A DNA stretch of 64,000 nt from Rhodospirillaceae bacterium (GCA_002718345.1 PBDA01000064.1:1-64000); one strand, 5' to 3'; shown: positions 1 through 64,000, counted from the first letter of the stretch. The notes: generated from the sequence alone by a model not told the origin. Program-made: numbers and translations.

Positions 1-247
1 ATAATTTTTTTTCATAATTTAAAAAACTCTTTTGTGAATATAGATAGAAGAAATTATTCTGAACAAATCAGAATCAACTATTAACTTTTTACATAAATAA
101 AATTAATCCTTATTTGGCTTAAATTCAGCAAAAAAACAAACTTGTTCCTGAAGAATTTAAGGAAAAGGGCAACCTTTTAAATTTCCAGCTTGACCTAGTT
201 AACTTCCATCAGAATAATCACAACAATAACAAGATGGAGAGATCTTC
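1..247. other. AT-rich intergenic region upstream of the first gene
   Basis: I see no convincing gene here. A perfect 7-base inverted repeat (ATTCTGA at 56-62, TCAGAAT at 68-74, 5-base spacer) is followed about a dozen bases later by a short T run. It could be a weak terminator for a gene entering from the left, or an operator. A GGAGAG ribosome binding site lies just before the ATG at 248. Confidence 0.35.
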
Positions 248-1705
248 ATGAAAATGCTACTTGTTCCGATTCTGATACTTTTTACTTTACCTGTAATAGC
301 CCAGCAGGAAGAAACTTATGACTACTGGGAAACCAATCGAAAAATGGTGCAATACGGCCAGCAAGCCATATTTATGTGCAATGGACTTTTTACCTCTAAC
401 AGGACACTTGAACAGATTTTTGAACAAGAGCTAGCCTATCTTCCAAACCCTGTAGGAACAGCAAGTGGGGGGGATTATGAGGTGGACTGGGAAAATCAGG
501 CTGTTTCTATTGGTAATGGCGAAGTCACACCCACAATGCGTGCTGCATTTAGAACAGGACTTGGATGCATAATCTTGGCGCCAGACCAAACTTTTGATGA
601 CATTCAATCCTTACCAGAACTGACAATGCCACCTCTTGAGGGAGATACAACGAGGATCCCATGGCCTGAAGGTGATCTGGTACCGCATTTATATGATTGG
701 CCGGAAGAAGTCGATGCTGGCGCACTGGCAGCTGCATCGGATTGGGCATTTAATCGCGAGTCAGAAGAACAAGTAACCCTAAGTCTAATGGTAGTTCATA
801 ACGGGAATATTCTTCATGAAAGGTATGCGCGTGGATTTGATTACACTACCCGGACCCGGACCTGGTCTACTGCAAAAAGTATTGCTGGCACACTTATAGG
901 GATGCTCGTTGACCAAGGAAAACTATCCTTAGACGAACCGCTTGGGTTTGACTGGTACCCTTCAGTCTCATCGGGCAGGCATGACCCAAGGTCAAATATC
1001 ACCATGCGACACGTACTCAATATGTCTAGTGGGTTGTATCCGGTAGACAATGGAAATCTTGAATATGCGACTGGTTCTGGGCTTGCTTATTGGGCTGGTG
1101 CTAGTTCAATAGAAGGATTAAGAAACGCAGGCTTAATCCGAGAACCAGGCACATACTGGGATTATGAAAACTACGACACGCTTCGCGGCGTCTATGCCAT
1201 GAAACTTGCCTTGGGTGAAGAAGCTTATTTAGAGTTTCCCCGAAGAGCTCTTTTAGACAAAATTGGTATGCGCAATACGCTGTTGAGTGTGGATAGGTTT
1301 GGTGATTTCATATTAAGCAGTCAGGTTTACACCAATGCCCGAGATCTAGCTCGATTTGGGCTTCTTTATCTTCAAGGCGGAGTATGGAACGGCGAAAGAT
1401 TGATTTCTGAAGAATGGATTGATTTTATTCGTACTCCTGCTCCTTCTACAGCAGGACGTAATCGTTATAATGATGGAGGTCCTGAGTCCGGCAATTTTTA
1501 TGGGGCTCAATGGTGGTTAGTACCCGAAGACCGTACAGATGTTCCACAAGACGCATACGCTACTTCAGGAAATCGCGGTCAATATACAATTGTTGTCCCT
1601 TCGCATAATCTAGTAATTGTTAGACGTGGGCTTGATTATGGAAATCAAGGATTTAATCGATGGGATCTCTTAAGAGAGGTATTAAAAGCATTCTCAGATA
1701 CCTAA
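248..1705 (+). CDS. Exported serine hydrolase, class C beta-lactamase / penicillin-binding-protein fold
   Basis: The first ~18 residues form a signal peptide ending at an A-Q-Q site, so the enzyme is probably periplasmic. The S-x-x-K motif (Ser207-Thr-Ala-Lys210) supplies the nucleophile and general base. Tyr306-Glu-Asn308 matches the Y-x-N motif, and Thr439-Ser-Gly441 sits where class C enzymes have K-T-G. The N-terminal ~190 residues precede the catalytic core and are not recognised. At 485 residues it is longer than AmpC (~380) and resembles the EstB/6-aminohexanoate-dimer hydrolase branch, so esterase, amidase or peptidase activity is more likely than antibiotic resistance. GGAGAG supports the ATG. 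A thioesterase gene follows after 13 bases and is probably co-transcribed. Confidence 0.85.
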   Translation: MKMLLVPILILFTLPVIAQQEETYDYWETNRKMVQYGQQAIFMCNGLFTSNRTLEQIFEQELAYLPNPVGTASGGDYEVDWENQAVSIGNGEVTPTMRAAFRTGLGCIILAPDQTFDDIQSLPELTMPPLEGDTTRIPWPEGDLVPHLYDWPEEVDAGALAAASDWAFNRESEEQVTLSLMVVHNGNILHERYARGFDYTTRTRTWSTAKSIAGTLIGMLVDQGKLSLDEPLGFDWYPSVSSGRHDPRSNITMRHVLNMSSGLYPVDNGNLEYATGSGLAYWAGASSIEGLRNAGLIREPGTYWDYENYDTLRGVYAMKLALGEEAYLEFPRRALLDKIGMRNTLLSVDRFGDFILSSQVYTNARDLARFGLLYLQGGVWNGERLISEEWIDFIRTPAPSTAGRNRYNDGGPESGNFYGAQWWLVPEDRTDVPQDAYATSGNRGQYTIVVPSHNLVIVRRGLDYGNQGFNRWDLLREVLKAFSDT

Positions 1706-1718
1706 TTTCACAGTTAAT

Positions 1719-2156
1719 GTGAGTAATAATTGGAAAGAAAACAGACGAAATGACTACAAATATTTCGTTCAGATTCCAACACGCTGGATAGACACTGACG
1801 TTTATCAGCATGTAAATAATGTAAATTATTATTCATTTTTCGATACCGTTATTGGGCGCTATTTGATAGAAAAAGCTGGATTAAACATAACGCGGGATCC
1901 AGTAGTAGGGTTTTGTGTAGAAAGCTCGTGCAGTTATTTCAAGCCCCTTAAATTTCCAGAAATAGTGGATGCAGGTCTGCGAGTTGCTCATATTGGGAAT
2001 ACCAGCGCTCGTTATGAAATTGGATTATTCAAAGATAAAGAGATCTCTTTATCAGCCGCAGGATACTTTGTACATGCCTTTGTCTGCAGGTCAACTCAAA
2101 AATCCAAAGAAATCCCAGAAAAAATAAGGAAATCCCTTAAAGCTATCTTAGCTTAG
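1719..2156 (+). CDS. Hotdog-fold acyl-CoA thioesterase (4-hydroxybenzoyl-CoA thioesterase/YbgC type)
   Basis: This cytoplasmic single-domain protein of 145 residues has the family signature R-W-I-D-T-D-x-Y-x-H-V-N-N at about residues 22-34. Asp27 is the expected catalytic acid and the HVNN stretch begins the hotdog helix. Such enzymes hydrolyse acyl-CoA thioesters, and the exact acyl group cannot be read from sequence. The chosen GTG at 1719 overlaps an ATG-TGA pair (1717-1721) and lies 13 bases after the serine hydrolase stop, which suggests coupled translation. The reading frame is intact and typical in length. Confidence 0.85.
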   Translation: MSNNWKENRRNDYKYFVQIPTRWIDTDVYQHVNNVNYYSFFDTVIGRYLIEKAGLNITRDPVVGFCVESSCSYFKPLKFPEIVDAGLRVAHIGNTSARYEIGLFKDKEISLSAAGYFVHAFVCRSTQKSKEIPEKIRKSLKAILA

Positions 2157-2177
2157 AGCATTAAAAAATTGCTAAAT

Positions 2178-3404
2178 TCAGGGACGAACTGGTGTGAATT
2201 TTTGAATTCGCTTTGCATGTTCGACTTCACCCGTATAAATATTACCTTCTGTGTCTATACCTATCGCATTAATCCAGTGGAGTTGCCCTGCGTAGCGCCC
2301 GTTACCACCAAAAGACCCTAGGGTCTCTCCACTATGACGATCGACGATCCATACACGATTATTAGTACCATCAGCCATATACAAATATTGTTCAGTCGGA
2401 TCCTTTGAAATAACCAGTTTATACATAGACCCACATGGCGGGAGTTCCTTTCTAACACCAACACCCCCACATTCTTCAACCCCTAGCCTTTGCCCTGGCG
2501 TACTCTCAGCTACATATATATTTTTTACCCAAGTACCATTTTTTTGAAATACTTGTATCCGGTTTTGCCCACGTTCTCCAATATAAACTAATCCATCTCT
2601 AGATATTTCTAGAAAATGCAAGTCTGGAACAAAATTTAGCTCTTCTGGAGGACGCTGGCCATTCCACTCATATCCTGGAATCGGGTCGTTTGAGATTTCA
2701 TCCAAACCCATTCCATGGCCGCCCCAACCACGCTTGAACTCACCCGTGTCCATATCGTAAACCAGCACACGCTTCCAGTTGATAATATAAATTTCCCGCG
2801 CATCCTGATCGAGTTGAAAACGCCCCTTATTTGCAAGAACATCTGTTTGGGTGTTGTCTTCTTCTAATACGACACCAATTGGCGGACGGTGATCAAAGTC
2901 CCAAACCAATTCACCGTCCCGGGTAAATTTCAGGATACTATCCTGGGGTTGAGTTCCTCCTATCCAAACGAATCCTTCTCTATCAGCTATTACTGTCTGT
3001 AATGCTGTGGGCCACTTGGAATGAAACCCTGGTCCACCCCATGCATTAAGAACATTTCCATCTTTATCCATTTCAATCAACTCAGGACTACGCACGCAAC
3101 AGTCTATTCTAGGCGGCTCATCACTACCTCCTATCTCGTCACCTTCAACACCATTACCTCGGTTTAAAAACCATATATGATCTAAATGATCCACATGGAT
3201 TCCCGTGACTTGCTGCATGCTCCATCTGTTAGGCAAAGGCCCCGGCCAAAAGGGGTCAACTTGAAATAGAGGGGCACCATTTTCATCAGTGGCTTGTTCA
3301 TTTTCTTGTGCGGCAACAGAAGTAAATAAGCCTGCCAAAAAAAGAGGAATTACTAAGAAAATAAATCTTTTTATTATCAACCAATATTTTTTATTACTGG
3401 TCAT
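2178..3404 (-). CDS. Exported NHL-repeat six-bladed beta-propeller protein
   Basis: An N-terminal hydrophobic segment (residues ~10-32) ending near A-A-Q indicates export. Repeated blades carry the NHL pattern of G-I-x-V-D, D-G-x-V-Y-I-G-E-R-G-x-N-R-I-Q-V-F and a closing I-x-K-F. The fold resembles the peptidylglycine alpha-amidating lyase/SMP-30-like superfamily, but no catalytic assignment is possible. A distinctive D-C-C motif occurs near residue 100, before a W-G-G-P-G blade. The same layout recurs in the lipoprotein at 57711-58958, so the two are paralogues. The ATG follows AAGGAG. It may be co-regulated with the DUF6152 pair transcribed in the same direction just upstream. Confidence 0.8.
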   Translation of the reverse strand: MTSNKKYWLIIKRFIFLVIPLFLAGLFTSVAAQENEQATDENGAPLFQVDPFWPGPLPNRWSMQQVTGIHVDHLDHIWFLNRGNGVEGDEIGGSDEPPRIDCCVRSPELIEMDKDGNVLNAWGGPGFHSKWPTALQTVIADREGFVWIGGTQPQDSILKFTRDGELVWDFDHRPPIGVVLEEDNTQTDVLANKGRFQLDQDAREIYIINWKRVLVYDMDTGEFKRGWGGHGMGLDEISNDPIPGYEWNGQRPPEELNFVPDLHFLEISRDGLVYIGERGQNRIQVFQKNGTWVKNIYVAESTPGQRLGVEECGGVGVRKELPPCGSMYKLVISKDPTEQYLYMADGTNNRVWIVDRHSGETLGSFGGNGRYAGQLHWINAIGIDTEGNIYTGEVEHAKRIQKFTPVRP

Positions 3405-3487
3405 CTTGCATTCTCCTTGTTTTTATTCTCATTCAAAAAATGCAAACATTACTTCTAGCACTTACTAATTTAGTTGAAACTTACCTG

Positions 3488-4276
3488 CTAGTTATCGCAA
3501 ATGCCGCCTGGACAACGATTATTTTCTTGACAAACATATTCAACAATACCCGCCATTTCCCATTCTGGTCGAGTTTGAATTTCAAACTCTTGAGACCATG
3601 GTCTCGTAAATATTTTTGGATCATCAATAGTTAGCTCATAACTAATGGCATCAGAACTCTTCCATCTAATACGTTCGATAGTTGTCAGAGCATCACTGTG
3701 CATACGGTATTCATTAGGATTTGTATAGAAATAATCATCAAGAACCCAACGCTTGAAATTTTTAGTTTCAATCACCAATGTATCTCCCTCCCAATGACCA
3801 ACTGGATCGCCATAATATGAGGGCTCAATATAATCTCGATGATCACGGCCATCTAAGGGAATAATTCGATTCATGCGCTGAAATTCATGGACCATAATGA
3901 GATAGTCCTCCGATTGTTGCCAGCGCATGGCATACGCTGAAAGGATTCCAGAAGGAAACCCAGATGGCATACAAAAGTTTCGAGGCTCATCATGACGAGG
4001 ATCACCGGTGCGAGGCTCTAAAAAATCCTCACCATCTTCAAGTAACGGCGCAAAATATTTGCGGTCAAAAATAGTTGCAGAACTCCCCCCGTCTTCATCA
4101 TGCGGAAGTTGCAAGGGCCATTGATGAATACCGCTAAAATCTGGCTTTCCGGAAGCATTTCGAACAATCTCAAATGATTCTTGAGCATTAGCCTCAAAAC
4201 AGAAAAGGAAGCCAATAACTAAGCATATTAAGCTGTCACATGTAATAAATTGAATCGTTTTCTTCATTTCTAGCAC
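3488..4276 (-). CDS. Exported protein of unknown function with P-D-F-S-G motif (DUF6152-partner type)
   Basis: The 262-residue protein has a signal peptide (~1-30, cleaving near A-N-A-Q). A P-D-F-S-G-I motif near residue 44 is typical of secreted proteins found beside DUF6152 genes. A conserved core follows: N-F-C-M-P-S-G-F-P near residue 97 and G-x-W-E-G-D-T-L-V-I-E-T-K-N-F near residue 160. This core aligns with the C-terminal half of the protein at 16005-17009, where it is fused behind a DUF6152 domain. The DUF6152 gene lies 7 bases upstream in the same operon, in the same N-to-C order as the fusion. Function is unknown. Confidence 0.7.
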   Translation of the reverse strand: MLEMKKTIQFITCDSLICLVIGFLFCFEANAQESFEIVRNASGKPDFSGIHQWPLQLPHDEDGGSSATIFDRKYFAPLLEDGEDFLEPRTGDPRHDEPRNFCMPSGFPSGILSAYAMRWQQSEDYLIMVHEFQRMNRIIPLDGRDHRDYIEPSYYGDPVGHWEGDTLVIETKNFKRWVLDDYFYTNPNEYRMHSDALTTIERIRWKSSDAISYELTIDDPKIFTRPWSQEFEIQTRPEWEMAGIVEYVCQENNRCPGGICDN

Positions 4277-4283
4277 CTAACCA

Positions 4284-4652
4284 TTATCTTGCAAACACAT
4301 TGCTTCCATCAGAACGAGTAACTTGGCGCCCCGCTGCATTATTTGATCCGTCTCTTGCTTGAAACCCTTTAACATTAATTTTCATGCCTATTTCTAGTGC
4401 GCTTTTATAAACCCCCCTCCGCATAAGCATATTTGGTGAACCTCCAGATATTGCCCATTCTTCAGTATCACCTTCTTCATTAAGGACATCGATGTAATAC
4501 CAAATATGCGGGCTCTGCCACTCAACTCTTGTAATAACACCATCTAAAGAAACTGGCATCTCAAGGTTGTATTCAGCATTAATGGAGTGATGCGCCAAAT
4601 TTAATCCAAATGGGAGACATGACAGCAAGCCAAAAAGTGTCAGTTGTTTCAT
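4284..4652 (-). CDS. Small exported DUF6152-family protein
   Basis: The 122-residue protein starts with a signal peptide (~1-20) followed directly by A-H-H-S. This is the family hallmark: a mature N-terminus near a His-His pair. Further family features are G-V-I-T-x-V-E-W-x-x-P-H (~38-49) and G-G-S-P-N-x-L (~70-76). It is all beta by appearance, and the histidines hint at metal binding, though this is not established. It is the first gene of a two-gene unit with 3488-4276. The two are homologous to successive halves of the single protein at 16005-17009. Confidence 0.75.
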   Translation of the reverse strand: MKQLTLFGLLSCLPFGLNLAHHSINAEYNLEMPVSLDGVITRVEWQSPHIWYYIDVLNEEGDTEEWAISGGSPNMLMRRGVYKSALEIGMKINVKGFQARDGSNNAAGRQVTRSDGSNVFAR

Positions 4653-4790
4653 ATAAAAACCTTTTGAAATTTACGCTTTGGGATTACTAATATCTGACTT
4701 TTTACAATATGACAAAAATAACCACAATACCCTAAAATAAATATCTTCAACCTACCGATAAAAACGAAATACATCCTGCACTAAGCTAAC

Positions 4791-6047
4791 TTAACTATTA
4801 ACTGATAAAGGGAGTTTGCCGCGCCCCAGATAAACAAATAACGCTAGTATTAAAAAAAATACACAAGCTGCGCTTAAAGCTAAAGACCAGTGAATTCCAA
4901 TAATTCCGCCTATTACACCAATAGTAATACCTGAAAATGTTCTCATACCTAATGCAGACATAGCAAAAAGACCAATAACTCTTCCGCGAATTTGCTGTGG
5001 AGCTCTTAATTGGACTAGAGTTTGTGCCATTGTAAAAAAAGAAAGTTCCAAAAACCCAACAATAAATAAAAACATAAGCGCTAAAAAATAGTTGGTTAAA
5101 ACAGCAAATATTCCTAAAGCCAGACACCAAAACATTGCCAATACCAAAGCCGTTCGTGCCCGGGCTTCGAGCAAACCTCGCGCCTCTAACGCTACACCTG
5201 CAATCAAAGCCCCAAAGGCATCAGCACTTAAAAGAGCTCCATAAGCTAACCCTGGATTACCATGACCAAGATCAAGGGCAAATTCTGGCATCTGTGGTTG
5301 ATAGCCATTTCCTATAAAAAGTGCTGCACCACCACCCAGTAAAATCATAGTTATAACTACCCTATTCCCTGCAATAGCACTGAACGTGTAAAGGATGTCA
5401 GAAAATCCCTTAAATTCACGTGCAATAGCAGGCCCATTTGACCTGAAACGAGGTCCATAAGGTGCTTTCCATAGCCAAATAATTAACGGAAGATATATAA
5501 GAGCATTGATCAGAATTCCACTAGCTGGGCCCAAAAACAACATCAAGCCACTACCAATTGCAGGACCTGCCAGCAAACCAAGATAACGTGCGGTAGCATT
5601 GAGTCTGATCGCACTTTGCAGTTGCTCAGGACCTACTATGTCATGAACCAATATTTGAGTTGCGGGAGCCCAAAGCACGCCTGCTAACCCGTGAAGGATC
5701 AGTAATACAATAGCGTGCCACATTTCAATTGCATCAAGGGTTATGAGTAACCCCCATACACAAGAAACTAGTATGAAAAATCCCATGCCAATCTGAATTA
5801 TTCTTCTAGGGTCAAATTTGTCAGCTAATGCTCCTGACCAAAATGAAAGAAAAAGAAAAGGCAGCCAGTGAGAAATAATGGCAAAGCCTCCTAATGCTGG
5901 TGATTCAAATTTTTCAAAAAGTATCCAATAGCTAATAACATGCTCAATTGAATCTGCCATCATTGCCAAAGATGAGGTAATGAAATAGATACGAAAACCT
6001 GGATGACGAAGTGCCGCAAAGGCACGTTGTGATGATTGACTTTTCAC
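4791..6047 (-). CDS. Major facilitator superfamily transporter (EntS-like, MFS_3 type)
   Basis: At 418 residues, it shows about 12 hydrophobic segments and the MFS cytoplasmic loop signature G-A-L-A-D-K-F-D-P-R-R between TM2 and TM3 (~68-78). A second-half counterpart (R-G-R-V-I-G-L-F) lies near residue 355. The N-terminus F-A-A-L-R-H-P-G-F-R is characteristic of EntS/MFS_3 exporters. The substrate is unknown, and export of a small molecule is likely from family precedent. The gene is single, between the DUF6152 pair and a Bug receptor on the same strand. Confidence 0.85.
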   Translation of the reverse strand: MKSQSSQRAFAALRHPGFRIYFITSSLAMMADSIEHVISYWILFEKFESPALGGFAIISHWLPFLFLSFWSGALADKFDPRRIIQIGMGFFILVSCVWGLLITLDAIEMWHAIVLLILHGLAGVLWAPATQILVHDIVGPEQLQSAIRLNATARYLGLLAGPAIGSGLMLFLGPASGILINALIYLPLIIWLWKAPYGPRFRSNGPAIAREFKGFSDILYTFSAIAGNRVVITMILLGGGAALFIGNGYQPQMPEFALDLGHGNPGLAYGALLSADAFGALIAGVALEARGLLEARARTALVLAMFWCLALGIFAVLTNYFLALMFLFIVGFLELSFFTMAQTLVQLRAPQQIRGRVIGLFAMSALGMRTFSGITIGVIGGIIGIHWSLALSAACVFFLILALFVYLGRGKLPLSVNS

Positions 6048-6104
6048 AACTAAAATTTACTAGCTAAACGGAACAAAAATTGAAAAATCAAATGATCATG
6101 CAAA

Positions 6105-7193
6105 CTATCTACCATCCGGCTGGGCATACTGCATAAGGATAGTACGAACATTATCAGGTGCATTAATCATTTCTCCTACCACACGTGTTCCTTCAATGTG
6201 GCTAATCAGAGGCATTCTCACTCCAAATAGTTCTAATTCCTCTGCTCGATAAGCATCATCATCAGTAGTAGCAACAAAACTGTTTCTTAATACATCGATA
6301 GCTTCTTCAGGGGAGTCAGGAGGCAAAAAAGCAGCGTGACCAAATGTGTTGATAGTTGGTTGCAACCACTTATAAATATCAAACATTTCCCCTGAAGGCT
6401 CTTCGCCCATTAGCTGGGAATAGACTTCTACAAAATTAGGTATTCCAGTAGCTGCTTCCTCATCTAAAACTACTCCAGCCTGATTAACTCGCGGGTTATG
6501 CCAAAGTGGAAGTGCTTGCCCTGTTTCAACCATTGGACCTTCAATTGAAAAACGGTATAGAGTCAACCCCGTAGTTTGCATGTCAACTTCTCCACGTCTT
6601 ACGGCATTAAATACCTCATTTGCACCAGAAAACCCTGTGATGTACTCATAGTTAACACCCAACATATCCAAGGCCATTCGCCCCAAAATATCGTAGTGAT
6701 GTGCGGGATTCTGGCCCGCATACTTTAGTCCCTGAGCAGATAATAATTGCTCAATACTTGCTACTTTGTCCGTTCGAACATAAACCAAGTTTGGACTTTT
6801 TAGTCCGCCAATCAGCGGCATAGCTTCAAAATCCGCTCTAAGCCCTGGCAATCCAAGAATTTCAGCAGTACCTGAAAAAGGGGAGAAAAGAATATTTAAT
6901 CCATCTGCATCGGCAAGCTCATATCCGAAATTCCAAACACGTATTCCGCCTCCACCTGGAATATTTCTTACAACAATTGTTGGATTTCCTGGGATATGCT
7001 GCTGCCAAAACTTAACAAAGGTTCGTATTGCTAAATCTGTACCAGAACCAGGCCCTCTTCCCACATAGATAGTGATTGTCTTTCCGGAATAAAATTCTTC
7101 TTGAGAAAAAACTTGAGAAGAATAGCTTATCAAAGTCATACAAACTAAAGCTGCATAACCTGTCAAACGAATACATTTGTATGCTTTAAACAT
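6105..7193 (-). CDS. Periplasmic Bug/TctC-type solute receptor of a tripartite tricarboxylate transporter
   Basis: A signal peptide (~1-30) precedes the Bug fold. The first beta-alpha unit has Y-V-G-R-G-P-G-S-G-T-D near residue 47, followed by I-P-G-N-P-x-I-V-V-R-N-I-P-G-G-G-G near 70-87, the pyrrolidine-type ligand-binding loop. Such receptors deliver carboxylates or amides to TctA-TctB. No permease gene adjoins it, and the only TctAB-like gene in the window is ~48 kb away. It diverges from the bicupin gene with only 29 bases between starts, so the two promoters must overlap. It is less similar to the two other Bug proteins in this window than those are to each other. Confidence 0.85.
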   Translation of the reverse strand: MFKAYKCIRLTGYAALVCMTLISYSSQVFSQEEFYSGKTITIYVGRGPGSGTDLAIRTFVKFWQQHIPGNPTIVVRNIPGGGGIRVWNFGYELADADGLNILFSPFSGTAEILGLPGLRADFEAMPLIGGLKSPNLVYVRTDKVASIEQLLSAQGLKYAGQNPAHHYDILGRMALDMLGVNYEYITGFSGANEVFNAVRRGEVDMQTTGLTLYRFSIEGPMVETGQALPLWHNPRVNQAGVVLDEEAATGIPNFVEVYSQLMGEEPSGEMFDIYKWLQPTINTFGHAAFLPPDSPEEAIDVLRNSFVATTDDDAYRAEELELFGVRMPLISHIEGTRVVGEMINAPDNVRTILMQYAQPDGR

Positions 7194-7222
7194 AAAAACT
7201 GTAGAACTTAGCTAAGACGATC

Positions 7223-8098
7223 ATGGATAATACTAGCGGACTTGTCTTTGGAAAAGAAAAAATGGCCGAGCTATTCAATCATGATTCTGTAAAAGTAGAA
7301 ATTTTGCCAGGAGGAGCTAAACGGCAACGCCTTATAGACGATACAAGAGTTAGTGGCAGTGAATGTATTTTTGATCGACTAGTGCTTGATTCTGGTACGA
7401 AACTAGAAATAAATGTCTCTGAAACAGAAATCATATGGGCACAATTACTCAAAGGTTCAGCAGCGTTAGCTGATGGGAAACAACATTCTAAACTAGACCA
7501 ACAACATGTTTTTTTTCTACCACCAAAATTCAGTGGCACACTTAGCACCACAACAGGAGCTACTTGCATCTTTCTTAAAGTCTGTAATGCACTTAAATTT
7601 GACCCCGATCTTGCAGCCACAAGCTCAAATGCTAAATTATTTGATCTAGGCTCAGAACCAATATTAGAGTCTAAGCATGACGAACGAACACGAGTCTACG
7701 TAGCGACAAAAAATCTATTTAATACAACTGCTCTTGCTGGGGAACTAGTTATTTTTCCCGCAGGATCAATGAGCGCCAACCATCATCATATTGGAGCCGA
7801 ACATTTTCAATTTATATTGAGTGGAGAAGGAACAGTTTTTCTTAATGAGACCCCATACCCACTAAGAAGTGGGGACCTTGTATATAAATATGATGGTGAA
7901 AGACACTACTGCCACAATCATGGCGATGAAGAATTTACGTTTGTTGAATTCTTTGTTCCTGGAAAATGGGAAACCATATGGGCGGATCCAGAAAGAAGCT
8001 GTACATGGTCTCCTACAGGGAAAAGCCTTCAAGGGGGAACAGCAAGTAGAAAAATTACCGCACACACAAGCGATGGAACTGTTTATGATGACGTATAG
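7223..8098 (+). CDS. Bicupin protein
   Basis: The 291-residue cytoplasmic protein contains two cupin barrels. The C-terminal one shows the metal motif N-H-H-H-x-G-A-E-H-x-Q-F near residues 186-197 and G-D-L-V-Y-x-x-x-G-E-R-H near 220-232. The N-terminal barrel lacks an evident His cluster and may be structural. Function could be a dioxygenase, isomerase or sugar-binding role, and sequence alone does not decide. An alternative start at ATG 7262 follows a purine-rich stretch. The first ATG leaves only 29 bases to the divergent receptor gene. Confidence 0.7.
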   Translation: MDNTSGLVFGKEKMAELFNHDSVKVEILPGGAKRQRLIDDTRVSGSECIFDRLVLDSGTKLEINVSETEIIWAQLLKGSAALADGKQHSKLDQQHVFFLPPKFSGTLSTTTGATCIFLKVCNALKFDPDLAATSSNAKLFDLGSEPILESKHDERTRVYVATKNLFNTTALAGELVIFPAGSMSANHHHIGAEHFQFILSGEGTVFLNETPYPLRSGDLVYKYDGERHYCHNHGDEEFTFVEFFVPGKWETIWADPERSCTWSPTGKSLQGGTASRKITAHTSDGTVYDDV

Positions 8099-8129
8099 AT
8101 ATCTACCATAGAAGTCATAAATAAAGCCT

Positions 8130-8603
8130 ATGCATCTCATTATCTTGAAATATCCAATTCATTTCTTAGCTTATGGCTTTGGATTTGGGCTAATACCTGT
8201 TATGCCAGGAACTTTTGGTACTCTTGTCGGGGTTGGTATTTTATATTTTCTATTGCCCCTTGACCCGACTTACTACTTAGGATTGATATTCGCTGGAAGT
8301 GCTATAGGGGTTTTTATATGCGGACAGACTGCTAAAGACCTAGGCAAAAATGATCCAGGAAAAATAGTCTGGGATGAAATTATTGGTTTTTTAGTAGCAA
8401 TGTTTCTTATCCCTTTTACTTGGTCTTGGGTTCTCATTGGGTTTATTATTTTTAGGATATTTGATATCTGGAAACCTTACCCAATCAAGATAATTGAAAA
8501 AACCCGGAATCCCGGGCTAGGAATTATGGCTGATGATATAATTGCTGGTCTATATACAGTTACATGCTTGCACATCATTCGCTGGTGCATTGAAATTTTC
8601 TAA
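8130..8603 (+). CDS. pgpA: Phosphatidylglycerophosphatase A
   Basis: This 157-residue membrane enzyme dephosphorylates phosphatidylglycerol phosphate in phospholipid synthesis. Family motifs are present in order: M-P-G-T-F-G-T-L-V-G (~26-35), the acidic W-D-E-I-I-G-F (~87-93), F-D-I-W-K-P-Y-P (~111-118) and M-A-D-D-I-I-A-G (~132-139). Four hydrophobic segments match PgpA topology, and the length is normal. In many gammaproteobacteria pgpA follows thiL, but here it stands alone after an unrelated cupin gene. Confidence 0.93.
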   Translation: MHLIILKYPIHFLAYGFGFGLIPVMPGTFGTLVGVGILYFLLPLDPTYYLGLIFAGSAIGVFICGQTAKDLGKNDPGKIVWDEIIGFLVAMFLIPFTWSWVLIGFIIFRIFDIWKPYPIKIIEKTRNPGLGIMADDIIAGLYTVTCLHIIRWCIEIF

Positions 8604-8634
8604 AAAATTAGCCCGCCATAACAAACAAAGCAAT

Positions 8635-10365
8635 TTAATAACCCATTGCAGCGCCGTCTTTTCGTGGGTCAGATCCACCAAAATAAACTAGCGGATCATC
8701 TGTACGCCAAATGGCTTGATAACCACCGTGTAGACCTGTTGTTGACGAGACACGATGACCAAGTTCAGCAAGTTGAAGTTTAACCAAATCAGGAACACCA
8801 TGTTCAAAAGCTAACTCACCTGAATGGTTTGACCGACCAAGCCAAGGACTACTCCGGCCTATATGACGTATTCGTGGTTGATCGCCGGCTTGCTGAGGAG
8901 ACATTTGAAAGTCGACCAAGTTCATTAACACCTGTACATGTCCTTGAGGCTGAAAATCTCCACCCATGACACCAAACGAAAGAAGAGGTCTACCCTCTTC
9001 AGTCAAAAACGCTGGAATTATTGTATGGAAGGGACGTTTGTGCGGCTCTAAACGATTAGGGTGATTTGGATCAAGCGAAAAAGCCTGACCTCGGTTTTGC
9101 ATTGCAAATCCAACACCATCAGGACAAATAGTTGAACCAAAGTCCGAATAAATGCTCTGAATAAGTGAAATCATATTCCCCTCATTATCTGCAGCAGTCA
9201 TATATATCGTGTCAGAATCCAAATCAGGATCACCAGGCATTACACTCTGATTTACAGCTGTTTGATCAATCAACGATGCTCGCTGAGTTCCATACTCTTT
9301 GGAAATTAACCAGTCCACTGGCACTTCTGAAAAAGCAGGGTCAGCGTAGTAACGCGCCCTATCTTCAAAAGCCAACCGCTTAGCCTCAATAAAAAGGTGC
9401 AAGTGTTCTGCAGAGTTATGTTCGAGGGAAGCAATATCAAAGTGTTCTAGCATATTTAACATTTGCAGTGCTGTAATGCCTTGACCATTAGGAGGCAATT
9501 CCCAAACATCAAATCCCCTATAACTAGTGCTCACCGGCTCTACCCAGTTTGCACTATGGTCTGCCAGATCTTTTAAGCTCATATACCCGCCAAGCTCATT
9601 AGATTTAGCTACTATTTGCTCAGCTATCTCTCCCTTATAAAATGCATCAGCTCCATCTTGAGCAATCTGTCTATAACTTTTTCCCAAAAGGGGGTTTCTA
9701 AAAATATCTCCAAATTTAGGGATAACCCCGTCAGGGTGATAAACACCTGCTAAATGAGGAAATCTTTCTCCAGTCCAGTAACCAAATTGAGTAGCAGCAA
9801 TAACCGGTGAAACTGGAAAGCCCTCCTCGGCATAACCAATAGCAGCTTCCAGACACTTCGCAAGACCCATTTTTCCAAAACGCTCGCTCAACATACTCCA
9901 ACCACTAACACAACCAGGCACAGTCCAAGACAAGGGGCTTTGGCGAGGAATCTGGTCTAGCGATTTTTCATTCGCCTTATCTAAATTCCATTCATATGGT
10001 GCTCGACCACTTGCATTTAAACCATAGAGACGCTGTTCCTGAGCTGACCAATAGATAGCAAATAAATCCCCCCCTATACCATCACTACCTGGCTCTGTTA
10101 ATCCAAGCATCGCATTGGTCGCAATCGCTGCATCTACGCAGGTACCCCCAGCTTTTAGAATATCGACACCAACCATGCTTGCAAGCGGCTGACTAGCACA
10201 TACTATGCCGTTGCTGCAGGCAACAGTTGATCGATTGCCATTGCGTCTATAAAGCTGCTGAACATCTAATGCTGGGCGTGTACCCTTAGCTAATGCTAGG
10301 GAAGAAGTTCCAGCTACAACTGCTGGAGCAGCACTAGCTACTTTTAAAAAATTTCGCCGATCCAT
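8635..10365 (-). CDS. Tat-exported gamma-glutamyltransferase / glutathione hydrolase-like Ntn hydrolase
   Basis: The 576-residue precursor starts D-R-R-N-F-L-K-V, a twin-arginine signal. The autoprocessing Ntn nucleophile is expected at Thr386 (S-D-T-I-Y). Arg121 in N-A-S-G-R-A-P and the G-G-D-F-Q-P-Q-G-H loop near residue 460 match substrate and oxyanion positions of GGT. The usual T-T-H context is D-T-I-Y here, so substrate preference may differ (the family includes cephalosporin and polyglutamate acylases). The ATG follows AGGGGGA. Periplasmic location suggests peptide or glutathione-conjugate scavenging. Confidence 0.9.
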   Translation of the reverse strand: MDRRNFLKVASAAPAVVAGTSSLALAKGTRPALDVQQLYRRNGNRSTVACSNGIVCASQPLASMVGVDILKAGGTCVDAAIATNAMLGLTEPGSDGIGGDLFAIYWSAQEQRLYGLNASGRAPYEWNLDKANEKSLDQIPRQSPLSWTVPGCVSGWSMLSERFGKMGLAKCLEAAIGYAEEGFPVSPVIAATQFGYWTGERFPHLAGVYHPDGVIPKFGDIFRNPLLGKSYRQIAQDGADAFYKGEIAEQIVAKSNELGGYMSLKDLADHSANWVEPVSTSYRGFDVWELPPNGQGITALQMLNMLEHFDIASLEHNSAEHLHLFIEAKRLAFEDRARYYADPAFSEVPVDWLISKEYGTQRASLIDQTAVNQSVMPGDPDLDSDTIYMTAADNEGNMISLIQSIYSDFGSTICPDGVGFAMQNRGQAFSLDPNHPNRLEPHKRPFHTIIPAFLTEEGRPLLSFGVMGGDFQPQGHVQVLMNLVDFQMSPQQAGDQPRIRHIGRSSPWLGRSNHSGELAFEHGVPDLVKLQLAELGHRVSSTTGLHGGYQAIWRTDDPLVYFGGSDPRKDGAAMGY

Positions 10366-10450
10366 TAGATAATCCCCCTCAAAATCATAATCTTTATAAC
10401 AGACAATCCTACGCTCTCACTCATTTTGCATCTAACAGAAAAAAAAAACA

Positions 10451-10954
10451 CTACGAAGTAACCACTCGACGCCCATAATAAAGATGACCACAGAGACGAT
10501 TTTCAAATTCAGCAACACCAGGCAAATGCCCCCACTTTTTAAACTCAAATTTCTCAAGAATCCCTATGCTTGAATAATTAGTATCTAACAGTATTGCAAA
10601 AAGCACTTTTATTCCCAGATCAGAGCATCTATTGATAATCTCTGCTATCAGGCTTGAGCCAATACCCATTCCATGGAAATCTTTATGTATGTAATAGCTT
10701 ATTTCAGCAGTTTGACGTAATGCCATTCGTCCCGGTCGGTAGGGACTAAGACTACACCAACCTTTAACAAAACCTTTTTCTTCAGCAACGAAGACCGGAT
10801 AGTCTTCATTGTGTGCAGCTAACCATTTACGTCGATTAGCAAGAGAGACAGCTGCAATATCAGCAGTAGATGTGCCTGACTCAATTGCTTGATTATATAT
10901 TTCTGTTATTGCAGGCAGATCAGTCTGTTTAGCAACACGAATTTGAAGACTCAT
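10451..10954 (-). CDS. GNAT N-acetyltransferase (phosphinothricin acetyltransferase-like)
   Basis: The 167-residue single GNAT domain begins with I-R-V-A-K-Q-T-D-L-P-A-I-x-x-I-Y-N, typical of the Pat/YncA branch. The acetyl-CoA pyrophosphate loop is G-M-G-I-G-S-S-L (~96-103). L-L-D-T-N-Y-x-S-I-G-I-L-E-K-F-E-F (~122-138) forms the C-terminal signature. It likely acetylates an amino acid, amine or similar small molecule. It is transcribed away from uppP. Confidence 0.88.
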   Translation of the reverse strand: MSLQIRVAKQTDLPAITEIYNQAIESGTSTADIAAVSLANRRKWLAAHNEDYPVFVAEEKGFVKGWCSLSPYRPGRMALRQTAEISYYIHKDFHGMGIGSSLIAEIINRCSDLGIKVLFAILLDTNYSSIGILEKFEFKKWGHLPGVAEFENRLCGHLYYGRRVVTS

Positions 10955-11123
10955 TAGACAAACCTATGCATTTTTTGAAAACTTAAATAAGACCTGCTGC
11001 GGCTCTTTTTTAATTAGAAACCCCTTTCCTAATAAAGACAAAAAATTTGTGGTCTAATTTTACCGGGTTCAAAGAATAAATCCTGACCGCACGCAATGTG
11101 TATGTTTGTGTATGATCAAACTC
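10955..11123. other. Divergent intergenic region between GNAT gene and uppP
   Basis: This 170-base AT-rich spacer must hold promoters for both flanking genes. I see no clear -35/-10 pair, terminator or RNA motif. Several in-frame alternative starts (TTG 11106, ATG 11112, ATG 11124) lie at its right edge. Confidence 0.3.
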
Positions 11124-11912
11124 ATGGAAGCTATTCAATCATTATTTCTTGGCATTCTACAGGGTCTTACAGAATTTCTGCCCGTATCAAGTTCTGGTCA
11201 CTTAGTAATTGCCCAATGGATTTTAGGTTTTGACTTAGGAGAAGGCATCCTGTTTGAAGTATCAGTACATTTTGCAACTATGTTTGCAATCCTTATTTTT
11301 TACAAAAATGAAGTTAAAGCGTTAGCAATTGGGGCAGTTTCTGCTAACCATGACTCACTGTGCTACATAGGGAAACTTATAATTGGGACTCTACCGGCTG
11401 TTGCTGTAGCCTTATTAGCAAAAAGTTGGATCGAACAGCAATTCGAACTGCCAGGTGTTACAGGATTATGCTTATTAGTTACTGGTGGAATCGTCTGGAG
11501 CACAAGATATACAATCAAAAAAGGTATCCGACTCGAGCCAACCTACTTAGAAGCGTTCTTAATTGGATGCGCACAGGCTATTGCCATCATGCCTGGAATT
11601 TCACGTAGCGGTTCTACAGTTGGAGTTGCTCTTGCATTAGGTCTTTCCCCAATGGCTGCTGCAAAGTTCTCTTTCTTACTGGGGGTAATTGCTATAACAG
11701 GAGCTGGCATCTTGCTTCTACCGGAGCTAACCACAGTTTCTGGTTTATTAGTTCAAAACATTGTCCTTGGCGTAGGTTCCGCTCTGATAAGTGGCCTCAT
11801 AGCACTTTGGCTTTTTGTTTGGCTTCTACAAAAACAGCGTTTTCATCTGTTCGCCTGGTATGCCTGGGCCGTTGGAATCACAACTCTGATCGCCGTTTTT
11901 ATCGCAAAGTAA
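11124..11912 (+). CDS. uppP: Undecaprenyl-diphosphatase UppP/BacA
   Basis: This integral membrane enzyme recycles undecaprenyl pyrophosphate to the monophosphate carrier for peptidoglycan and glycan synthesis. Both signatures are intact: L-T-E-F-L-P-V-S-S-S-G-H near residues 15-26 and P-G-I-S-R-S-G-S-T near 158-166. About eight hydrophobic segments are present. I prefer ATG 11124 because it gives M-E-A-I-Q-S-L-F-L-G, the family-like N-terminus. Upstream in-frame TTG 11106 and ATG 11112 are possible, and no strong ribosome binding site decides. Lipid-carrier supply fits with the glycan genes at 19.7-25 kb, but there is no direct linkage. Confidence 0.93.
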   Translation: MEAIQSLFLGILQGLTEFLPVSSSGHLVIAQWILGFDLGEGILFEVSVHFATMFAILIFYKNEVKALAIGAVSANHDSLCYIGKLIIGTLPAVAVALLAKSWIEQQFELPGVTGLCLLVTGGIVWSTRYTIKKGIRLEPTYLEAFLIGCAQAIAIMPGISRSGSTVGVALALGLSPMAAAKFSFLLGVIAITGAGILLLPELTTVSGLLVQNIVLGVGSALISGLIALWLFVWLLQKQRFHLFAWYAWAVGITTLIAVFIAK

Positions 11913-11962
11913 TTCTTTTTTTCTGATGAACTCAAGAAATAAGTGCATATAAGACCAAAATA

Positions 11963-12988
11963 TCAAGGCCGTGTGAGTCTGTCTGGACTTTCTTCCATTG
12001 CAGCAAGTCTCGCGCTACCACACTCAAGCATTATCGACATATAACGATCAAATCGTTCTTTCCCTAATAGCAATGGATGTGGTCCAGTCGGATACTCCTG
12101 ACCTAACTGATCCCAGTACTCAATTTTATTAACTAAAATTCCGGGATGACCGCTAATAGCACTTTCTGCTCCCATCGGCCGGCCAAAATCATCAAACACA
12201 TGTTCAAAAACCATTCTAGATTCCTGGCTAGTCATCCATGTACCACTAAAGATAAAGATTGTATGGGTTTGGCTCAAATGCCTAACTGGTGCAAGTACGG
12301 CCAAAGTTCCATCCGTATGTCCTGGTGTAAGTACCAAAGTTAGCGTTGTATCACCCAATGTCAGTTCTTGACCGTCAGTGACAACTTGATCTCTAATCGG
12401 TCTTGGTCGCTCTGTAGTTTCGCCAGAAAGAGCCAAGTCCCAATCCGGGGCTGTTATGTGAACACGAGCTCCATAAGTCTCTTGCAGATAAGCTGCTCCA
12501 CCTACATGATCATTATGCCCGTGCCCAATAATTATGTGCTTGATTTCAGCTGGATCAAAACCAATTTTCTCAATACCAGGTACTAAGACATCTCTTGCTT
12601 CTGCAGTCGAATTCAAAGTATCCATTAAAATAATACCGTCACTAGTAGGAATCACCCACGCACCTACATCGTTAAAACCAACGTAATAGAGGTTTTCAAA
12701 AACTTTAATTGGCTCCAATTCATAATCCTCAAGTGGAGCTATTCCATCCGCCTCCCTATTCAAAGCAGGCCTCCTTGGGCCCGTGGCAGAACAGTATGAG
12801 TTTGCCTCATCTATAAGGTCCGTTTGGGCTAATTCCATTGCTGCTGCCACATAGCGCTGTGCCCCTTCAGAGGCCGCAAATGATTCATGAGTAGGAAAGG
12901 GCAAAATACGCTGAGCTCTAAGTTCTGATTGCGACGCAAACAAAAACGCCACAACACAAGCCATATTAAATAAAAAATTCTTTAGCAT
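11963..12988 (-). CDS. Exported metallo-beta-lactamase-fold hydrolase (subclass B3-like)
   Basis: A signal peptide (~1-25, ending L-R-A-Q) is followed by an MBL core with the zinc motif G-H-G-H-N-D-H-V-G-G, the H-x-H-x-D-H pattern, and a later T-P-G-H-T-D-G-T providing the third histidine. Length and order resemble B3 beta-lactamases and related exported lactonases or alkylsulfatase-like hydrolases. Function beyond zinc hydrolase is uncertain. I moved the start to ATG 12988 because AGGGGG precedes it. A longer frame reaches 13027. About 90 residues precede the first metal motif, longer than typical B3 enzymes. Confidence 0.82.
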   Translation of the reverse strand: MLKNFLFNMACVVAFLFASQSELRAQRILPFPTHESFAASEGAQRYVAAAMELAQTDLIDEANSYCSATGPRRPALNREADGIAPLEDYELEPIKVFENLYYVGFNDVGAWVIPTSDGIILMDTLNSTAEARDVLVPGIEKIGFDPAEIKHIIIGHGHNDHVGGAAYLQETYGARVHITAPDWDLALSGETTERPRPIRDQVVTDGQELTLGDTTLTLVLTPGHTDGTLAVLAPVRHLSQTHTIFIFSGTWMTSQESRMVFEHVFDDFGRPMGAESAISGHPGILVNKIEYWDQLGQEYPTGPHPLLLGKERFDRYMSIMLECGSARLAAMEESPDRLTRP

Positions 12989-13126
12989 TAGCCTAAATCC
13001 CCCTAATCTTATCTGTCTATGAAACAAATACTAACAAAGTGTCGTTCTTTTTGCGTTTTACAAAATTGTCATTGTGGCTGCTATCATGATCAATAATACA
13101 AAGTACATGTATGGAGACAACTGGTT

Positions 13127-13549
13127 ATGCCTGTTAATACCCTAGATCACTGCTCAATTCGCACTCTTGACCTTAATAAGAGCAGAATTTTTTACGTAGA
13201 TATACTTGGTATGACGGAGGGAGACCGCCCAAACTTGCCATTCCCAGGACACTGGTTATACCTTGGCGAACAAACAGTTATACACCTTGTTGGTATTGAC
13301 CCCGAAGACTCTAGTGGCCTGGTAGGCTATTTAGGAGGCGAAATTGATCCAGATGCCCTTGAGGGTAGCGGGTCCCTGGATCACATTGCGTTTCGAGCAA
13401 CAGATGCAACAGGACTTATTAACAGACTAATGAGAAATAACATTGCCTACAGAGAACGACAACTTCCCAACATGGATCTTTATCAAATTTTCTTGGAAGA
13501 CCCCAACGGCATTACTATTGAACTCAACTATTTTGGATCTGATCGTTAA
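13127..13549 (+). CDS. Glyoxalase/VOC superfamily protein
   Basis: The 140-residue protein has one vicinal-oxygen-chelate domain of two beta-alpha-beta-beta-beta units. L-D-H-C-S-I-R-T near residue 5 and L-D-H-I-A-F-R near 85 supply metal histidines. F-L-E-D-P-N-G-I-T-I-E-L near 121-132 supplies the terminal glutamate. These residues fit a divalent-metal dioxygenase, isomerase or lyase, and the substrate is unknown. An APC permease follows 44 bases downstream on the same strand and could be co-transcribed. Confidence 0.85.
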   Translation: MPVNTLDHCSIRTLDLNKSRIFYVDILGMTEGDRPNLPFPGHWLYLGEQTVIHLVGIDPEDSSGLVGYLGGEIDPDALEGSGSLDHIAFRATDATGLINRLMRNNIAYRERQLPNMDLYQIFLEDPNGITIELNYFGSDR

Positions 13550-13593
13550 CATTCAGATTTAACTTTCATGGCATTATTGCCATTGGACTATAA

Positions 13594-14910
13594 ATGCCGA
13601 AACACATTCAGGAAAAACTACCCCGAAAACTCGGCATCTGGGGTCTTTGGTTACTTGCAGTTAATGGACTCATCGGTGCTGGTATTTTTGGGTTGCCCGG
13701 AACAGCTGCACAATTGACTGGCCAATATAGTCCTTTCATATATTTGCTTTGCTCCTTATTGATTTTTCCAATTGTCTTATGCTTTGCAGAGTTAGCTAGT
13801 TATTATCGCAATACCGGTGGTCCAGTACGATATAGCACTGAGGCATTTGGGCCTTTAATTGGATTTGAAGTTGGTTGGCTGTATTACATATCTCGTGTTG
13901 TAGCATTCGCAGCGAATAGCGCACTTCTTTTAGATAGTATTGGCTATTTTTGGGATGGTGTAACATATGGTGTCGGCCGCATATTGTGTCTAGTCTGTGT
14001 CTGTGGTGGACTCACTTTCATAAATGTTATTGGCTCAGTCCAAGCAATCCGTTCACTGGGCATACTGACTATTTTTAAAATTGCAGCACTTTTTTTGTTG
14101 GTACTTTTAGGGATCAGTCAATTTGGCATAGATATTATTCCGCGCTTTGAAGGGGAAATACCAAACGCAAGAAATATTGGGCTCGCTGCACTACTGCTCA
14201 CCTATGCTTATGGTGGTTTTGAATATGCGTCTATTCCAGCCGGAGAATCAAAAAACCCAGCGCGCGATATGCCGCTTGCCTTATTACTAGCTATAGTCGG
14301 TGTTGCCACATTGTATTTATTAATCCAAATTGTCAGCATGGCAGCAGTGCCTGATTTAGCATCATCAACGACTCCACTTTTAGATGCAGCAAACGCATTA
14401 ATGGGTACAACAGGGTCGTTTTTTCTGATACTGGGAATTATTGCCTCAGTGGGTGGAAACTTAGTAGCAGGTATGTTCACTACTCCGCGTATAACCTACA
14501 CACTGGCAATTGATGGCGCACTTCCACAATGGTTTGGTGAGGTAAATAAAAAATTTCTCACCCCTGCAAATTCGATCATATTTTTTGGATTTCTTGCTTT
14601 CATTTTAGCCATATTTGGTTCCTTTGTATGGTTGGCTGCTACCTCCGTTTTTTCACGGGTCCTTGTCTATATGCTGACCTGTGCTGCTGTACCTAAAGTA
14701 CGCAAACAACAGCCTGCTAATAAAGGATTTATCTTACCTGCTGGATATCTATTCCCTGTATTGGGTATTGGAACTAGCACTTGGTTAGCACTACAAGTTA
14801 GCAGTGAATCTTTATTATTTACAACATTACTTATTTTGATTGGATCAGGTCTTTATATCGTTGCACGCCAGCAACAAAAACTCTTAAAACCAAAAAAATT
14901 AGACCCTTGA
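13594..14910 (+). CDS. APC-family amino acid/amine permease
   Basis: The 438-residue inner-membrane protein has about 12 hydrophobic segments. TM1 carries the broken-helix motif N-G-L-I-G-A-G-I-F-G-L-P near residues 24-35, diagnostic of the APC substrate and sodium/proton site. A-Y-G-G-F-E-Y in TM6 (~205-211) is the second unwound helix. The carrier likely imports an amino acid or polyamine, and specificity cannot be read. It converges on the dienelactone-hydrolase gene, with a strong hairpin between them. Confidence 0.88.
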   Translation: MPKHIQEKLPRKLGIWGLWLLAVNGLIGAGIFGLPGTAAQLTGQYSPFIYLLCSLLIFPIVLCFAELASYYRNTGGPVRYSTEAFGPLIGFEVGWLYYISRVVAFAANSALLLDSIGYFWDGVTYGVGRILCLVCVCGGLTFINVIGSVQAIRSLGILTIFKIAALFLLVLLGISQFGIDIIPRFEGEIPNARNIGLAALLLTYAYGGFEYASIPAGESKNPARDMPLALLLAIVGVATLYLLIQIVSMAAVPDLASSTTPLLDAANALMGTTGSFFLILGIIASVGGNLVAGMFTTPRITYTLAIDGALPQWFGEVNKKFLTPANSIIFFGFLAFILAIFGSFVWLAATSVFSRVLVYMLTCAAVPKVRKQQPANKGFILPAGYLFPVLGIGTSTWLALQVSSESLLFTTLLILIGSGLYIVARQQQKLLKPKKLDP

Positions 14911-14920
14911 TGTACTAACT

Positions 14921-14951
14921 AAAAAACTGGGCCCTTCTACAAAGGGCCCAG
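14921..14951 (-). terminator. Intrinsic terminator between convergent genes
   Basis: A perfect 10-base-pair GC-rich stem (14927-14936 with 14942-14951) closes a 5-base loop. Read on the minus strand it is followed by a run of six T residues (complement of 14921-14926), so it best terminates the hydrolase gene at 14978-15862. The plus-strand side lacks a T run but could still slow transcripts of the permease gene. Confidence 0.88.
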
Positions 14952-14977
14952 ACAAATCAATAGATTCGCTCTAATGA

Positions 14978-15862
14978 TTAAGTAAGGTGCTCACGAAAAA
15001 ATCCAATCGTTCTATTCCAAGCAAGATCTGCAGCTGGTTTGTTATAACGAGGTGTTGAATTATTATGGAATCCGTGAAGCGTACCTTCGTAAATATGACC
15101 ACGATAATTTACACCATTTGCTGCAAGAGCTGCCTCATAATCTGGCCACATTGCATTAATACGGGGGTCCGTATCAGCCATATTTACCATCATTGCTGCA
15201 CTGATACTGCTTACAGCCGATGAAGGTACAGCTGCACCATAAAATGGAACTCCAGCTTGTAAATCACTACCAAGTACAACCGCTAGACGATTTGTCATAC
15301 CCCCACCCCAACAAAAGCCAGTAGCGCCTAAGTTGCCATTAGATAATTCATGGTCTTTAAGATATCTAGCACTATTAATCATGTCTTGATCCAGTTCATC
15401 AGGGTCAAGATTTCTTTGTAGTTCTCGTCCATCATCATCATTACCGGGGTATCCACCTACAGGTGAAAGACCATCTGGTGCGAGAGCAAGAAATCCAGCA
15501 ACAGCAGCTCTTCTTGCTACATCTTCAATGTGAGGATTGAGGCCGCGATTTTCATGAATTATAAGTGCCGCAGGAAAAGGCCCATCCCCTGCCGGCTGAA
15601 CAAGATATCCACGCATCATTCCTGATGTACCACCAGGAGAAGAATACTCAACGTAGGTACCCTTCATGCGAGGATCCGTAAATGAGATAGTTTGAGCTTC
15701 TGCATAACGCGGAAGAAGAGCCTGTGCCATCCACAGAGCAGATACTCCCCCAATCATTATGGCTGCCGATTTATCAAGAAACTCTCTACGATCCATCCGG
15801 CCATGGCAATACTCATCATATAAATCAAATACACGTTGATCTATCTTTTTGTCAGACGACAT
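14978..15862 (-). CDS. Tat-exported dienelactone-hydrolase-family alpha/beta hydrolase
   Basis: An R-R-E-F-L-D-K-S twin-arginine-like segment followed by a hydrophobic stretch suggests export. The cysteine nucleophile elbow G-F-C-W-G-G-G, the acid in M-A-D-T-D-P-R and the histidine in G-T-L-H-G-F-H-N form the dienelactone-hydrolase triad. Such enzymes open lactones or esters, and exported members are of unknown specificity. The start is ATG 15862, because GGAGGA lies 6-7 bases ahead. An upstream in-frame TTG (15874) overlaps that ribosome binding site and is rejected. Confidence 0.85.
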   Translation of the reverse strand: MSSDKKIDQRVFDLYDEYCHGRMDRREFLDKSAAIMIGGVSALWMAQALLPRYAEAQTISFTDPRMKGTYVEYSSPGGTSGMMRGYLVQPAGDGPFPAALIIHENRGLNPHIEDVARRAAVAGFLALAPDGLSPVGGYPGNDDDGRELQRNLDPDELDQDMINSARYLKDHELSNGNLGATGFCWGGGMTNRLAVVLGSDLQAGVPFYGAAVPSSAVSSISAAMMVNMADTDPRINAMWPDYEAALAANGVNYRGHIYEGTLHGFHNNSTPRYNKPAADLAWNRTIGFFREHLT

Positions 15863-15921
15863 TTTTTCCTCCAAATTATAGTTATTATGTGGTTTTATGA
15901 TTTAAAAAAGTTAATGTTACA

Positions 15922-15935
15922 TTGTTACGTAACAA
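15922..15935. promoter_or_regulatory. 14-base perfect palindrome TTGTTACGTAACAA, candidate operator
   Basis: The palindrome lies in the divergent space between the hydrolase (start 15862) and the DUF6152 fusion gene (start 16005). It is immediately preceded by a related half-site (AATGTT, ~15913-15918). A TTGACA hexamer follows at 15943-15948. The core TTACGTAA also occurs upstream of bfr, and the longer A(A/T)TGTTACGT string recurs upstream of the lectin-like gene. The regulator is unknown. Confidence 0.45.
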
Positions 15936-16004
15936 ATAACCTTTGACAATATTAAACTATATTAAAACAGACAGACAAATACCTAGCATTGAGGGGTAAC
16001 TAAC

Positions 16005-17009
16005 ATGACACGAACAATTAGCATTGCTTCTTTTTTCTCGCTCATCCCCTCGGTATTGCTTGCACACCACAGTGTCTCTGGATTCTTTGACACAGACTCT
16101 ATTATTGAAAGAGAAGGTGAAGTTGTAGCCGTCTACTGGCGAAACCCACATGTGCGCTTCACTGTAAATGTCCAAAATGAATCAGGCAGTATAGACCTTT
16201 ATGAAATTGAAACTACCTCATTGGTAAATCTTCGCAGACGAAAACTCACAACAGATTTTCTCAAGACAGGCGATAGAATCAGAATAGCTGGGAATCCCGC
16301 TAAGGACGAAAAACTTGGCATTTATGCTCTCAATATATTGTTACCAATGGGAGAAGAAGTGATCTTAGGTGGTGGCGGAAATCGACGTTGGGCTGGGGAA
16401 ACAATCGGCAATACACAACAGAATCGCCTCGGCGACCCATCAGAACCAGGGCTGGGGATATTTAGAGTATGGAGCACTCCCCTTGGGTCAGGTCCTTTAT
16501 ATGCAGGCAACTTCCCTCTGACTGAAGCCGCATCAAGAAGCGTTGAGTCATTTGATCCCGCTATAGATAGCCCAACTCTTAACTGCGCACCAAAGGGCAT
16601 GCCAACTATCATGGAACAACCCTATCCGATGCTCATTAGGGAGGAGGATGACACTATAGTCTTTGAGATAGAGGAATATGATACGATTCGCGTAATACAC
16701 ATGACCTCAGATACGACGTCTCAAACACCTGAAACACCACGACTAGGTTATTCGATTGGACAATGGGAAAGAGAAACGCTCGTTGTGGAGACGTTCAATG
16801 CTAGTTGGCCACATTTTAATAGAGATGGGATTCCGTTAAGTTCCGATGCATCAATAATTGAATATTTTGATTTAGCTGAAAATGGAAGCCAATTGAATTA
16901 TCGAATGACTATAACTGATCAAGCAAACTTTACAGCACCTGTTACTTTAGAGAAACACTGGGTGTGGTATCCGGAAGTAACTATTGAACCTTATGATTGT
17001 ATTTTTTAG
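16005..17009 (+). CDS. Exported DUF6152 fusion protein
   Basis: The 334-residue precursor has a signal peptide (~1-20), then A-H-H-S, and a DUF6152 domain (~20-110) with W-R-N-P-H-V-R-F. A second domain (~150-334) contains L-N-C-A-P-K-G-M-P (~195-203) and G-Q-W-E-R-E-T-L-V-V-E-T-F-N (~252-265). That second domain aligns with the separate protein at 3488-4276. The fusion implies that the two separate products act together. Biochemical function is unknown. GAGGGG precedes the ATG. The gene converges on a TRAP receptor with a 13-base gap. Confidence 0.72.
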   Translation: MTRTISIASFFSLIPSVLLAHHSVSGFFDTDSIIEREGEVVAVYWRNPHVRFTVNVQNESGSIDLYEIETTSLVNLRRRKLTTDFLKTGDRIRIAGNPAKDEKLGIYALNILLPMGEEVILGGGGNRRWAGETIGNTQQNRLGDPSEPGLGIFRVWSTPLGSGPLYAGNFPLTEAASRSVESFDPAIDSPTLNCAPKGMPTIMEQPYPMLIREEDDTIVFEIEEYDTIRVIHMTSDTTSQTPETPRLGYSIGQWERETLVVETFNASWPHFNRDGIPLSSDASIIEYFDLAENGSQLNYRMTITDQANFTAPVTLEKHWVWYPEVTIEPYDCIF

Positions 17010-17022
17010 ACAATCCAACTAA

Positions 17023-18030
17023 CTAGTTGCTAGATATTTGCGCTGCCTCAATTAGATCCGCTCCAATTTCATCGGAAAATTGTTCCCAAACTGGCTGTAC
17101 TGCCATACGCCATTGCTCTAGCTCCTGATCTGTGAGGATAACAATTTCGGAACGTCCCGTAGCAAGTAATTTTTCCTTACTATCATCATTCATAGCAATT
17201 GATCTTGCGTTTCCCCACTCAGTTACTTCTACCATAATCTCCTCAAGACCAAAACGTATGTCATTAGGTAGTGATTTCCAAAACTGTTCATTCACCGCAA
17301 CAAAATAACCTACATACCCATGATTGCTTAACATAAAGTAAGGCTGAACCTCATGGAATTTTGATGAATAGATATTCGACCAAGTATTCTCCTGAGCATC
17401 TATTGCTCCAGTCTGTAAGGCTTGATATACCTCTCCATAAGCCATTTTCTGCGGATTTCCACCAATGCTTTCCATCTGGGCCTGCAAGACATCTGATTCC
17501 ATAATGCGAAATCTGAGTCCTTCGGCATCATTGGGCAATCGAAGCGGTATATGTGCACCGAAGTGCTTCATTCCATTATGCCAAAAGGCAAGCCCTAAGA
17601 ATCCGCTATCAACTAAAGCTGTAAGTAAAGATTTGCCTTCATCACTAGCTTGAAAATGCTCAACAGCTGCTATGTTTGAGAATAAAAATGGTAAATCAAA
17701 TATTTGAAATGCTCTGGTAAGTCGATCAAATTTCGACAGTGAAACCGCAATCATTTGAATTTCGCCAAAAGCCAATGCTTCAAGGGAATCATCATCAGTC
17801 ATTAACTGCCCAGACGGATAAACTTCCACATCAACACGCCCTGGAAAACGCGCCTCTACAAGTTGTTCAAACCTAGAAGCCGTTTGCCCATTAGGAGTAC
17901 CAGGCGCAACAACATGAGGAAACTTTATAATTATGGGCTCATCAGTTTGCAATGTGTTGACAGTAGAATCCCCACACGCTGACAGTAAAACCAATAAAAA
18001 CAAAATGAGACCATGCTTTTTAAACGTCAT
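17023..18030 (-). CDS. TRAP transporter DctP-type receptor, lipoprotein
   Basis: The N-terminus has a hydrophobic stretch and lipobox L-L-S-A-C-G, so the mature protein is probably an outer- or inner-membrane-anchored lipoprotein. The DctP fold shows E-V-Y-P-S-G-Q-L near residue 77 and the conserved ligand-binding region A-Y-G-E-V-Y-Q-A-L-Q-T-G-A-I-D-A-Q-E-N near residues 195-213. TRAP receptors bind organic acids or related anionic ligands. No dctQ/dctM genes are present locally. I chose ATG 18030 over an upstream in-frame TTG at 18048. Confidence 0.87.
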   Translation of the reverse strand: MTFKKHGLILFLLVLLSACGDSTVNTLQTDEPIIIKFPHVVAPGTPNGQTASRFEQLVEARFPGRVDVEVYPSGQLMTDDDSLEALAFGEIQMIAVSLSKFDRLTRAFQIFDLPFLFSNIAAVEHFQASDEGKSLLTALVDSGFLGLAFWHNGMKHFGAHIPLRLPNDAEGLRFRIMESDVLQAQMESIGGNPQKMAYGEVYQALQTGAIDAQENTWSNIYSSKFHEVQPYFMLSNHGYVGYFVAVNEQFWKSLPNDIRFGLEEIMVEVTEWGNARSIAMNDDSKEKLLATGRSEIVILTDQELEQWRMAVQPVWEQFSDEIGADLIEAAQISSN

Positions 18031-18094
18031 TATGGATGGCCCGAACAATTAAACCCTGTGTTGATAACAAAAAAAACAATAATTTTCTTAAAAA

Positions 18095-19576
18095 CTACTT
18101 AGAAACTCGGGACAATCCTTCCAGCGATCTTTCTCTACCAACAGCACTTTGAAGAGAAAGCTCGTAGAAAGATCTGGCCTTATCAGATTCTCCTAATGAT
18201 TGATACGCATCAGCAAGCAACTCTGCCATCGGTTGAACAGGAACTGCAGGGCCGTACTCTGCTGGCAGCTGACCCTCTAGTTCTGCAGCCAAACCGATCA
18301 ACTCAAGTGCCTCATTATGGCGACCGGCTGCCAGCTCAATTTGTCCTTGCAATGCTAGGCGCAAAAGTCTCGGAGCCATAATCTCCCGATCGGGACTTAA
18401 AATCTCCTTTTCCCCTCCCATTCTTTCTAGGGCTGTTAGTGCTCCAACAGTATCCCCACGATTAAGAGCAACAATACCCTGAAGGTAGTAATCGGTCGCA
18501 ACAGAAAAATCACTCAATCCATCATGAGCGATCTCCACACTTGCATGGTGATTCTGCCACTGTTGTGTATCTATAATGTAGGCCGCTCTAGCACCCACAT
18601 ATGCTCTACGTGGGCCTATACTTGTGTCGCCATATTGATTAACTTGAGTCTCAATTAAATCTAGTCGGTCCTCAGCAGAATCATAGTCACCTTGCTGTGA
18701 CAAGCTATAAATTAACCAGGTTAATGCATGGTATGCCTGACCACTATAAAGGTCAGTAGGATTTTTCTGTCTAGCAACAGCCTCTTCAAATGAACGGGTA
18801 TTCCTATCTGTACCCTGCTCCCACATACCAAGTGCAAAATATATATGAGATCCCATATGTAAAGCATGGATAGCAGAAGGTGCCACCTTAAAGTAATCCC
18901 GCGCAGCTCTTAAGCCTAAAGACGCATGAATTGGATCATCATAGCTATGGATATTGTAATGAAGGGCGCCCGGGTGAAGTGGGTTTTTATCAAGAATCTC
19001 CTCTGTTATCGCCGCTGCCTTCATGTAACGAGTGAAATCTCGACCACCATAGGTAGTAAAAAGTATGGATAGCGCATAGAAAGCAGCTGCATCAAGGTCA
19101 TCCGGGTACTTATAGTGAAGATCCCGGAGAGCGTTCGAATAATTAACTTCACGCTCTTCCTGTGTACCTTGACTAAAAAAAAGTGTTTCCAAAGTATTAA
19201 GGTAATCTCTTTCGCGCGCTGTTTGAGCTTTACTTGCACGCTCTTCAGCTGTACGACCTAACTTTTCTAGTGTTTCCCTAGATGCCTCTATATTAAAACG
19301 CCCCCAAAATGAATGCTCGTAGGTTAATGCCTCACCCCAATAGGCCATGACAAAACGTGAATCAATTGACTGCGCCTCCTGAAAAGAATATCGGGCATCC
19401 TCGTATTCAAAGTTGTGTAACTGCAATAAACCCTTCAAAAATACTTGATGAGCATCCCTAGAGCCAGACGCTTCAAACTCTGTGTAACCATAATCTTGCT
19501 GTGCCTGTGTATGACTAAAAGACATAGTTAAAATTAATACTGAAACAAAACTTCTGAGCGTGGTTAGCTGTTTCAT
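18095..19576 (-). CDS. Exported tetratricopeptide-repeat protein
   Basis: The 493-residue precursor has a signal peptide (~1-26). Helical TPR-like repeats follow, including F-L-K-G-L-L-Q-L-H-N-F-E-Y-E-D-A near residue 45, A-L-S-I-L-F-T-T-Y-G-G near 170, H-x-G-S-H-I-Y-F-A-L-G-M near 245 and L-A-D-A-Y-Q-S-L-G-E-S-D-K-A near the end. The start ATG 19576 is supported by GGGGAG; a longer frame reaches 19609. It resembles secreted TPR proteins of unknown scaffold function. No catalytic motif is visible. Confidence 0.75.
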   Translation of the reverse strand: MKQLTTLRSFVSVLILTMSFSHTQAQQDYGYTEFEASGSRDAHQVFLKGLLQLHNFEYEDARYSFQEAQSIDSRFVMAYWGEALTYEHSFWGRFNIEASRETLEKLGRTAEERASKAQTARERDYLNTLETLFFSQGTQEEREVNYSNALRDLHYKYPDDLDAAAFYALSILFTTYGGRDFTRYMKAAAITEEILDKNPLHPGALHYNIHSYDDPIHASLGLRAARDYFKVAPSAIHALHMGSHIYFALGMWEQGTDRNTRSFEEAVARQKNPTDLYSGQAYHALTWLIYSLSQQGDYDSAEDRLDLIETQVNQYGDTSIGPRRAYVGARAAYIIDTQQWQNHHASVEIAHDGLSDFSVATDYYLQGIVALNRGDTVGALTALERMGGEKEILSPDREIMAPRLLRLALQGQIELAAGRHNEALELIGLAAELEGQLPAEYGPAVPVQPMAELLADAYQSLGESDKARSFYELSLQSAVGRERSLEGLSRVSK

Positions 19577-19696
19577 GAGATTCTCCCCAAGGCACTTTTT
19601 TCGTACCATTAATTGTAAATCTAACCGAAGCTAATGGTACAGGTTAATATGCTCTAGCTCCTTAAAAATTAAATTCTTTTAAATGTTGATAAAAAA

Positions 19697-20584
19697 GTGA
19701 TTATTTCTACTGAAACTGGAGGCCTTGGCAACCGTATTAAGTCCTGGGTGTCTTCTATGCGCCTAGATAAAGACACGAAAGTATATTGGAAAGTACTACC
19801 TAATATGCCCGCTACTTTTTCTGAATTGTTTTCAAATAATTGTCAGGTTGACACTGTGCCAATCAAAGCAAATACGTACAAATCCTGGAGATTGGCCGTA
19901 TTACCTGAGGATGAATGTATTTTGCCCAATCACTTCAGTACTGTTGGCGCTGCTACACACCCTATAGTTCGCGGCATTGGAAAAATGCTTTGGGAACTAA
20001 AAGGAAGACAAACAGATAGATACCGATACATGATTTACCCGAAAGGACATTCAAAACGTTCTACACGCTCTGACGCTAAGCATATTGATCTTGAGTATGA
20101 GCGAATTCCAGCAGTTATCCGTAATTATTACGTGCCTTTTTTTAAACAAATTCAAGTAAAACCTGAAATACTAAAACAAGCAGATTCTTGGTCTAAAAAA
20201 AACCTTGATGCTAATGTTATTGGCGTTCAAGTAAGAACCTGGCGAGACTATCAAAGACGCTATCGCAAGTACTATATCCCTTCAAAGAAACGCTTACGTA
20301 CGCTATTGGATAAAAGCAAAAATGATGCTCGGTTCTTAGTTGTAAGTGATAGTGACGAAGTAACACCCTGGCTATCTGAAATATACGGTAGCAATCGAAT
20401 ACTCCAGTTCCCGAGACGCACAAAGAGAGCTGAAAGTTACGCCTCAGTGGATGGTATTACAGAAGATCTTATCGACCTAGTATTACTATCTAAAACAGAA
20501 CAGATTTTTGCAAGTTACCTAAGTACATTTAGCGAAGTTGCATGGTGGATGGGCGGGGCTCGCGCAAAAGTTTCAGTGTTTTAA
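19697..20584 (+). CDS. Putative fucosyltransferase-like (GT-B) glycosyltransferase
   Basis: The N-terminus G-G-L-G-N-R-I-K-S-W matches the entry motif of NodZ/GT23/GT11-like fucosyltransferases. V-I-G-V-Q-V-R-T-W-R-D near 178 resembles their motif I. F-L-V-V-S-D-S-D-E near 218 resembles motif II, and S-T-F-S-E-V-A near 283 resembles motif III. These form the GDP-sugar pocket in the superfamily. The assignment rests on scattered motifs and is tentative. The GTG start at 19697 is the first usable codon and lacks a clear ribosome binding site. It begins a glycan-type cluster reaching 25002. Confidence 0.6.
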   Translation: MIISTETGGLGNRIKSWVSSMRLDKDTKVYWKVLPNMPATFSELFSNNCQVDTVPIKANTYKSWRLAVLPEDECILPNHFSTVGAATHPIVRGIGKMLWELKGRQTDRYRYMIYPKGHSKRSTRSDAKHIDLEYERIPAVIRNYYVPFFKQIQVKPEILKQADSWSKKNLDANVIGVQVRTWRDYQRRYRKYYIPSKKRLRTLLDKSKNDARFLVVSDSDEVTPWLSEIYGSNRILQFPRRTKRAESYASVDGITEDLIDLVLLSKTEQIFASYLSTFSEVAWWMGGARAKVSVF

Positions 20585-20592
20585 TAAAAAAA

Positions 20593-21393
20593 CTATTGTT
20601 GATACCAACATGAAGGAAGAACTAAAGTAGTTTTTTTGGTGTTATCGCGATCAAGCGTATGCGGAAAATTTTGTGCGAATGATTTTCGCTCAAATCTATC
20701 ATTTCGATAAAAAGTAAACTCTGCAACTCTTGGAATTTCGAGTCCACCGCCTTTTATGGACCCACAACAATTGTTTGGATGGATATGAGCTACGGAATGA
20801 CTTTGCAAAAGCTTTTGAAACACTCTAGATAAAAGAATAAAAAATCTCTCATGAAATAATTCTTGCAAATAATGAAATTCAATAATCATAATTCTGAACT
20901 GGCTCAGAAGTTCAGGAGAAATACTCAAAAGAGCCTCAAACTCTGCGCCCTCTATATCCATTTGCATGATTAGGTCATCATCATAATCAGGTATCCTACA
21001 ACTCTTCCATTGATCCATAGTCATAAATTTTTCATCAGAATGTGCTCCAATAAATTTTTTATCAAAATGAAATCTTTCATGAAATTCTGCAGGAGAATCG
21101 ACCGAATAATCAGCCAGAAATACTTCGATGCCACGTTCTGCTAAAGCCATTTCAAATCCTGACTCATCTGATACGCCAGGGGAAAAGCCATATTTAATTC
21201 CTTCTAAATCATCAGGTAAAAGATAGCCTCCATCTCCATCAGGGCCTAATCGAATTAAAGAATTATCTGAATCCATTGGATGTAACGAATAAATCAAATC
21301 ACGCAAATGCTTTAGGGGCGTGCGGGCCCCGATATCCACGCCCATGGAACTAAATAAACGAATAAAATAATCTTTAATCAGCTTATTGCGCAT
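20593..21393 (-). CDS. FkbM-family methyltransferase-like protein
   Basis: The 266-residue protein has a Rossmann methyltransferase region. G-P-D-G-D-G-G-Y-L-L near 50-59 and Y-G-F-S-P-G-V-S-D near 68-76 form the SAM loop area. The FkbM hallmark M-Q-M-D-I-E-G-A-E-F-E-A-L appears near 143-155, and I-I-E-F-H-Y-L near 170. FkbM enzymes usually O-methylate sugars or polyketides. The SAM loop is not a classic E-x-G-x-N-x-G, so activity is not assured. It sits 7 bases upstream of the end of a second FkbM-like gene, in the same operon orientation. Confidence 0.72.
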   Translation of the reverse strand: MRNKLIKDYFIRLFSSMGVDIGARTPLKHLRDLIYSLHPMDSDNSLIRLGPDGDGGYLLPDDLEGIKYGFSPGVSDESGFEMALAERGIEVFLADYSVDSPAEFHERFHFDKKFIGAHSDEKFMTMDQWKSCRIPDYDDDLIMQMDIEGAEFEALLSISPELLSQFRIMIIEFHYLQELFHERFFILLSRVFQKLLQSHSVAHIHPNNCCGSIKGGGLEIPRVAEFTFYRNDRFERKSFAQNFPHTLDRDNTKKTTLVLPSCWYQQ

Positions 21394-21400
21394 CTTATAG

Positions 21401-22051
21401 TTACCTTAAAACCCAGTTCTCCCATACAAATTTATACTGAAAAGTTGGTTGATGTGTTTTATACATTCCCTGATGAATTTTCTCCATTCGTTTTGTAGAC
21501 TCAACAGCAATGTTGTGAAACTGAACTTGGATATTCTTAATACGTGAAATTAACCCAGTCTGAATTAATCTCTCCAGGAGTTCGAACTCCCCCCCTTCTA
21601 TATTGATTTTCATTAAGTGAACAAATCTTATATTTTGATCACTAAACCACTGCTTTATATCCACAATACGAATTTCTTCAGCCTCTCCACGCTTTCTGAA
21701 TGTAGATGTTCCAGCACCCCAAAGGTAAATTTTTTCTTTTCTGGATGAACCACCTAAACCGTATTGATAGACTTCAACATCAGGTTCTTTGGAAAATTTA
21801 TCTTTTATTGCTAAAGCAAAAGGCTTTACAGGCTCAAATATTGCAATCCGACAACCAAACTTTTTTTTTATACTTTCCGACCATGTCCCTTCATAACCAC
21901 CTAAATCCATGACATAGTCATCGCTGCTCAAGTCATAATTATAACGAAACCTTTCATCACCCCCATCAGTCCACCACTTTTGCAATACCTGCCGATGTTT
22001 TTTTCGATAAAGTTTTCTATTGAACCAATTAGCAATTCTATGTGGACTCAT
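21401..22051 (-). CDS. FkbM-family methyltransferase
   Basis: The 216-residue enzyme shows the SAM loop V-M-D-L-G-G-Y-E-G-T-W near residues 48-58 and the acidic I-F-E-P-V near 72. The FkbM signature L-M-K-I-N-I-E-G-G-E-F-E-L-L lies near 146-159, followed by I-Q-V-Q-F-H. It probably O-methylates a sugar of the glycan made by neighbouring genes. It is 25 bases downstream of the broken asparagine synthase gene and is followed by a second FkbM-like gene. Confidence 0.82.
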   Translation of the reverse strand: MSPHRIANWFNRKLYRKKHRQVLQKWWTDGGDERFRYNYDLSSDDYVMDLGGYEGTWSESIKKKFGCRIAIFEPVKPFALAIKDKFSKEPDVEVYQYGLGGSSRKEKIYLWGAGTSTFRKRGEAEEIRIVDIKQWFSDQNIRFVHLMKINIEGGEFELLERLIQTGLISRIKNIQVQFHNIAVESTKRMEKIHQGMYKTHQPTFQYKFVWENWVLR

Positions 22052-22076
22052 AAATGAACCTTGCCAGCTATTAAAA

Positions 22077-23801
22077 TCATAAATAAAGACTAGTTAGTAC
22101 ATGTTCTTGTATGAGTTTTCCTTCGCTCATATCTCTTAAATAATACCGCGGCACACCAAAACCTTTTTTGCGTCTATCCAAAATATGATCGGGAAGAATA
22201 TTTCTATACGCATGACGCAACATACCTTTTAGCTCATTACCATGGTATCGAATCTTTTCTGGAACAGAAAAAGAAAATTCAATAATTCGACGATCAAGCA
22301 GAGGCACTCTTGCTTCCAGAGAATTTGCCATACTTGTTCTGTCCACTTTAGTTAATACTAAATCTGGCAAAAATGTATGAAAGTCTAAAAACTGCAATCT
22401 AGTTCGTAATGGCAAGTCTTCTCGCCAATTAGCACGGTAATACCACCAATCTTCATAGTCCTTAGGTATCTCTAGCGACTCTCTATAATATCTCTTATCT
22501 GGTTTTGACATGCCTGCCATAATTTTTGCCCATAAAGATGGGCCGCTACTATGCACCATTTCAAGTAACCCGATAATTCTAGCTATAGAACCACGTTGGC
22601 GGAAAGGTTTTCGTAGCCAGTATAAAATAGAGTCTGTAACAAAATTAGATGATGGCCAACGGTCATATCTTTCATAACGAGGATACGTACGGTAACCGCC
22701 GAACACCTCATCACCTCCATCACCAGTTAACACAACAGTTACTTGCTCTCGAGCTATCTTTGACACAAGGAAAGTTGGTATTGCTGACTCATCTGCAAAC
22801 GGTTCATCAAACCAATCCTTGAAATTTGAAAGTGACTCCTGAGTATCACTTTGCCTTAAGATTTTTTCATGATGATCTGTCTTAAATAACTCAGCAATAA
22901 CTTTTGCAAATGGTGTTTCAGAAACAGACTCTGTTTCAAACCCTATAGAGAATGTTGATAGATTATTTTTAATGCCAGATGCAGCTGCAACAACTGTACT
23001 AGAATCAACCCCGCCCGATAGAAAAAAACCTACGGGTACGTCCGCCACCATCTGATCTGAGACCGACAAATCAATTAAAGATCGTAACTCATCACAACAG
23101 TCCTCTAATGACCTTTCAGTCTGCTCATTGCAATTTTCAATCTGCCAGTAACGCTTTGGACCTCTTATCTGCATAGTGTATGGACTAAAGCTAAGCATAT
23201 GTGCCGGTGGAAGCTTAAAAACATTTTTATAAAGCGTCTTTGGGGTTGGCACGTAACGATATCCAAGAAAGTCATATAAAGCAGTTTAATCAATTGAAAA
23301 TTTTTCTACTGCGCAAGCTACCTCTAGAGCTTTCAGTTCTGAGGCAAAAGCAAACTGCTGACCATCAAAAAAATAATAGAGTGGTTTTATTCCTGGGCGA
23401 TCTCTAAACAATTTGAGCTCTTTTTGACCTGCATCCCAAATCACAACCGCAAACATTCCATCCAAATGTTCTACAAACTGATCTCCCCACTCACAATATG
23501 CATGAAGCACAACTTCAGTATCAGAATTCGTACGAAAAATATGTCCTTTTTTTTCTAGATGCCTTCTAATTGATTGAAATCCATATATTTCCCCGTTAAA
23601 GACAAGCCAGGAATCTCCGTCTGGGGCAAACATTGGCTGATCAGCTTTTTCCCCAAGATCAATAATAGACAACCTTCTGAAACCGACCTGAATAGGTTTC
23701 TCAAGATGCAACTTACTAGAATCAGGGCCTCTATGGGCAATTGATTCAAGAGCTGCGGAATATTTCCAGATAGGATTGGTTCCACCAACAAAACCACACA
23801 A
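22077..23801 (-). pseudogene. asnB: Asparagine synthase (glutamine-hydrolysing) interrupted by an in-frame TAA and shortened at the C-terminus
   Basis: The N-terminal half (23801-23286) has M-C-G-F-V-G with Cys2 as the glutaminase nucleophile, then R-G-P-D and N-G-E-I-Y-G. The TTG start is forced because cysteine must follow the initiator, and AAAGGA precedes it. The frame meets TAA at 23286-23288 and then continues without shift through T-A-L-Y-D-F-L-G-Y-R-Y-V-P-T-P-K-T to the synthetase half. That half carries the PP-loop S-G-G-V-D-S-S and the late motif R-R-K-K-G-F-G-V-P. A CAA-to-TAA change would explain the stop. The product ends ~26 residues after G-F-G-V-P, where glycan-cluster relatives continue ~75. 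A GTG at 23252 could restart translation. Confidence 0.85.
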
Positions 23802-23952
23802 AGCTACTTTCCTTTAGATTTTACTGCCTGTAAGTAACCGCACTGTATTGGGTTGTATTCTGACTCGCAAACAGAGATTTAGGATTATCTCCTCTATAAG
23901 CCTTGTGTTACCGTAACTGTACATCTACTAAACAGCAAAAACACAAACCGAG

Positions 23953-25002
23953 ATGACTTCATTTATTGCACATGTAAATGCCTCTAGGGGATTTCGCGGA
24001 GGCGAAAGACAAACGGAATTGCTCATAGAAGAACTTCAAAAATACGGTTACAAACAAGCGTTAATTGCTCGTAAAAATAGAGCCTTAGCAAGACGTACAA
24101 AACATAAAGATATTGATTTAAGAGAAGTTTCTGGCAACCCTATTAGTGTAGCTTTAGCCTGTCGAGGAGTGGATCTTATACATGTTCATGAAGGCAGAAG
24201 TGTCTACGGTGCCTATCTCAAATGGTTTTTCTCTAAAACGCCTTACATAATCACACGCCGAGTTGATAATCCAATCCGACAGCACAGATTTGCGCGCAAG
24301 GCTTATGGTAATGCATCTGCTATTGCTGCAGTAGCACCCCAGGTAGCTAAAATAGTCAAACAATACGATACGCAACTAAACCCTAAGGTTGTGCATAGCG
24401 GCAGTAGCAATTTGCCAGTTAATGAAGAAAATGTACAAAATATTCGAAATAGATACTGCAAAAATAGCTTTTTAGTCGGCCATGTTGGCGCACTTGATAA
24501 TAATCAAAAAGGTCAAGAGTTTATTATTGCAGTTGCACATGAACTTCAAGATTCTCACCCTAATATCCATTTTCTTCTGGTAGGAGGAGGTGATGATGAA
24601 AAGATTTTAAAAGAGCAAGCTAAAAATTTAAAAAATCTATCCTTCGAAGGTTTTGTAAACAATGTTGGTGATTATCTTGCGGCTTTTGATATTTTCATAC
24701 TTCCTTCTTTACGAGAGGGCATAGGAAGCATACTAATCGATGCAATGCAGAAAAATTTGCCCTTGATTGCAAGCAGCGTGGGAGGTGTGCCTGACATCGT
24801 GCACCATAACGAGAATGGAATTCTCATTGAACCTGCCCGACCAGACTTGTTGAAGAAAGCTATACTGCATATGCAAAGCGATCCGACGTTTAGAGCCAGA
24901 CTAGGCCAAAATGGGAAACAACTATCTAAGAGCTATACAGCTAATGTTATGTGCAAAAAATATATAAAAATATATGAATCAATACTTACAAAAATTGATT
25001 AA
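23953..25002 (+). CDS. Glycosyltransferase family 4
   Basis: The 349-residue GT-B enzyme begins with the acceptor-side loop S-R-G-F-R-G-G-E-R-Q near residues 11-20. The donor domain has V-G-H-V-G-A-L-D-N-N-Q-K-G (~177-189). The E-x7-E region, typical for nucleotide-sugar binding, is L-R-E-G-I-G-S-I-L-I-D-A-M (~253-265), with Asp replacing the second Glu. It likely adds a hexose or related sugar to a lipid-linked or surface glycan. It diverges from the broken asnB across 150 bases. Confidence 0.87.
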   Translation: MTSFIAHVNASRGFRGGERQTELLIEELQKYGYKQALIARKNRALARRTKHKDIDLREVSGNPISVALACRGVDLIHVHEGRSVYGAYLKWFFSKTPYIITRRVDNPIRQHRFARKAYGNASAIAAVAPQVAKIVKQYDTQLNPKVVHSGSSNLPVNEENVQNIRNRYCKNSFLVGHVGALDNNQKGQEFIIAVAHELQDSHPNIHFLLVGGGDDEKILKEQAKNLKNLSFEGFVNNVGDYLAAFDIFILPSLREGIGSILIDAMQKNLPLIASSVGGVPDIVHHNENGILIEPARPDLLKKAILHMQSDPTFRARLGQNGKQLSKSYTANVMCKKYIKIYESILTKID

Positions 25003-25004
25003 TA

Positions 25005-26264
25005 TCAACGAATAATTATTGGTGCAACTGTTGAACCTCCAGAACCTCGTATTGGGATCGTCTGAACAATTAGTGTTCCTATATAACATGACTTTTGGGA
25101 TAAATTATCAGAGCTTGAATCAGTATCCTTAAGCTCCTTCTCACAATCTGCTGACCACTCTTCAAGATCAACATCTTCAAGCATATATATACCGCTGCTT
25201 AGCCAACTAACATGGCCTGGTCTATGAAAAGGGTCTGGTCCGTGCAAGGGGTTTGCAATCTCAATGCTTTTAACATCAGCCGCAACTAGAACTGGTTGAC
25301 GATTAAGTGTCCATTGGACTGCACGCCAATTTAAACCTGGGCCTCCAGGAAGAAACTCCCTATCTTGCCCATTATTAAGATACTTTAGTCGTTCATTTCT
25401 CGGGTCCGCAGGATTTGAAGTCCAGTATCGACCTGCCCATGCCGTTCGTATTAATAAAGCATCACCGGGCTCTATGTCCCCTAAGGTCATATTTTGTCGC
25501 AGTAGCGCTTGTTCAATTTCTTCCGGCGAAAACTCATAATCTGCCGAAGGAAAATTTTCCGGATCTCTACCGGCTAATTTCTCTCGTTCTCGAAGTAATT
25601 CTCCAACATCAATTAGGATGCCTCGAGCAATAATCGTACCCACATTCTCGATACCCATTCTTGCGTGACCACGAAATACATAATTTTCGTCTGGATTACC
25701 ATTAGGCAAATCACCAGAATCACCCTCTGCATGCAAATGGTATTTAGGATCACGGGTATCAAAACAGTTGTATGTAATGCCGCCTTGGGTGAAATGATTA
25801 AATCCATCTAATTGTGTACCTATTTCAAACTGCAGCACACCAGACCGATTCGGATTAAATGTACTATTTCCTAAGGTCTCTTCGTTATTGGTAATAGAAT
25901 TTCCTGCACCACGCCCTGGCCACTGTCCTAAATTTGATTTGAAATCTAAGAAGGCTGCAAACCCCATCTGGCCTGGCTCTAGCATATGAGCCAAATCATA
26001 AACCTTTCCCAGTTTTATAAGACCAAGGTTTTCCCGAATACGCTCGGCTGTTAGAAAATTAAGGTTACCCCTCTGATCATCGGACCCCCATGTCCTAGTA
26101 GCAATGTTGTTACAGGGATCTGGAAGATCCAATATTCTTTCAGGGATGAGATCCATAGGCGTATAGTTTTCTTGTGCTTGTATTTTAAGAGACATAGTTG
26201 ATATCAAAATCAGGATAAACAAAACAATCCATCTATCTAGAAAAATAGTATTTAAGTCATGCAT
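25005..26264 (-). CDS. Exported cyclase-family (kynurenine-formamidase-like) hydrolase
   Basis: A signal-like hydrophobic N-terminus (~12-30, ending Q-A-Q) indicates export. The PF04199-type core carries E-I-G-T-Q-L-D-G-F-N-H-F near residues 148-159. This corresponds to the metal motif with Gln where formamidases have the second His, a pattern I associate with larger secreted relatives. G-D-A-L-L-I-R-T-A-W near 272 is a second family landmark. Substrate may be a cyclic amide or ester. The stop codon lies 2 bases from the GT4 stop (tail-to-tail). Confidence 0.8.
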   Translation of the reverse strand: MHDLNTIFLDRWIVLFILILISTMSLKIQAQENYTPMDLIPERILDLPDPCNNIATRTWGSDDQRGNLNFLTAERIRENLGLIKLGKVYDLAHMLEPGQMGFAAFLDFKSNLGQWPGRGAGNSITNNEETLGNSTFNPNRSGVLQFEIGTQLDGFNHFTQGGITYNCFDTRDPKYHLHAEGDSGDLPNGNPDENYVFRGHARMGIENVGTIIARGILIDVGELLREREKLAGRDPENFPSADYEFSPEEIEQALLRQNMTLGDIEPGDALLIRTAWAGRYWTSNPADPRNERLKYLNNGQDREFLPGGPGLNWRAVQWTLNRQPVLVAADVKSIEIANPLHGPDPFHRPGHVSWLSSGIYMLEDVDLEEWSADCEKELKDTDSSSDNLSQKSCYIGTLIVQTIPIRGSGGSTVAPIIIR

Positions 26265-26363
26265 AGGCCTAGTCTCTTTTATAAATTGAAGTAATCGATC
26301 ATATAGCCCTTAATGCTAAATGCTTATCAAGAACAAGTGTAAATATTTATTAAACGCAATTGA

Positions 26364-26387
26364 AAACCATTATCTTTTCAATGGTTT
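26364..26387. promoter_or_regulatory. Inverted repeat AAACCATT-8-AATGGTTT upstream of bfr
   Basis: A perfect 8-base inverted repeat (26364-26371 and 26380-26387) with an 8-base spacer abuts the proposed -35 box of bfr. It is immediately followed by the 10-base palindrome TTTACGTAAA (26385-26394). This placement suits a repressor or activator site, but the regulator is unidentified. Confidence 0.45.
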
Positions 26388-26414
26388 ACGTAAATCTATG
26401 TTAACCTATATAAA
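26385..26414 (+). promoter_or_regulatory. Candidate sigma-70 promoter of bfr
   Basis: A TTTACG hexamer at 26385-26390 is separated by 16-18 bases from TATATA/TATAAA at 26407-26414, within an AT-rich leader about 35 bases ahead of the GTG start. The -35 box matches the consensus at four of six positions. Confidence 0.45.
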
Positions 26415-26447
26415 ATTTTAATTTTCATACCAACAGAGATAAAACTA

Positions 26448-26924
26448 GTGAAAGGCGATACACAAGTATTAGAAGTTCTTAACAAAGCACTCTTCAATGA
26501 ACTCATAGCAATTAATCAATACCTTTTACATTCCAGAATGCTAAAAAACTGGGGAGTAACAAAACTTGCTGAACACGAATACAAAGAATCTATAGAAGAA
26601 ATGCAACATGCAGATTTACTAGCAGAACGAATACTGTTTTTAGAAGGGCTTCCAAATCTCCAGGATCTGGGCAAACTTCTCATTGGTGAAGATGTTAAGG
26701 AAATACTAACCTGTGACCTTCAATTAGAGCAAAAAGCTATACCCGACCTCAAAGAAGGTATTGCTCTTTGCGAAAAAAAGGCAGACTTTGTTTCTCGTCA
26801 ACTACTTCAGGACATTTTAAAAAATGAAGAAGAACATGTTGATTGGCTGGAAGAGCAGTTTGATCTAATAGAACGCATGGGCCTTGAAAATTTTATACAG
26901 CTCCAGAGTGGCTCAGCCGATTGA
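26448..26924 (+). CDS. bfr: Bacterioferritin
   Basis: The 158-residue subunit of the 24-mer haem-containing iron store has a complete ferroxidase centre: Glu18, Glu51, His54, Glu94, Glu127 and His130. Met52, the axial ligand of the inter-subunit haem, is also present. M-K-G-D at the N-terminus is family-typical and fixes the GTG start at 26448. It is convergent with bfd (27-base gap), whose product normally reduces Bfr to release iron. Confidence 0.96.
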   Translation: MKGDTQVLEVLNKALFNELIAINQYLLHSRMLKNWGVTKLAEHEYKESIEEMQHADLLAERILFLEGLPNLQDLGKLLIGEDVKEILTCDLQLEQKAIPDLKEGIALCEKKADFVSRQLLQDILKNEEEHVDWLEEQFDLIERMGLENFIQLQSGSAD

Positions 26925-26951
26925 TTACACTTATATTGTAGGACTTATTTT

Positions 26952-27149
26952 TTACACACGTGTATCTACAGTGCTCTGAGAAGTAGACTCATGAACCTCT
27001 TGAACTAGCTTCTCTGCCATCTGCAAACAACGACCACAACGAGCTGGCTTACCCAACTGCGCATAAACGTCTCGTGCTGTGCGTAACCCAGACTGGGCTA
27101 CCTTTTTTATATCTCGATCACTATGACCATTGCATATACATACATACAT
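26952..27149 (-). CDS. bfd: Bacterioferritin-associated ferredoxin
   Basis: The 65-residue protein has the four [2Fe-2S] ligands Cys4, Cys6, Cys38 and Cys41 in C-x-C...C-x-x-C arrangement, as in Bfd. It donates electrons to bacterioferritin haem to mobilise stored iron under starvation. The near-perfect Fur box 20 bases upstream of the ATG predicts derepression at low iron, and its convergent partner is bfr. Confidence 0.95.
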   Translation of the reverse strand: MYVCICNGHSDRDIKKVAQSGLRTARDVYAQLGKPARCGRCLQMAEKLVQEVHESTSQSTVDTRV

Positions 27150-27168
27150 AGCTTAATTCTCATCCAAA

Positions 27169-27183
27169 TGATAATGATTGTCA
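27169..27183 (-). promoter_or_regulatory. Fur box upstream of bfd
   Basis: Read on the minus strand, the 15 bases TGACAATCATTATCA match the 7-1-7 Fur consensus TGATAATnATTATCA with a single mismatch. The site sits 20 bases ahead of the bfd ATG, inside the likely promoter. This is the expected placement for iron repression. Confidence 0.88.
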
Positions 27184-27275
27184 ATTACACTTGAGATACA
27201 TTCTTTGAAAAAACTTAAGCTACCGTTTAATCGAAGTTTGAGCAGCTTCAATTAACTGAAAACTAGACCAAGTTT

Positions 27276-29087
27276 TTAAAGCGGATTTCCAATTCGCTCA
27301 GCTAAGGGGGATGGTGTACCGCGACCATGACAATAAACACATACTTGGCTTTGTGCTAGCTTACTCTCAGTGTTGTTTATTGGGTAAAACGGAACCTGCG
27401 CTGAATGGCAAAGTGTGCAGTCATACTGCCACTCTATAACTAGAGAATGGGAAACTTGAAAATGCCAATAGCCCTCCCGATTATTTTCTAACAGGCTCTT
27501 TAAATCCCCCCTTGAAAGCATAGGATTCCAATCAGATAAATTGGGAATCACTTGTTCCAATGCCTTAGGTGCAATAGTGAACTCACTCTCTAAAGACGAA
27601 ATATTTTCAACAACTGTACGTCCTGCAACTCGACCTGTGACAACTGCTGGGCCAAGAAACATACCATCCATACCATGACTTCCATTTATACCAACACTGC
27701 CTGTTAACTCCCCAATAGCATAAAGGCCAGGAACGACTTCACCTGATGTGTTTAACACACGAGCATTCATGTCAACTGCTATACCGCCCATACTTTTTCT
27801 GGTCATCGGAAAAAATTGGATTGCATAAAAAGGGGGATTGTCAATTCGTGGTGGCGCCTCATCTAGAGAACTGAAACGTCCAAAATCAGCATCTTCACCA
27901 GCATCAATAAGGGAATTAAATCTTTTAATACTTGAAATTAAATTTATCTCTGGCAAACCAGTCACAGAAGATAACTCTTCAAGAGAATTCGTTTTGTACG
28001 CCGCATTAGGATTATCAAGAATTGGATGACCAGAGGCATGGTTTTTAATCCACTCTCGCCCTCGCATTGACAATTGATCTCTTGAAGATTCATCAAAAAT
28101 TGCAAAGTAATGTGCGGGGTCCTGTGCTAACAAGTCACTAAGAATAGTTTTATCGTAACCTCCTTCATTGGTAAAGCGTTTGCCCTGCGCATTAAGCCAT
28201 ACAGCATTATCGTTACTTGCAGTTATCGCTAGTATTCCCTCAGAGTCTTGCGGGTCCACCATACCGTTTGTATAAATATAATGCCTATCAATCCAACTCA
28301 ACCCTGCACCAGCTTTACCTGCTATATCTAAACCATTACCGTCAGCATGCACCGATGCTCCCATGAGGAGCCTATCTGGCTTGGGTAAATCGCTACGCCA
28401 ATTCTCTAAGACTCGATGAAGATTTCCCTCGAATCCTCCTGTTGCCAAAATAATATGTGGTGCTAAAAAATATTTTTCTTCGCCGTCTCTAGTATTCCGC
28501 ACTACTACCCCAGAAACTTGATCTTCTTCTAAAATGAGCGTTTCTACTTTCTGATTCCATTCAAATGAAATATTGGGCAATTCAAGTGCTGTACGATAAA
28601 GAGCAAGCACAAAGTCTACGGCACCGCGAGACGTAAAATGAAATCTGGGCACACTATTCTCATAACCTGCCTGTACACGTACGAATTCCACTCCCACCTC
28701 AGTAGCAAAGTCATAGATCATTTCTCGAGAATTCTCAGCATAGTATTTAGTCCACTCAGAATTACCATCCTCAGTCCATTCCATCCAATCAAGATAGGCC
28801 TGCTGAGATGAGTCATTAAACCCCTCTCTTGCTTGTAATGGAGTATTCACAATAGCAAAGCCACCTGCCATTACAGCATGCCCGCCTATAACCGAGTTCA
28901 TATCAAGCACTAAAACATCAATACCTTCACGACCCATTTCAACAGCCGCTGAAAGCCCTGCAATTCCTCCTCCAACTACTATTGCCTCTGCATCAAAATC
29001 AAATGTTTTTTCGCCTTCAGTCTCTGGCCGTGAACATGAAATATTTACGAAGACACAAAAGAGAGTAACTATCCTTAGTTTCCACAC
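27276..29087 (-). CDS. Lipoprotein FAD flavoprotein (flavocytochrome c/fumarate-reductase-like) with C-terminal di-haem-c tail
   Basis: The N-terminus has a lipobox-like V-N-I-S-C. The FAD Rossmann motif V-V-G-G-G-I-A-G-L-S-A-A follows (~36-47), then the flavoprotein A-T-G-G-F-E-G (~215) and a C-terminal G-S-H-G-M-D-G-M-F-L-G-P-A region (~468-480). These match the soluble fumarate reductase/ketosteroid-dehydrogenase family. The last 50 residues hold two haem-c attachment motifs, Cys557-x-x-Cys560-His and Cys583-x-x-Cys586-His. Known Shewanella flavocytochromes carry their haems at the N-terminus, so this order is unusual. It is 18 bases downstream of the FMN dehydrogenase gene in one operon. 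It could be a periplasmic reductase or dehydrogenase linked to cytochromes. Confidence 0.83.
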   Translation of the reverse strand: MWKLRIVTLFCVFVNISCSRPETEGEKTFDFDAEAIVVGGGIAGLSAAVEMGREGIDVLVLDMNSVIGGHAVMAGGFAIVNTPLQAREGFNDSSQQAYLDWMEWTEDGNSEWTKYYAENSREMIYDFATEVGVEFVRVQAGYENSVPRFHFTSRGAVDFVLALYRTALELPNISFEWNQKVETLILEEDQVSGVVVRNTRDGEEKYFLAPHIILATGGFEGNLHRVLENWRSDLPKPDRLLMGASVHADGNGLDIAGKAGAGLSWIDRHYIYTNGMVDPQDSEGILAITASNDNAVWLNAQGKRFTNEGGYDKTILSDLLAQDPAHYFAIFDESSRDQLSMRGREWIKNHASGHPILDNPNAAYKTNSLEELSSVTGLPEINLISSIKRFNSLIDAGEDADFGRFSSLDEAPPRIDNPPFYAIQFFPMTRKSMGGIAVDMNARVLNTSGEVVPGLYAIGELTGSVGINGSHGMDGMFLGPAVVTGRVAGRTVVENISSLESEFTIAPKALEQVIPNLSDWNPMLSRGDLKSLLENNREGYWHFQVSHSLVIEWQYDCTLCHSAQVPFYPINNTESKLAQSQVCVYCHGRGTPSPLAERIGNPL

Positions 29088-29105
29088 TTTACTACTCCCA
29101 TTTAC

Positions 29106-30344
29106 TTAAACCCTTTCAATGAAATCAGCATTAATCTGGCCAATTGAAACTACACCTGCTTCCTGCATAACCCGACGAAATTCTGCTCTAAGAATACTTA
29201 AAACTTTCTCCACACCTGCCTGACCGAAGGCCCCAAGACCATATACGTAGGGCCTTCCAACACAGACCGCATCTGCACCGAGAGCCAATGCTTTAAATAT
29301 GTCGCTTCCTCGACGAAATCCACCATCAACCAATACTGGAATCTGCCCCCCTACTGCAGCAACAACTTCAGGAAGACTCTCTATTGTTGACCGCCCACTA
29401 GCTTCCGAACGACCACCGTGATTAGAAACAATGACCCCATCGACACCATGCTGCAGGCATAGCCTTGCATCCTGAGCAGTTACAATACCCTTTAGAACTA
29501 CTTGCATAGAGGTGATAGATTTCAAACGCTCAACAAAGTCCCATGTAAGACCTGAGGCTTGCGTACTGTCTACACCTGATAAATCAATATCAGTCCACAT
29601 AGCCCTATTCCGTAAACGCTCTTCTGGAGTTGCATTGGGGATATGGCACTGTGTGCAATCCGTTGTATCGGCACGAACATAACGTTGAAATGTTTCCATA
29701 TTCCGAGGCGCAGCACGGTCAACTGTAACAGCAACAACAGGACAACCTGCCTGTTCAGCACGCCTTGTTAAACCCTCAGCTATATGCCAATGATTTGATG
29801 GATATAGCTGAAACCATACGGGCGCACCTCTCGCCGAAATAACATCTTCTAAGGTTTGGCTTGTTTGAGTTGATAATATTTGCGTATGACCACCGGACTT
29901 TGCTCCCCTTGCCGAAGCAACTTCTCCATCAGAATGATATTTACCTTGCCCTCCAACAGGAGCTAAAGCAATAGGATTATCCCAAGGAATACCAAAAATA
30001 CTTGTAGATGTATCAATATTACGAATATCCACCATACGCCGAACACGAATTCTAAAACGACTAAATCCATCCCTATTTGCAAGAAGAGTTTCATTGCTAT
30101 CTGTACCAGAAACTGTATACCCATAATGCGCAGGTAAAATGCGGCTTTTAGCTACAGGCTCGAAGTCAAAAACATTTAATGCCTCATCCACCGCCTCAAT
30201 CATTTCAACCGGAAGAACATCAGCTGCTAATAATTTCTTGTTAATTAAAGGGATCACTCCAGATCCAGCAAGAACAGGTGTACCAGCCAAGAACTTCAAA
30301 AATAAACGTCGATTCTCGAGAGCAGTTTTATCTGTTTTCTTCAT
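29106..30344 (-). CDS. Tat-exported FMN-dependent 2-hydroxyacid dehydrogenase with an internal CXXCH motif
   Basis: Residues 11-18 (N-R-R-L-F-L-K-F) form a twin-arginine signal. The TIM-barrel core matches glycolate/lactate oxidases: Tyr74 and Tyr76, D-T-S-T-S-I-F-G (111-118), Lys285, and S-N-His309-G-G-Arg312 for proton abstraction and carboxylate binding. G-F-R-R-G-S-D (~342) binds the FMN phosphate. Cys230-T-Q-Cys233-His234 lies in the variable loop after strand 4, where flavocytochrome b2 relatives are flexible, so covalent haem is conceivable. An export signal is atypical for this family. The ATG follows AGGAGAG. It precedes the di-haem flavoprotein gene and diverges from a Bug receptor. 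Confidence 0.85.
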   Translation of the reverse strand: MKKTDKTALENRRLFLKFLAGTPVLAGSGVIPLINKKLLAADVLPVEMIEAVDEALNVFDFEPVAKSRILPAHYGYTVSGTDSNETLLANRDGFSRFRIRVRRMVDIRNIDTSTSIFGIPWDNPIALAPVGGQGKYHSDGEVASARGAKSGGHTQILSTQTSQTLEDVISARGAPVWFQLYPSNHWHIAEGLTRRAEQAGCPVVAVTVDRAAPRNMETFQRYVRADTTDCTQCHIPNATPEERLRNRAMWTDIDLSGVDSTQASGLTWDFVERLKSITSMQVVLKGIVTAQDARLCLQHGVDGVIVSNHGGRSEASGRSTIESLPEVVAAVGGQIPVLVDGGFRRGSDIFKALALGADAVCVGRPYVYGLGAFGQAGVEKVLSILRAEFRRVMQEAGVVSIGQINADFIERV

Positions 30345-30472
30345 TTTCGATCTCTCCTCTTGGAATCTATTTGTTTCACGTTAAATAATGATTACTATCC
30401 TAAAAATCTTGTTTACTATTTTGGAACACTAATCAGCTTTATACTTCAGCAATACCAACAAAAACAACCTAA

Positions 30473-31522
30473 ATGAACGAACTAAAAAGAATTTTTTTTT
30501 CATTTTCCTTGCAACTAGTTTGTAGATTCGTCTTTATTAGTTTTTTAGCAGTTATCACCGCATGCTCAGATCAGTCTACAGATACAGACTACGCAAATCG
30601 TCAAGTGACAATTCTTGTTGGCTCCGCTCCAGGCGGCGTAACTGACACATCGGCAAGAATCATTGCGGGTTTCATGGAAAATTATCTACCCGGAAACCCC
30701 GCTGTAATAGTCCAAAATATGCCTGGTGGTGGAAGCGTCACAATGGCAAATCACCTTTACAGATCAGCCGCCAGAGATGGGACAGTATTAGGCTACTCTC
30801 TACCTGGACTAGTAGCTGCACAGTTGATGGAACCTGATAGAGCAAGATTCGATGGTCGCCAACTAAACTGGATAGGTTCAGCAATAACAGTTACTAATAC
30901 GATAGCGGTGCTTAGCGAAGCGCCTGTAGAAACACTGGAAGATGCGCGTGAAAATGAAATTATCATTGGTGCTTCTGGTCGTGGATCTCTTTTATACCAA
31001 CTTCCAGCTATGGCCAAAGAACTTCTTGACCTAAAAATACAAATAATTACAGGCTACCAAGGCAGCTCTGAAATAACTTTAGCAATGGAACGTGGAGAGG
31101 TGCATGGTCAAGCGACTGCTATAGACTATTGGTCATTATCACGACCGGACTGGTTATCCAATGGAAGACTTAAATACTTGACCTATGTCGGACCAAAAGA
31201 CCCTCGAGCCCCTGATATGCCACATCTAAATGAATTAGTCACGACCCAAAGAGAAAGAAACCTAATTGAAGTGCTTGAAATTGGATCTAAGATTGGTTGG
31301 CCCCTTTTCGCGCCCCCGGGAATACCAGATGTACAACTCGAAGATCTGCGTTTAGCTTTCAATCAGATGCTTCAAGACAATGCATTCATTGAGGCGGTTG
31401 AATCATCAATGCGGACACCCGTTCGCCCTATCAACGGAATAATGCTTGAAAATATTGTTGATTCTGCCCTATCTACACCAGAAGAAACGATAACCGAAGC
31501 AAAAGAGCTACTTGGCTTATAA
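30473..31522 (+). CDS. Bug/TctC-type solute receptor, lipoprotein
   Basis: The 349-residue protein has a hydrophobic leader ending in the lipobox V-I-T-A-C-S. The binding fold has V-G-S-A-P-G-G-V-T-D (~50-59), L-P-G-N-P-A-V-I-V-Q-N-M-P-G-G-G (~71-86) and M-E-R-G-E-V-H-G-Q (~203-211). It is clearly a close paralogue of the receptor at 53858-54874. Ligands of the family are mostly carboxylates. It is divergent from the FMN hydroxyacid dehydrogenase operon and may supply or sense the same acid. There is no permease beside it. Confidence 0.87.
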   Translation: MNELKRIFFSFSLQLVCRFVFISFLAVITACSDQSTDTDYANRQVTILVGSAPGGVTDTSARIIAGFMENYLPGNPAVIVQNMPGGGSVTMANHLYRSAARDGTVLGYSLPGLVAAQLMEPDRARFDGRQLNWIGSAITVTNTIAVLSEAPVETLEDARENEIIIGASGRGSLLYQLPAMAKELLDLKIQIITGYQGSSEITLAMERGEVHGQATAIDYWSLSRPDWLSNGRLKYLTYVGPKDPRAPDMPHLNELVTTQRERNLIEVLEIGSKIGWPLFAPPGIPDVQLEDLRLAFNQMLQDNAFIEAVESSMRTPVRPINGIMLENIVDSALSTPEETITEAKELLGL

Positions 31523-31563
31523 AAAAACTAGCCCGAATGTCATTTAGGAACAATTAAATAGAA

Positions 31564-31773
31564 CTAACCTATCGAGCAAGTCATATCCTGCCCACAACAA
31601 AGTGGCGACTTAATTTTTCCCCCAAAAGATTCGCACTGATCATTAACACAACTAGAAATCTGAACTTCTCTACCATCAGGCAATTCAAGCATTCCATTTT
31701 CAAGAGAAGTATCACAACGACCGCAGCTTGCATTAACACTCATTTCACACTTAGGGCATTCATAAGTTGCCAT
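31564..31773 (-). CDS. Small double zinc-ribbon-like protein
   Basis: The 69-residue protein holds cysteine pairs C-P-K-C (6-9) and C-G-R-C (~17-20), followed by Cys residues in S-C-V-N-D-Q-C (~42-47) and L-C-C-G-Q-D-M-T-C (~58-66). These could bind one or two zinc ions. GGAG precedes the ATG, and codon use looks genuine. Function is unknown, and the protein may be a metal- or nucleic-acid-binding accessory. Confidence 0.65.
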   Translation of the reverse strand: MATYECPKCEMSVNASCGRCDTSLENGMLELPDGREVQISSCVNDQCESFGGKIKSPLCCGQDMTCSIG

Positions 31774-31854
31774 ATCACAGTCTCCTTATTCAAATTAATT
31801 AGACAATTGGCATGAGCAATCTTCTATTATGCATTATTAAAACGATTAAATTGC

Positions 31855-32730
31855 TTATATATCTATAAAAAGGTAACGATCAAGCCAACATTTTAGAATT
31901 TGCCTTACCCCAATATTACTTTCAGCAAACAAGAAATGATCTACCCCAGTGACAAGGTGTAACTCAGTAGGTTGCCCAGCACGCCTAAAAAGCTCTATAG
32001 ACTGCTCTGCCGGACATACCGAATCTTTAGCTGCATGGAGCAACAAGAGTGGTCTTGGAGCTATCTGCCCAACCATATTTTCAGCTTTAAAGTCGAACAT
32101 ACTTTGTGCAGTCTCAACTGGAAATTCCATAACAGAGTTACTTGCAAGGTGTCCTCTAAGAGCTATAGGGATTGGCACAATATCGTAACGAGAGACCATC
32201 ATAGATTTTCCAGTCTGCTGCCTATATTTCGCTCCGACAGTAAGCATATCAGTAAATTTTTTCCATTCTTCTGGCCTTGCATGCTGTGATCTAAACTTCT
32301 TTTCTCCATTACCCCAACCCACAGAAGAAACAACAGCTGCCGGGCGTTGATCAATTCCAGCTGTATAAATCGCCACAGCAGCACCGAAGCTGCTTCCCAT
32401 CAAGCCCACACGATCCTCTGCTACTTCTGGTAGATCAACAAAATAATTAAGCGCATTTTGAGTATCTTCTACCTGTTCTAGGCAAATTATCCTTCCAAAC
32501 TCTCCATCACTACATCCACAACCACGCATATCAAACCGTAATGTGACATAACCCCAATCGTTCAACATACGGCATGGGACAATAGTATTTGCGGCGCTGC
32601 TATTGCTACCAAATCCATGCAACACAATAAAGCCAGGACGTTTTTCACCAGGATTTATGTCCTCTGGCAAAGAAACCGTTCCAGTTAACTTCAATCCGTT
32701 AGATGACGGGAAAGTGATTTTTTTCTCCAT
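31855..32730 (-). CDS. Alpha/beta hydrolase (S15/dienelactone-hydrolase-like)
   Basis: The cytoplasmic 291-residue protein has the oxyanion region V-L-H-G-F-G-S-N (~36-43), a D-M-R-G-C-G-x-S-D motif near 67, and the nucleophile elbow G-S-S-F-G-A near 113. An acid in H-A-A-K-D-S-V (~232-238) and a histidine in G-V-D-H-F-L-F (~261-267) complete the triad. It is probably an esterase, peptidase or acyl hydrolase. The start ATG 32730 is preferred because GAGAGA precedes it. An in-frame GTG at 32751 is the alternative. Confidence 0.82.
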   Translation of the reverse strand: MEKKITFPSSNGLKLTGTVSLPEDINPGEKRPGFIVLHGFGSNSSAANTIVPCRMLNDWGYVTLRFDMRGCGCSDGEFGRIICLEQVEDTQNALNYFVDLPEVAEDRVGLMGSSFGAAVAIYTAGIDQRPAAVVSSVGWGNGEKKFRSQHARPEEWKKFTDMLTVGAKYRQQTGKSMMVSRYDIVPIPIALRGHLASNSVMEFPVETAQSMFDFKAENMVGQIAPRPLLLLHAAKDSVCPAEQSIELFRRAGQPTELHLVTGVDHFLFAESNIGVRQILKCWLDRYLFIDI

Positions 32731-32797
32731 AGCCACATTCTCTCTTCGCACCCGCTATGATTCAATCACAATAGAAAGTCTATTTAATGGAGACAAA

Positions 32798-33742
32798 ATG
32801 GGGTATCTCTTTGAAGGAAAGTGGATTGATAAAAAAATTGGTTCTCAAAATAGAAAAGGTGAGTTTGTTAGACAAGATGCACAATTTCGCAACTGGATAA
32901 CCGCTGATGGTTCCCCCGGAGCAAGTGGCGATGGTGGTTTTGAGGCAGAACCTGACCGCTATCATCTCTATTTTTCCCATGCCTGCCCTTGGGCCCATAG
33001 AACACTTATCTTTCGGACCTTAAAAGGCCTAGAAAAAATAATATCTATCTCTGATGTTCATTGGTTTTATGGCAAGAACGGCTGGACCTTTGAGAATACT
33101 GAAATAACAGACTCAGCAAACAATGCAAATCATTTACATGAGATCTATACAGCATCAGAAACTAAATACACCGGCGTTGTCAGCGTACCTGTTCTATGGG
33201 ACAAATCAAAAAAAGTTATTGTGTCTAATGAGTCTTCCGAAATTATCCGAATGTTTAATAGTTCATTTGATCATATTGGTGCTAGAAGAGGAGATTACTA
33301 TCCCAAAAACCTAAAAAATGAAATCGATGCAATAAATGATCGAATTTATTCAACACTAAATAATGGTGTCTATCGAACAGGCTTCTCAACGACACAAGAT
33401 GCATATGAGAGAGCTGTTACTACTTTATTTGACACCCTTGATTGGCTGGAAGAACGACTCAAAAACCAACGTTACCTTTTAGGTAATGATCTTACAGAAG
33501 CTGACTGGAGACTTTTTACAACCTTAGTAAGATTCGATTGTGTCTATGTTGGTCATTTCAAATGCAACATCAGACGAATTGCTGACTACAAAAATTTATC
33601 TTATTACATGAAGAACTTATATAAGGAACCAGGCATATCCAAAACAGTTAGGTTTGATCACATAAAAAATCACTACTATGCAAGCCACAAAGAAATTAAT
33701 CCGACTCAGATTATACCAGTTGGTCCGGATATTGAGTTTTAA
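32798..33742 (+). CDS. Glutathionyl-hydroquinone reductase (Xi-class glutathione transferase)
   Basis: The 314-residue enzyme has the Xi-class signature S-H-A-C-P-W-A-H-R near residues 59-67, where Cys is catalytic. N-terminal F-R-x-W-I-T-A-D-G-S-P-G (~30-42) and a helical GST C-domain with R-F-D-C-V-Y-V-G-H-F (~244-253) agree with GHRs. It reduces glutathionylated hydroquinones in quinone or aromatic detoxification. The true start is ATG 32798, because GGAGA lies 4 bases upstream. The open frame extends left over the neighbouring hydrolase start but is not coding there. Confidence 0.92.
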   Translation: MGYLFEGKWIDKKIGSQNRKGEFVRQDAQFRNWITADGSPGASGDGGFEAEPDRYHLYFSHACPWAHRTLIFRTLKGLEKIISISDVHWFYGKNGWTFENTEITDSANNANHLHEIYTASETKYTGVVSVPVLWDKSKKVIVSNESSEIIRMFNSSFDHIGARRGDYYPKNLKNEIDAINDRIYSTLNNGVYRTGFSTTQDAYERAVTTLFDTLDWLEERLKNQRYLLGNDLTEADWRLFTTLVRFDCVYVGHFKCNIRRIADYKNLSYYMKNLYKEPGISKTVRFDHIKNHYYASHKEINPTQIIPVGPDIEF

Positions 33743-33769
33743 AACCACAGAACCATTAAAACAAAAACT

Positions 33770-33798
33770 AAAAAAGAAAAGCCCGGCAAAGCCGGGCT
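33770..33798 (-). terminator. Intrinsic terminator of the lectin-like gene
   Basis: An 8-base-pair stem (33780-33787 with 33791-33798) closes a 3-base loop. On the minus strand it is followed by TTTTCTTTTTT, a near-continuous T tract. The hairpin can also serve the converging glutathionyl-hydroquinone reductase gene. Confidence 0.88.
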
Positions 33799-33844
33799 CG
33801 TCTTACTGTTCGTGATCATCTGATCACTCTAACAATTGTGACAA

Positions 33845-34480
33845 CTAGTCAGCTGCAAAGCAGTAGAAGAGACCGTCACCACCAGTAGCTTGGAGATCAG
33901 ACTGGGAACAACTGCGAGATTGGTGCGCAGCATTCCAAGACGTGTTACCACCACCTTGTCGATCAAAGTGTCCCACCATGGCGCTACCTTCATCACTGCT
34001 AGTCCAGTTATTACAAGTGTGATCTGCGTCATCAGGGAAAAAAGCCGTGCCATCAGACATGGCCCCAGTAAGTATGTCATGTCTGTTCTGGGAATCACCT
34101 CGACCTAAAACGCGATTTCCATTCTCATCCAATGAGGTATTCCTAACTATATTATTACTCAAGTGCAGATCATCAAGATTTACCGCAATTAGTGTGCCAG
34201 CCGCGTTATACCAAGGGCCAGTACCAATTCTGCTACGGGCATCTACACCGCGACCACCTTCTCTTTCAGTTCCAAGATAAGCTCGCCAAGTTCTTTCACC
34301 CGCACCTGCTGATTCAGCTAACATCTGGCAATGAGCATCCGCACCTTCAATTCCACCTAAGTCACCCCCATTTCCAGGTCCGTTACTAGTGATAAAGAAA
34401 GACATACCCTGTGCAAGCGAAGCTTCGGCACCTACGAGGGCAATAAAACCCGCCGTTAATATGCAAAGCATTTTTCTCAT
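33845..34480 (-). CDS. Small exported lectin/endostatin-like protein
   Basis: The 211-residue precursor has a signal peptide (~1-23, A-S-L-A-Q). The mature domain resembles bacterial secreted C-type-lectin/endostatin-fold proteins: S-F-F-I-T-S near 27, G-G-I-E-G-A-D-A-H-C near 42-51, T-W-R-A-Y-L-G (~64-70), a D-S-Q-N-R-H-D-I-L-T-G stretch (~130-140), and C-terminal cysteines that could form disulfides. Its ligand is unknown. It has its own strong terminator. It lies 70 bases downstream of the histidine kinase gene, with three AATGTT repeats in between. Confidence 0.75.
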   Translation of the reverse strand: MRKMLCILTAGFIALVGAEASLAQGMSFFITSNGPGNGGDLGGIEGADAHCQMLAESAGAGERTWRAYLGTEREGGRGVDARSRIGTGPWYNAAGTLIAVNLDDLHLSNNIVRNTSLDENGNRVLGRGDSQNRHDILTGAMSDGTAFFPDDADHTCNNWTSSDEGSAMVGHFDRQGGGNTSWNAAHQSRSCSQSDLQATGGDGLFYCFAAD

Positions 34481-34503
34481 GAGTAATTCTCCATAATCTT
34501 ATA

Positions 34504-34530
34504 AATGTTATAATGTTACGTGCTAATGTT
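34504..34530. repeat. Three direct AATGTT hexamers upstream of the lectin-like gene
   Basis: AATGTT occurs at 34504-34509, 34512-34517 and 34525-34530 (steps of 8 and 13 bases) in the kinase-to-lectin spacer. The middle copy extends to AATGTTACGT, matching the palindrome flank near 15921. They may be direct-repeat operator half-sites, possibly for the adjacent OmpR-type regulator. Confidence 0.35.
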
Positions 34531-34549
34531 CATTAGCTGTGTAAGCAGT

Positions 34550-35959
34550 TTAACACCGCTTAAGGTTCCATACGACCCTAAGACCCGGGTCATTACTTTC
34601 CAACAACACCTGAGTGTGATGGGACCTGGCTACTGCATTAACAAGGCTAAGCCCAAGTCCATTGCCAATAGAGTCCCTATGTTCATCTAGTCGATAAAAA
34701 CGATCAAACACTTTTTCTCTTTCGTTCTCTGGAATACCAGGGCCAGAATCAGACACTAGCAATCTTACGCTCTTAACGTTTTCTTCTAGACTTAAATCAA
34801 CATTGCCTTCCTGAGGAGTGTACTTAATAGCATTATCTACAAGATTAGAGACCGCCTGAAACATAAGGTCTCGATCGCCCACCACAGCTGAACAATCACC
34901 TGCATGGCATTTCAAAATTACATTCTTTTCAGCTGCTAGTGGCTCATAAAGATCAGTCACATCTTTTAAAACCTCAACAATATTCACCTCACCATGATCC
35001 ATGCGTCTATTTCCCGCCTCAATTTCAGCAATCCTGAGTATCGCATTGAAAGTAGAAAGCATTCTGTCAGCTTCATCGATAGACTTTTCAACCATTGGAC
35101 CAATATCTGCATGGCTTGATTTATACAATTGCTCAAGTTGATTACGTAGTCGCGTCAAAGGTGTTCTAAGGTCATGAGCTATAGAATCCGATACTGAGCG
35201 AACCCCAACCATAAGGGATTGAATCTGGTCCAACATATCATTCAGGTTACCAGCAAGACTATCAAACTCATCATTACTTCGACTCTGGGGCATTCTTTGA
35301 GATAAATTCCCAAGTCGAATATCCAGACTTGCTCGATTAAGTTTCTCTAACCGATTGCCAACGCTACCTGCCATCAGGTAGCTACTTAATATTGCCAACG
35401 CAATCATAGCCCCAAGACCCCATATCAAGGCATCTTCCATAACTTGCCTTGCTGAATCTATGTTGCCACCCATACGCCCAAAAATAAGAGAGTGATTTTC
35501 TGAAAGCGAACCTAATCTGGCATAGACATCATCATCCCATTCTGGAATCTCAGCTCGGAATCCTCTTGGAATTGTGAGCTCAAATAGAAGCCAACCCTCG
35601 TTTAACTTAGCCTGCTCACACAGCTCCTGTGTTGACCAATTGGTATCCAGACGATTCCGATCCCCTGCAATAACATCACACTGACTATCAAGAAACATAT
35701 AAAAGCTTGTTGGGTCCCTGGCAACTTCTTCCTCAATTTCGCCTATAAATCTCTCAACTCCATATGCGTCATAGAACTCTCTAGCACGCGTCAATTCCTG
35801 ATCAATTGCGCTACGTAGTTCCTGCTCCATGAACGAAAGAGTTTGCCAATGTACAAACCACCCCAACACCAAGAAAGAGATTGAGAACAAGGCCATGAAC
35901 AATAGCCCTAAACGAAATATCGTGCTCCGCCAAATATTATTCAGATAATTGTAGAGCAT
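34550..35959 (-). CDS. Sensor histidine kinase
   Basis: The inner-membrane kinase has TM1 near residues 13-38, a periplasmic sensor loop of ~130 residues, and TM2 near ~170-190. A HAMP linker follows. The H-box is S-I-A-H-D-L-R-T-P-L-T-R-L-R, the N-box N-L-V-D-N-A-I-K-Y, G1 D-S-G-P-G-I-P and G2 G-N-G-L-G-L-S-L. All catalytic boxes are intact. Its frame overlaps the response regulator end by about 20 bases, so translation is coupled. GTG 35968 and TTG 35965 are alternative starts. The sensed signal is unknown. Confidence 0.92.
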   Translation of the reverse strand: MLYNYLNNIWRSTIFRLGLLFMALFSISFLVLGWFVHWQTLSFMEQELRSAIDQELTRAREFYDAYGVERFIGEIEEEVARDPTSFYMFLDSQCDVIAGDRNRLDTNWSTQELCEQAKLNEGWLLFELTIPRGFRAEIPEWDDDVYARLGSLSENHSLIFGRMGGNIDSARQVMEDALIWGLGAMIALAILSSYLMAGSVGNRLEKLNRASLDIRLGNLSQRMPQSRSNDEFDSLAGNLNDMLDQIQSLMVGVRSVSDSIAHDLRTPLTRLRNQLEQLYKSSHADIGPMVEKSIDEADRMLSTFNAILRIAEIEAGNRRMDHGEVNIVEVLKDVTDLYEPLAAEKNVILKCHAGDCSAVVGDRDLMFQAVSNLVDNAIKYTPQEGNVDLSLEENVKSVRLLVSDSGPGIPENEREKVFDRFYRLDEHRDSIGNGLGLSLVNAVARSHHTQVLLESNDPGLRVVWNLKRC

Positions 35960-36614
35960 ACCCAACACCTCTTACTGTATGGATAAGCTTTAAATCGAAA
36001 TCCTTATCGATCTTTTGACGTAGCCTACTCATATGCACATCTATTACATTGGTTTGAGGGTCAAAATGGTAATTCCATACTGCCTCCAATAGCATAGTAC
36101 GCGTAACTACCTGATTAGTATTTCTCATCATAAACTCAAGAAGTTGGAATTCCCTGGGCTTAAGTCTTATTTCTATCTCTCCTCTAGAAACCTTTCGAGT
36201 TATCAAATCCATAAAGAGACCACCAAAGCTCAGAGACGTTTCATCTTCATTTAGCAATGATCTCCTTACAAGAGCTTCGATACGAGCTAGCAACTCTTGA
36301 AATGCGAATGGCTTAACCAGATAGTCATCTCCACCCGCCTTTAAACCTTGCACCTTGTCATTAACCTCTCCAAGCGCACTTAATATTAAGACAGGTGTGT
36401 TATTACCCTCCCTGCGAATACTTTCAATAATAGAAAGACCATCCATCTGCGGAAGCATGCGATCAATGATGAGTGCATCAAAATCACCCTCTGTCGCAAT
36501 TTTAAGTCCCGCTAACCCATCGCTAGCGATTTCTGTAGAGTGCCCTGACTCTTTCAGCCCACTAACAATGTATTGGCCTACAGTCACATCATCTTCAACA
36601 ATAAGAACTCGCAT
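35937..36614 (-). CDS. OmpR/PhoB-family response regulator
   Basis: The 225-residue regulator has a receiver domain with the acidic pair E8-D9, phospho-acceptor Asp51, and K-P-F with Lys101. A winged-helix DNA-binding domain follows (~130-222) with L-L-E-A-V-W-N-Y-H-F-D-P-Q-T-N-V-I-D-V-H. The start ATG 36614 follows GGAG at normal spacing, and a longer frame to 36650 is unlikely. It pairs with the overlapping kinase gene. A perfect-armed palindrome lies 43 bases upstream and may mediate autoregulation. Confidence 0.93.
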   Translation of the reverse strand: MRVLIVEDDVTVGQYIVSGLKESGHSTEIASDGLAGLKIATEGDFDALIIDRMLPQMDGLSIIESIRREGNNTPVLILSALGEVNDKVQGLKAGGDDYLVKPFAFQELLARIEALVRRSLLNEDETSLSFGGLFMDLITRKVSRGEIEIRLKPREFQLLEFMMRNTNQVVTRTMLLEAVWNYHFDPQTNVIDVHMSRLRQKIDKDFDLKLIHTVRGVGYALQLSE

Positions 36615-36656
36615 AAAATCTCCAGTAATTGCGTGACTAAGCTTAACCACCTAGGA

Positions 36657-36674
36657 TTGCTATAAATATAGCAA
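36657..36674. promoter_or_regulatory. Inverted repeat TTGCTATA-AA-TATAGCAA, candidate operator
   Basis: Two perfect 8-base arms flank an AA centre, in the space between the response regulator start and the divergent amidohydrolase gene. The position suits a dimeric regulator site acting on either gene. Confidence 0.45.
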
Positions 36675-36812
36675 GAGATTACAAATAGTTAAGATTGCAA
36701 AAAGACTATAATAACGGCAACTTTCCCTTGCCTCGCGCTATACTGATCACCAAGCAACAAACTGCAAATCAAATTCTTAGGTGTATTTGCGGTTTATTAA
36801 AAAGGAGAACAC

Positions 36813-37880
36813 ATGGTTACCCGTAGAGATTTTTTGAGGACTGCTGGCACCACAGCCACAGGCGGGCTTTTAGCAGCACGACTGGAAAATGTATTTGGAC
36901 AATCGCCAAGGCGAGAAATATCAATTGGCGGAAGACGAGCAACTACTGTAGATATCCATGGCCATTGTGTTTTCCCTGAAGTATCAGAACTCTTGGATAA
37001 TACTGAATTTTCAAGTATTGGGTTTGCTCCATGGCAAGCGCTAGGGCCAAACCGAATAGATTCAATGAATCAGCGTGGGATCGACTTTCAGGCACTGAGT
37101 ATTAACCGATACTGGTGGTATGGTTCAGACCGTGAATTAGCTGCCGATGTTGTCAGATTACATGATGAAAACCTTGCTGCATGGGTTGCCCAACACCCTG
37201 ATCGGTTTGTAGCGCTCACATCACCCTCATTGCAATACCCGGATCTGGCCGCAGAGCAACTAGAGTATGCGATGAATGAGCTAGGTCATCGTGGTGCTTC
37301 AGTGGCTGGCCATTGCAATAATGAAAGCTTGTCAGATCCTAAATACGACCCATTTTGGGCTAAAGCTGAAGAATTAGAAGCGCCAGTTTTCATGCATCCC
37401 AACAACGCTCAAAACTTGATCCGTGAAGATGGGCTTGCTGGACGAGGCGAACTTGGCAATATCATAGGAAATCCATTGGAAACAACCGTCTTTCTTACAC
37501 GCTTAATGTTTGACGGAACTTTAGATAAGTTTCCGGGGCTCAAGGTTATTGGAGCACATGGGGGAGGCTATCTACCCTCCTATCTTGGCCGGACCGAGGT
37601 CGCGTGTGAGGTTCGGAATAACGCGAACTGCTTAAGCGAAAAGTCGCCTAGTGAATATCTCAGAAGTCAAATTTTAGTCGATACAATGGTTTTTTCCGAC
37701 GAAGCGCTTAGACATTTAGTAGCAGAGATAGGTGCCGAGCAACTAGTTTATGGAACTGACATTCCATTCAACTGGCCAGATACATTAGATCTAGTACTCA
37801 ATGCCAGTTACTTAAGTGATGATGAAAAAATAGCAATTGTTGGCGGGAATTTGACTACCTTATTAAATATAAATACATAA
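36813..37880 (+). CDS. Tat-exported amidohydrolase (ACMSD/amidohydrolase-2 type)
   Basis: T-R-R-D-F-L-R-T at residues 3-10 is a clear twin-arginine signal. The TIM-barrel hydrolase/decarboxylase core has D-I-H-G-H (~48-52), F-M-H-P-N near 194, G-A-H-G-G-G-Y near 248 and Y-G-T-D-I-P-F near 312. These supply the metal ligands and acid of the PF04909 family (2-amino-3-carboxymuconate-semialdehyde decarboxylase-like). The exported location is unusual for that family. AAGGAG precedes the ATG. A large haem-motif propeller protein follows after 42 bases, so the two likely share a transcript and compartment. Confidence 0.85.
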   Translation: MVTRRDFLRTAGTTATGGLLAARLENVFGQSPRREISIGGRRATTVDIHGHCVFPEVSELLDNTEFSSIGFAPWQALGPNRIDSMNQRGIDFQALSINRYWWYGSDRELAADVVRLHDENLAAWVAQHPDRFVALTSPSLQYPDLAAEQLEYAMNELGHRGASVAGHCNNESLSDPKYDPFWAKAEELEAPVFMHPNNAQNLIREDGLAGRGELGNIIGNPLETTVFLTRLMFDGTLDKFPGLKVIGAHGGGYLPSYLGRTEVACEVRNNANCLSEKSPSEYLRSQILVDTMVFSDEALRHLVAEIGAEQLVYGTDIPFNWPDTLDLVLNASYLSDDEKIAIVGGNLTTLLNINT

Positions 37881-37922
37881 CTTTGTGTTTACATAGACAA
37901 TCACGATTTAAGGAGAACTGTC

Positions 37923-40034
37923 ATGGGGGAAGCTAAGGGTTTGCGAAGACTTTTTATAGTAACTACTGTGACCTTTATAGCATGTGCTTTAAATGTAAGA
38001 GCGCAAGATATTGATTTAGATACAGATGATATAGGTGGCATAGTTTCCAGCGAAAATGGATTGGAAGCTGGGGTCTGGGTAATTGCAGAAACGTATGATT
38101 TTCAAACACGTTACGCAAAAATTGTTGTTACTGACGATGATGGTCGCTATGTAATACCAGATTTGCCCAATGCTGATTATCAAGTATGGGTCAGAGGATA
38201 TGGTCTTGCTGATTCTGAAAAGGTACAAGCCGTCCCTGGCAATCACCTTAATTTGCAAGCCATCGTGGCGCCTAGTGCCAAAATAGCTGCTCAAGTCTAT
38301 CCGGCTATTTCATGGTACTCCATGATGCATCTACCTGAAGAAAGTGAAGTGGATTTCCTGCGTGGTGGACTAAATCAGTACATAAGCACTATGACTAATC
38401 AAACTTGTGTCGGCTGTCATCAACTTGGGCAACTTTCGACGCGTACCTTCCCAGATGCATTCAAAGATATTGAAAATTCTGAACAACGTTGGATGCGAAG
38501 GGTTCAGTCGGGTCAGGCAGCTCATCAAATGATAGAGCCTTTAGCAGCTAGACTAAGAGGCGTTCCATTTAAGTACTTAGCAGACTGGACAGACCGCATT
38601 GAAGCAGGAGAACTACCTTTCTTTATACCAGAACGACCAAAGGGCATTGAAAGAAATATTGTAGCAACGGTCAGAGACTGGGGAGACCCGAAATCATATT
38701 TACATGATCTGATCACTACAGATCGTCGAGACCCTACTGTAAATGCCTATGGAGAAATTTATGGGGCACCAGAGCTTAGTACAGACCATTTTCCCGTCCT
38801 AGATCCATTAACTAACACCGACACAACGGTACTAGCACCAGTCCGAGACGAAAATACCCCATCAACTTACAGCGACCCGATAGGTGCACCATCAGCTTAT
38901 TGGGGAAATGAACGTATATGGGATAGCAAAGCTAACTTGCACAATCCTATGTTGGACCAAGATGGCCGCGTTTGGTTTACCGCAAGAATTCGAGCCCCTA
39001 ATAATCCTGATTTCTGCGAAGAAGGGTCTAACCATCCTTCAGCTAAACTGACTCCTACTAGTCGTGCAGGCAGACATCTCTCGGTTTATGAACCAGCAAC
39101 AGGTGAATACCATTTCGTAGATATCTGTTTCTCAACGCATCATATGAATTTTGTTGAAGACAGCAACAATACAATGTGGACAAGCGGAGGAGGCGAGGTC
39201 GTTGGTTGGTTGAATACCAATAAATTCATGGAAACAAAAGATGCCGCCATATCCCAAGGTTGGACAGCAGCAATTTTGGATACAAACGGTAATGGAAAAA
39301 GAGATGAAGGCTATGCAGAATTAACTGACCCGATAGACCCTGCCCGTGACAAACGTATCAATCCTAGGTTTTATGCAGTGATGCCAAACCCGGCAGATGG
39401 ATCGGTCTGGGGTTCTACTAGCTTTGAATTTCCTGGTCGACTAGTTCGAATTAACCCAGGTGAAAGCCCACCTTCAACAGCACTAGCAGAACAGTTCAAC
39501 ATACCTCTTCCAGGTTTTGGTTCCCGTGGAGCTGATATCGATAGAAATGGTGTGATCTGGACTTCCTTAGGAAGCGGACATTTAGGAGAGTTTGATAGAA
39601 GAAAATGTGAGGGGCCACTAAATGGTCCGGAAGCGACAGGTGACCACTGCCCAGAAGGCTGGACTTTTCATAAATACCCGGGCCCTGGGTTTCCTCAACG
39701 CCCTGACTCAAGTATGGAATCAAGTTATTACTCATGGGTTGATCAACGTAATGCATCCGGATTAGGTGAAAATGTCCCAATGTCTACAGCCAACCTATAC
39801 GATGGAGTACATGCATTAGTAGACAACGAATGGGTGACAATGAGAATTCCATACCCACTTGGTTTTTATAGCAAAGGCTTTGACGGCCGTATTGATGACC
39901 CCAATGCCGGTTGGAAAGGGCGGGGGCTTTGGGTGCCAAGTGGCGATCGAACACCCTGGTTAAAGGAAGGCGGTCTGGGAACTAGACCTCTAGTGGTCCA
40001 CTTCCAAGTAAGACCTGACCCACTAGCAAAATAA
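37923..40034 (+). CDS. Exported multidomain protein: carboxypeptidase-regulatory-like domain, CXXCH motif and beta-propeller
   Basis: A signal peptide (~1-27) is followed by a CNA-B/carboxypeptidase-regulatory beta-sandwich (~36-115) with D-D-D-G-R-Y-V-I-P-D-L-P. A single haem-c motif, Cys162-V-G-Cys165-His166, comes next. A virginiamycin-B-lyase/SMP-30-like propeller (~300-650) has blades such as Q-D-G-R-V-W-F-T and R-N-G-V-I-W-T-S-L-G-S-G-H. It is periplasmic or secreted. It may be a cytochrome-linked enzyme or binding protein, and no catalytic residues can be assigned. GGAG precedes the ATG. It is operonic with the Tat amidohydrolase. Confidence 0.75.
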   Translation: MGEAKGLRRLFIVTTVTFIACALNVRAQDIDLDTDDIGGIVSSENGLEAGVWVIAETYDFQTRYAKIVVTDDDGRYVIPDLPNADYQVWVRGYGLADSEKVQAVPGNHLNLQAIVAPSAKIAAQVYPAISWYSMMHLPEESEVDFLRGGLNQYISTMTNQTCVGCHQLGQLSTRTFPDAFKDIENSEQRWMRRVQSGQAAHQMIEPLAARLRGVPFKYLADWTDRIEAGELPFFIPERPKGIERNIVATVRDWGDPKSYLHDLITTDRRDPTVNAYGEIYGAPELSTDHFPVLDPLTNTDTTVLAPVRDENTPSTYSDPIGAPSAYWGNERIWDSKANLHNPMLDQDGRVWFTARIRAPNNPDFCEEGSNHPSAKLTPTSRAGRHLSVYEPATGEYHFVDICFSTHHMNFVEDSNNTMWTSGGGEVVGWLNTNKFMETKDAAISQGWTAAILDTNGNGKRDEGYAELTDPIDPARDKRINPRFYAVMPNPADGSVWGSTSFEFPGRLVRINPGESPPSTALAEQFNIPLPGFGSRGADIDRNGVIWTSLGSGHLGEFDRRKCEGPLNGPEATGDHCPEGWTFHKYPGPGFPQRPDSSMESSYYSWVDQRNASGLGENVPMSTANLYDGVHALVDNEWVTMRIPYPLGFYSKGFDGRIDDPNAGWKGRGLWVPSGDRTPWLKEGGLGTRPLVVHFQVRPDPLAK

Positions 40035-40059
40035 AAAACAGGGACGTCTTAAATTACAA

Positions 40060-40083
40060 GGGCGTCTACATACATGGACGCCC
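40060..40083 (+). terminator. Weak hairpin after the propeller gene
   Basis: A 7-base-pair stem GGGCGTC/GACGCCC (40060-40066 with 40077-40083) lies 26 bases after the stop. It is followed by a mixed rather than pure T tract, so factor-independent termination is uncertain. Related GACGTC/GGCGTC fragments flank it. Confidence 0.45.
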
Positions 40084-40141
40084 CTACTATTTAATAGGCG
40101 TCTCAATCAACTTACATGAAAGGAACTGCAATAGGTTTAAT

Positions 40142-40891
40142 GTGAAAATTTGGTTACGTCTCATATTATTAATATCAAACGGACTAATCAGTTCAAATAC
40201 CCATGCTGAAGAAGCTCTGGTAGCAGTTGCAGTAAATTTTGTTCCTACAATGCGTCAGTTAGTATCTGAGTTTGAAAGCAAAACAACGCACCGAATTACA
40301 ATCGTATCTGGCTCAACTGGTCAACTCTATGCTCAGATTTTAAATAAAGCCCCTTATCATATATTTCTTGCCGCTGACCAAGAACGCCCAGCACAACTTC
40401 TCAAACAAGACTTAGCTGTTGAAGGCACACAATTCACCTATGCCCTTGGAAAATTAGTTTTATGGACTAATTCACCAAAACTGAAATCAAATCTAAGTCT
40501 AAATTCAGTGAATGGCGACTATAATCACTTTGCAATAGCCAATCCCCTTCTTGCTCCGTATGGAGTTGCGGCAAAACAAACTCTTATGTCACTAGGTTTA
40601 TGGGATGTGTTACAGCCAAAGTTAGTAATGGGTCAGAACGTAAGCCAAGCTTATGCGATGATTTCAACACTAAATGCAGAAATAGGCCTCATTGCGCTTT
40701 CTAATTTAGTTGCACACAACAAAAATGGAGTAAGCATTCTAATCCCAGAAAATCTCTACACCCCAATTTTCCAAGATGGGGTATTAACAAATGAGGGAGC
40801 CTTCAACCTCGCTGCTCTTTCGATGATTGAGTTTTTAAAAGGCTATCAAGCTAGCAGAATCATCATAAGAGGAGGTTATGAGTTACCCTAA
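40142..40891 (+). CDS. modA: Molybdate ABC transporter substrate-binding protein
   Basis: The 249-residue periplasmic protein has a signal peptide (~1-22) and the ModA fold. V-A-V-A-V-N-F (~27-33), I-V-S-G-S-T-G-Q-L (~54-62), H-I-F-L-A-A-D-Q-E-R-P (~73-83) and Q-N-V-S-Q-A-Y (~163-169) match the oxyanion-binding loops. It delivers molybdate to ModBC for molybdopterin cofactor synthesis, which would support the two molybdenum hydroxylases in this window. The permease and ATPase genes are not adjacent. The GTG start at 40142 is preferred. Confidence 0.88.
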   Translation: MKIWLRLILLISNGLISSNTHAEEALVAVAVNFVPTMRQLVSEFESKTTHRITIVSGSTGQLYAQILNKAPYHIFLAADQERPAQLLKQDLAVEGTQFTYALGKLVLWTNSPKLKSNLSLNSVNGDYNHFAIANPLLAPYGVAAKQTLMSLGLWDVLQPKLVMGQNVSQAYAMISTLNAEIGLIALSNLVAHNKNGVSILIPENLYTPIFQDGVLTNEGAFNLAALSMIEFLKGYQASRIIIRGGYELP

Positions 40892-40977
40892 GATTGCTAT
40901 CAACAATATCCATTAAATATCTTCATAAATAAAACACATATATCATGAGAAATTGTTAACAATTTAAGGATAATTAA

Positions 40978-42414
40978 ATGACAAATATGGGCACACGCAA
41001 TACCCAGCGTCCTGCTCCTGACGACCTACTGAACGAAATTGCAAATTATGTTCTAGCTTTTGAAGCAGATAGCGATCTTGCTCGCAAGACGGCGCGTCAC
41101 TGTCTCATGGACACTTTAGGCTGCGGTCTACTTGCGCTTCATTACCCAGCTTGTACAAAATTACTTGGCCCCATAGTTGATGGAGCTCAACTCTCAAATG
41201 GTGCAAGGGTACCTGGTACTAATTACTCACTTGATCCGGTTATGGCAGCTTTCAATATTGGCACTATGGTCAGGTGGTTGGATTTTAATGATACTTGGTT
41301 AGGTGCCGAGTGGGGGCATCCTTCAGATAACTTAGGCGGGATACTTGCAGTTGCCGATTACCTAAATCGCAATAATAAATCTTCTCTGATGATGAGTGAT
41401 GTACTTACCGCGATGATCAAGGCACACGAAATTCAAGGGGTACTTGCACTTAATAATAGCTTCAACCGTGTGGGTCTCGATCATGTGTTATTAGTTCGGA
41501 TTGCTACCGCTGCTGTAGTAACTCAGCTCTTAGGAGGAAACAAAGAACAAATTATTAATGCAGTATCCAACGCATGGATAGATGGAGGCGCTCTTAGAAC
41601 CTACCGCCATGCGCCCAATACGGGTTCGCGTAAAAGCTGGGCAGCCGGGGATGCTACAAGCAGAGGGACTCTTCTGGGGCTTATGTCACTTAAAAACGAA
41701 ATGGGTTACCCATCAGCCTTAACAGCAAAGCACTGGGGGTTTCAGGATGTATTGTTTAAGAAAAAAACTATTGCACTTGAACGAAAACTAGGCTCCTATG
41801 TCATGGAAAATATCCTGTTCAAAATTTCCTTCCCTGCAGAATTCCATGCTCAAACTGCAGTAGAGGCAGCCATCTCCCTTCATCCATCATTAAAAGACAG
41901 ACTCAAAGAGATTGAACGCATAGAAATTCAAACACAAGAGGCAGGAGTCCGAATAATTGATAAGACTGGCCCTCTAATGAACCCTGCAGATAGGGATCAT
42001 TGTATCCAATATATGGTCGCTATTCCTCTAATACATGGAAGACTTACTGCTAACGACTATGAAGATAAGGTTGCAGAAGACCCTGAAATTGATGTCCTTA
42101 GAGAAAAAATGCAGGTGACTGAAAACAAATCATTCAGTATCGACTATATGGATCCAGAAAAACGAGCAATTGGAAATTCAGTACAGGTTTTCTTTAATGA
42201 TGGATCAAAAACAGAACGTTTGGCTATTGATTATCCAGTTGGACACCGAAGACGAAGAGAGGAAGGCTTTCCCCTGCTGATTAAAAAATTTGAAAATAGC
42301 CTTTTAGATCATTTTGATCCTCAACAAGCTGAAAAAATAAATAAAGCATGTTCAGAGCAACAAAAGCTTGAGTCTATAATGGTTAAGGATTTTGTTGATC
42401 TCTGGGTCAAATGA
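40978..42414 (+). CDS. prpD: 2-methylcitrate dehydratase (MmgE/PrpD family)
   Basis: The 478-residue protein matches Prp[11 protein letters not shown] near 41-50, [14 protein letters not shown] near 104-117, and the [11 protein letters not shown] region (~282-292) of the methylcitrate branch. It dehydrates 2-methylcitrate to 2-methylaconitate in propionate breakdown. It leads a prpD-prpB-prpC unit. A tiny open frame begins 1 base after its stop. No aconitase-type acnD/prpF or prpR regulator is visible in the flanks. Confidence 0.92.
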
Positions 42415-42415
42415 C

Positions 42416-42532
42416 ATGAACCTTATTCAACAAAAACATCATACCCTCATAGTACATCTTGATGGTGACATTACCAATGCAATTGTAAGTGCAGGAAAAA
42501 TTTTTGCACTACAACCCAATGAACGTATTTAA
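42416..42532 (+). CDS. Possible 38-residue small protein between prpD and prpB
   Basis: An ATG begins 1 base after the prpD stop, and the frame runs 38 codons to a TAA 22 bases ahead of the prpB ATG. The spacing suggests translational coupling to prpD. The product has a hydrophobic centre (H-T-L-I-V-H-L, I-V-S-A-G-K-I-F-A-L). I recognise no family. It may be a real small protein, an eroded gene end or chance. Confidence 0.3.
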   Translation: MNLIQQKHHTLIVHLDGDITNAIVSAGKIFALQPNERI

Positions 42533-42554
42533 CTCCGCAACTAATGAGAAAAAA

Positions 42555-43442
42555 ATGAGTGAATCACAAGGGAAAAAATTAAGGATTGCCGTTGCTAAAA
42601 ACAAACCACTTCAAATGCCTGGCGCTATCAATGCGTATTGTGCACTCCTTGCAGAACGGACTGGTTTTGAATCACTTTATCTTTCTGGCGCGGGAGTAGC
42701 TAATGCCTCGCTTGGCATGCCCGATCTAGCAATAACTAGTTTGAATGATGTTTTAGAGGATATACGCAGAATAACTGCCGTCACAAGCCTGCCATTATTA
42801 GTAGATGCAGATACAGGTTGGGGAACTGCCTTCAACATCGCACGAACCACCAAAGAAATGATTAGAGCGGGAGTAGCTGGCATGCACATAGAAGACCAAG
42901 AACAGACAAAACGATGTGGCCACCGACCAAATAAGTCTACTGTTAGTTCAAAGGAAATGTGTGATCGTATAAAGGCTGCGGTAGATGCTCGCACTGATAC
43001 TGATTTTGTCGTCATGGCCCGTACAGATGCCTTTGCCAATGAAGGTAAAGAAGCTAGTTTGCAACGGGCATCAGCCTATATTGAGGCTGGTGCTGATATG
43101 ATATTTGCAGAAGCCCTATACACGTTAGATGACTATCGTGCATTTACCAATAATATAAATGTCCCGGTACTAGCCAATCTTACTGAATTTGGCCTTACTC
43201 CACAGTTCACAATTGAGGAGTTAGCTGATGTGGGCATCAGTATTGCGCTTTATCCATTATCAGCATTTAGAGCAATGAGCAATGCTGCGCTCAAAACCTA
43301 TGAAACGATTCGTAACAGCGGCACTCAAATAAAGATGCTTGATCAGATGCAAACACGTGATGAGCTATATGAAGTATTAAACTACCATACCTACGAAGAA
43401 AAATTAGATGACCTATACGGTAGAGAATCAAGAGATGATTAG
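42555..43442 (+). CDS. prpB: 2-methylisocitrate lyase
   Basis: This enzyme of the isocitrate-lyase superfamily splits 2-methylisocitrate to pyruvate and succinate. Y-L-S-G-A-G-V-A-N (~39-47), metal-site L-V-D-A-D-T-G-W-G (~81-89), the active-site loop K-R-C-G-H (~117-121) and M-A-R-T-D-A (~153-158) are all intact. The start is taken as ATG 42555 (M-S-E-S-Q-G), about 295 residues and typical for PrpB. Its last 8 bases overlap the prpC start (ATGATTAG), showing translational coupling. Confidence 0.94.
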   Translation: MSESQGKKLRIAVAKNKPLQMPGAINAYCALLAERTGFESLYLSGAGVANASLGMPDLAITSLNDVLEDIRRITAVTSLPLLVDADTGWGTAFNIARTTKEMIRAGVAGMHIEDQEQTKRCGHRPNKSTVSSKEMCDRIKAAVDARTDTDFVVMARTDAFANEGKEASLQRASAYIEAGADMIFAEALYTLDDYRAFTNNINVPVLANLTEFGLTPQFTIEELADVGISIALYPLSAFRAMSNAALKTYETIRNSGTQIKMLDQMQTRDELYEVLNYHTYEEKLDDLYGRESRDD

Positions 43443-44550
43443 GGCTAGTGGACTAAGAGGAATCTCAGCTGGGACAACGGCTATAGCAACCTGCGGTATG
43501 GATGGATACGGTCTCAATTACCGTGGTTACGATATCATCGATTTAGCTGAACATGCCTCCTTTGAAGAGGTTGCTTATTTGCTGCTTTATGGAGCACTAC
43601 CTAATAATCAGGAACTAATAGCATACTCCCAACTACTAAAAACTCTTAGAAAGGTTCCATCCAAACTTCTGGCAGTATTAGAGCAGATTCCCTCTAGTGC
43701 GCATCCCATGGATGTGATGCGAACTAGTTGTTCTGTGTTGGGAACAATAGAGCCAGAAGATGATTTTTCTATGCAACTAGATATAGCTAATCGCCTATTA
43801 GCAATATTTCCAGGGATATTGATGTATTGGCATCATTTTTCATTAAAGAAAAAAAGGATTGATACTAACTCGGATGAAGAAAGTCTGGCAGGTCACTTCC
43901 TGCATCTTTTGCATGGAGAAAGCCCAAATAAACTGCATGAGCGAGCAATGGATATTTCACTGATCCTTTATGCAGAACATGAGTTCAATGCATCAACTTT
44001 TGCCGCCAGAGTTTGTGCAGCAACCTTATCTGATTTTTATTCAGCGATAACCGGGGCTATTGGCACACTGCGTGGTCCGCTACATGGTGGAGCAAATGAA
44101 GCCGCTATGGACCTTATACTAAATTTTTCCAATCCAACAGAAGCAAAAAAAGGCTTAAAGAGCATGCTTAATCGTAAAGAAAAGATTATGGGTTTTGGTC
44201 ATGCTGTATATCGAGAGTCAGACCCACGCAATCAAATTATTAAGTTGTGGTCTAAAAAACTTTCAGAAAATATTAAAGATAATGTTATTTATCCAGTTTC
44301 TGTTGCTATTGAAAAGCTTATGTGGGATGAAAAAAAACTGTTCCCTAATCTAGATTTCTTTAGCGCTTCAACCTATCACTTTATGGGCATACCTACAGCA
44401 CTTTTTACTCCAATTTTTGTATGCTCAAGGATCACTGGGTGGTCTGCACACATCATTGAACAACGTGAAAACAATAAGCTAATAAGGCCTGCTGCAGATT
44501 ATAATGGCCCGAAACCAAGACCTTTCCCAACTCTTTCAAAACGGCCTTGA
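43435..44550 (+). CDS. prpC: 2-methylcitrate synthase
   Basis: This citrate-synthase-family enzyme condenses propionyl-CoA with oxaloacetate. Near the N-terminus, L-N-Y-R-G-Y-D-I-I-D-L-A-E-H matches PrpC and H-P-M-D-V-M-R-T (~89-96) is characteristic. Catalytic histidines lie in P-L-H-G-G-A-N-E and G-F-G-H-A-V-Y-R, and the aspartate is in the D-F-F-S-A-S region. The ATG at 43435 overlaps the prpB stop by 8 bases; an upstream in-frame start (43408) is less likely. This completes the prpD-prpB-prpC set. Confidence 0.94.
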   Translation: MIRASGLRGISAGTTAIATCGMDGYGLNYRGYDIIDLAEHASFEEVAYLLLYGALPNNQELIAYSQLLKTLRKVPSKLLAVLEQIPSSAHPMDVMRTSCSVLGTIEPEDDFSMQLDIANRLLAIFPGILMYWHHFSLKKKRIDTNSDEESLAGHFLHLLHGESPNKLHERAMDISLILYAEHEFNASTFAARVCAATLSDFYSAITGAIGTLRGPLHGGANEAAMDLILNFSNPTEAKKGLKSMLNRKEKIMGFGHAVYRESDPRNQIIKLWSKKLSENIKDNVIYPVSVAIEKLMWDEKKLFPNLDFFSASTYHFMGIPTALFTPIFVCSRITGWSAHIIEQRENNKLIRPAADYNGPKPRPFPTLSKRP

Positions 44551-44654
44551 AAAATATATGAAGAACTTAGACAAAAACCCGGTGTACTCTTCTGGACCGG
44601 ATCCCAGATACTCGATTGGTACTTAAGTCAAAAATAACAGATTAGAGCCGTTCC

Positions 44655-45224
44655 TTAGTTGGGCTGGATTGATCCAACCAAAACTAAGTCACCAGCTTCA
44701 GTAAGGCGCGCAAAGACGATTTCGCCCTCTTGAGGATAACGACCTATCAAAGCACCTATATTCACGGAATGGGTGACGAGTATTATTGGAGTGTTGAGAT
44801 CTTGCTCACTAATCCAATCACTAAGGCGTGATGTAATTACTTCACTTTGTCCCCGATATGCAATAAGTGAGTTCAGAAGCTCTAGCTCTTCAACCTCCCC
44901 TACTGACATCAATTCAGCTGTCTCAATACAGCGACACCACTGACTTGAGACTAGCCTGGCTTCACGCAAACCGCTCTCTCTAAGCATCAGACCAATCTCG
45001 CCTGCCTGCAACCTACCACCGTCAGATAAATTTCTTTGAGTAGAACAATCCCCTATTCGAAAATTAGCAGGATCACCTGAACCTGGTGCAATCGAATGTC
45101 GCATTAATGCAATATGCTCTCCTGATAGAAGAGCACGAATCAATTCTGGAGCATCAGCATATGCCTCAAGTGAGCCTAACAGTCCGCTAAAGAAGAGAGT
45201 AGTGAAAACAATTTTTCTGATCAT
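44655..45224 (-). CDS. Exported histidine phosphatase (SixA/PGAM fold)
   Basis: The 189-residue precursor has a signal peptide (~1-23). M-R-H-S (~41-44) contains the phosphoryl-accepting histidine (R-H-G is replaced by R-H-S). S-S-Q-W-C-R-C-I-E-T-A (~93-103) supplies the arginine, and V-T-H-S near 149 the second histidine. It probably dephosphorylates a small molecule in the periplasm. It is the last gene of the ThDP enzyme/cytochrome/TRAP receptor operon (36-base gap). Confidence 0.82.
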   Translation of the reverse strand: MIRKIVFTTLFFSGLLGSLEAYADAPELIRALLSGEHIALMRHSIAPGSGDPANFRIGDCSTQRNLSDGGRLQAGEIGLMLRESGLREARLVSSQWCRCIETAELMSVGEVEELELLNSLIAYRGQSEVITSRLSDWISEQDLNTPIILVTHSVNIGALIGRYPQEGEIVFARLTEAGDLVLVGSIQPN

Positions 45225-45260
45225 TTAAGTTCCCATACTTATCACCCAACTGCTAATTAT

Positions 45261-46286
45261 TTACAACCCAACTAGCTCCAGAAGCTCTTGTCGGTACTGG
45301 CCTCTTGCCTCATCATAAATTGGTGTTATTGCATCAATAAAGCTCTGAACTTCTTCAGATGTTAATTCCGCAATTTCACCACCCGACTCCTTAATTGCCA
45401 GTGCTGCTGCCTCCTCCTCACCATCCTTCATGCTACGTTGAAATGCGACAGCATCTGTTACAGCTAACCGCATCTCATTCTGTAGTTCCTCAGGCCAGGA
45501 TTCAAAAGTTTCCCGATGCAAAAAAATTGGCCTAGAAATATAAAAATGATTACTCGCTGTATGAAATTGATGAAAGTTATGAACTCCATAGGTAACAGTA
45601 TTGGCAAATGGGTTCTCCTGAGCATCTAGAGTATTAGCCTTAACACGTTCAATAGCTTCAGTAAGATCCATAATCTCCGGTTCGGCGCCAAGTAACTCAA
45701 ACGTTCTGGCGTGTACTTGACTGGGCAGCACACGGATTGTCATATCTTCTAGATCAGATGGAGACCTGACAGGCTTTACACGATTTGAAATGTGTCTTAA
45801 TCCATTTTCAAAATAACCAAGAATTCGATAATTAGTCTGTGCCTCAATACTTTCAGTAAGTAATTCACCCAAACGGCCATCCATAGCCCGACGGGCACTG
45901 ATGTTATCTGAAAAAAGAAAGGGCAAATCTACTAGCCCGAGGTCAGAGACTCTATCAGTAAGATAACTGCTTGATTGGTAACCAAGGGTAAGAATACCTT
46001 GTTCTACAAGCCAGAGAATATCTAAACCACGATAACCAAGATCCATAATGTTATAGACATATCTCACATCAACTTGATCCCCAAAACGGGCTTCAAGTCG
46101 ATCACCAATTCGCTTTAATGCAAGACTGAAACTAGTTGTTGGTGGGCCATATCCCGCCATAATAATGCGATATGGTCCGCCATTTGCATTAGGAGACTGT
46201 GCCTTAGCTGAAGTCATTCCGAATTTACCAACACCTGCACTTGCTCCAAGCAAGGCTGACGCCTGAAGAAAACGTCGTCTCGACAT
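45261..46286 (-). CDS. Tat-exported TRAP transporter DctP-type receptor
   Basis: S-R-R-R-F-L-Q-A-S opens a twin-arginine signal, unusual for DctP proteins, which mostly use Sec. The mature fold shows L-E-D-M-T-I-R-V (~163-170) and the ligand region D-L-T-E-A-I-E-R-V-K-A-N-T-L-D-A-Q-E-N (~189-207). Tat export may mean folding with a ligand or metal in the cytoplasm. A perfect TAGGAGGA ribosome binding site precedes the ATG. It is operonic with cytochrome c and the ThDP enzyme, and no DctQM permease gene is nearby. Confidence 0.87.
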   Translation of the reverse strand: MSRRRFLQASALLGASAGVGKFGMTSAKAQSPNANGGPYRIIMAGYGPPTTSFSLALKRIGDRLEARFGDQVDVRYVYNIMDLGYRGLDILWLVEQGILTLGYQSSSYLTDRVSDLGLVDLPFLFSDNISARRAMDGRLGELLTESIEAQTNYRILGYFENGLRHISNRVKPVRSPSDLEDMTIRVLPSQVHARTFELLGAEPEIMDLTEAIERVKANTLDAQENPFANTVTYGVHNFHQFHTASNHFYISRPIFLHRETFESWPEELQNEMRLAVTDAVAFQRSMKDGEEEAAALAIKESGGEIAELTSEEVQSFIDAITPIYDEARGQYRQELLELVGL

Positions 46287-46327
46287 AAGTTCCTCCTAAA
46301 ACTTAGATAAAACACCACTCAAAGCTT

Positions 46328-46681
46328 CTAAAAATCCAGTTCCGGAATATCCTCCAGTGATGGGGGCTCGGGTATTGAACTAACATACTCATAAATTAGC
46401 CTAAGATCCTGGTCACTAAGTACGTTTGGTGAATAAGCAGGCATAAGGTTGGTACGCCGAACAAATTGTACAAACGCCTCAAATGGATATAGCGTAGGTG
46501 CTATACGAGGCCCATGTGCTCCACCTTGTCCTTGATAGCTATGACATTGCCAACACTGATAACTTTCATACAGTAACTGTCCGGCCATTGCATCATCAAC
46601 ATCTTGCCCATAAACCAACCCTCCCCATAAGCAAAAGCAAATGGAGACAAAAAAAATATAAAATCTCCTCAAATGAATCAT
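46328..46681 (-). CDS. Small exported mono-haem cytochrome c
   Basis: The 117-residue precursor has a signal peptide (~1-25). The haem attachment site is Cys43-W-Q-Cys46-His47, and Met80 (N-L-M-P-A-Y) is the probable sixth ligand, followed by the usual L-x-x-x-Y-E-Y-V-S-S-I helix. It is a class I cytochrome c, likely periplasmic. It starts 11 bases after the ThDP-enzyme gene, with GGGGAG overlapping that space, so it is probably the dedicated electron acceptor of that enzyme. Confidence 0.9.
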   Translation of the reverse strand: MIHLRRFYIFFVSICFCLWGGLVYGQDVDDAMAGQLLYESYQCWQCHSYQGQGGAHGPRIAPTLYPFEAFVQFVRRTNLMPAYSPNVLSDQDLRLIYEYVSSIPEPPSLEDIPELDF

Positions 46682-46692
46682 TTGTCTCCCCT

Positions 46693-48687
46693 CTACCGTG
46701 GTTGAGTCCGCACGTGAACAAATGCAGGCTCACCTGACTCCACAACATCAAGTGCTCGAGTAATTGCTGGACCAATATCTTTTGGGTCTGAGTAGGGGCC
46801 TTCCGACCAAACACCCATACCCTCCACAACCTTTGCTAGATCTATCTCCGGATTTCTAAGCTCATTACCCACCCAAGAACTTCCATCAATACCTCGCTGT
46901 CTTCTAGCAGACATTCGTTGTAAATGCATAAACTCCTGATGATAAGCCTGATTATCATGAGTAACCGTTAACATTGGAATATCATGGTGTGCAGCAGTCC
47001 AAAACGTACCAGGCACATACATCATGTCTCCGTCACGTTGCACATTAATTGGCAGACGACCTTCTGGACGGTGAGCTAATGCTGCGCCTAGTGCAGATGG
47101 TGCTCCATAACCAAGGCCCGCACCACCAGATCGACCTATCCACTGATAATGTTTATCTATAGGCCACAACCGCCTTGCCCACCGGTTTTGTTGATTATCA
47201 TCGGATACAAGCGCCCAGTCCCGGTCCTTCACAACATTCCAAAGCTCAGCGTAAAGCCGGCCTGTACTCACTGGCGCCGCATTCCATCCATAGCGTGCCC
47301 AGTCTTTATCTTGCGCACGCTGTCGAGCATGGGCTTCTTCCCAACGTACTTTTCTTTCAGCATTAGATGCTCGTCTTTCTCGAGACATTGCTGACTGAAC
47401 CGCCTCCGTTAACACAGGCAAAGTTGCCTGTGCATCTCCTGCTATGGATAAATCAGTAGAAAAATAACGTTGAAAGCTTTGATAATTTGATTTGGTGAAC
47501 AGGTCTTTAACACCAATATCTATGACTTTAGCATCTGGTCGTGCCCGTCTTTGGACATCTTTATGAACACGATCACGCATTTGATTAATGGTCCCCCATG
47601 TATCATAAAGCTCCAACCCCAGAATAACATCAGCTTGTGCAATAGCATTTGCGCCCTGAGACAAGTAGTGATTATTAGGAAAATTCATCCGACCAAACTG
47701 ATTGACCACGGGTGCTTGCAATGCCTCTGCTAAAGCAACTAAGCGTTCAACACCCTCCTGATTATGGGCCATCAAGTCAACTACAATTACTGGATTATCA
47801 GCCTCTACTAACCACCGGGCGGCTTCGTCAACCGCATTGGTGTCACCACTAGGTGGCTGAGTCGGCGTCATAGCTGGCATTGATACCTGCTGTTCACCAA
47901 GCTCCTCTTCCTGAAGGTGCCCATCCAAAACAATAGCTACGGGCCCCATTGGTGGAGTCATAGCTATTTTATATGCGCGTGCCATGGATTCAGCAAAATG
48001 CTGCAGTGAAACAGGATTGTCATCCCATTTAATATAATCGCGAATTACTCTTACACAATCTTGTGCTGAGTGTGACCACTCAACTCCCGGTCTCCGATGA
48101 GTTACATCGAGATGATTGCCTGCAAGAATAACCATCGGGCTGCGATCACACCACGCGTTATAAACTGACATTGCAGCATGCTGTAACCCAACTGTTCCAT
48201 GGGCGAGCATTGCTAACGGCTTACCGGTAACTTTGTAGTAGCCATGGGCCATAGCAGTAGCAATTTCTTCGTGAGTAGCCTCAATCAACTCAGGGGACTT
48301 ATTGCCTCCATAATTAACGATGGATTCATGGATCCCTCTAAAACTTGAACCAGGATTTGTAGTGACGTACTCAAACTCTAACCCCTTTAAAACATCCACC
48401 ATGAAATCAGAACCAGGATTGGTTACAAAATATTGCTTCGCTTCATCAGCTGTGTAACCAACAGGAATCTCATTCTCCATTGCTTCTTGCTGAGCGCTAG
48501 GAGGCGCTACTGCAGCAAATCGCCTGTTTAGCAATTCTTGTGGCAATGCTTCCTTAGAAGCACCTACTGACGCAGCAGCTAAACCTGCCGCTGTAGCTGT
48601 AGAAAGGAACTCCCTTCGATTAACACTCTTACCCTTATCTTTATTATTCTCGAGCGGATCGCATTTTGATTTTTTCTGTGACTTCAT
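46693..48687 (-). CDS. Tat-exported thiamine-diphosphate-dependent enzyme (acetolactate synthase/benzoylformate decarboxylase fold)
   Basis: The N-terminal region holds N-R-R-E-F-L-S-T near residue 24, followed by an alanine-rich hydrophobic stretch, giving a twin-arginine signal. The three ThDP-enzyme domains follow. The cofactor-activating glutamate is in T-H-E-E-I-A-T-A-M-A-H-G-Y near 137. The C-terminal diphosphate/Mg motif begins D-G-D-M-M-Y and ends at T-H-D-N, in the family's G-D-x(~25)-N arrangement. Reaction type is open: decarboxylase, oxidase or carboligase. Periplasmic export of such an enzyme is very unusual. ATG 48687 follows a near-perfect GGAGGTGA. It heads a cytochrome c/TRAP receptor operon. 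Confidence 0.85.
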   Translation of the reverse strand: MKSQKKSKCDPLENNKDKGKSVNRREFLSTATAAGLAAASVGASKEALPQELLNRRFAAVAPPSAQQEAMENEIPVGYTADEAKQYFVTNPGSDFMVDVLKGLEFEYVTTNPGSSFRGIHESIVNYGGNKSPELIEATHEEIATAMAHGYYKVTGKPLAMLAHGTVGLQHAAMSVYNAWCDRSPMVILAGNHLDVTHRRPGVEWSHSAQDCVRVIRDYIKWDDNPVSLQHFAESMARAYKIAMTPPMGPVAIVLDGHLQEEELGEQQVSMPAMTPTQPPSGDTNAVDEAARWLVEADNPVIVVDLMAHNQEGVERLVALAEALQAPVVNQFGRMNFPNNHYLSQGANAIAQADVILGLELYDTWGTINQMRDRVHKDVQRRARPDAKVIDIGVKDLFTKSNYQSFQRYFSTDLSIAGDAQATLPVLTEAVQSAMSRERRASNAERKVRWEEAHARQRAQDKDWARYGWNAAPVSTGRLYAELWNVVKDRDWALVSDDNQQNRWARRLWPIDKHYQWIGRSGGAGLGYGAPSALGAALAHRPEGRLPINVQRDGDMMYVPGTFWTAAHHDIPMLTVTHDNQAYHQEFMHLQRMSARRQRGIDGSSWVGNELRNPEIDLAKVVEGMGVWSEGPYSDPKDIGPAITRALDVVESGEPAFVHVRTQPR

Positions 48688-48724
48688 GGCGCTCACCTCC
48701 GGTTAGAGGAGCCTCATAGGGCTC
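48688..48724 (-). promoter_or_regulatory. Structured leader with two mutually exclusive stems over the Shine-Dalgarno
   Basis: On the minus strand, GAGCC and GGCTC (48720-48724 and 48709-48713) form one stem. GCTCCTC (48706-48712) can instead pair with the Shine-Dalgarno segment GAGGTGAGC (48691-48699), hiding it. The two pairings share bases, so they exclude each other. This is the layout of a translational switch. No known riboswitch class was recognised. Confidence 0.4.
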
Positions 48725-48798
48725 GAAGACGATTGATCATCAACAAAGCATAGAACCTGAGAGAGCTTAATGCCACTGCTTTTGACATTACATAACAG

Positions 48799-49734
48799 TT
48801 AATCTGGCTTATTCGGCTCTTCAAAAAATGACTCATTAATGTACTTAGAGTGATTTGTAAGTTGCATTGAAGGGGTAGCATACCTAGAACGCAATTTTAG
48901 TACGGTATCGATACCCTGAAAATCTAGCGAACCGTTAGGAGTGAGGCCAGTTATAGGGTTTAAAAGTTTTTTCATAACAGCATTTGCCACTCTCGGTTGA
49001 ATTGCAGGCATCTTAGCTAAAAGAATATCTTTTGCTGCTTCGTAATTACCAGAATCTAGAGTCCATTTTAGACCGGCAAGATATCCCTTCATAAAACCTC
49101 TTATTATTTCCGGGTTATTTTCAGCCCAACTACTACTTGCCGCAAAGACTCCTCCTTGGTAATTTGGCACTGTATCCACGCTTGTCTGTAAAACACGAAA
49201 GCCATTTGCTAACGCAATGCTTGTGAAAGGTTCTATTGTCAAAGTCCCAACATGGTCTCCCGAACGAACTGATTCCCAACGCTTTGGTGTAGCTCCGACT
49301 GGAGCTAACTCACAATCCTCAATTGATAACCCAGCTTTCTCAATCATGTCATACAGAACAAATGCAAATCCGGTTGCAAGCGCATCCAACGCGATAGAAC
49401 GACCTTTAATATCGTCGTAAGTCTGTATTTCAGGAGCAACAATTAAAGAAAGCTCAATGTGAGTCGCGCCCATAAAAGCAACCAAGTCAGGTGAAACATC
49501 AAAACTTATTGCACCCTGCCCTTCTTTATATGCCACAACATTATCAAAAGCAGTTCCAGCTATTTGAAATTGACCTTTTACTAAGTTCTCAATTTGATAT
49601 ACAGAACTAGGAGTTGTTTCCAGATGAACATCCAACCCAACATCTTTAAAATAACCTAATTCCAGAGCTGCAAAAATTGGCAAATTTGGCGCGCCAGGAA
49701 AACAAATAAGCTCTAAACTATTTTGCAAACTCAT
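48799..49734 (-). CDS. NMT1/THI5-SsuA-like substrate-binding protein without a signal peptide
   Basis: The ~311-residue product begins M-S-L-Q-N-S-L-E-L-I-C-F-P-G-A-P-N. F-A-A-L-E-L-G-Y-F (~24-32) is the NMT1/SsuA entry helix, and I-K-G-R-S-I-A-L-D (~110-118) and Y-L-A-G-L near 225 are further family marks. No hydrophobic leader is present. The ATG overlaps the stop of the molybdenum hydroxylase gene (TGATG), so translation is coupled. It may act in the cytoplasm as a sensor, chaperone or enzyme rather than a classic transport receptor. A longer in-frame start at 49779 adds a Cys-rich leader that overlaps the upstream gene and is rejected. Confidence 0.78.
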   Translation of the reverse strand: MSLQNSLELICFPGAPNLPIFAALELGYFKDVGLDVHLETTPSSVYQIENLVKGQFQIAGTAFDNVVAYKEGQGAISFDVSPDLVAFMGATHIELSLIVAPEIQTYDDIKGRSIALDALATGFAFVLYDMIEKAGLSIEDCELAPVGATPKRWESVRSGDHVGTLTIEPFTSIALANGFRVLQTSVDTVPNYQGGVFAASSSWAENNPEIIRGFMKGYLAGLKWTLDSGNYEAAKDILLAKMPAIQPRVANAVMKKLLNPITGLTPNGSLDFQGIDTVLKLRSRYATPSMQLTNHSKYINESFFEEPNKPD

Positions 49735-52106
49735 CAAATTTTTTCCTGAGCACTTTGGGCATTTTGGATTGCAGTCCACACCCTAAATGGCGTTGCCGGC
49801 ATCTCGATATCACGTACACCGTAATCTCTTAAGGCATTTACAATCGCATTAATTACTACCGCTAGAGCCGGTGTTGTTGGGCCTTCTCCGCCAGACTTTA
49901 TCCCCAACGGATTAGTTGGTGAAAAAACCTCATTGAAGGCTGTTGAAAACATGGGCACATCATCAGCGCGAGGCAGAGTGTAATCCATTAAAGACCCCGT
50001 AATTGGCTGACCAGAACCCTGATCGATTAGGCAATACTCCATGAGAGCCTGCCCAAGCCCTGTAGTTATTGAACCATGTGTCTGGCCATCAACAATCATT
50101 GGATTAATTACACGGCCAACATCATCAACTGCAACATAACGCTCTAATTTGACTTGGCCGGTTTCCGGATCTACCTCAACTTCACAGGCTGCACAACCAT
50201 TGGGGAAAACCGCAACATCCATTTCATTTTCCCGAGAAACGGATAATCCGTTTTCTAATTCTTTTGGTAAATTTGATGATTCGACTACTTTGGCTAGCTC
50301 GAACCAATCAATTGTTTTGCCAATAGTTCGAATATTAAAAACACCACCAGAAAACTCTACTTCTTTTAAATCCACGTTATAAAGAAAGCTTGCAATTTTT
50401 CTGCCTTGCTTTATTAGATCCTTGCACGCAAGAAAAATAACCGTACCTGCCTGCCTCATTGATCGCCCAGAATGCGACCCTCCTCCAGATTTCACTATAT
50501 CAGTATCACCAACTATGATTTTCACATAATCTAAATCAATACACATAAAATCAGCAGCAACCTGCGCAAAGCTAGTCTCCTGCCCTTGACCAGTAGGTTG
50601 GGTTCCAATAACAACCTCAACAACCTGCTCTGATTTAACTATAATATCGGTCCGTTCCATGGGAGCGCCAATAGATGACTCAACATAATTGGCAAATCCT
50701 CTTCCTAAACACTTACCTCTAGAATGTGCTTGTGTTTCTCTACCTGTAAAACCTAACCAATCAATCATCTCAAGAGCGATATCCATACTCTTTTCATAGT
50801 TGCCACTGTCATATTTAACTCCTAGTGGGTTTGTGTAAGGCATAGCAGCCGATGGAATTAGGTTTTTACGGCGTAGCTCAATAGGATCGAAACCACATTC
50901 ATATGCAGCAGTATCAATGATCCGTTCAAGAGCATGGCATACCTCTGGACGGCCCGAACTACGATAAGCCTGTGTAGGAACTGTATTAGTAAAAACCCCA
51001 CGAGCTCGGGCTGTCGCTGTTGGAATATTATAACTACCAGTAACTAAAGCAATTCCTTTACCCAAGGGAGAAAGCGAAACTATCCAAGCACCAAGATTGC
51101 TTAGATTAGATGCCTTATAACCAAGAAACTGCCCATCCGAACTCAGAGCTAACTCAACACTAGTCTTAAGATCTCGACCCTGATAATCGCTTAAAAAAGA
51201 TTCAGATCGAGTAGCTGTAAACTTAACTGCCCGACCAAGCTGTTTAGCCGCCCAGAGAGTTAAGCCAAACTCAGAGTAAACACGATTTTTAGTACCAAAA
51301 TTACCTCCAACATCGAAGCAAAGAATTCTAATTTTTTCTGGGTTTTCTCCTAAAGCTGAGGCAATCTGGTGCTTGTGCCGAACCGCCCCATTACTTCCTG
51401 CGTATAATGTATATCGACCGGTATCATCATCAAAACTTGCTAATGCTGCTCTAGGTTCCAATGGAACTCCTGTTACCCTTCCAATATTAAAATCCATTTG
51501 AACAACGTAATCTGCTTGCTTAAAGACAGATTCCGTTTTCTTTGGGTCTCCAAAAGTTGTATCAACACAGGTATTGCTAGGAACAGCATCCCAAATAACT
51601 GGTGCATTGGCTGCTGCAGCCATATGACTATCTGCAACTGAAAGAATCGGATCATAGTCAACAAAAACACTCTCTGCTGCATCAACTGCTTGATTTCGCG
51701 TTTCAGCAATCACCATTGCAATAGGCTCTCCCACATAGCGGACCTTATCAAGGGCCAAAAGTGTATGCGGGCCTTCAAAAATCTCGTTACCTCCAGGTCC
51801 GGTCAACTTAAGATCTGATCGGGTTGAAGGAACTGGGCTATGAGGTATGGATCCCAACCCTGCCTGTTTGCAATCACTACCCGTCAGTACCAAAAGAACG
51901 CCAGGCATTTCCTCTGCTACAGCTGTCTCAATTTCAAGAATTTTTGCATGTGGGTAAACAGAACGAACCATAACTGCATAAACCTGGTCAGAAATGTTAA
52001 AGTCATCGCTGAACCGCCCCTCTCCGCGAACAAGCCTATCATCCTCCTTGCGAGGAACTGGCTTACCAATAGACTTAAAGCATATTTCTTTAAAATCTGT
52101 GGTCAT
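49734..52106 (-). CDS. Xanthine dehydrogenase-family molybdopterin-binding large subunit (CoxL/HcrA-like)
   Basis: The 790-residue subunit begins with the hammerhead domain (G-K-P-V-P-R-K-E-D, R-L-V-R-G-E-G-R-F-S-D-D). Molybdopterin-binding segments follow: D-V-G-G-N-F-G-T-K (~264-272), A-Y-R-S-S-G-R-P-E (~388-396), G-Q-G-Q-E-T-S-F near 512, and G-S-I-T-T-G-L-G-Q-A-L near 690. The catalytic glutamate is in S-G-G-E-G-P near 748. The A-Y-R-S-S-G-R loop is neither CoxL (C-S-F-R) nor classical XDH, so the substrate is unknown. No [2Fe-2S] or FAD subunit gene adjoins. It lies between ubiD and a substrate-binding protein in one operon. Confidence 0.9.
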   Translation of the reverse strand: MTTDFKEICFKSIGKPVPRKEDDRLVRGEGRFSDDFNISDQVYAVMVRSVYPHAKILEIETAVAEEMPGVLLVLTGSDCKQAGLGSIPHSPVPSTRSDLKLTGPGGNEIFEGPHTLLALDKVRYVGEPIAMVIAETRNQAVDAAESVFVDYDPILSVADSHMAAAANAPVIWDAVPSNTCVDTTFGDPKKTESVFKQADYVVQMDFNIGRVTGVPLEPRAALASFDDDTGRYTLYAGSNGAVRHKHQIASALGENPEKIRILCFDVGGNFGTKNRVYSEFGLTLWAAKQLGRAVKFTATRSESFLSDYQGRDLKTSVELALSSDGQFLGYKASNLSNLGAWIVSLSPLGKGIALVTGSYNIPTATARARGVFTNTVPTQAYRSSGRPEVCHALERIIDTAAYECGFDPIELRRKNLIPSAAMPYTNPLGVKYDSGNYEKSMDIALEMIDWLGFTGRETQAHSRGKCLGRGFANYVESSIGAPMERTDIIVKSEQVVEVVIGTQPTGQGQETSFAQVAADFMCIDLDYVKIIVGDTDIVKSGGGSHSGRSMRQAGTVIFLACKDLIKQGRKIASFLYNVDLKEVEFSGGVFNIRTIGKTIDWFELAKVVESSNLPKELENGLSVSRENEMDVAVFPNGCAACEVEVDPETGQVKLERYVAVDDVGRVINPMIVDGQTHGSITTGLGQALMEYCLIDQGSGQPITGSLMDYTLPRADDVPMFSTAFNEVFSPTNPLGIKSGGEGPTTPALAVVINAIVNALRDYGVRDIEMPATPFRVWTAIQNAQSAQEKI

Positions 52107-52111
52107 GAGAC

Positions 52112-52124
52112 AAAACTACCCTTT
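52112..52124 (-). repeat. 13-base leader repeat AAAGGGTAGTTTT, copy 1
   Basis: The motif lies 5 bases ahead of the molybdenum hydroxylase ATG and overlaps the UbiD-type gene stop. An identical 13-mer precedes the UbiD-type gene itself. AAGGG may serve as an unusually distant ribosome binding site. Confidence 0.4.
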
Positions 52125-53769
52125 AACCATCCTCTACATCTCTAGCAGGGGTCTCAGGAACTAAACCTGATTGCCTGCGCTTAAAAGTCTGAACACCACT
52201 ATCTACCCAGCGTCCACTAACAGCATTCTGAGCAAACATCTCCCAAACATCACTCCAATCTCCCATCGAGTATCCATGCCAAGGTGCTTTAGGCGACAAT
52301 TCAGGTAATTTCAATTCTTCCCAGATAGCACGAGCATTTTCCATAAACTCACGGGCAGGCAATGCCAATGGCGTCATATTAGTTTTACGAGTTGCATCAA
52401 CTAGAATGCCTGATTCCTCACCTTTATTTCCTTTTGGTCCATGCCCACGTTTTCTTCCTGCAACAATACGTAGGTCATCGACGGCGTTCATACGATAAGC
52501 TAGAGACCAGAAAATAGCGTCCATGTTTAATGCATCAATATCACTACTAAGTGCGATGACAATTTTTCCGCACTGCGCTTGCAAAGTTGAGGCTCCCTCA
52601 AGTCCGCGCCAAACTTCCTTTCGTGGTGTATCGTCCTCAAAACGTAGAAAGATGACTGGCCTGATATTCGTCAACGCTTCATGCATTGTGACACTGAGTA
52701 TCCCATCTACTTTTAGCTCCTCCTGCAAATAGTTTAAGAAAAGTGGCTCATAGGCAACCCGCTTAATGACACTCGACTCACTTGGTGTAACCTGGCTCAC
52801 TATAGATGGGAATATCGGTGAACGCTTCCTAGTGATTGCAGTTACCTGCATGGACATATTGAAATCTTCCAATGCAACATAACCATGACTTTCACCAAAT
52901 GGCCCTTCAGGTTCCAATAACTCCGTGTCTATAAACCCTTCAATTACGATTTCCGCATCTGCAGGAACCTCTAAATCTACCGTAACTGCTTTTGCTACCC
53001 GAATGGGAGAATTAGCTAAGGCTCCAGCAACGCCCATTTCATCTTGATCAACTGCTAGTTTTTGTGGTCCGCTATATGCAACTACAGGAGGTACGCCAAC
53101 AGCGATAGCACAAGGCATAGGTTCTCCTAGCTTTTGATATTTTTGCCAATGAAGGTATCCACCTGCTCCTCCTACGCGAGTAGCCATTCGCACACCTAAC
53201 CTATCAGAAGCTTTAAGAGCACCCCTGTAAGTTCCCATGTTACGTATACCAGTTTCAGGGTCTTTGGTAATTACTATTGTTGCAGCTAGGTAGGGCGCAG
53301 AATCGTAACCCGGAGTTGATACTGGTACAGGCAAACTTTCAAGGCCATGCCCCTTTTTTAGCGATTCGCCTTGCATGATTACTTCCTGACAAGGTGGAGA
53401 CTCTATCACTAAAGGGGGTATTGGATTTTCAATGGCATGCATCCATCTAGCGCCAATATTTTCCAACGGCACGCCCATACCGATTGAATAAATCTCTGGG
53501 GTCGTCGCTAACGCACCAACTGCAACAGGTATATCGTATTTTTTCCCTTCTCCATTAATTACATTTGTAAATAAAAAAGCCGTACGATCTGATTCAGACA
53601 AGCCTCCCTGAAATTGCCATCGAACCAATGGGTGTAGCTCTGTATCTTTATTAATTGGGCGGTCTATACGCCTAAGTAGACCTCTTGATTCCAATTTAGC
53701 AAGGTGATCCTGAAAATCAGGATAAGAAGGCTGAGCCTTTTCTAAGCTATTAGTTTGATCAGTGCTCAT
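52123..53769 (-). CDS. UbiD-family prenylated-FMN decarboxylase
   Basis: The 548-residue enzyme matches UbiD: G-T-Y-R-G-A (~176-181), E-P-E-G-P-F-G-E-S-H-G-Y (~268-279) containing the glutamate acid/base, and R-G-L-E-G-A-S-T-L near 379. UbiD enzymes reversibly decarboxylate aromatic, heteroaromatic or alpha,beta-unsaturated acids with prenylated FMN. The UbiX partner that makes the cofactor is not in this window. It heads an operon with the Mo hydroxylase (16-base gap), pointing to aromatic or heterocyclic acid breakdown rather than ubiquinone synthesis. Confidence 0.9.
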   Translation of the reverse strand: MSTDQTNSLEKAQPSYPDFQDHLAKLESRGLLRRIDRPINKDTELHPLVRWQFQGGLSESDRTAFLFTNVINGEGKKYDIPVAVGALATTPEIYSIGMGVPLENIGARWMHAIENPIPPLVIESPPCQEVIMQGESLKKGHGLESLPVPVSTPGYDSAPYLAATIVITKDPETGIRNMGTYRGALKASDRLGVRMATRVGGAGGYLHWQKYQKLGEPMPCAIAVGVPPVVAYSGPQKLAVDQDEMGVAGALANSPIRVAKAVTVDLEVPADAEIVIEGFIDTELLEPEGPFGESHGYVALEDFNMSMQVTAITRKRSPIFPSIVSQVTPSESSVIKRVAYEPLFLNYLQEELKVDGILSVTMHEALTNIRPVIFLRFEDDTPRKEVWRGLEGASTLQAQCGKIVIALSSDIDALNMDAIFWSLAYRMNAVDDLRIVAGRKRGHGPKGNKGEESGILVDATRKTNMTPLALPAREFMENARAIWEELKLPELSPKAPWHGYSMGDWSDVWEMFAQNAVSGRWVDSGVQTFKRRQSGLVPETPARDVEDG

Positions 53770-53775
53770 AGATTA

Positions 53776-53788
53776 AAAACTACCCTTT
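53776..53788 (-). repeat. 13-base leader repeat AAAGGGTAGTTTT, copy 2
   Basis: An identical copy of the 13-mer before the Mo hydroxylase gene lies 6 bases ahead of the UbiD-type ATG. Conserved position in both leaders suggests function, for example translation initiation or regulator binding. Confidence 0.4.
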
Positions 53789-53857
53789 TCTACCAGATTG
53801 TGAACAATACACTAACCATAACAAAGTGTTTAAGCAGGCGAGCCATTGCTAGCAAAA

Positions 53858-54874
53858 ATGTATTATCTACTTTTGATGACTGTTCTGTTAATGAGTAGTA
53901 CCACTACTGCCCAAACAGCAAAGGAATTTTATGCTGGCCGCACTATCACAATTTTGGTTGGTTCAGGTGCTGGTGGAACAACGGATATCTCAGGTAGGAT
54001 AATCGCACAACACCTTCAAGGACATATACCCGGCAATCCTTCAATTATTGTGCAGAACCTACCCGGTGGTGGTAGCGTCACGATGACTAACTACATTTAC
54101 CGCTCTGCACCTAGAGATGGCTCTATTCTTGGTTATTCCCTTCCTGGCATCATCACTGCACAAATGATGGAACCAAGACGCGCTAAATTTGATGGACAGA
54201 ATATAAACTGGATTGGGTCTGCGTTGAAATATACAGGTATCGTTTCAGTCATGAGCTCTTCACCTGCAACAACCCTTGAGGAAGCCAAGCAAAGAGAACT
54301 ATTTATAGGAACAACTGGACGCGGCTCCCCAGCACATCAATTCCCAGCAATGGCACAAGCGTTACTAAATCTAAAATTCAATATTGTTGCTGGATATGAA
54401 AGTAGCAACGATGTGGTTTTTGCAATGGAAAGAGGAGAAGTTCATGGTCAATCAAGCAGCCTCCAAGCTTGGGCTATAACTCGTCCAGAATGGCTTACAG
54501 ATGGTCGAATTTCTCACCTTTTATATATGGGTCCTCCGGACCCGCTTGCAAAACCAGGGGTTCCATATCTTCAAAGCCTCATGACTAATGATAGGGACAG
54601 GGCACTAGTGGATTTTATTGAAATAGGGTCTCACATGGGCTGGCCACTTTTTGCACCACCAGAAGTGCCATTAGATAGAATCAGAGCATTAAGAGATGCA
54701 TTTAAAACAATGATGAACGATCCTGAATTTATTCAAGCATTTAAAATATCAGTTAGATCAGAATTACAACCTACTATAGGCGATGAATTATCTTTTTTTG
54801 TTGAACAAGCACTAGAAACACCGGAAAGTATTGTCTCTGAAGCAAAAACAATACTAGGACTCAATAATAGGTAG
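53858..54874 (+). CDS. Bug/TctC-type solute receptor
   Basis: The ~338-residue protein has a signal peptide (~1-18, ending T-A-Q). The family motifs follow: L-V-G-S-G-A-G-G-T-T-D, I-P-G-N-P-S-I-I-V-Q-N-L-P-G-G-G and M-E-R-G-E-V-H-G-Q. It is the receptor of the TctAB fusion gene 7 bases downstream. It is a close paralogue of the lipoprotein at 30473-31522. The start could be ATG 53858 or TTG 53846; an AGGCGAG at 53836-53842 fits neither spacing well. Confidence 0.9.
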   Translation: MYYLLLMTVLLMSSTTTAQTAKEFYAGRTITILVGSGAGGTTDISGRIIAQHLQGHIPGNPSIIVQNLPGGGSVTMTNYIYRSAPRDGSILGYSLPGIITAQMMEPRRAKFDGQNINWIGSALKYTGIVSVMSSSPATTLEEAKQRELFIGTTGRGSPAHQFPAMAQALLNLKFNIVAGYESSNDVVFAMERGEVHGQSSSLQAWAITRPEWLTDGRISHLLYMGPPDPLAKPGVPYLQSLMTNDRDRALVDFIEIGSHMGWPLFAPPEVPLDRIRALRDAFKTMMNDPEFIQAFKISVRSELQPTIGDELSFFVEQALETPESIVSEAKTILGLNNR

Positions 54875-54881
54875 TAATTCG

Positions 54882-56927
54882 ATGTTTGAGATGGCACTAA
54901 GTGCACTAGAAATCGTATTTGACCCATCACGCCTTATATTTGTTGCATTAGGTGTAGTTATTGGCTTGGCGCTTGGTGTTATACCAGGACTTAGCGGCAT
55001 TGTTGGCTTGTCATTGCTTCTGCCATTTACATTTGATATGGACCCATTTACCGCGCTGGCATTTTTGGTTGGACTACAAGCGGTTGTTGCGACATCAGAT
55101 ACAATTCCTGCCGTACTTTTTGGTGTCCCGGGAACTGTTGGTTCAGCTTCTACCATTTTAGATGGTCATCCTATGGCTAAAAAGGGCCAAGCAGCTCGTG
55201 CGTTCGGTGCAGCTTTCTCGGCATCAGTACTGGGTGGGCTTTTCGGAGCCGTCTTTTTGGCACTATGCATCCCTATTCTGAGGCCATTCATACTAAGTTT
55301 TGGATCACCAGAACTATTAGCTTTTTGTATTTTTGGTCTATCACTAATAGGGGTCTTGAGTGGTGGAAACCCCTTAAAGGGACTTGCCGCTGCAGCAATT
55401 GGACTCATTATAGCTACAGTAGGTGAGGAACCTAATACTGCAATCGAACGTTGGACCTTCGGGTCTTTATATCTCCTTGAGGGAATTCCACTTGTCCCTT
55501 TAGCCTTAGGTTTATTCGCAATTCCAGAAATTGCAGAAATGGCAATTGCTGGCAGGACAGTGAAAAAAAATCATGGTGTTGCTACTGCGTGGGACCAACT
55601 GACTGGCGTTAAAGATACGCTATCAAATTTGTCCCTTGTTTTACGTGGCTCAGGGATTGGTAGCGTTCTAGGTGCTGTACCAGGTATTGGAGCGCCAGTG
55701 ATTCCGTGGATTGCTTATGGACACGCAATGCGCGCTGAAAAAGGTGCAGCAGAAACCTTTGGTAAGGGTGATGTACGTGGGGTAATTGCATCAGAGAGTT
55801 CTAACAATGCAAAAGAAGGTGGCGCTCTTGTGTCCACCATCGCTTTTGGTGTTCCTGCAACGGCTGCAATGGCTCTACTACTTGGCGCATTCTTAATTCA
55901 TGGCCTATCTCCAGGTCCTGACATGCTGACTACTCGTCTAGATGTCACCTATACACTCGTCTGGACAGTTGCATTGGCGAATATTCTTGGCTGTGGCATC
56001 TGTTTTATTTTTGCCCGCCAACTAGCATCAATTGCTCAAATAAGAGTGGGTGTTCTAGCACCCGTTGTTCTGTCGATTACATTTATTGGCGCATTTCAAG
56101 CAACCCGGCAATGGGGAGACATAGTTGCATTGCTATGCTTCGGTTTACTTGGGTGGGCCATGAAACGAGTCAATTGGCCGAGACCACCTTTGTTGCTGGG
56201 TCTTGTTCTCGGCGGACTTCTCGAACGATATATGTTTATTTCCTTTCAACGCTATGGCGCTGACTGGCTCTCGCGACCAATTGTCATAGGCGTCTTACTT
56301 ATTACTGCCTACAGCATCTTGAAACCTTTTATTTCTGACTTATTGAAGCATCGTCAAAAAAAAAGCTCTCAGTTAATTCTTGCGTTCAAACCACATAGTA
56401 TTGATTCAGGCTTCTGGTTTAACCTGATAGTGATTACTTTCTTTGTGATCACAATCGCAGGATCATGGCAATGGGACTTTGGCGCAAGACTTGTTCCGCA
56501 GGTTGTGGGCTCGTTAGGGCTTTTTCTGGCAAGTTGGCAACTTACCGCAACACTATTTATTAACGAACCAAGACAGTCATCTGATATAGACAAAATTGGC
56601 ACTAACAATGCAGATACACCATCAGGACTAAATAACCTACCTAAAAACAAAATTGGGTATCTCACTATCCGCTACTTTTCTTGGTGTTTCTTTAATCTTG
56701 CTGCAGCATTAGTCATTGGTTTGCTTCCAGCAATTCTCATTTTTCTAGCGGGCTATCTACGCATAGAAGCAAAAGAAAATTGGAAAACAACCCTAACGGT
56801 AAGTCTCGGAGCTTGGAGTATTTCCTATATGCTTTTTCATCAACTACTGAGGGTACCCTGGCCCGCTTCTTTTATTGGAGATTTTTTTCCAGGTTTGCGA
56901 GCTAGCGGACTTACCAACTTTTTCTGA
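54882..56927 (+). CDS. Tripartite tricarboxylate transporter permease, TctA-TctB fusion
   Basis: The 681-residue membrane protein has an N-terminal TctA domain (~1-490) with G-V-I-P-G-L-S-G-I-V-G (~28-38), G-V-P-G-T-V-G-S-A-S-T-I-L-D-G (~86-100) and a second half I-G-S-V-L-G-A-V-P-G-I-G-A-P-V (~258-272). The C-terminal ~170 residues add four hydrophobic segments with D-F-G-A-R-L-V-P-Q (~529-537), matching TctB. The two subunits are usually separate genes, so this appears to be a natural fusion. It forms a secondary carrier, driven by ion gradients, with the receptor encoded just upstream. Confidence 0.88.
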   Translation: MFEMALSALEIVFDPSRLIFVALGVVIGLALGVIPGLSGIVGLSLLLPFTFDMDPFTALAFLVGLQAVVATSDTIPAVLFGVPGTVGSASTILDGHPMAKKGQAARAFGAAFSASVLGGLFGAVFLALCIPILRPFILSFGSPELLAFCIFGLSLIGVLSGGNPLKGLAAAAIGLIIATVGEEPNTAIERWTFGSLYLLEGIPLVPLALGLFAIPEIAEMAIAGRTVKKNHGVATAWDQLTGVKDTLSNLSLVLRGSGIGSVLGAVPGIGAPVIPWIAYGHAMRAEKGAAETFGKGDVRGVIASESSNNAKEGGALVSTIAFGVPATAAMALLLGAFLIHGLSPGPDMLTTRLDVTYTLVWTVALANILGCGICFIFARQLASIAQIRVGVLAPVVLSITFIGAFQATRQWGDIVALLCFGLLGWAMKRVNWPRPPLLLGLVLGGLLERYMFISFQRYGADWLSRPIVIGVLLITAYSILKPFISDLLKHRQKKSSQLILAFKPHSIDSGFWFNLIVITFFVITIAGSWQWDFGARLVPQVVGSLGLFLASWQLTATLFINEPRQSSDIDKIGTNNADTPSGLNNLPKNKIGYLTIRYFSWCFFNLAAALVIGLLPAILIFLAGYLRIEAKENWKTTLTVSLGAWSISYMLFHQLLRVPWPASFIGDFFPGLRASGLTNFF

Positions 56928-56998
56928 AATTTTGTTCTTTCAATCAATTTGCGTGCCAATAGAATCAACCGTTGAACAATGCAAACTTTATATTTGAC

Positions 56999-57481
56999 TC
57001 AATCTCCATCTAATAATAAAACGCCATCATTATCCCCATATATACGATCGCCAGATTTGCACCATATTCCACCAACCTGAATAGGAATATCCACCTGGCC
57101 TTCACCACGGCGTACGGACTTCCTTGGTGTAGTGCTCAATGCCATTATTCCAAGATCAAGTTCCCTCAAAGCATCTCTGTCTCTTACAGACCCAACCACA
57201 ATAATGCCCTCCCAACCTGCTTGTTGTGCCTGACCAGCTAAAACATCCCCCACAAGCGCACAACGTCGAGAGCTCCCCCCATCAACCAACATAACCTTTC
57301 CTTTACCCTGTGTCGCCACAAGCTCTTTGACTTTTGAGTTATCCTCAAAACATTTTACGGTGACCACTTTTCCGCAAAATCCCTTTATACCCCCAAGATT
57401 CAGAAACGTAATTGCTGGGACTCTAGCTAAATCTAAATACTCGTCATAGAGATCACATGTGGGTTTGAATGTCATTGTCAT
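56999..57481 (-). CDS. RraA-family protein (4-hydroxy-4-methyl-2-oxoglutarate aldolase-like)
   Basis: The 160-residue protein matches RraA: T-C-D-L-Y-D-E-Y near residue 8, V-L-V-D-G-G-type V-D-G-G-S-S-R-R-C-A-L-V-G-D (~66-79), and V-V-G-S-V-R-D-R-D-A-L-R (~94-105) with the metal/oxaloacetate-binding Arg-Asp pair. Y-G-D-N-D-G-V-L (~148-155) closes it. Family members either inhibit RNase E or act as class II aldolases/oxaloacetate decarboxylases of protocatechuate-type pathways. Its catabolic neighbours favour the second role, without proof. Confidence 0.88.
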   Translation of the reverse strand: MTMTFKPTCDLYDEYLDLARVPAITFLNLGGIKGFCGKVVTVKCFEDNSKVKELVATQGKGKVMLVDGGSSRRCALVGDVLAGQAQQAGWEGIIVVGSVRDRDALRELDLGIMALSTTPRKSVRRGEGQVDIPIQVGGIWCKSGDRIYGDNDGVLLLDGD

Positions 57482-57710
57482 TACCTACTCCTGACTTATG
57501 AAGAACCATGTAGAAAAAAACCTTCTTAGCAATTTATTAACAGCAAAAAAACTAAAGAGCGATCTGCCTTTTAGATATTTTACCAGTTGATTTGGTTAAC
57601 TTACTGACAAAAAAATACAGACAGTTTTGATGCTTAGCGCTTGTTCGGTTAGTCTTGACATACTAAACAAGGTCTACAAATTTAATGTGGCCAAAATGGG
57701 AAGCATTGCA

Positions 57711-58958
57711 ATGACATCAAAATACCTGTTTTCACTCGGAACCTGCTGTAGCTTAGCGCTTATACTTGCAGGTTGTTCTTCGGAAAATAGTGGGCCTAAT
57801 ATCTCGCAAGCCCAAGCTCCTTCGGCAAATACTGCTCCGACAACTGATATGGGTAGTTCGGATGGAGCGCCTCAATTTGAGGTAGACATATCTTGGCCTA
57901 AACAGTTACCAAACGACTGGATACTAGGTCAGGTATCCGGTATTGCCGTTGACAGTCAAGATAATATTTGGATTATTCAACGGCCGCGTTCGCTTACGGC
58001 TCACGAACTTGGAGCTGTGCAAAATCCACCAGCAACTGACTGCTGCTACCCGGCACCATCGGTTATTGCTTTTAATCCTGCTGGCGAGGTAATTCAGGCA
58101 TGGGGTGGCCCTACGTGGAACCAAGAACAATCAGTACTAGATACATCTTATGGGTCAGCAAATATAGTGGATCCAGCTGGCTGGGATTTGCCTGATAATT
58201 GGCCAACACAAGAACACGGGATTTTTATTGATCATGAAGACAATGTATGGATTGGCGGTAACGGCAGCAGTGACCATGTTGTAATGAAATTTACAACTGA
58301 AGGGGAACACCTGCTCACTATTGGTCAGTGGAATCAAACTAGTGGTAGTAACGACACCCAGCATCTTGGTCGACCTGCAGATGTCACCGTTGATATTGAA
58401 ACTAATGAAGCCTACATTGCTGATGGTTACCTCAATCGGCGTGTAGTAGTTTTTGATGCCAATACTGGAGAATACAAGAGACACTGGGGAGCATTTGGGA
58501 ACATTCCTAATGACACTGTTGATATTTCAAACCTCTCACCAGTAAATGAATCTTGGCATAACCCAGTCCATGCAGTTCGAATATCCAGAGACGGTCTTGT
58601 GTATGTTGCAGATCGAGGTGGCAGCAGAATTCACGTTTTTAACAAAGATGGTACTTTTGTTCAGGAAGGTGTTTTTGCACCCTGGACAATTGTTCAGGGT
58701 GCGGCCTGGGATATTGAATTATCAAGTGACCCTGACCAGCAATGGCTGTTTGCTGCTGATGGTGCAAATATGAAGGTTTGGATCCTGCGCCGAGATGACA
58801 TGGAAGTAGTCGGATCTTTTGGTCATGGTGGGAGACAGGCAGGTCAGTTCAATTGGGTTCATAACATTACAGCTGATAGCTTTGGTAATATTTACACAGC
58901 TGAGGTGAATACTGGAAAGCGCATACAAAAATTTGTTCCAGTTGCTATCAATCAATAA
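57711..58958 (+). CDS. Lipoprotein NHL-repeat beta-propeller
   Basis: The ~415-residue precursor has the lipobox L-I-L-A-G-C-S, so the mature protein is membrane-anchored. A low-complexity linker rich in Ala, Pro, Ser and Thr precedes the propeller. Blades carry G-I-A-V-D-S-Q-D-N-I-W-I-I, D-H-E-D-N-V-W-I-G-G and R-D-G-L-V-Y-V-A-D-R-G-G-S-R-I-H-V-F. The layout, including D-C-C-Y-P-A-P and a W-G-G-P blade, parallels the protein at 2178-3404. ATG 57711 is preferred because it begins the lipoprotein signal; frames to 57627 are possible. Confidence 0.8.
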   Translation: MTSKYLFSLGTCCSLALILAGCSSENSGPNISQAQAPSANTAPTTDMGSSDGAPQFEVDISWPKQLPNDWILGQVSGIAVDSQDNIWIIQRPRSLTAHELGAVQNPPATDCCYPAPSVIAFNPAGEVIQAWGGPTWNQEQSVLDTSYGSANIVDPAGWDLPDNWPTQEHGIFIDHEDNVWIGGNGSSDHVVMKFTTEGEHLLTIGQWNQTSGSNDTQHLGRPADVTVDIETNEAYIADGYLNRRVVVFDANTGEYKRHWGAFGNIPNDTVDISNLSPVNESWHNPVHAVRISRDGLVYVADRGGSRIHVFNKDGTFVQEGVFAPWTIVQGAAWDIELSSDPDQQWLFAADGANMKVWILRRDDMEVVGSFGHGGRQAGQFNWVHNITADSFGNIYTAEVNTGKRIQKFVPVAINQ

Positions 58959-59297
58959 GTAAGAACAAATAATTTAGCGCGCAAATTACAAACTTCAGGA
59001 CCGGACTCCTAAAACAGGGTTCGGCTTCCTGAACTATAAGCTCTAATTGGTCTAGTATTGAAATAGGCTTTAAGAGCGACTGGATAATCATTGATGCGCC
59101 CAAAGAACCATTCTTTGGACATAAACCTAGTACCTGTTTGTTGATCTGGGCGCAAAATAAGGTCTAACAGCCATACAAATTCCTCATATGGGTGAGTCCC
59201 TGCCAGATCAGTGGTAATCTCCTATAATTCTTCAAATAAATAAACTTAGTGTCTGAAAGTATCAGGCATGCCTATGAAGACAAGTGGAGGGGTAATC
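58959..59297. other. 339-base intergenic stretch with a gene remnant
   Basis: The only structure seen is a short minus-strand reading frame described separately (59009-59221) and the GGAGGGG ribosome binding site for the next gene. No RNA gene, terminator or repeat stands out. Confidence 0.4.
59009..59221 (-). pseudogene. Remnant of an unrecognised protein-coding gene
   Basis: The minus frame stays open for 70 codons between in-frame TAG codons (59222-59224 and 59009-59011). It reads like real protein (H-P-Y-E-E-F-V-W-L-L-D-L-I-L-R-P-D, then F-F-G-R-I-N-D-Y-P). It has no ATG or GTG near its beginning; the first ATG is internal. A further in-frame TAA lies upstream, suggesting the 3' end of an eroded gene. 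The family is not recognised. Confidence 0.4.
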
Positions 59298-61709
59298 ATG
59301 GCATATGAGCTAATTGGCAAGGACTTCACGCCACCTGACATACGAGGCAAGGTTACAGGCCAAGCCAAATACGCAGAAGATTTCCGCGCTGAGGGCATGC
59401 TCTTTGCAAAACTACTCACTAGCCCTATACCACATGCCAGGGTGCTTAACATAGATACATCAGCTGCATTAGCTTTAGAAGGTGTCTACGGCATTCTGAC
59501 AGCGGATGACATTCCTGCTTCGCAAATGCCTCCAATGCCTGCGACACCAATACTTACAAATGAACCATGCTATGTAGGCGAACCGATCTTAGCGGTTGCA
59601 GCTATAGATGAAACTACAGCTCAAAACGCAATTGAACTTATTGAGCTTGATATAGAGCCGCTACCATTTACGGTAGATCCGCTAGATAGCCTTTATCCAG
59701 GAGGCCCAAACGCACGAAGTGATGGTAATGTTGCAGGTCGTCGAATTGAAACACAAACTATAAAGTGGACTGCACGAGATTTTGCGGAGGTAGAGGAAGG
59801 CCAGCTACCAATGGGCCAAGCTGTTACGGAGTGGGCTTATGGAGATGTTGATGCAGGATTTGAACAGGCCTCTGTTATCGTTGATGAAAGCTTTGTAACA
59901 GCTGGTGTCTCTCATCATTGTATGGAACCACGTAGCTGCATGGCTTATTGGCAAAATGGGAAGTGCTATCTCCATGGATCTTCTCAAAGTCAGACTGCCA
60001 TGATCCCAGGGCTGCTACGACTACTTAACCTAGAACAAGAAAACCTTGTCTATATTGCAGAGACGTGTGGAGGTGGTTTTGGATCTAAAGGTGGTCCATA
60101 TCCAATTATGGCTGTACCCGCATTATTGAGCCAACAGATCGGACGTCCAGTAATGCTTCGCATCACACGCGCTGAGGAATACGGCCTGGGAACTGCACGA
60201 CCAGGTTTTCAGGGCCGGCTTAAAATGGGGTTCCGTTCCGATGGCAGGTTGCTGGCAACAGATCTATCTATTATCAATGAGAATGGACCACACACAGGCT
60301 GGACTGATAACGACTCAGCAGCCGACTCTATCTCAATACTTTATCAGCCTATTGCTATGAGGTATCGAGGCATCCCAGTAGAAACTAATACCCCGCCTCG
60401 TGGTCCTCAACGTGGACCAGGACAAAATCAAATAGCCCAAGCAGTAGAGCCTATCCTTAATAAAGCTGCGAGAGAGCTCGGTATTGATCAGCTAACCATA
60501 CGACGAATTAATGCAGCAGATAACGATGCAACAATTGGTGCAAACCAAGGTCCTGTTACTAGCGCATATCAGGATGAAACCTTGGTACAGGGTGCAGAAC
60601 TCTTCAACTGGGAAGAAAGAAATGCTCGAAGCGGACAACGCTCTGGAACCAAGGTGACGGGCATTGGAATTGGTCAGAGTTATCACTCTGCTGGCCGCAA
60701 TAGTTATGATGGCCTAGTTAGAATTACTCCTGATGGCAAACTTCATATTCATACCGGGGTTGGCAATCTTGGAACTTACTCTCATACCGCAACATCTCGT
60801 GTTGCAGCAGAAGTTCTCAAATACAATTGGGATAATTGTTTAATTATCCGTGGGGATAGTCGACGACATTTGTCCTGGGCTCCCACCCAAACTGGCAGTA
60901 ATACATCTTTTACTTGCACACGAACTGCCTATGTTGCAGCAGTAGATGCACTTGAAAAGCTAAAAGAAATAGCTGCTTTAGACCTAGGTGGAACAGCGGA
61001 TGATTATGATATTGAAAATGAAACTGTTTATCTTAAATCTGATCAAACGATAAATATAACTTTTGCTGCTGCTGCACAACGAGCAATTGAACTTGGCGGC
61101 AAATACTCTGGTCATGAAACTCCTGAAGATATTCATGATGTTACACGCATGGCCGTTGCTGGACTGGCTGGCTCCGGCCTCATTGGTGTTGCAAAAGACA
61201 ATTTACTTCACGAAGGAGTGGCGCCTGCTATCGCAAGTGGTTTTGTTGAAATTGAATTGGATGTTGAAACCGGAAAATTTGATATTGTTGATTACGTGTC
61301 AGTCGCTGATTGTGGCACGATTCTGCACCCCAAAGGACTTTCCACTCAAGTAAAAGGTGGCGCAGTGATGGGGTTTGGAATGGCATGCACTGAAAGACAT
61401 GTTTATGACCCTCAGAGTGGCCTTCCTGCTAATGTAGGCCTGTACCAAGCTAAGCCTATGTCTTATTTAGACGTACCATCCACAATGCAATGGGGAGCGG
61501 TAGATATTGCGGATCCACAAAACCCCGTAGGTGCCAGAGGTGTTGGTGAACCGGTGCAAGGCTGTGCCTCTGCTGCAATTTTATGCGCCATATCTGATGC
61601 ACTAGGGGGGCACTCCTTTAATCGTGCGCCTATTAGTCCAGATATGATTATTAATGCAGCTGCAGGTAGGCCTCAATCTCATCAGCCATTAGATGTTAAT
61701 ACAGTCTAG
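59298..61709 (+). CDS. Xanthine dehydrogenase-family molybdopterin-binding large subunit
   Basis: The ~803-residue subunit has a hammerhead domain beginning P-P-D-I-R-G-K-V-T-G-Q-A-K-Y-A-E-D-F. H-H-C-M-E-P-R-S (~208-215), C-G-G-G-F-G-S-K-G-G (~257-266) and R-G-P-G-Q (~374-378) are molybdopterin-dehydrogenase segments. The catalytic Glu is in G-V-G-E-P near 752. It is distinct from the subunit at 49734-52106, and no FeS or FAD partner adjoins. The R-G-P-G loop replaces the A-F-R-G-F-G of XDH. The start ATG 59298 follows GGAGGGG; an upstream in-frame ATG (59268) is less likely. Confidence 0.9.
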   Translation: MAYELIGKDFTPPDIRGKVTGQAKYAEDFRAEGMLFAKLLTSPIPHARVLNIDTSAALALEGVYGILTADDIPASQMPPMPATPILTNEPCYVGEPILAVAAIDETTAQNAIELIELDIEPLPFTVDPLDSLYPGGPNARSDGNVAGRRIETQTIKWTARDFAEVEEGQLPMGQAVTEWAYGDVDAGFEQASVIVDESFVTAGVSHHCMEPRSCMAYWQNGKCYLHGSSQSQTAMIPGLLRLLNLEQENLVYIAETCGGGFGSKGGPYPIMAVPALLSQQIGRPVMLRITRAEEYGLGTARPGFQGRLKMGFRSDGRLLATDLSIINENGPHTGWTDNDSAADSISILYQPIAMRYRGIPVETNTPPRGPQRGPGQNQIAQAVEPILNKAARELGIDQLTIRRINAADNDATIGANQGPVTSAYQDETLVQGAELFNWEERNARSGQRSGTKVTGIGIGQSYHSAGRNSYDGLVRITPDGKLHIHTGVGNLGTYSHTATSRVAAEVLKYNWDNCLIIRGDSRRHLSWAPTQTGSNTSFTCTRTAYVAAVDALEKLKEIAALDLGGTADDYDIENETVYLKSDQTINITFAAAAQRAIELGGKYSGHETPEDIHDVTRMAVAGLAGSGLIGVAKDNLLHEGVAPAIASGFVEIELDVETGKFDIVDYVSVADCGTILHPKGLSTQVKGGAVMGFGMACTERHVYDPQSGLPANVGLYQAKPMSYLDVPSTMQWGAVDIADPQNPVGARGVGEPVQGCASAAILCAISDALGGHSFNRAPISPDMIINAAAGRPQSHQPLDVNTV

Positions 61710-61762
61710 TATCTAAAGCAGTACTGAGCAGCACGAATCACGGTCTGTATATTCAGCCCAAT

Positions 61763-64000
61763 ATGAACCATACCCCAGTTTTAAAAGATGTTGTATTACT
61801 AGGAGGAGGCCATAGCCACATTGGAGTTCTAAAATCCTTCGGCATGCAAAATGTAGGCGGGGCTCGGCTAACGCTGATAAGTCGAGAGATTGAAACTCCC
61901 TACTCCGGCATGTTGCCAGGCATTATTGCTGGTCACTACAAAGCAAATGAGGGACATGTCGACCTTATCCCACTAACAGAATTTGCTGGCGCAAGATTTA
62001 TACATGATGAGGTCATAGGCATTGACACCAAGAATCAAAAAGTATTACTTAGCAAACGGCCGCCAATATCTTACGATCTGCTATCTATAAATATTGGCTC
62101 TACACCGTGTCAACCTAAATTAATTGACTCAAAAAGTAATGTAATTCCCGTAAAACCAATCAGCCAATTTCTAAATCGCTGGGAAGAAATTTGTGAAAGG
62201 ATTATAAAACGAGAAGGCAAGACTAAAATTGGTGTAATTGGTGGAGGTGTTGGTGGCATTGAGGTGATACTGGCTATTGATCATTTTTTTTCATCCTCTC
62301 TCGACAAAACCAACCTCGTTGAACTAGCTTTAATTACATCTGACAAAAATATTTTGTCCGATGAAAGACATAGGGTTGCAAAATATTTCCATAATTTATT
62401 AACAGTGCGCGGCATTCAAATACACACATCTACGCGAATCACAGAAGTACGACAAGGCAAAGTAATAAGCAACAACTTCGAATTAGATCTCAATGAAATT
62501 CTATGGGTTACGGAGGCAAAACCTCCAGATTGGCTAAAAAAAACAGGCCTTGCATTAGATGATCAAGGCTTTTTGCTTATAGACAATCAACTTAAAAGTG
62601 TGTCGGAACCAAACATATTTGCAACGGGCGACATAGCCACAATAAATGGTAGCTCCAGGCCAAAATCAGGGGTTTTTGCAGTAAGGCAAGCACCGATACT
62701 AACCAATAATCTTCGTGCAAAACTTTTGCACCACAAGATGTCAAACTATAAACCTCAAAAACATTTTCTAAAACTGATAAGTACGGGCAATAAATTTGCA
62801 GTTGCAACAAAATCAAAGTGGTCAGCACAAGGGCGATGGGTATGGAAATGGAAAAACTGGATTGACAAACGTTTCATAGAAGAATATCAAGTTCTTCCTG
62901 AAATGAAGTTTGCAAAAGATTCAGCAAGTCTAAATCCTAACAATCAAGTGCCAATGCCTGCTGAGCATGATCTATCCAAAGATACAATGAGGTGTGGAGG
63001 ATGTAGTGCCAAGGTGGGCTCTGACGTCCTTACAGCCGCCCTTGCCGACCTTCCGTTATTAAATAGAGATGATGTCATCGTTGGTCTAAACACCCCAGAT
63101 GATGCTGCTCTTATTACTGTACCAAAAGGAAAACTTTCTGTTCTCTCAGTCGATGCTTTTCGACCAATGATTTCTGATCCATTCCTTTTTGGAAGAATCA
63201 CTGCAAATCATTGCCTTGGAGATCTCCATGCAATGGGCGCAGACCCACAGACTGCAATGGCAATTGTTACCCTACCTGTATGGCCAGAAAAAAAACTTGT
63301 CAATGAACTCAGACAAATGTTGCTTGGCGCAATTCAGACATTTAATAATGAAAATGTATCTTTGATAGGCGGACACACTAGTGAGGGATTAGAAATCTCT
63401 CTTGGGTTTTCAGTTACAGGCTTAATAGATGAAAATAAAAAACTACTACGCAAACAAGAAGTCCATGCAGGGGATAGTATAATCCTTACAAAATCAATCG
63501 GTACAGGAACTTTACTTGCAGCTCATATGCGAGCAAAAGCCAAAGGAAGATGGGTCAATAATGCAATTGAGTCTATGCTTGTTTCAAATCATAAAGCGGG
63601 ACAAATTATGCAAACTCATGGTGCAAGTGCATGCACCGATATCACAGGGTATGGACTCGCAGGTCATCTACTAGAGATGCTAAAAAATTCACAGAATGGA
63701 GCTACCATATACATGAATGATATTCCTGTAATGAAAGGAGCGTTAGAAACACTAAGAATGAATTTTTTTTCAACTCTTTACCCAAAAAATGAACGCTTTT
63801 CTCAACGTATTAATAATTCTGGCGCAGGATATGCTCACGATTCCTATCCACTACTTTTTGACCCACAAACCTCTGGTGGATTGCTCGCAACTATTTCTAA
63901 TGAAAAAAAAGATAAGTGTTTAGCAGACCTCATTCATCATGGCTACAAATCCAGCAGAATTATAGGAAAAATTGTTGAATCGAAGTTTGAAAAAAAGATC
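61763..64000 (+). CDS. selD: NADH-dehydrogenase-like flavoprotein fused to selenide, water dikinase (3' end outside window)
   Basis: 746 codons are visible without a stop. Residues ~8-370 form an FAD/NAD oxidoreductase with L-L-G-G-G-H-S-H (~13-20), I-G-V-I-G-G-G-V-G-G-I-E (~154-165) and A-T-G-D-I near 288. Residues ~405 on are SelD: catalytic Cys414 and Lys417 in C-G-G-C-S-A-K, D-D-A-A-L near 434, G-D-L-H-A-M-G-A-D-P near 485, G-G-H-T near 535 and P-Q-T-S-G-G-L near 704. The active residue is Cys (TGT), not selenocysteine. SelD makes selenophosphate for selenoprotein or selenouridine synthesis. The flavoprotein half may reduce the selenium donor. Confidence 0.92.
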   Translation, partial: MNHTPVLKDVVLLGGGHSHIGVLKSFGMQNVGGARLTLISREIETPYSGMLPGIIAGHYKANEGHVDLIPLTEFAGARFIHDEVIGIDTKNQKVLLSKRPPISYDLLSINIGSTPCQPKLIDSKSNVIPVKPISQFLNRWEEICERIIKREGKTKIGVIGGGVGGIEVILAIDHFFSSSLDKTNLVELALITSDKNILSDERHRVAKYFHNLLTVRGIQIHTSTRITEVRQGKVISNNFELDLNEILWVTEAKPPDWLKKTGLALDDQGFLLIDNQLKSVSEPNIFATGDIATINGSSRPKSGVFAVRQAPILTNNLRAKLLHHKMSNYKPQKHFLKLISTGNKFAVATKSKWSAQGRWVWKWKNWIDKRFIEEYQVLPEMKFAKDSASLNPNNQVPMPAEHDLSKDTMRCGGCSAKVGSDVLTAALADLPLLNRDDVIVGLNTPDDAALITVPKGKLSVLSVDAFRPMISDPFLFGRITANHCLGDLHAMGADPQTAMAIVTLPVWPEKKLVNELRQMLLGAIQTFNNENVSLIGGHTSEGLEISLGFSVTGLIDENKKLLRKQEVHAGDSIILTKSIGTGTLLAAHMRAKAKGRWVNNAIESMLVSNHKAGQIMQTHGASACTDITGYGLAGHLLEMLKNSQNGATIYMNDIPVMKGALETLRMNFFSTLYPKNERFSQRINNSGAGYAHDSYPLLFDPQTSGGLLATISNEKKDKCLADLIHHGYKSSRIIGKIVESKFEKKI

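Follow-up and report, generated by a model that had tools for sequence, protein, structure and literature searches.

In several periplasmic dehydrogenase systems, among them the SorAB sulfite dehydrogenase, p-cresol methylhydroxylase and methanol dehydrogenase with its cytochrome cL, the exported enzyme has a small c-type cytochrome to itself, the gene for which is adjacent to that of the enzyme. These systems rely on molybdenum, FAD or PQQ, and we know of no periplasmic dehydrogenase-cytochrome c pair of this type that uses thiamine diphosphate (ThDP). To our knowledge, the ThDP enzymes acting on 2-oxo acids are regarded as cytoplasmic, with NAD, flavin, Fe-S centers or lipoamide as electron acceptors. 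Thus, in the cytoplasmic pyruvate oxidase (PoxB) and 2-oxoacid:ferredoxin oxidoreductases a ThDP carbanion is oxidized by a redox partner, the acceptor being FAD/quinone or an Fe-S cluster, whereas benzoylformate decarboxylase (MdlC; 1bfd, 4q9d), which is likewise cytoplasmic, is non-oxidative and has neither a Tat signal nor a cytochrome partner. The locus described here, located in a 64,000-nucleotide stretch of DNA (the window) from a Rhodospirillaceae metagenome-assembled genome (MAG), has points in common with each of these systems: the chemistry that we propose for it is that of PoxB and the ferredoxin oxidoreductases, its enzyme has the same three-domain ThDP fold as benzoylformate decarboxylase, and its predicted exported enzyme with a neighboring cytochrome gene recalls SorAB, p-cresol methylhydroxylase and methanol dehydrogenase.

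A first-pass annotation of the window had described an operon at 45261-48687 encoding a ThDP enzyme, a cytochrome c, a DctP receptor and an exported histidine phosphatase, and we recovered all four genes at or just beyond these limits (Table 1). The enzyme start given there, 48687, is an in-frame ATG located three codons after the GTG (48696) chosen by the ORF caller, and either might be the true start. The cytochrome c gene starts 11 bp downstream of the stop codon of the enzyme, exactly the spacing previously reported; the DctP gene follows after another 41 bp and the phosphatase-like gene lies 36 bp past the latter. The Tat signal that had been noticed on the DctP receptor is matched by TIGR01409, while the phosphatase, though present, falls outside the range assigned to the operon and exceeds its Pfam cut-off only narrowly. 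The N-terminus of the ThDP enzyme, SVNRREFLSTATAAGLAAASVG, is typical of a Tat signal, with the twin-arginine motif NRREFL. Promoter and terminator scans across 44400-49000 returned nothing beyond what shuffled sequence gave.

Table 1. Features of the ThDP enzyme-cytochrome c locus, in window coordinates
Feature	Coordinates	Strand	Basis
ThDP-dependent enzyme, 667 aa	46693..48696	(-)	Pfam PF02775/PF02776/PF00205; AlphaFold/Foldseek; 86-row clade
Tat (twin-arginine) signal region of the ThDP enzyme, VNRREFLSTATAAGLAAASVGASKEALPQELL	48529..48624	(-)	motif and conservation
E143, predicted ThDP-activating glutamate	48268..48270	(-)	falls on benzoylformate decarboxylase E47 in alignment
ThDP/Mg motif (R)DGD...(D)N, residues 555-582 of the enzyme	46951..47034	(-)	aligned to GDG...NN of benzoylformate decarboxylase
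Mono-haem c-type cytochrome, 117 aa, N-terminal Sec-like signal	46328..46681	(-)	PF13442 (Cytochrome_CBB3)/PF00034
Haem attachment motif CWQCH (single) of the cytochrome	46541..46555	(-)	sequence; C43, C46, H47 invariant
DctP solute-binding protein, Tat signal	45261..46286	(-)	PF03480 (E = 5.5e-49), TIGR01409
Exported histidine-phosphatase-like protein (His_Phos_1)	44655..45224	(-)	PF00300 just above cut-off; PRK06193 (NCBIfam) below

All three domains of the ThDP superfamily, PYR, central and PP (PF02776, PF00205 and PF02775), score above the Pfam cut-offs in the window enzyme, and its AlphaFold model (pLDDT 82.7, pTM 0.81) retrieves glyoxylate carboligase and benzoylformate decarboxylase as best Foldseek matches, with E-values down to 1e-33; these two together with benzaldehyde lyase, acetolactate synthase and cyclohexane-1,2-dione hydrolase are near equals at 16-20% identity. 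Since the protein falls far short of every curated cut-off (152 of 493 bits for NCBIfam benzoylformate decarboxylase, 134.8 of 538 for acetolactate synthase and 90.7 of 742 for NCBIfam pyruvate oxidase), it belongs to the superfamily without falling into any of its named families. Its initial description as an enzyme of acetolactate synthase fold holds as regards the superfamily domains, but the sequence is nearer to benzoylformate decarboxylase, and the curated score rules out that it is an acetolactate synthase as such. The motifs RFDDR and DID of the FAD-binding acetolactate synthases, which an acetolactate synthase-like enzyme of the same genome (L006) does carry, are missing from the window enzyme when the two are aligned; on these motifs it can be argued that the enzyme probably carries no FAD.

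To evaluate the link between the enzyme and the cytochrome, every homologue was taken with its downstream DNA, and the presence of a Tat motif (RR.F[LIVAM] followed by an uncharged stretch) and of a downstream CxxCH gene was scored by fixed rules. The count was limited to the 109 loci whose ends are intact, which come from Alpha-, Beta- and Gammaproteobacteria: in 81 a Tat signal goes together with an adjacent cytochrome, 28 possess neither, and none has just one of them. In all 81 intact Tat-type homologues the CxxCH ORF begins between -23 and +18 bp from the enzyme stop, with a median gap of 8 bp and a frequent 4-bp overlap, and the encoded cytochromes are mono-haem in 72 cases and di-haem in nine. 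By comparison, only 2 of 472 other ORFs of at least 150 aa in the same regions have such a neighbor, which rules out a chance association. Four further loci (L049, L064, L084 and L119) show a cytochrome without a visible Tat motif; their enzyme N-termini are cut or contain Ns, and we do not count them as real exceptions. The form RRxF[L] followed by an uncharged h-region, as expected of a Tat substrate, is seen in the window enzyme and its 81 intact paired homologues alike. The recurrent synteny suggested at the outset is thus found without exception among the intact Tat-type loci, and the twin-arginine signal, whose absence from most homologues was to have told against the idea, is retained in every cytochrome-linked enzyme with an intact N-terminus.

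Of 196 genomes searched within the window's own order, 36 contain strong homologues (E <= 1e-100), and a search of 297 genomes of a second family (f225), which is probably Burkholderiaceae-like, gave matches at E <= 1e-90 in 47, Tat-type and non-Tat enzymes combined; in the class and phylum samples just weak, non-Tat relatives were seen outside the order. Some of the named loci belong to MAGs recorded as Rhodospirillaceae, Herbaspirillum and Gammaproteobacteria. The arrangement is also present on plasmids: in Caballeronia zhejiangensis (NZ_CP084287.1), from a strain recorded as a cell culture, the gene for WP_244808613.1, a thiamine pyrophosphate-binding protein, is followed after 8 bp by that for the c-type cytochrome WP_244808614.1, and Novosphingobium sp. 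KACC 22771 has an equivalent pair. In the latter, two different CxxCH cytochrome genes follow the enzyme (L092, downstream of 8686).

In a maximum-likelihood tree all paired rows fall on one side of a single branch (86 rows, SH-aLRT 85), and the rows that have neither Tat signal nor cytochrome lie outside this clade. The clade reaches down to about 37% identity and includes Alpha-, Beta- and Gammaproteobacteria. As all pairs belong to one clade, the association appears, as far as this sample shows, to have arisen once and to have persisted across deep divergence and through transfer from one proteobacterial class to another. The distance matrices of enzymes and cytochromes are correlated (mirror-tree r = 0.88; none of 2000 permutations reaches this value, the best being 0.20), as would be expected of partners inherited together. 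The loci are related by descent, and a few are overlapping fetches or near-copies, so the Fisher p of 1e-26 for co-occurrence is not independent evidence: the 81 paired loci go back to a single old association that was retained and do not count as 81 separate events, and the argument is one of persistence. The genome that contains the window encodes a second Tat-type ThDP enzyme, 53% identical to the first (contig 53:7367-9343; L035:7361-9346), with a di-haem cytochrome directly downstream and a gene for DctM, the TRAP large permease, about 3 kb upstream. A Herbaspirillum MAG (L010) provides a natural side-by-side comparison, with a Tat-type copy and its cytochrome (5773-7746) followed 1.7 kb on by a non-Tat copy without one (9465-11300). 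An enzyme 52% identical to that of the window also occurs in a record titled Klebsiella pneumoniae MAG (L009), a label that looks doubtful because the row closest to it in the tree comes from a Gammaproteobacteria MAG.

Within the clade E143, D555, G556, D557 and N582 are invariant (86/86); E143 is equally invariant in the 28 rows outside it, and the other four positions in all aligned rows. Loss of the ThDP ligands, which had also been named as a reason to abandon the proposal, is accordingly not observed, and a degenerate, ThDP-less homologue is ruled out. The window enzyme has RDG in place of the usual GDG and DN in place of NN; among its relatives the second N of the motif is always kept and the first G varies. 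Alignments to benzoylformate decarboxylase, the nearest solved sequences at about 20% identity, pair E143 with E47, H166 with H70 and, by motif, S117 with S26. Of the four site residues considered (Ser26, Glu47, His70 and His281) the first three thus have counterparts, H166 being conserved in 83 and S117 in 82 of the 86 rows, but the fourth does not, the equivalent of H281 being kept in just 30. The predicted active site resembles that of benzoylformate decarboxylase. Non-exported relatives in the wider family, PRK08327-like "thiamine pyrophosphate-binding proteins" (e.g. L013, L082, L094 and L142; 32-38% identity), share the ThDP ligands and H166 but lack both Tat signal and cytochrome in 28 of 28 intact cases. 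The residues that separate the exported clade from them cluster in the loop that follows the Mg ligand: H586, E588 and M590 are specific to the clade, and the relatives have Y/F/G, D and other residues at these positions, with Y/F/G-N-D replacing H586-x-E588. It is in this loop that a changed reaction or a changed partner would be expected to leave its mark. The retention of the twin-arginine signal, of the ThDP ligands and of the gene linkage strongly supports the presence of a ThDP enzyme that is predicted to be exported and is paired with a cytochrome c of its own.

Among 29 aligned homologues of the partner cytochrome C43, C46, H47 and M80 are invariant; the protein, with its CxxCH motif and distal methionine, is therefore a His/Met class I cytochrome c. 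Its profile matches include subunits of the bc1 complex, CcoP of the cbb3 oxidase, quinone alcohol dehydrogenase and the cytochrome subunit of p-cresol methylhydroxylase. No structural match at E <= 0.001 was obtained when its fold was searched, so this placement rests on the sequence profile. The MAG containing the window encodes TatC twice (contigs 13 and 16). The Ccm model PF01578 found no match in this MAG, which is 86% complete; Ccm-type proteins (PF01578) are present in five of six relatives.

The remaining genes vary from locus to locus, so the four-gene operon did not survive as a conserved unit: just the enzyme and the cytochrome are conserved, and the other two genes are local additions. 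DctP lies beside the pair only in the closest relatives (L036 and L037, with an intervening gene in L037) and is a genus-level neighbor, while the phosphatase is an occasional one, with homologues close to the pair in just two loci (L054 and L056). Upstream of the pair the window encodes NMT1-like, XDH/MoCo-like and UbiD-like proteins (48799-53769, minus strand), and XDH-like and/or NMT1-like homologues lie upstream of the enzyme in seven other loci (L036, L037, L038, L039, L041, L048 and L080). All three types of gene recur solely in the nearest clade, and a search around the pairs for a recurrent third gene yielded none beyond close relatives; for this reason we do not read the substrate from the gene neighborhood. 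TRAP transporter genes do recur near several copies of the enzyme in this lineage (DctP in the window, DctM on contig 53), which hints at small carboxylates, and the XDH-type genes that lie upstream of the enzyme in near relatives might be taken just as well as a sign of aldehydes. A citrate synthase gene is located near the pair in Caballeronia (L091:6346-7701) as well as in the window (43408-44550), possibly by coincidence.

The features that can be read from the genes, namely ThDP/Mg ligands, a predicted Tat signal, a His/Met-haem cytochrome, an obligatory genetic pairing and common descent, lead us to propose that the pair constitutes an extracytoplasmic ThDP oxidoreductase, in which the C2-alpha carbanion formed from a 2-oxo acid is oxidized by the enzyme's own cytochrome c. 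We assign this reading a probability of about 0.58. Under this proposal, the enzyme would bind ThDP and Mg and fold in the cytoplasm, and the Tat system, judging from the signal, would export it in folded form. Once at the outer side of the inner membrane, the enzyme would attack and decarboxylate a 2-oxo acid to give the C2-alpha carbanion/enamine. As the enzyme has no recognizable FAD site, two electrons might then pass directly from the carbanion to the haem of the dedicated cytochrome, one at a time; the acyl-ThDP would be hydrolyzed to the acid and the reduced cytochrome would feed the respiratory chain. A precedent for such flavin-free one-electron oxidation is provided by DXP synthase, whose ThDP carbanion gives electrons to O2 and dyes (PMC11908136). 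Of the extracytoplasmic route originally suggested, the predicted export and the pairing are upheld, and an oxidative decarboxylation that passes electrons to the cytochrome is its likeliest interpretation; the most likely substrate would be a 2-oxo acid, with an aldehyde or acyloin as possible alternatives.

The same redox pair might draw on another donor, with a Breslow intermediate formed from an aldehyde or by cleavage of an acyloin or 1,2-diketone, in which case it would be a periplasmic aldehyde/acyloin dehydrogenase. The structural neighborhood leaves room for this, given that benzaldehyde lyase, glyoxylate carboligase and cyclohexane-1,2-dione hydrolase match the model nearly as well as benzoylformate decarboxylase does at about 20% identity, and the molybdenum hydroxylase (XDH-type) genes of near relatives would fit; but in its best-matching sequences and in the S117/E143/H166 set the enzyme looks like a 2-oxo acid decarboxylase, and we consider this donor unlikely. 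The enzyme might also be a non-redox periplasmic decarboxylase or carboligase that releases an aldehyde or acyloin, with the cytochrome serving another, unlinked dehydrogenase that oxidizes the product. The non-oxidative nature of its nearest solved family and the missing FAD motif are in keeping with this; against it, the pair has no other redox enzyme as a conserved neighbor, and the cytochrome is never absent from the 81 loci and co-evolves with the enzyme, which makes such an arrangement rather improbable.

A reading that would dispense with export altogether takes the N-terminus as a membrane anchor, or as a segment that the Tat system does not recognize, and leaves a cytoplasmic enzyme with an unrelated cytochrome as its neighbor. 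In its favor, the Pfam Tat model is not among the Pfam matches of the window enzyme. The twin-arginine motif and uncharged stretch, however, are confined to the paired enzymes, none of the 28 intact unpaired ones having them, and R27, R28 and F30 are at least 90% conserved (alignment A1) although the linker that follows them varies; we regard this reading as very improbable.

In the favored reading, that of a periplasmic 2-oxo acid (or aldehyde/acyloin):cytochrome c oxidoreductase, the pair might represent a novel class of respiratory dehydrogenases, in which a flavin-free ThDP enzyme exported by Tat directly reduces a dedicated c-type haem through its carbanion intermediate, a proposition to which we give even odds. 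A full-text search of the open-access literature found no description of Tat export of a ThDP enzyme of this kind; going by that literature, the parts are known and the combination is new. If direct electron transfer proves real, the pair would merit separate classification. With an exported ThDP enzyme joined to a c-type haem of its own, the periplasmic dehydrogenases would gain another type of cofactor beside molybdenum, PQQ and flavin, and ThDP redox chemistry a new acceptor. Such an enzyme would also explain genes that bear no more than a "thiamine pyrophosphate-binding protein" annotation in many Burkholderiaceae-like and Rhodospirillales-like genomes, and the pair suggests an undescribed bacterial route by which small organic acids or aldehydes may be oxidized beyond the inner membrane, with their electrons passing to respiration.
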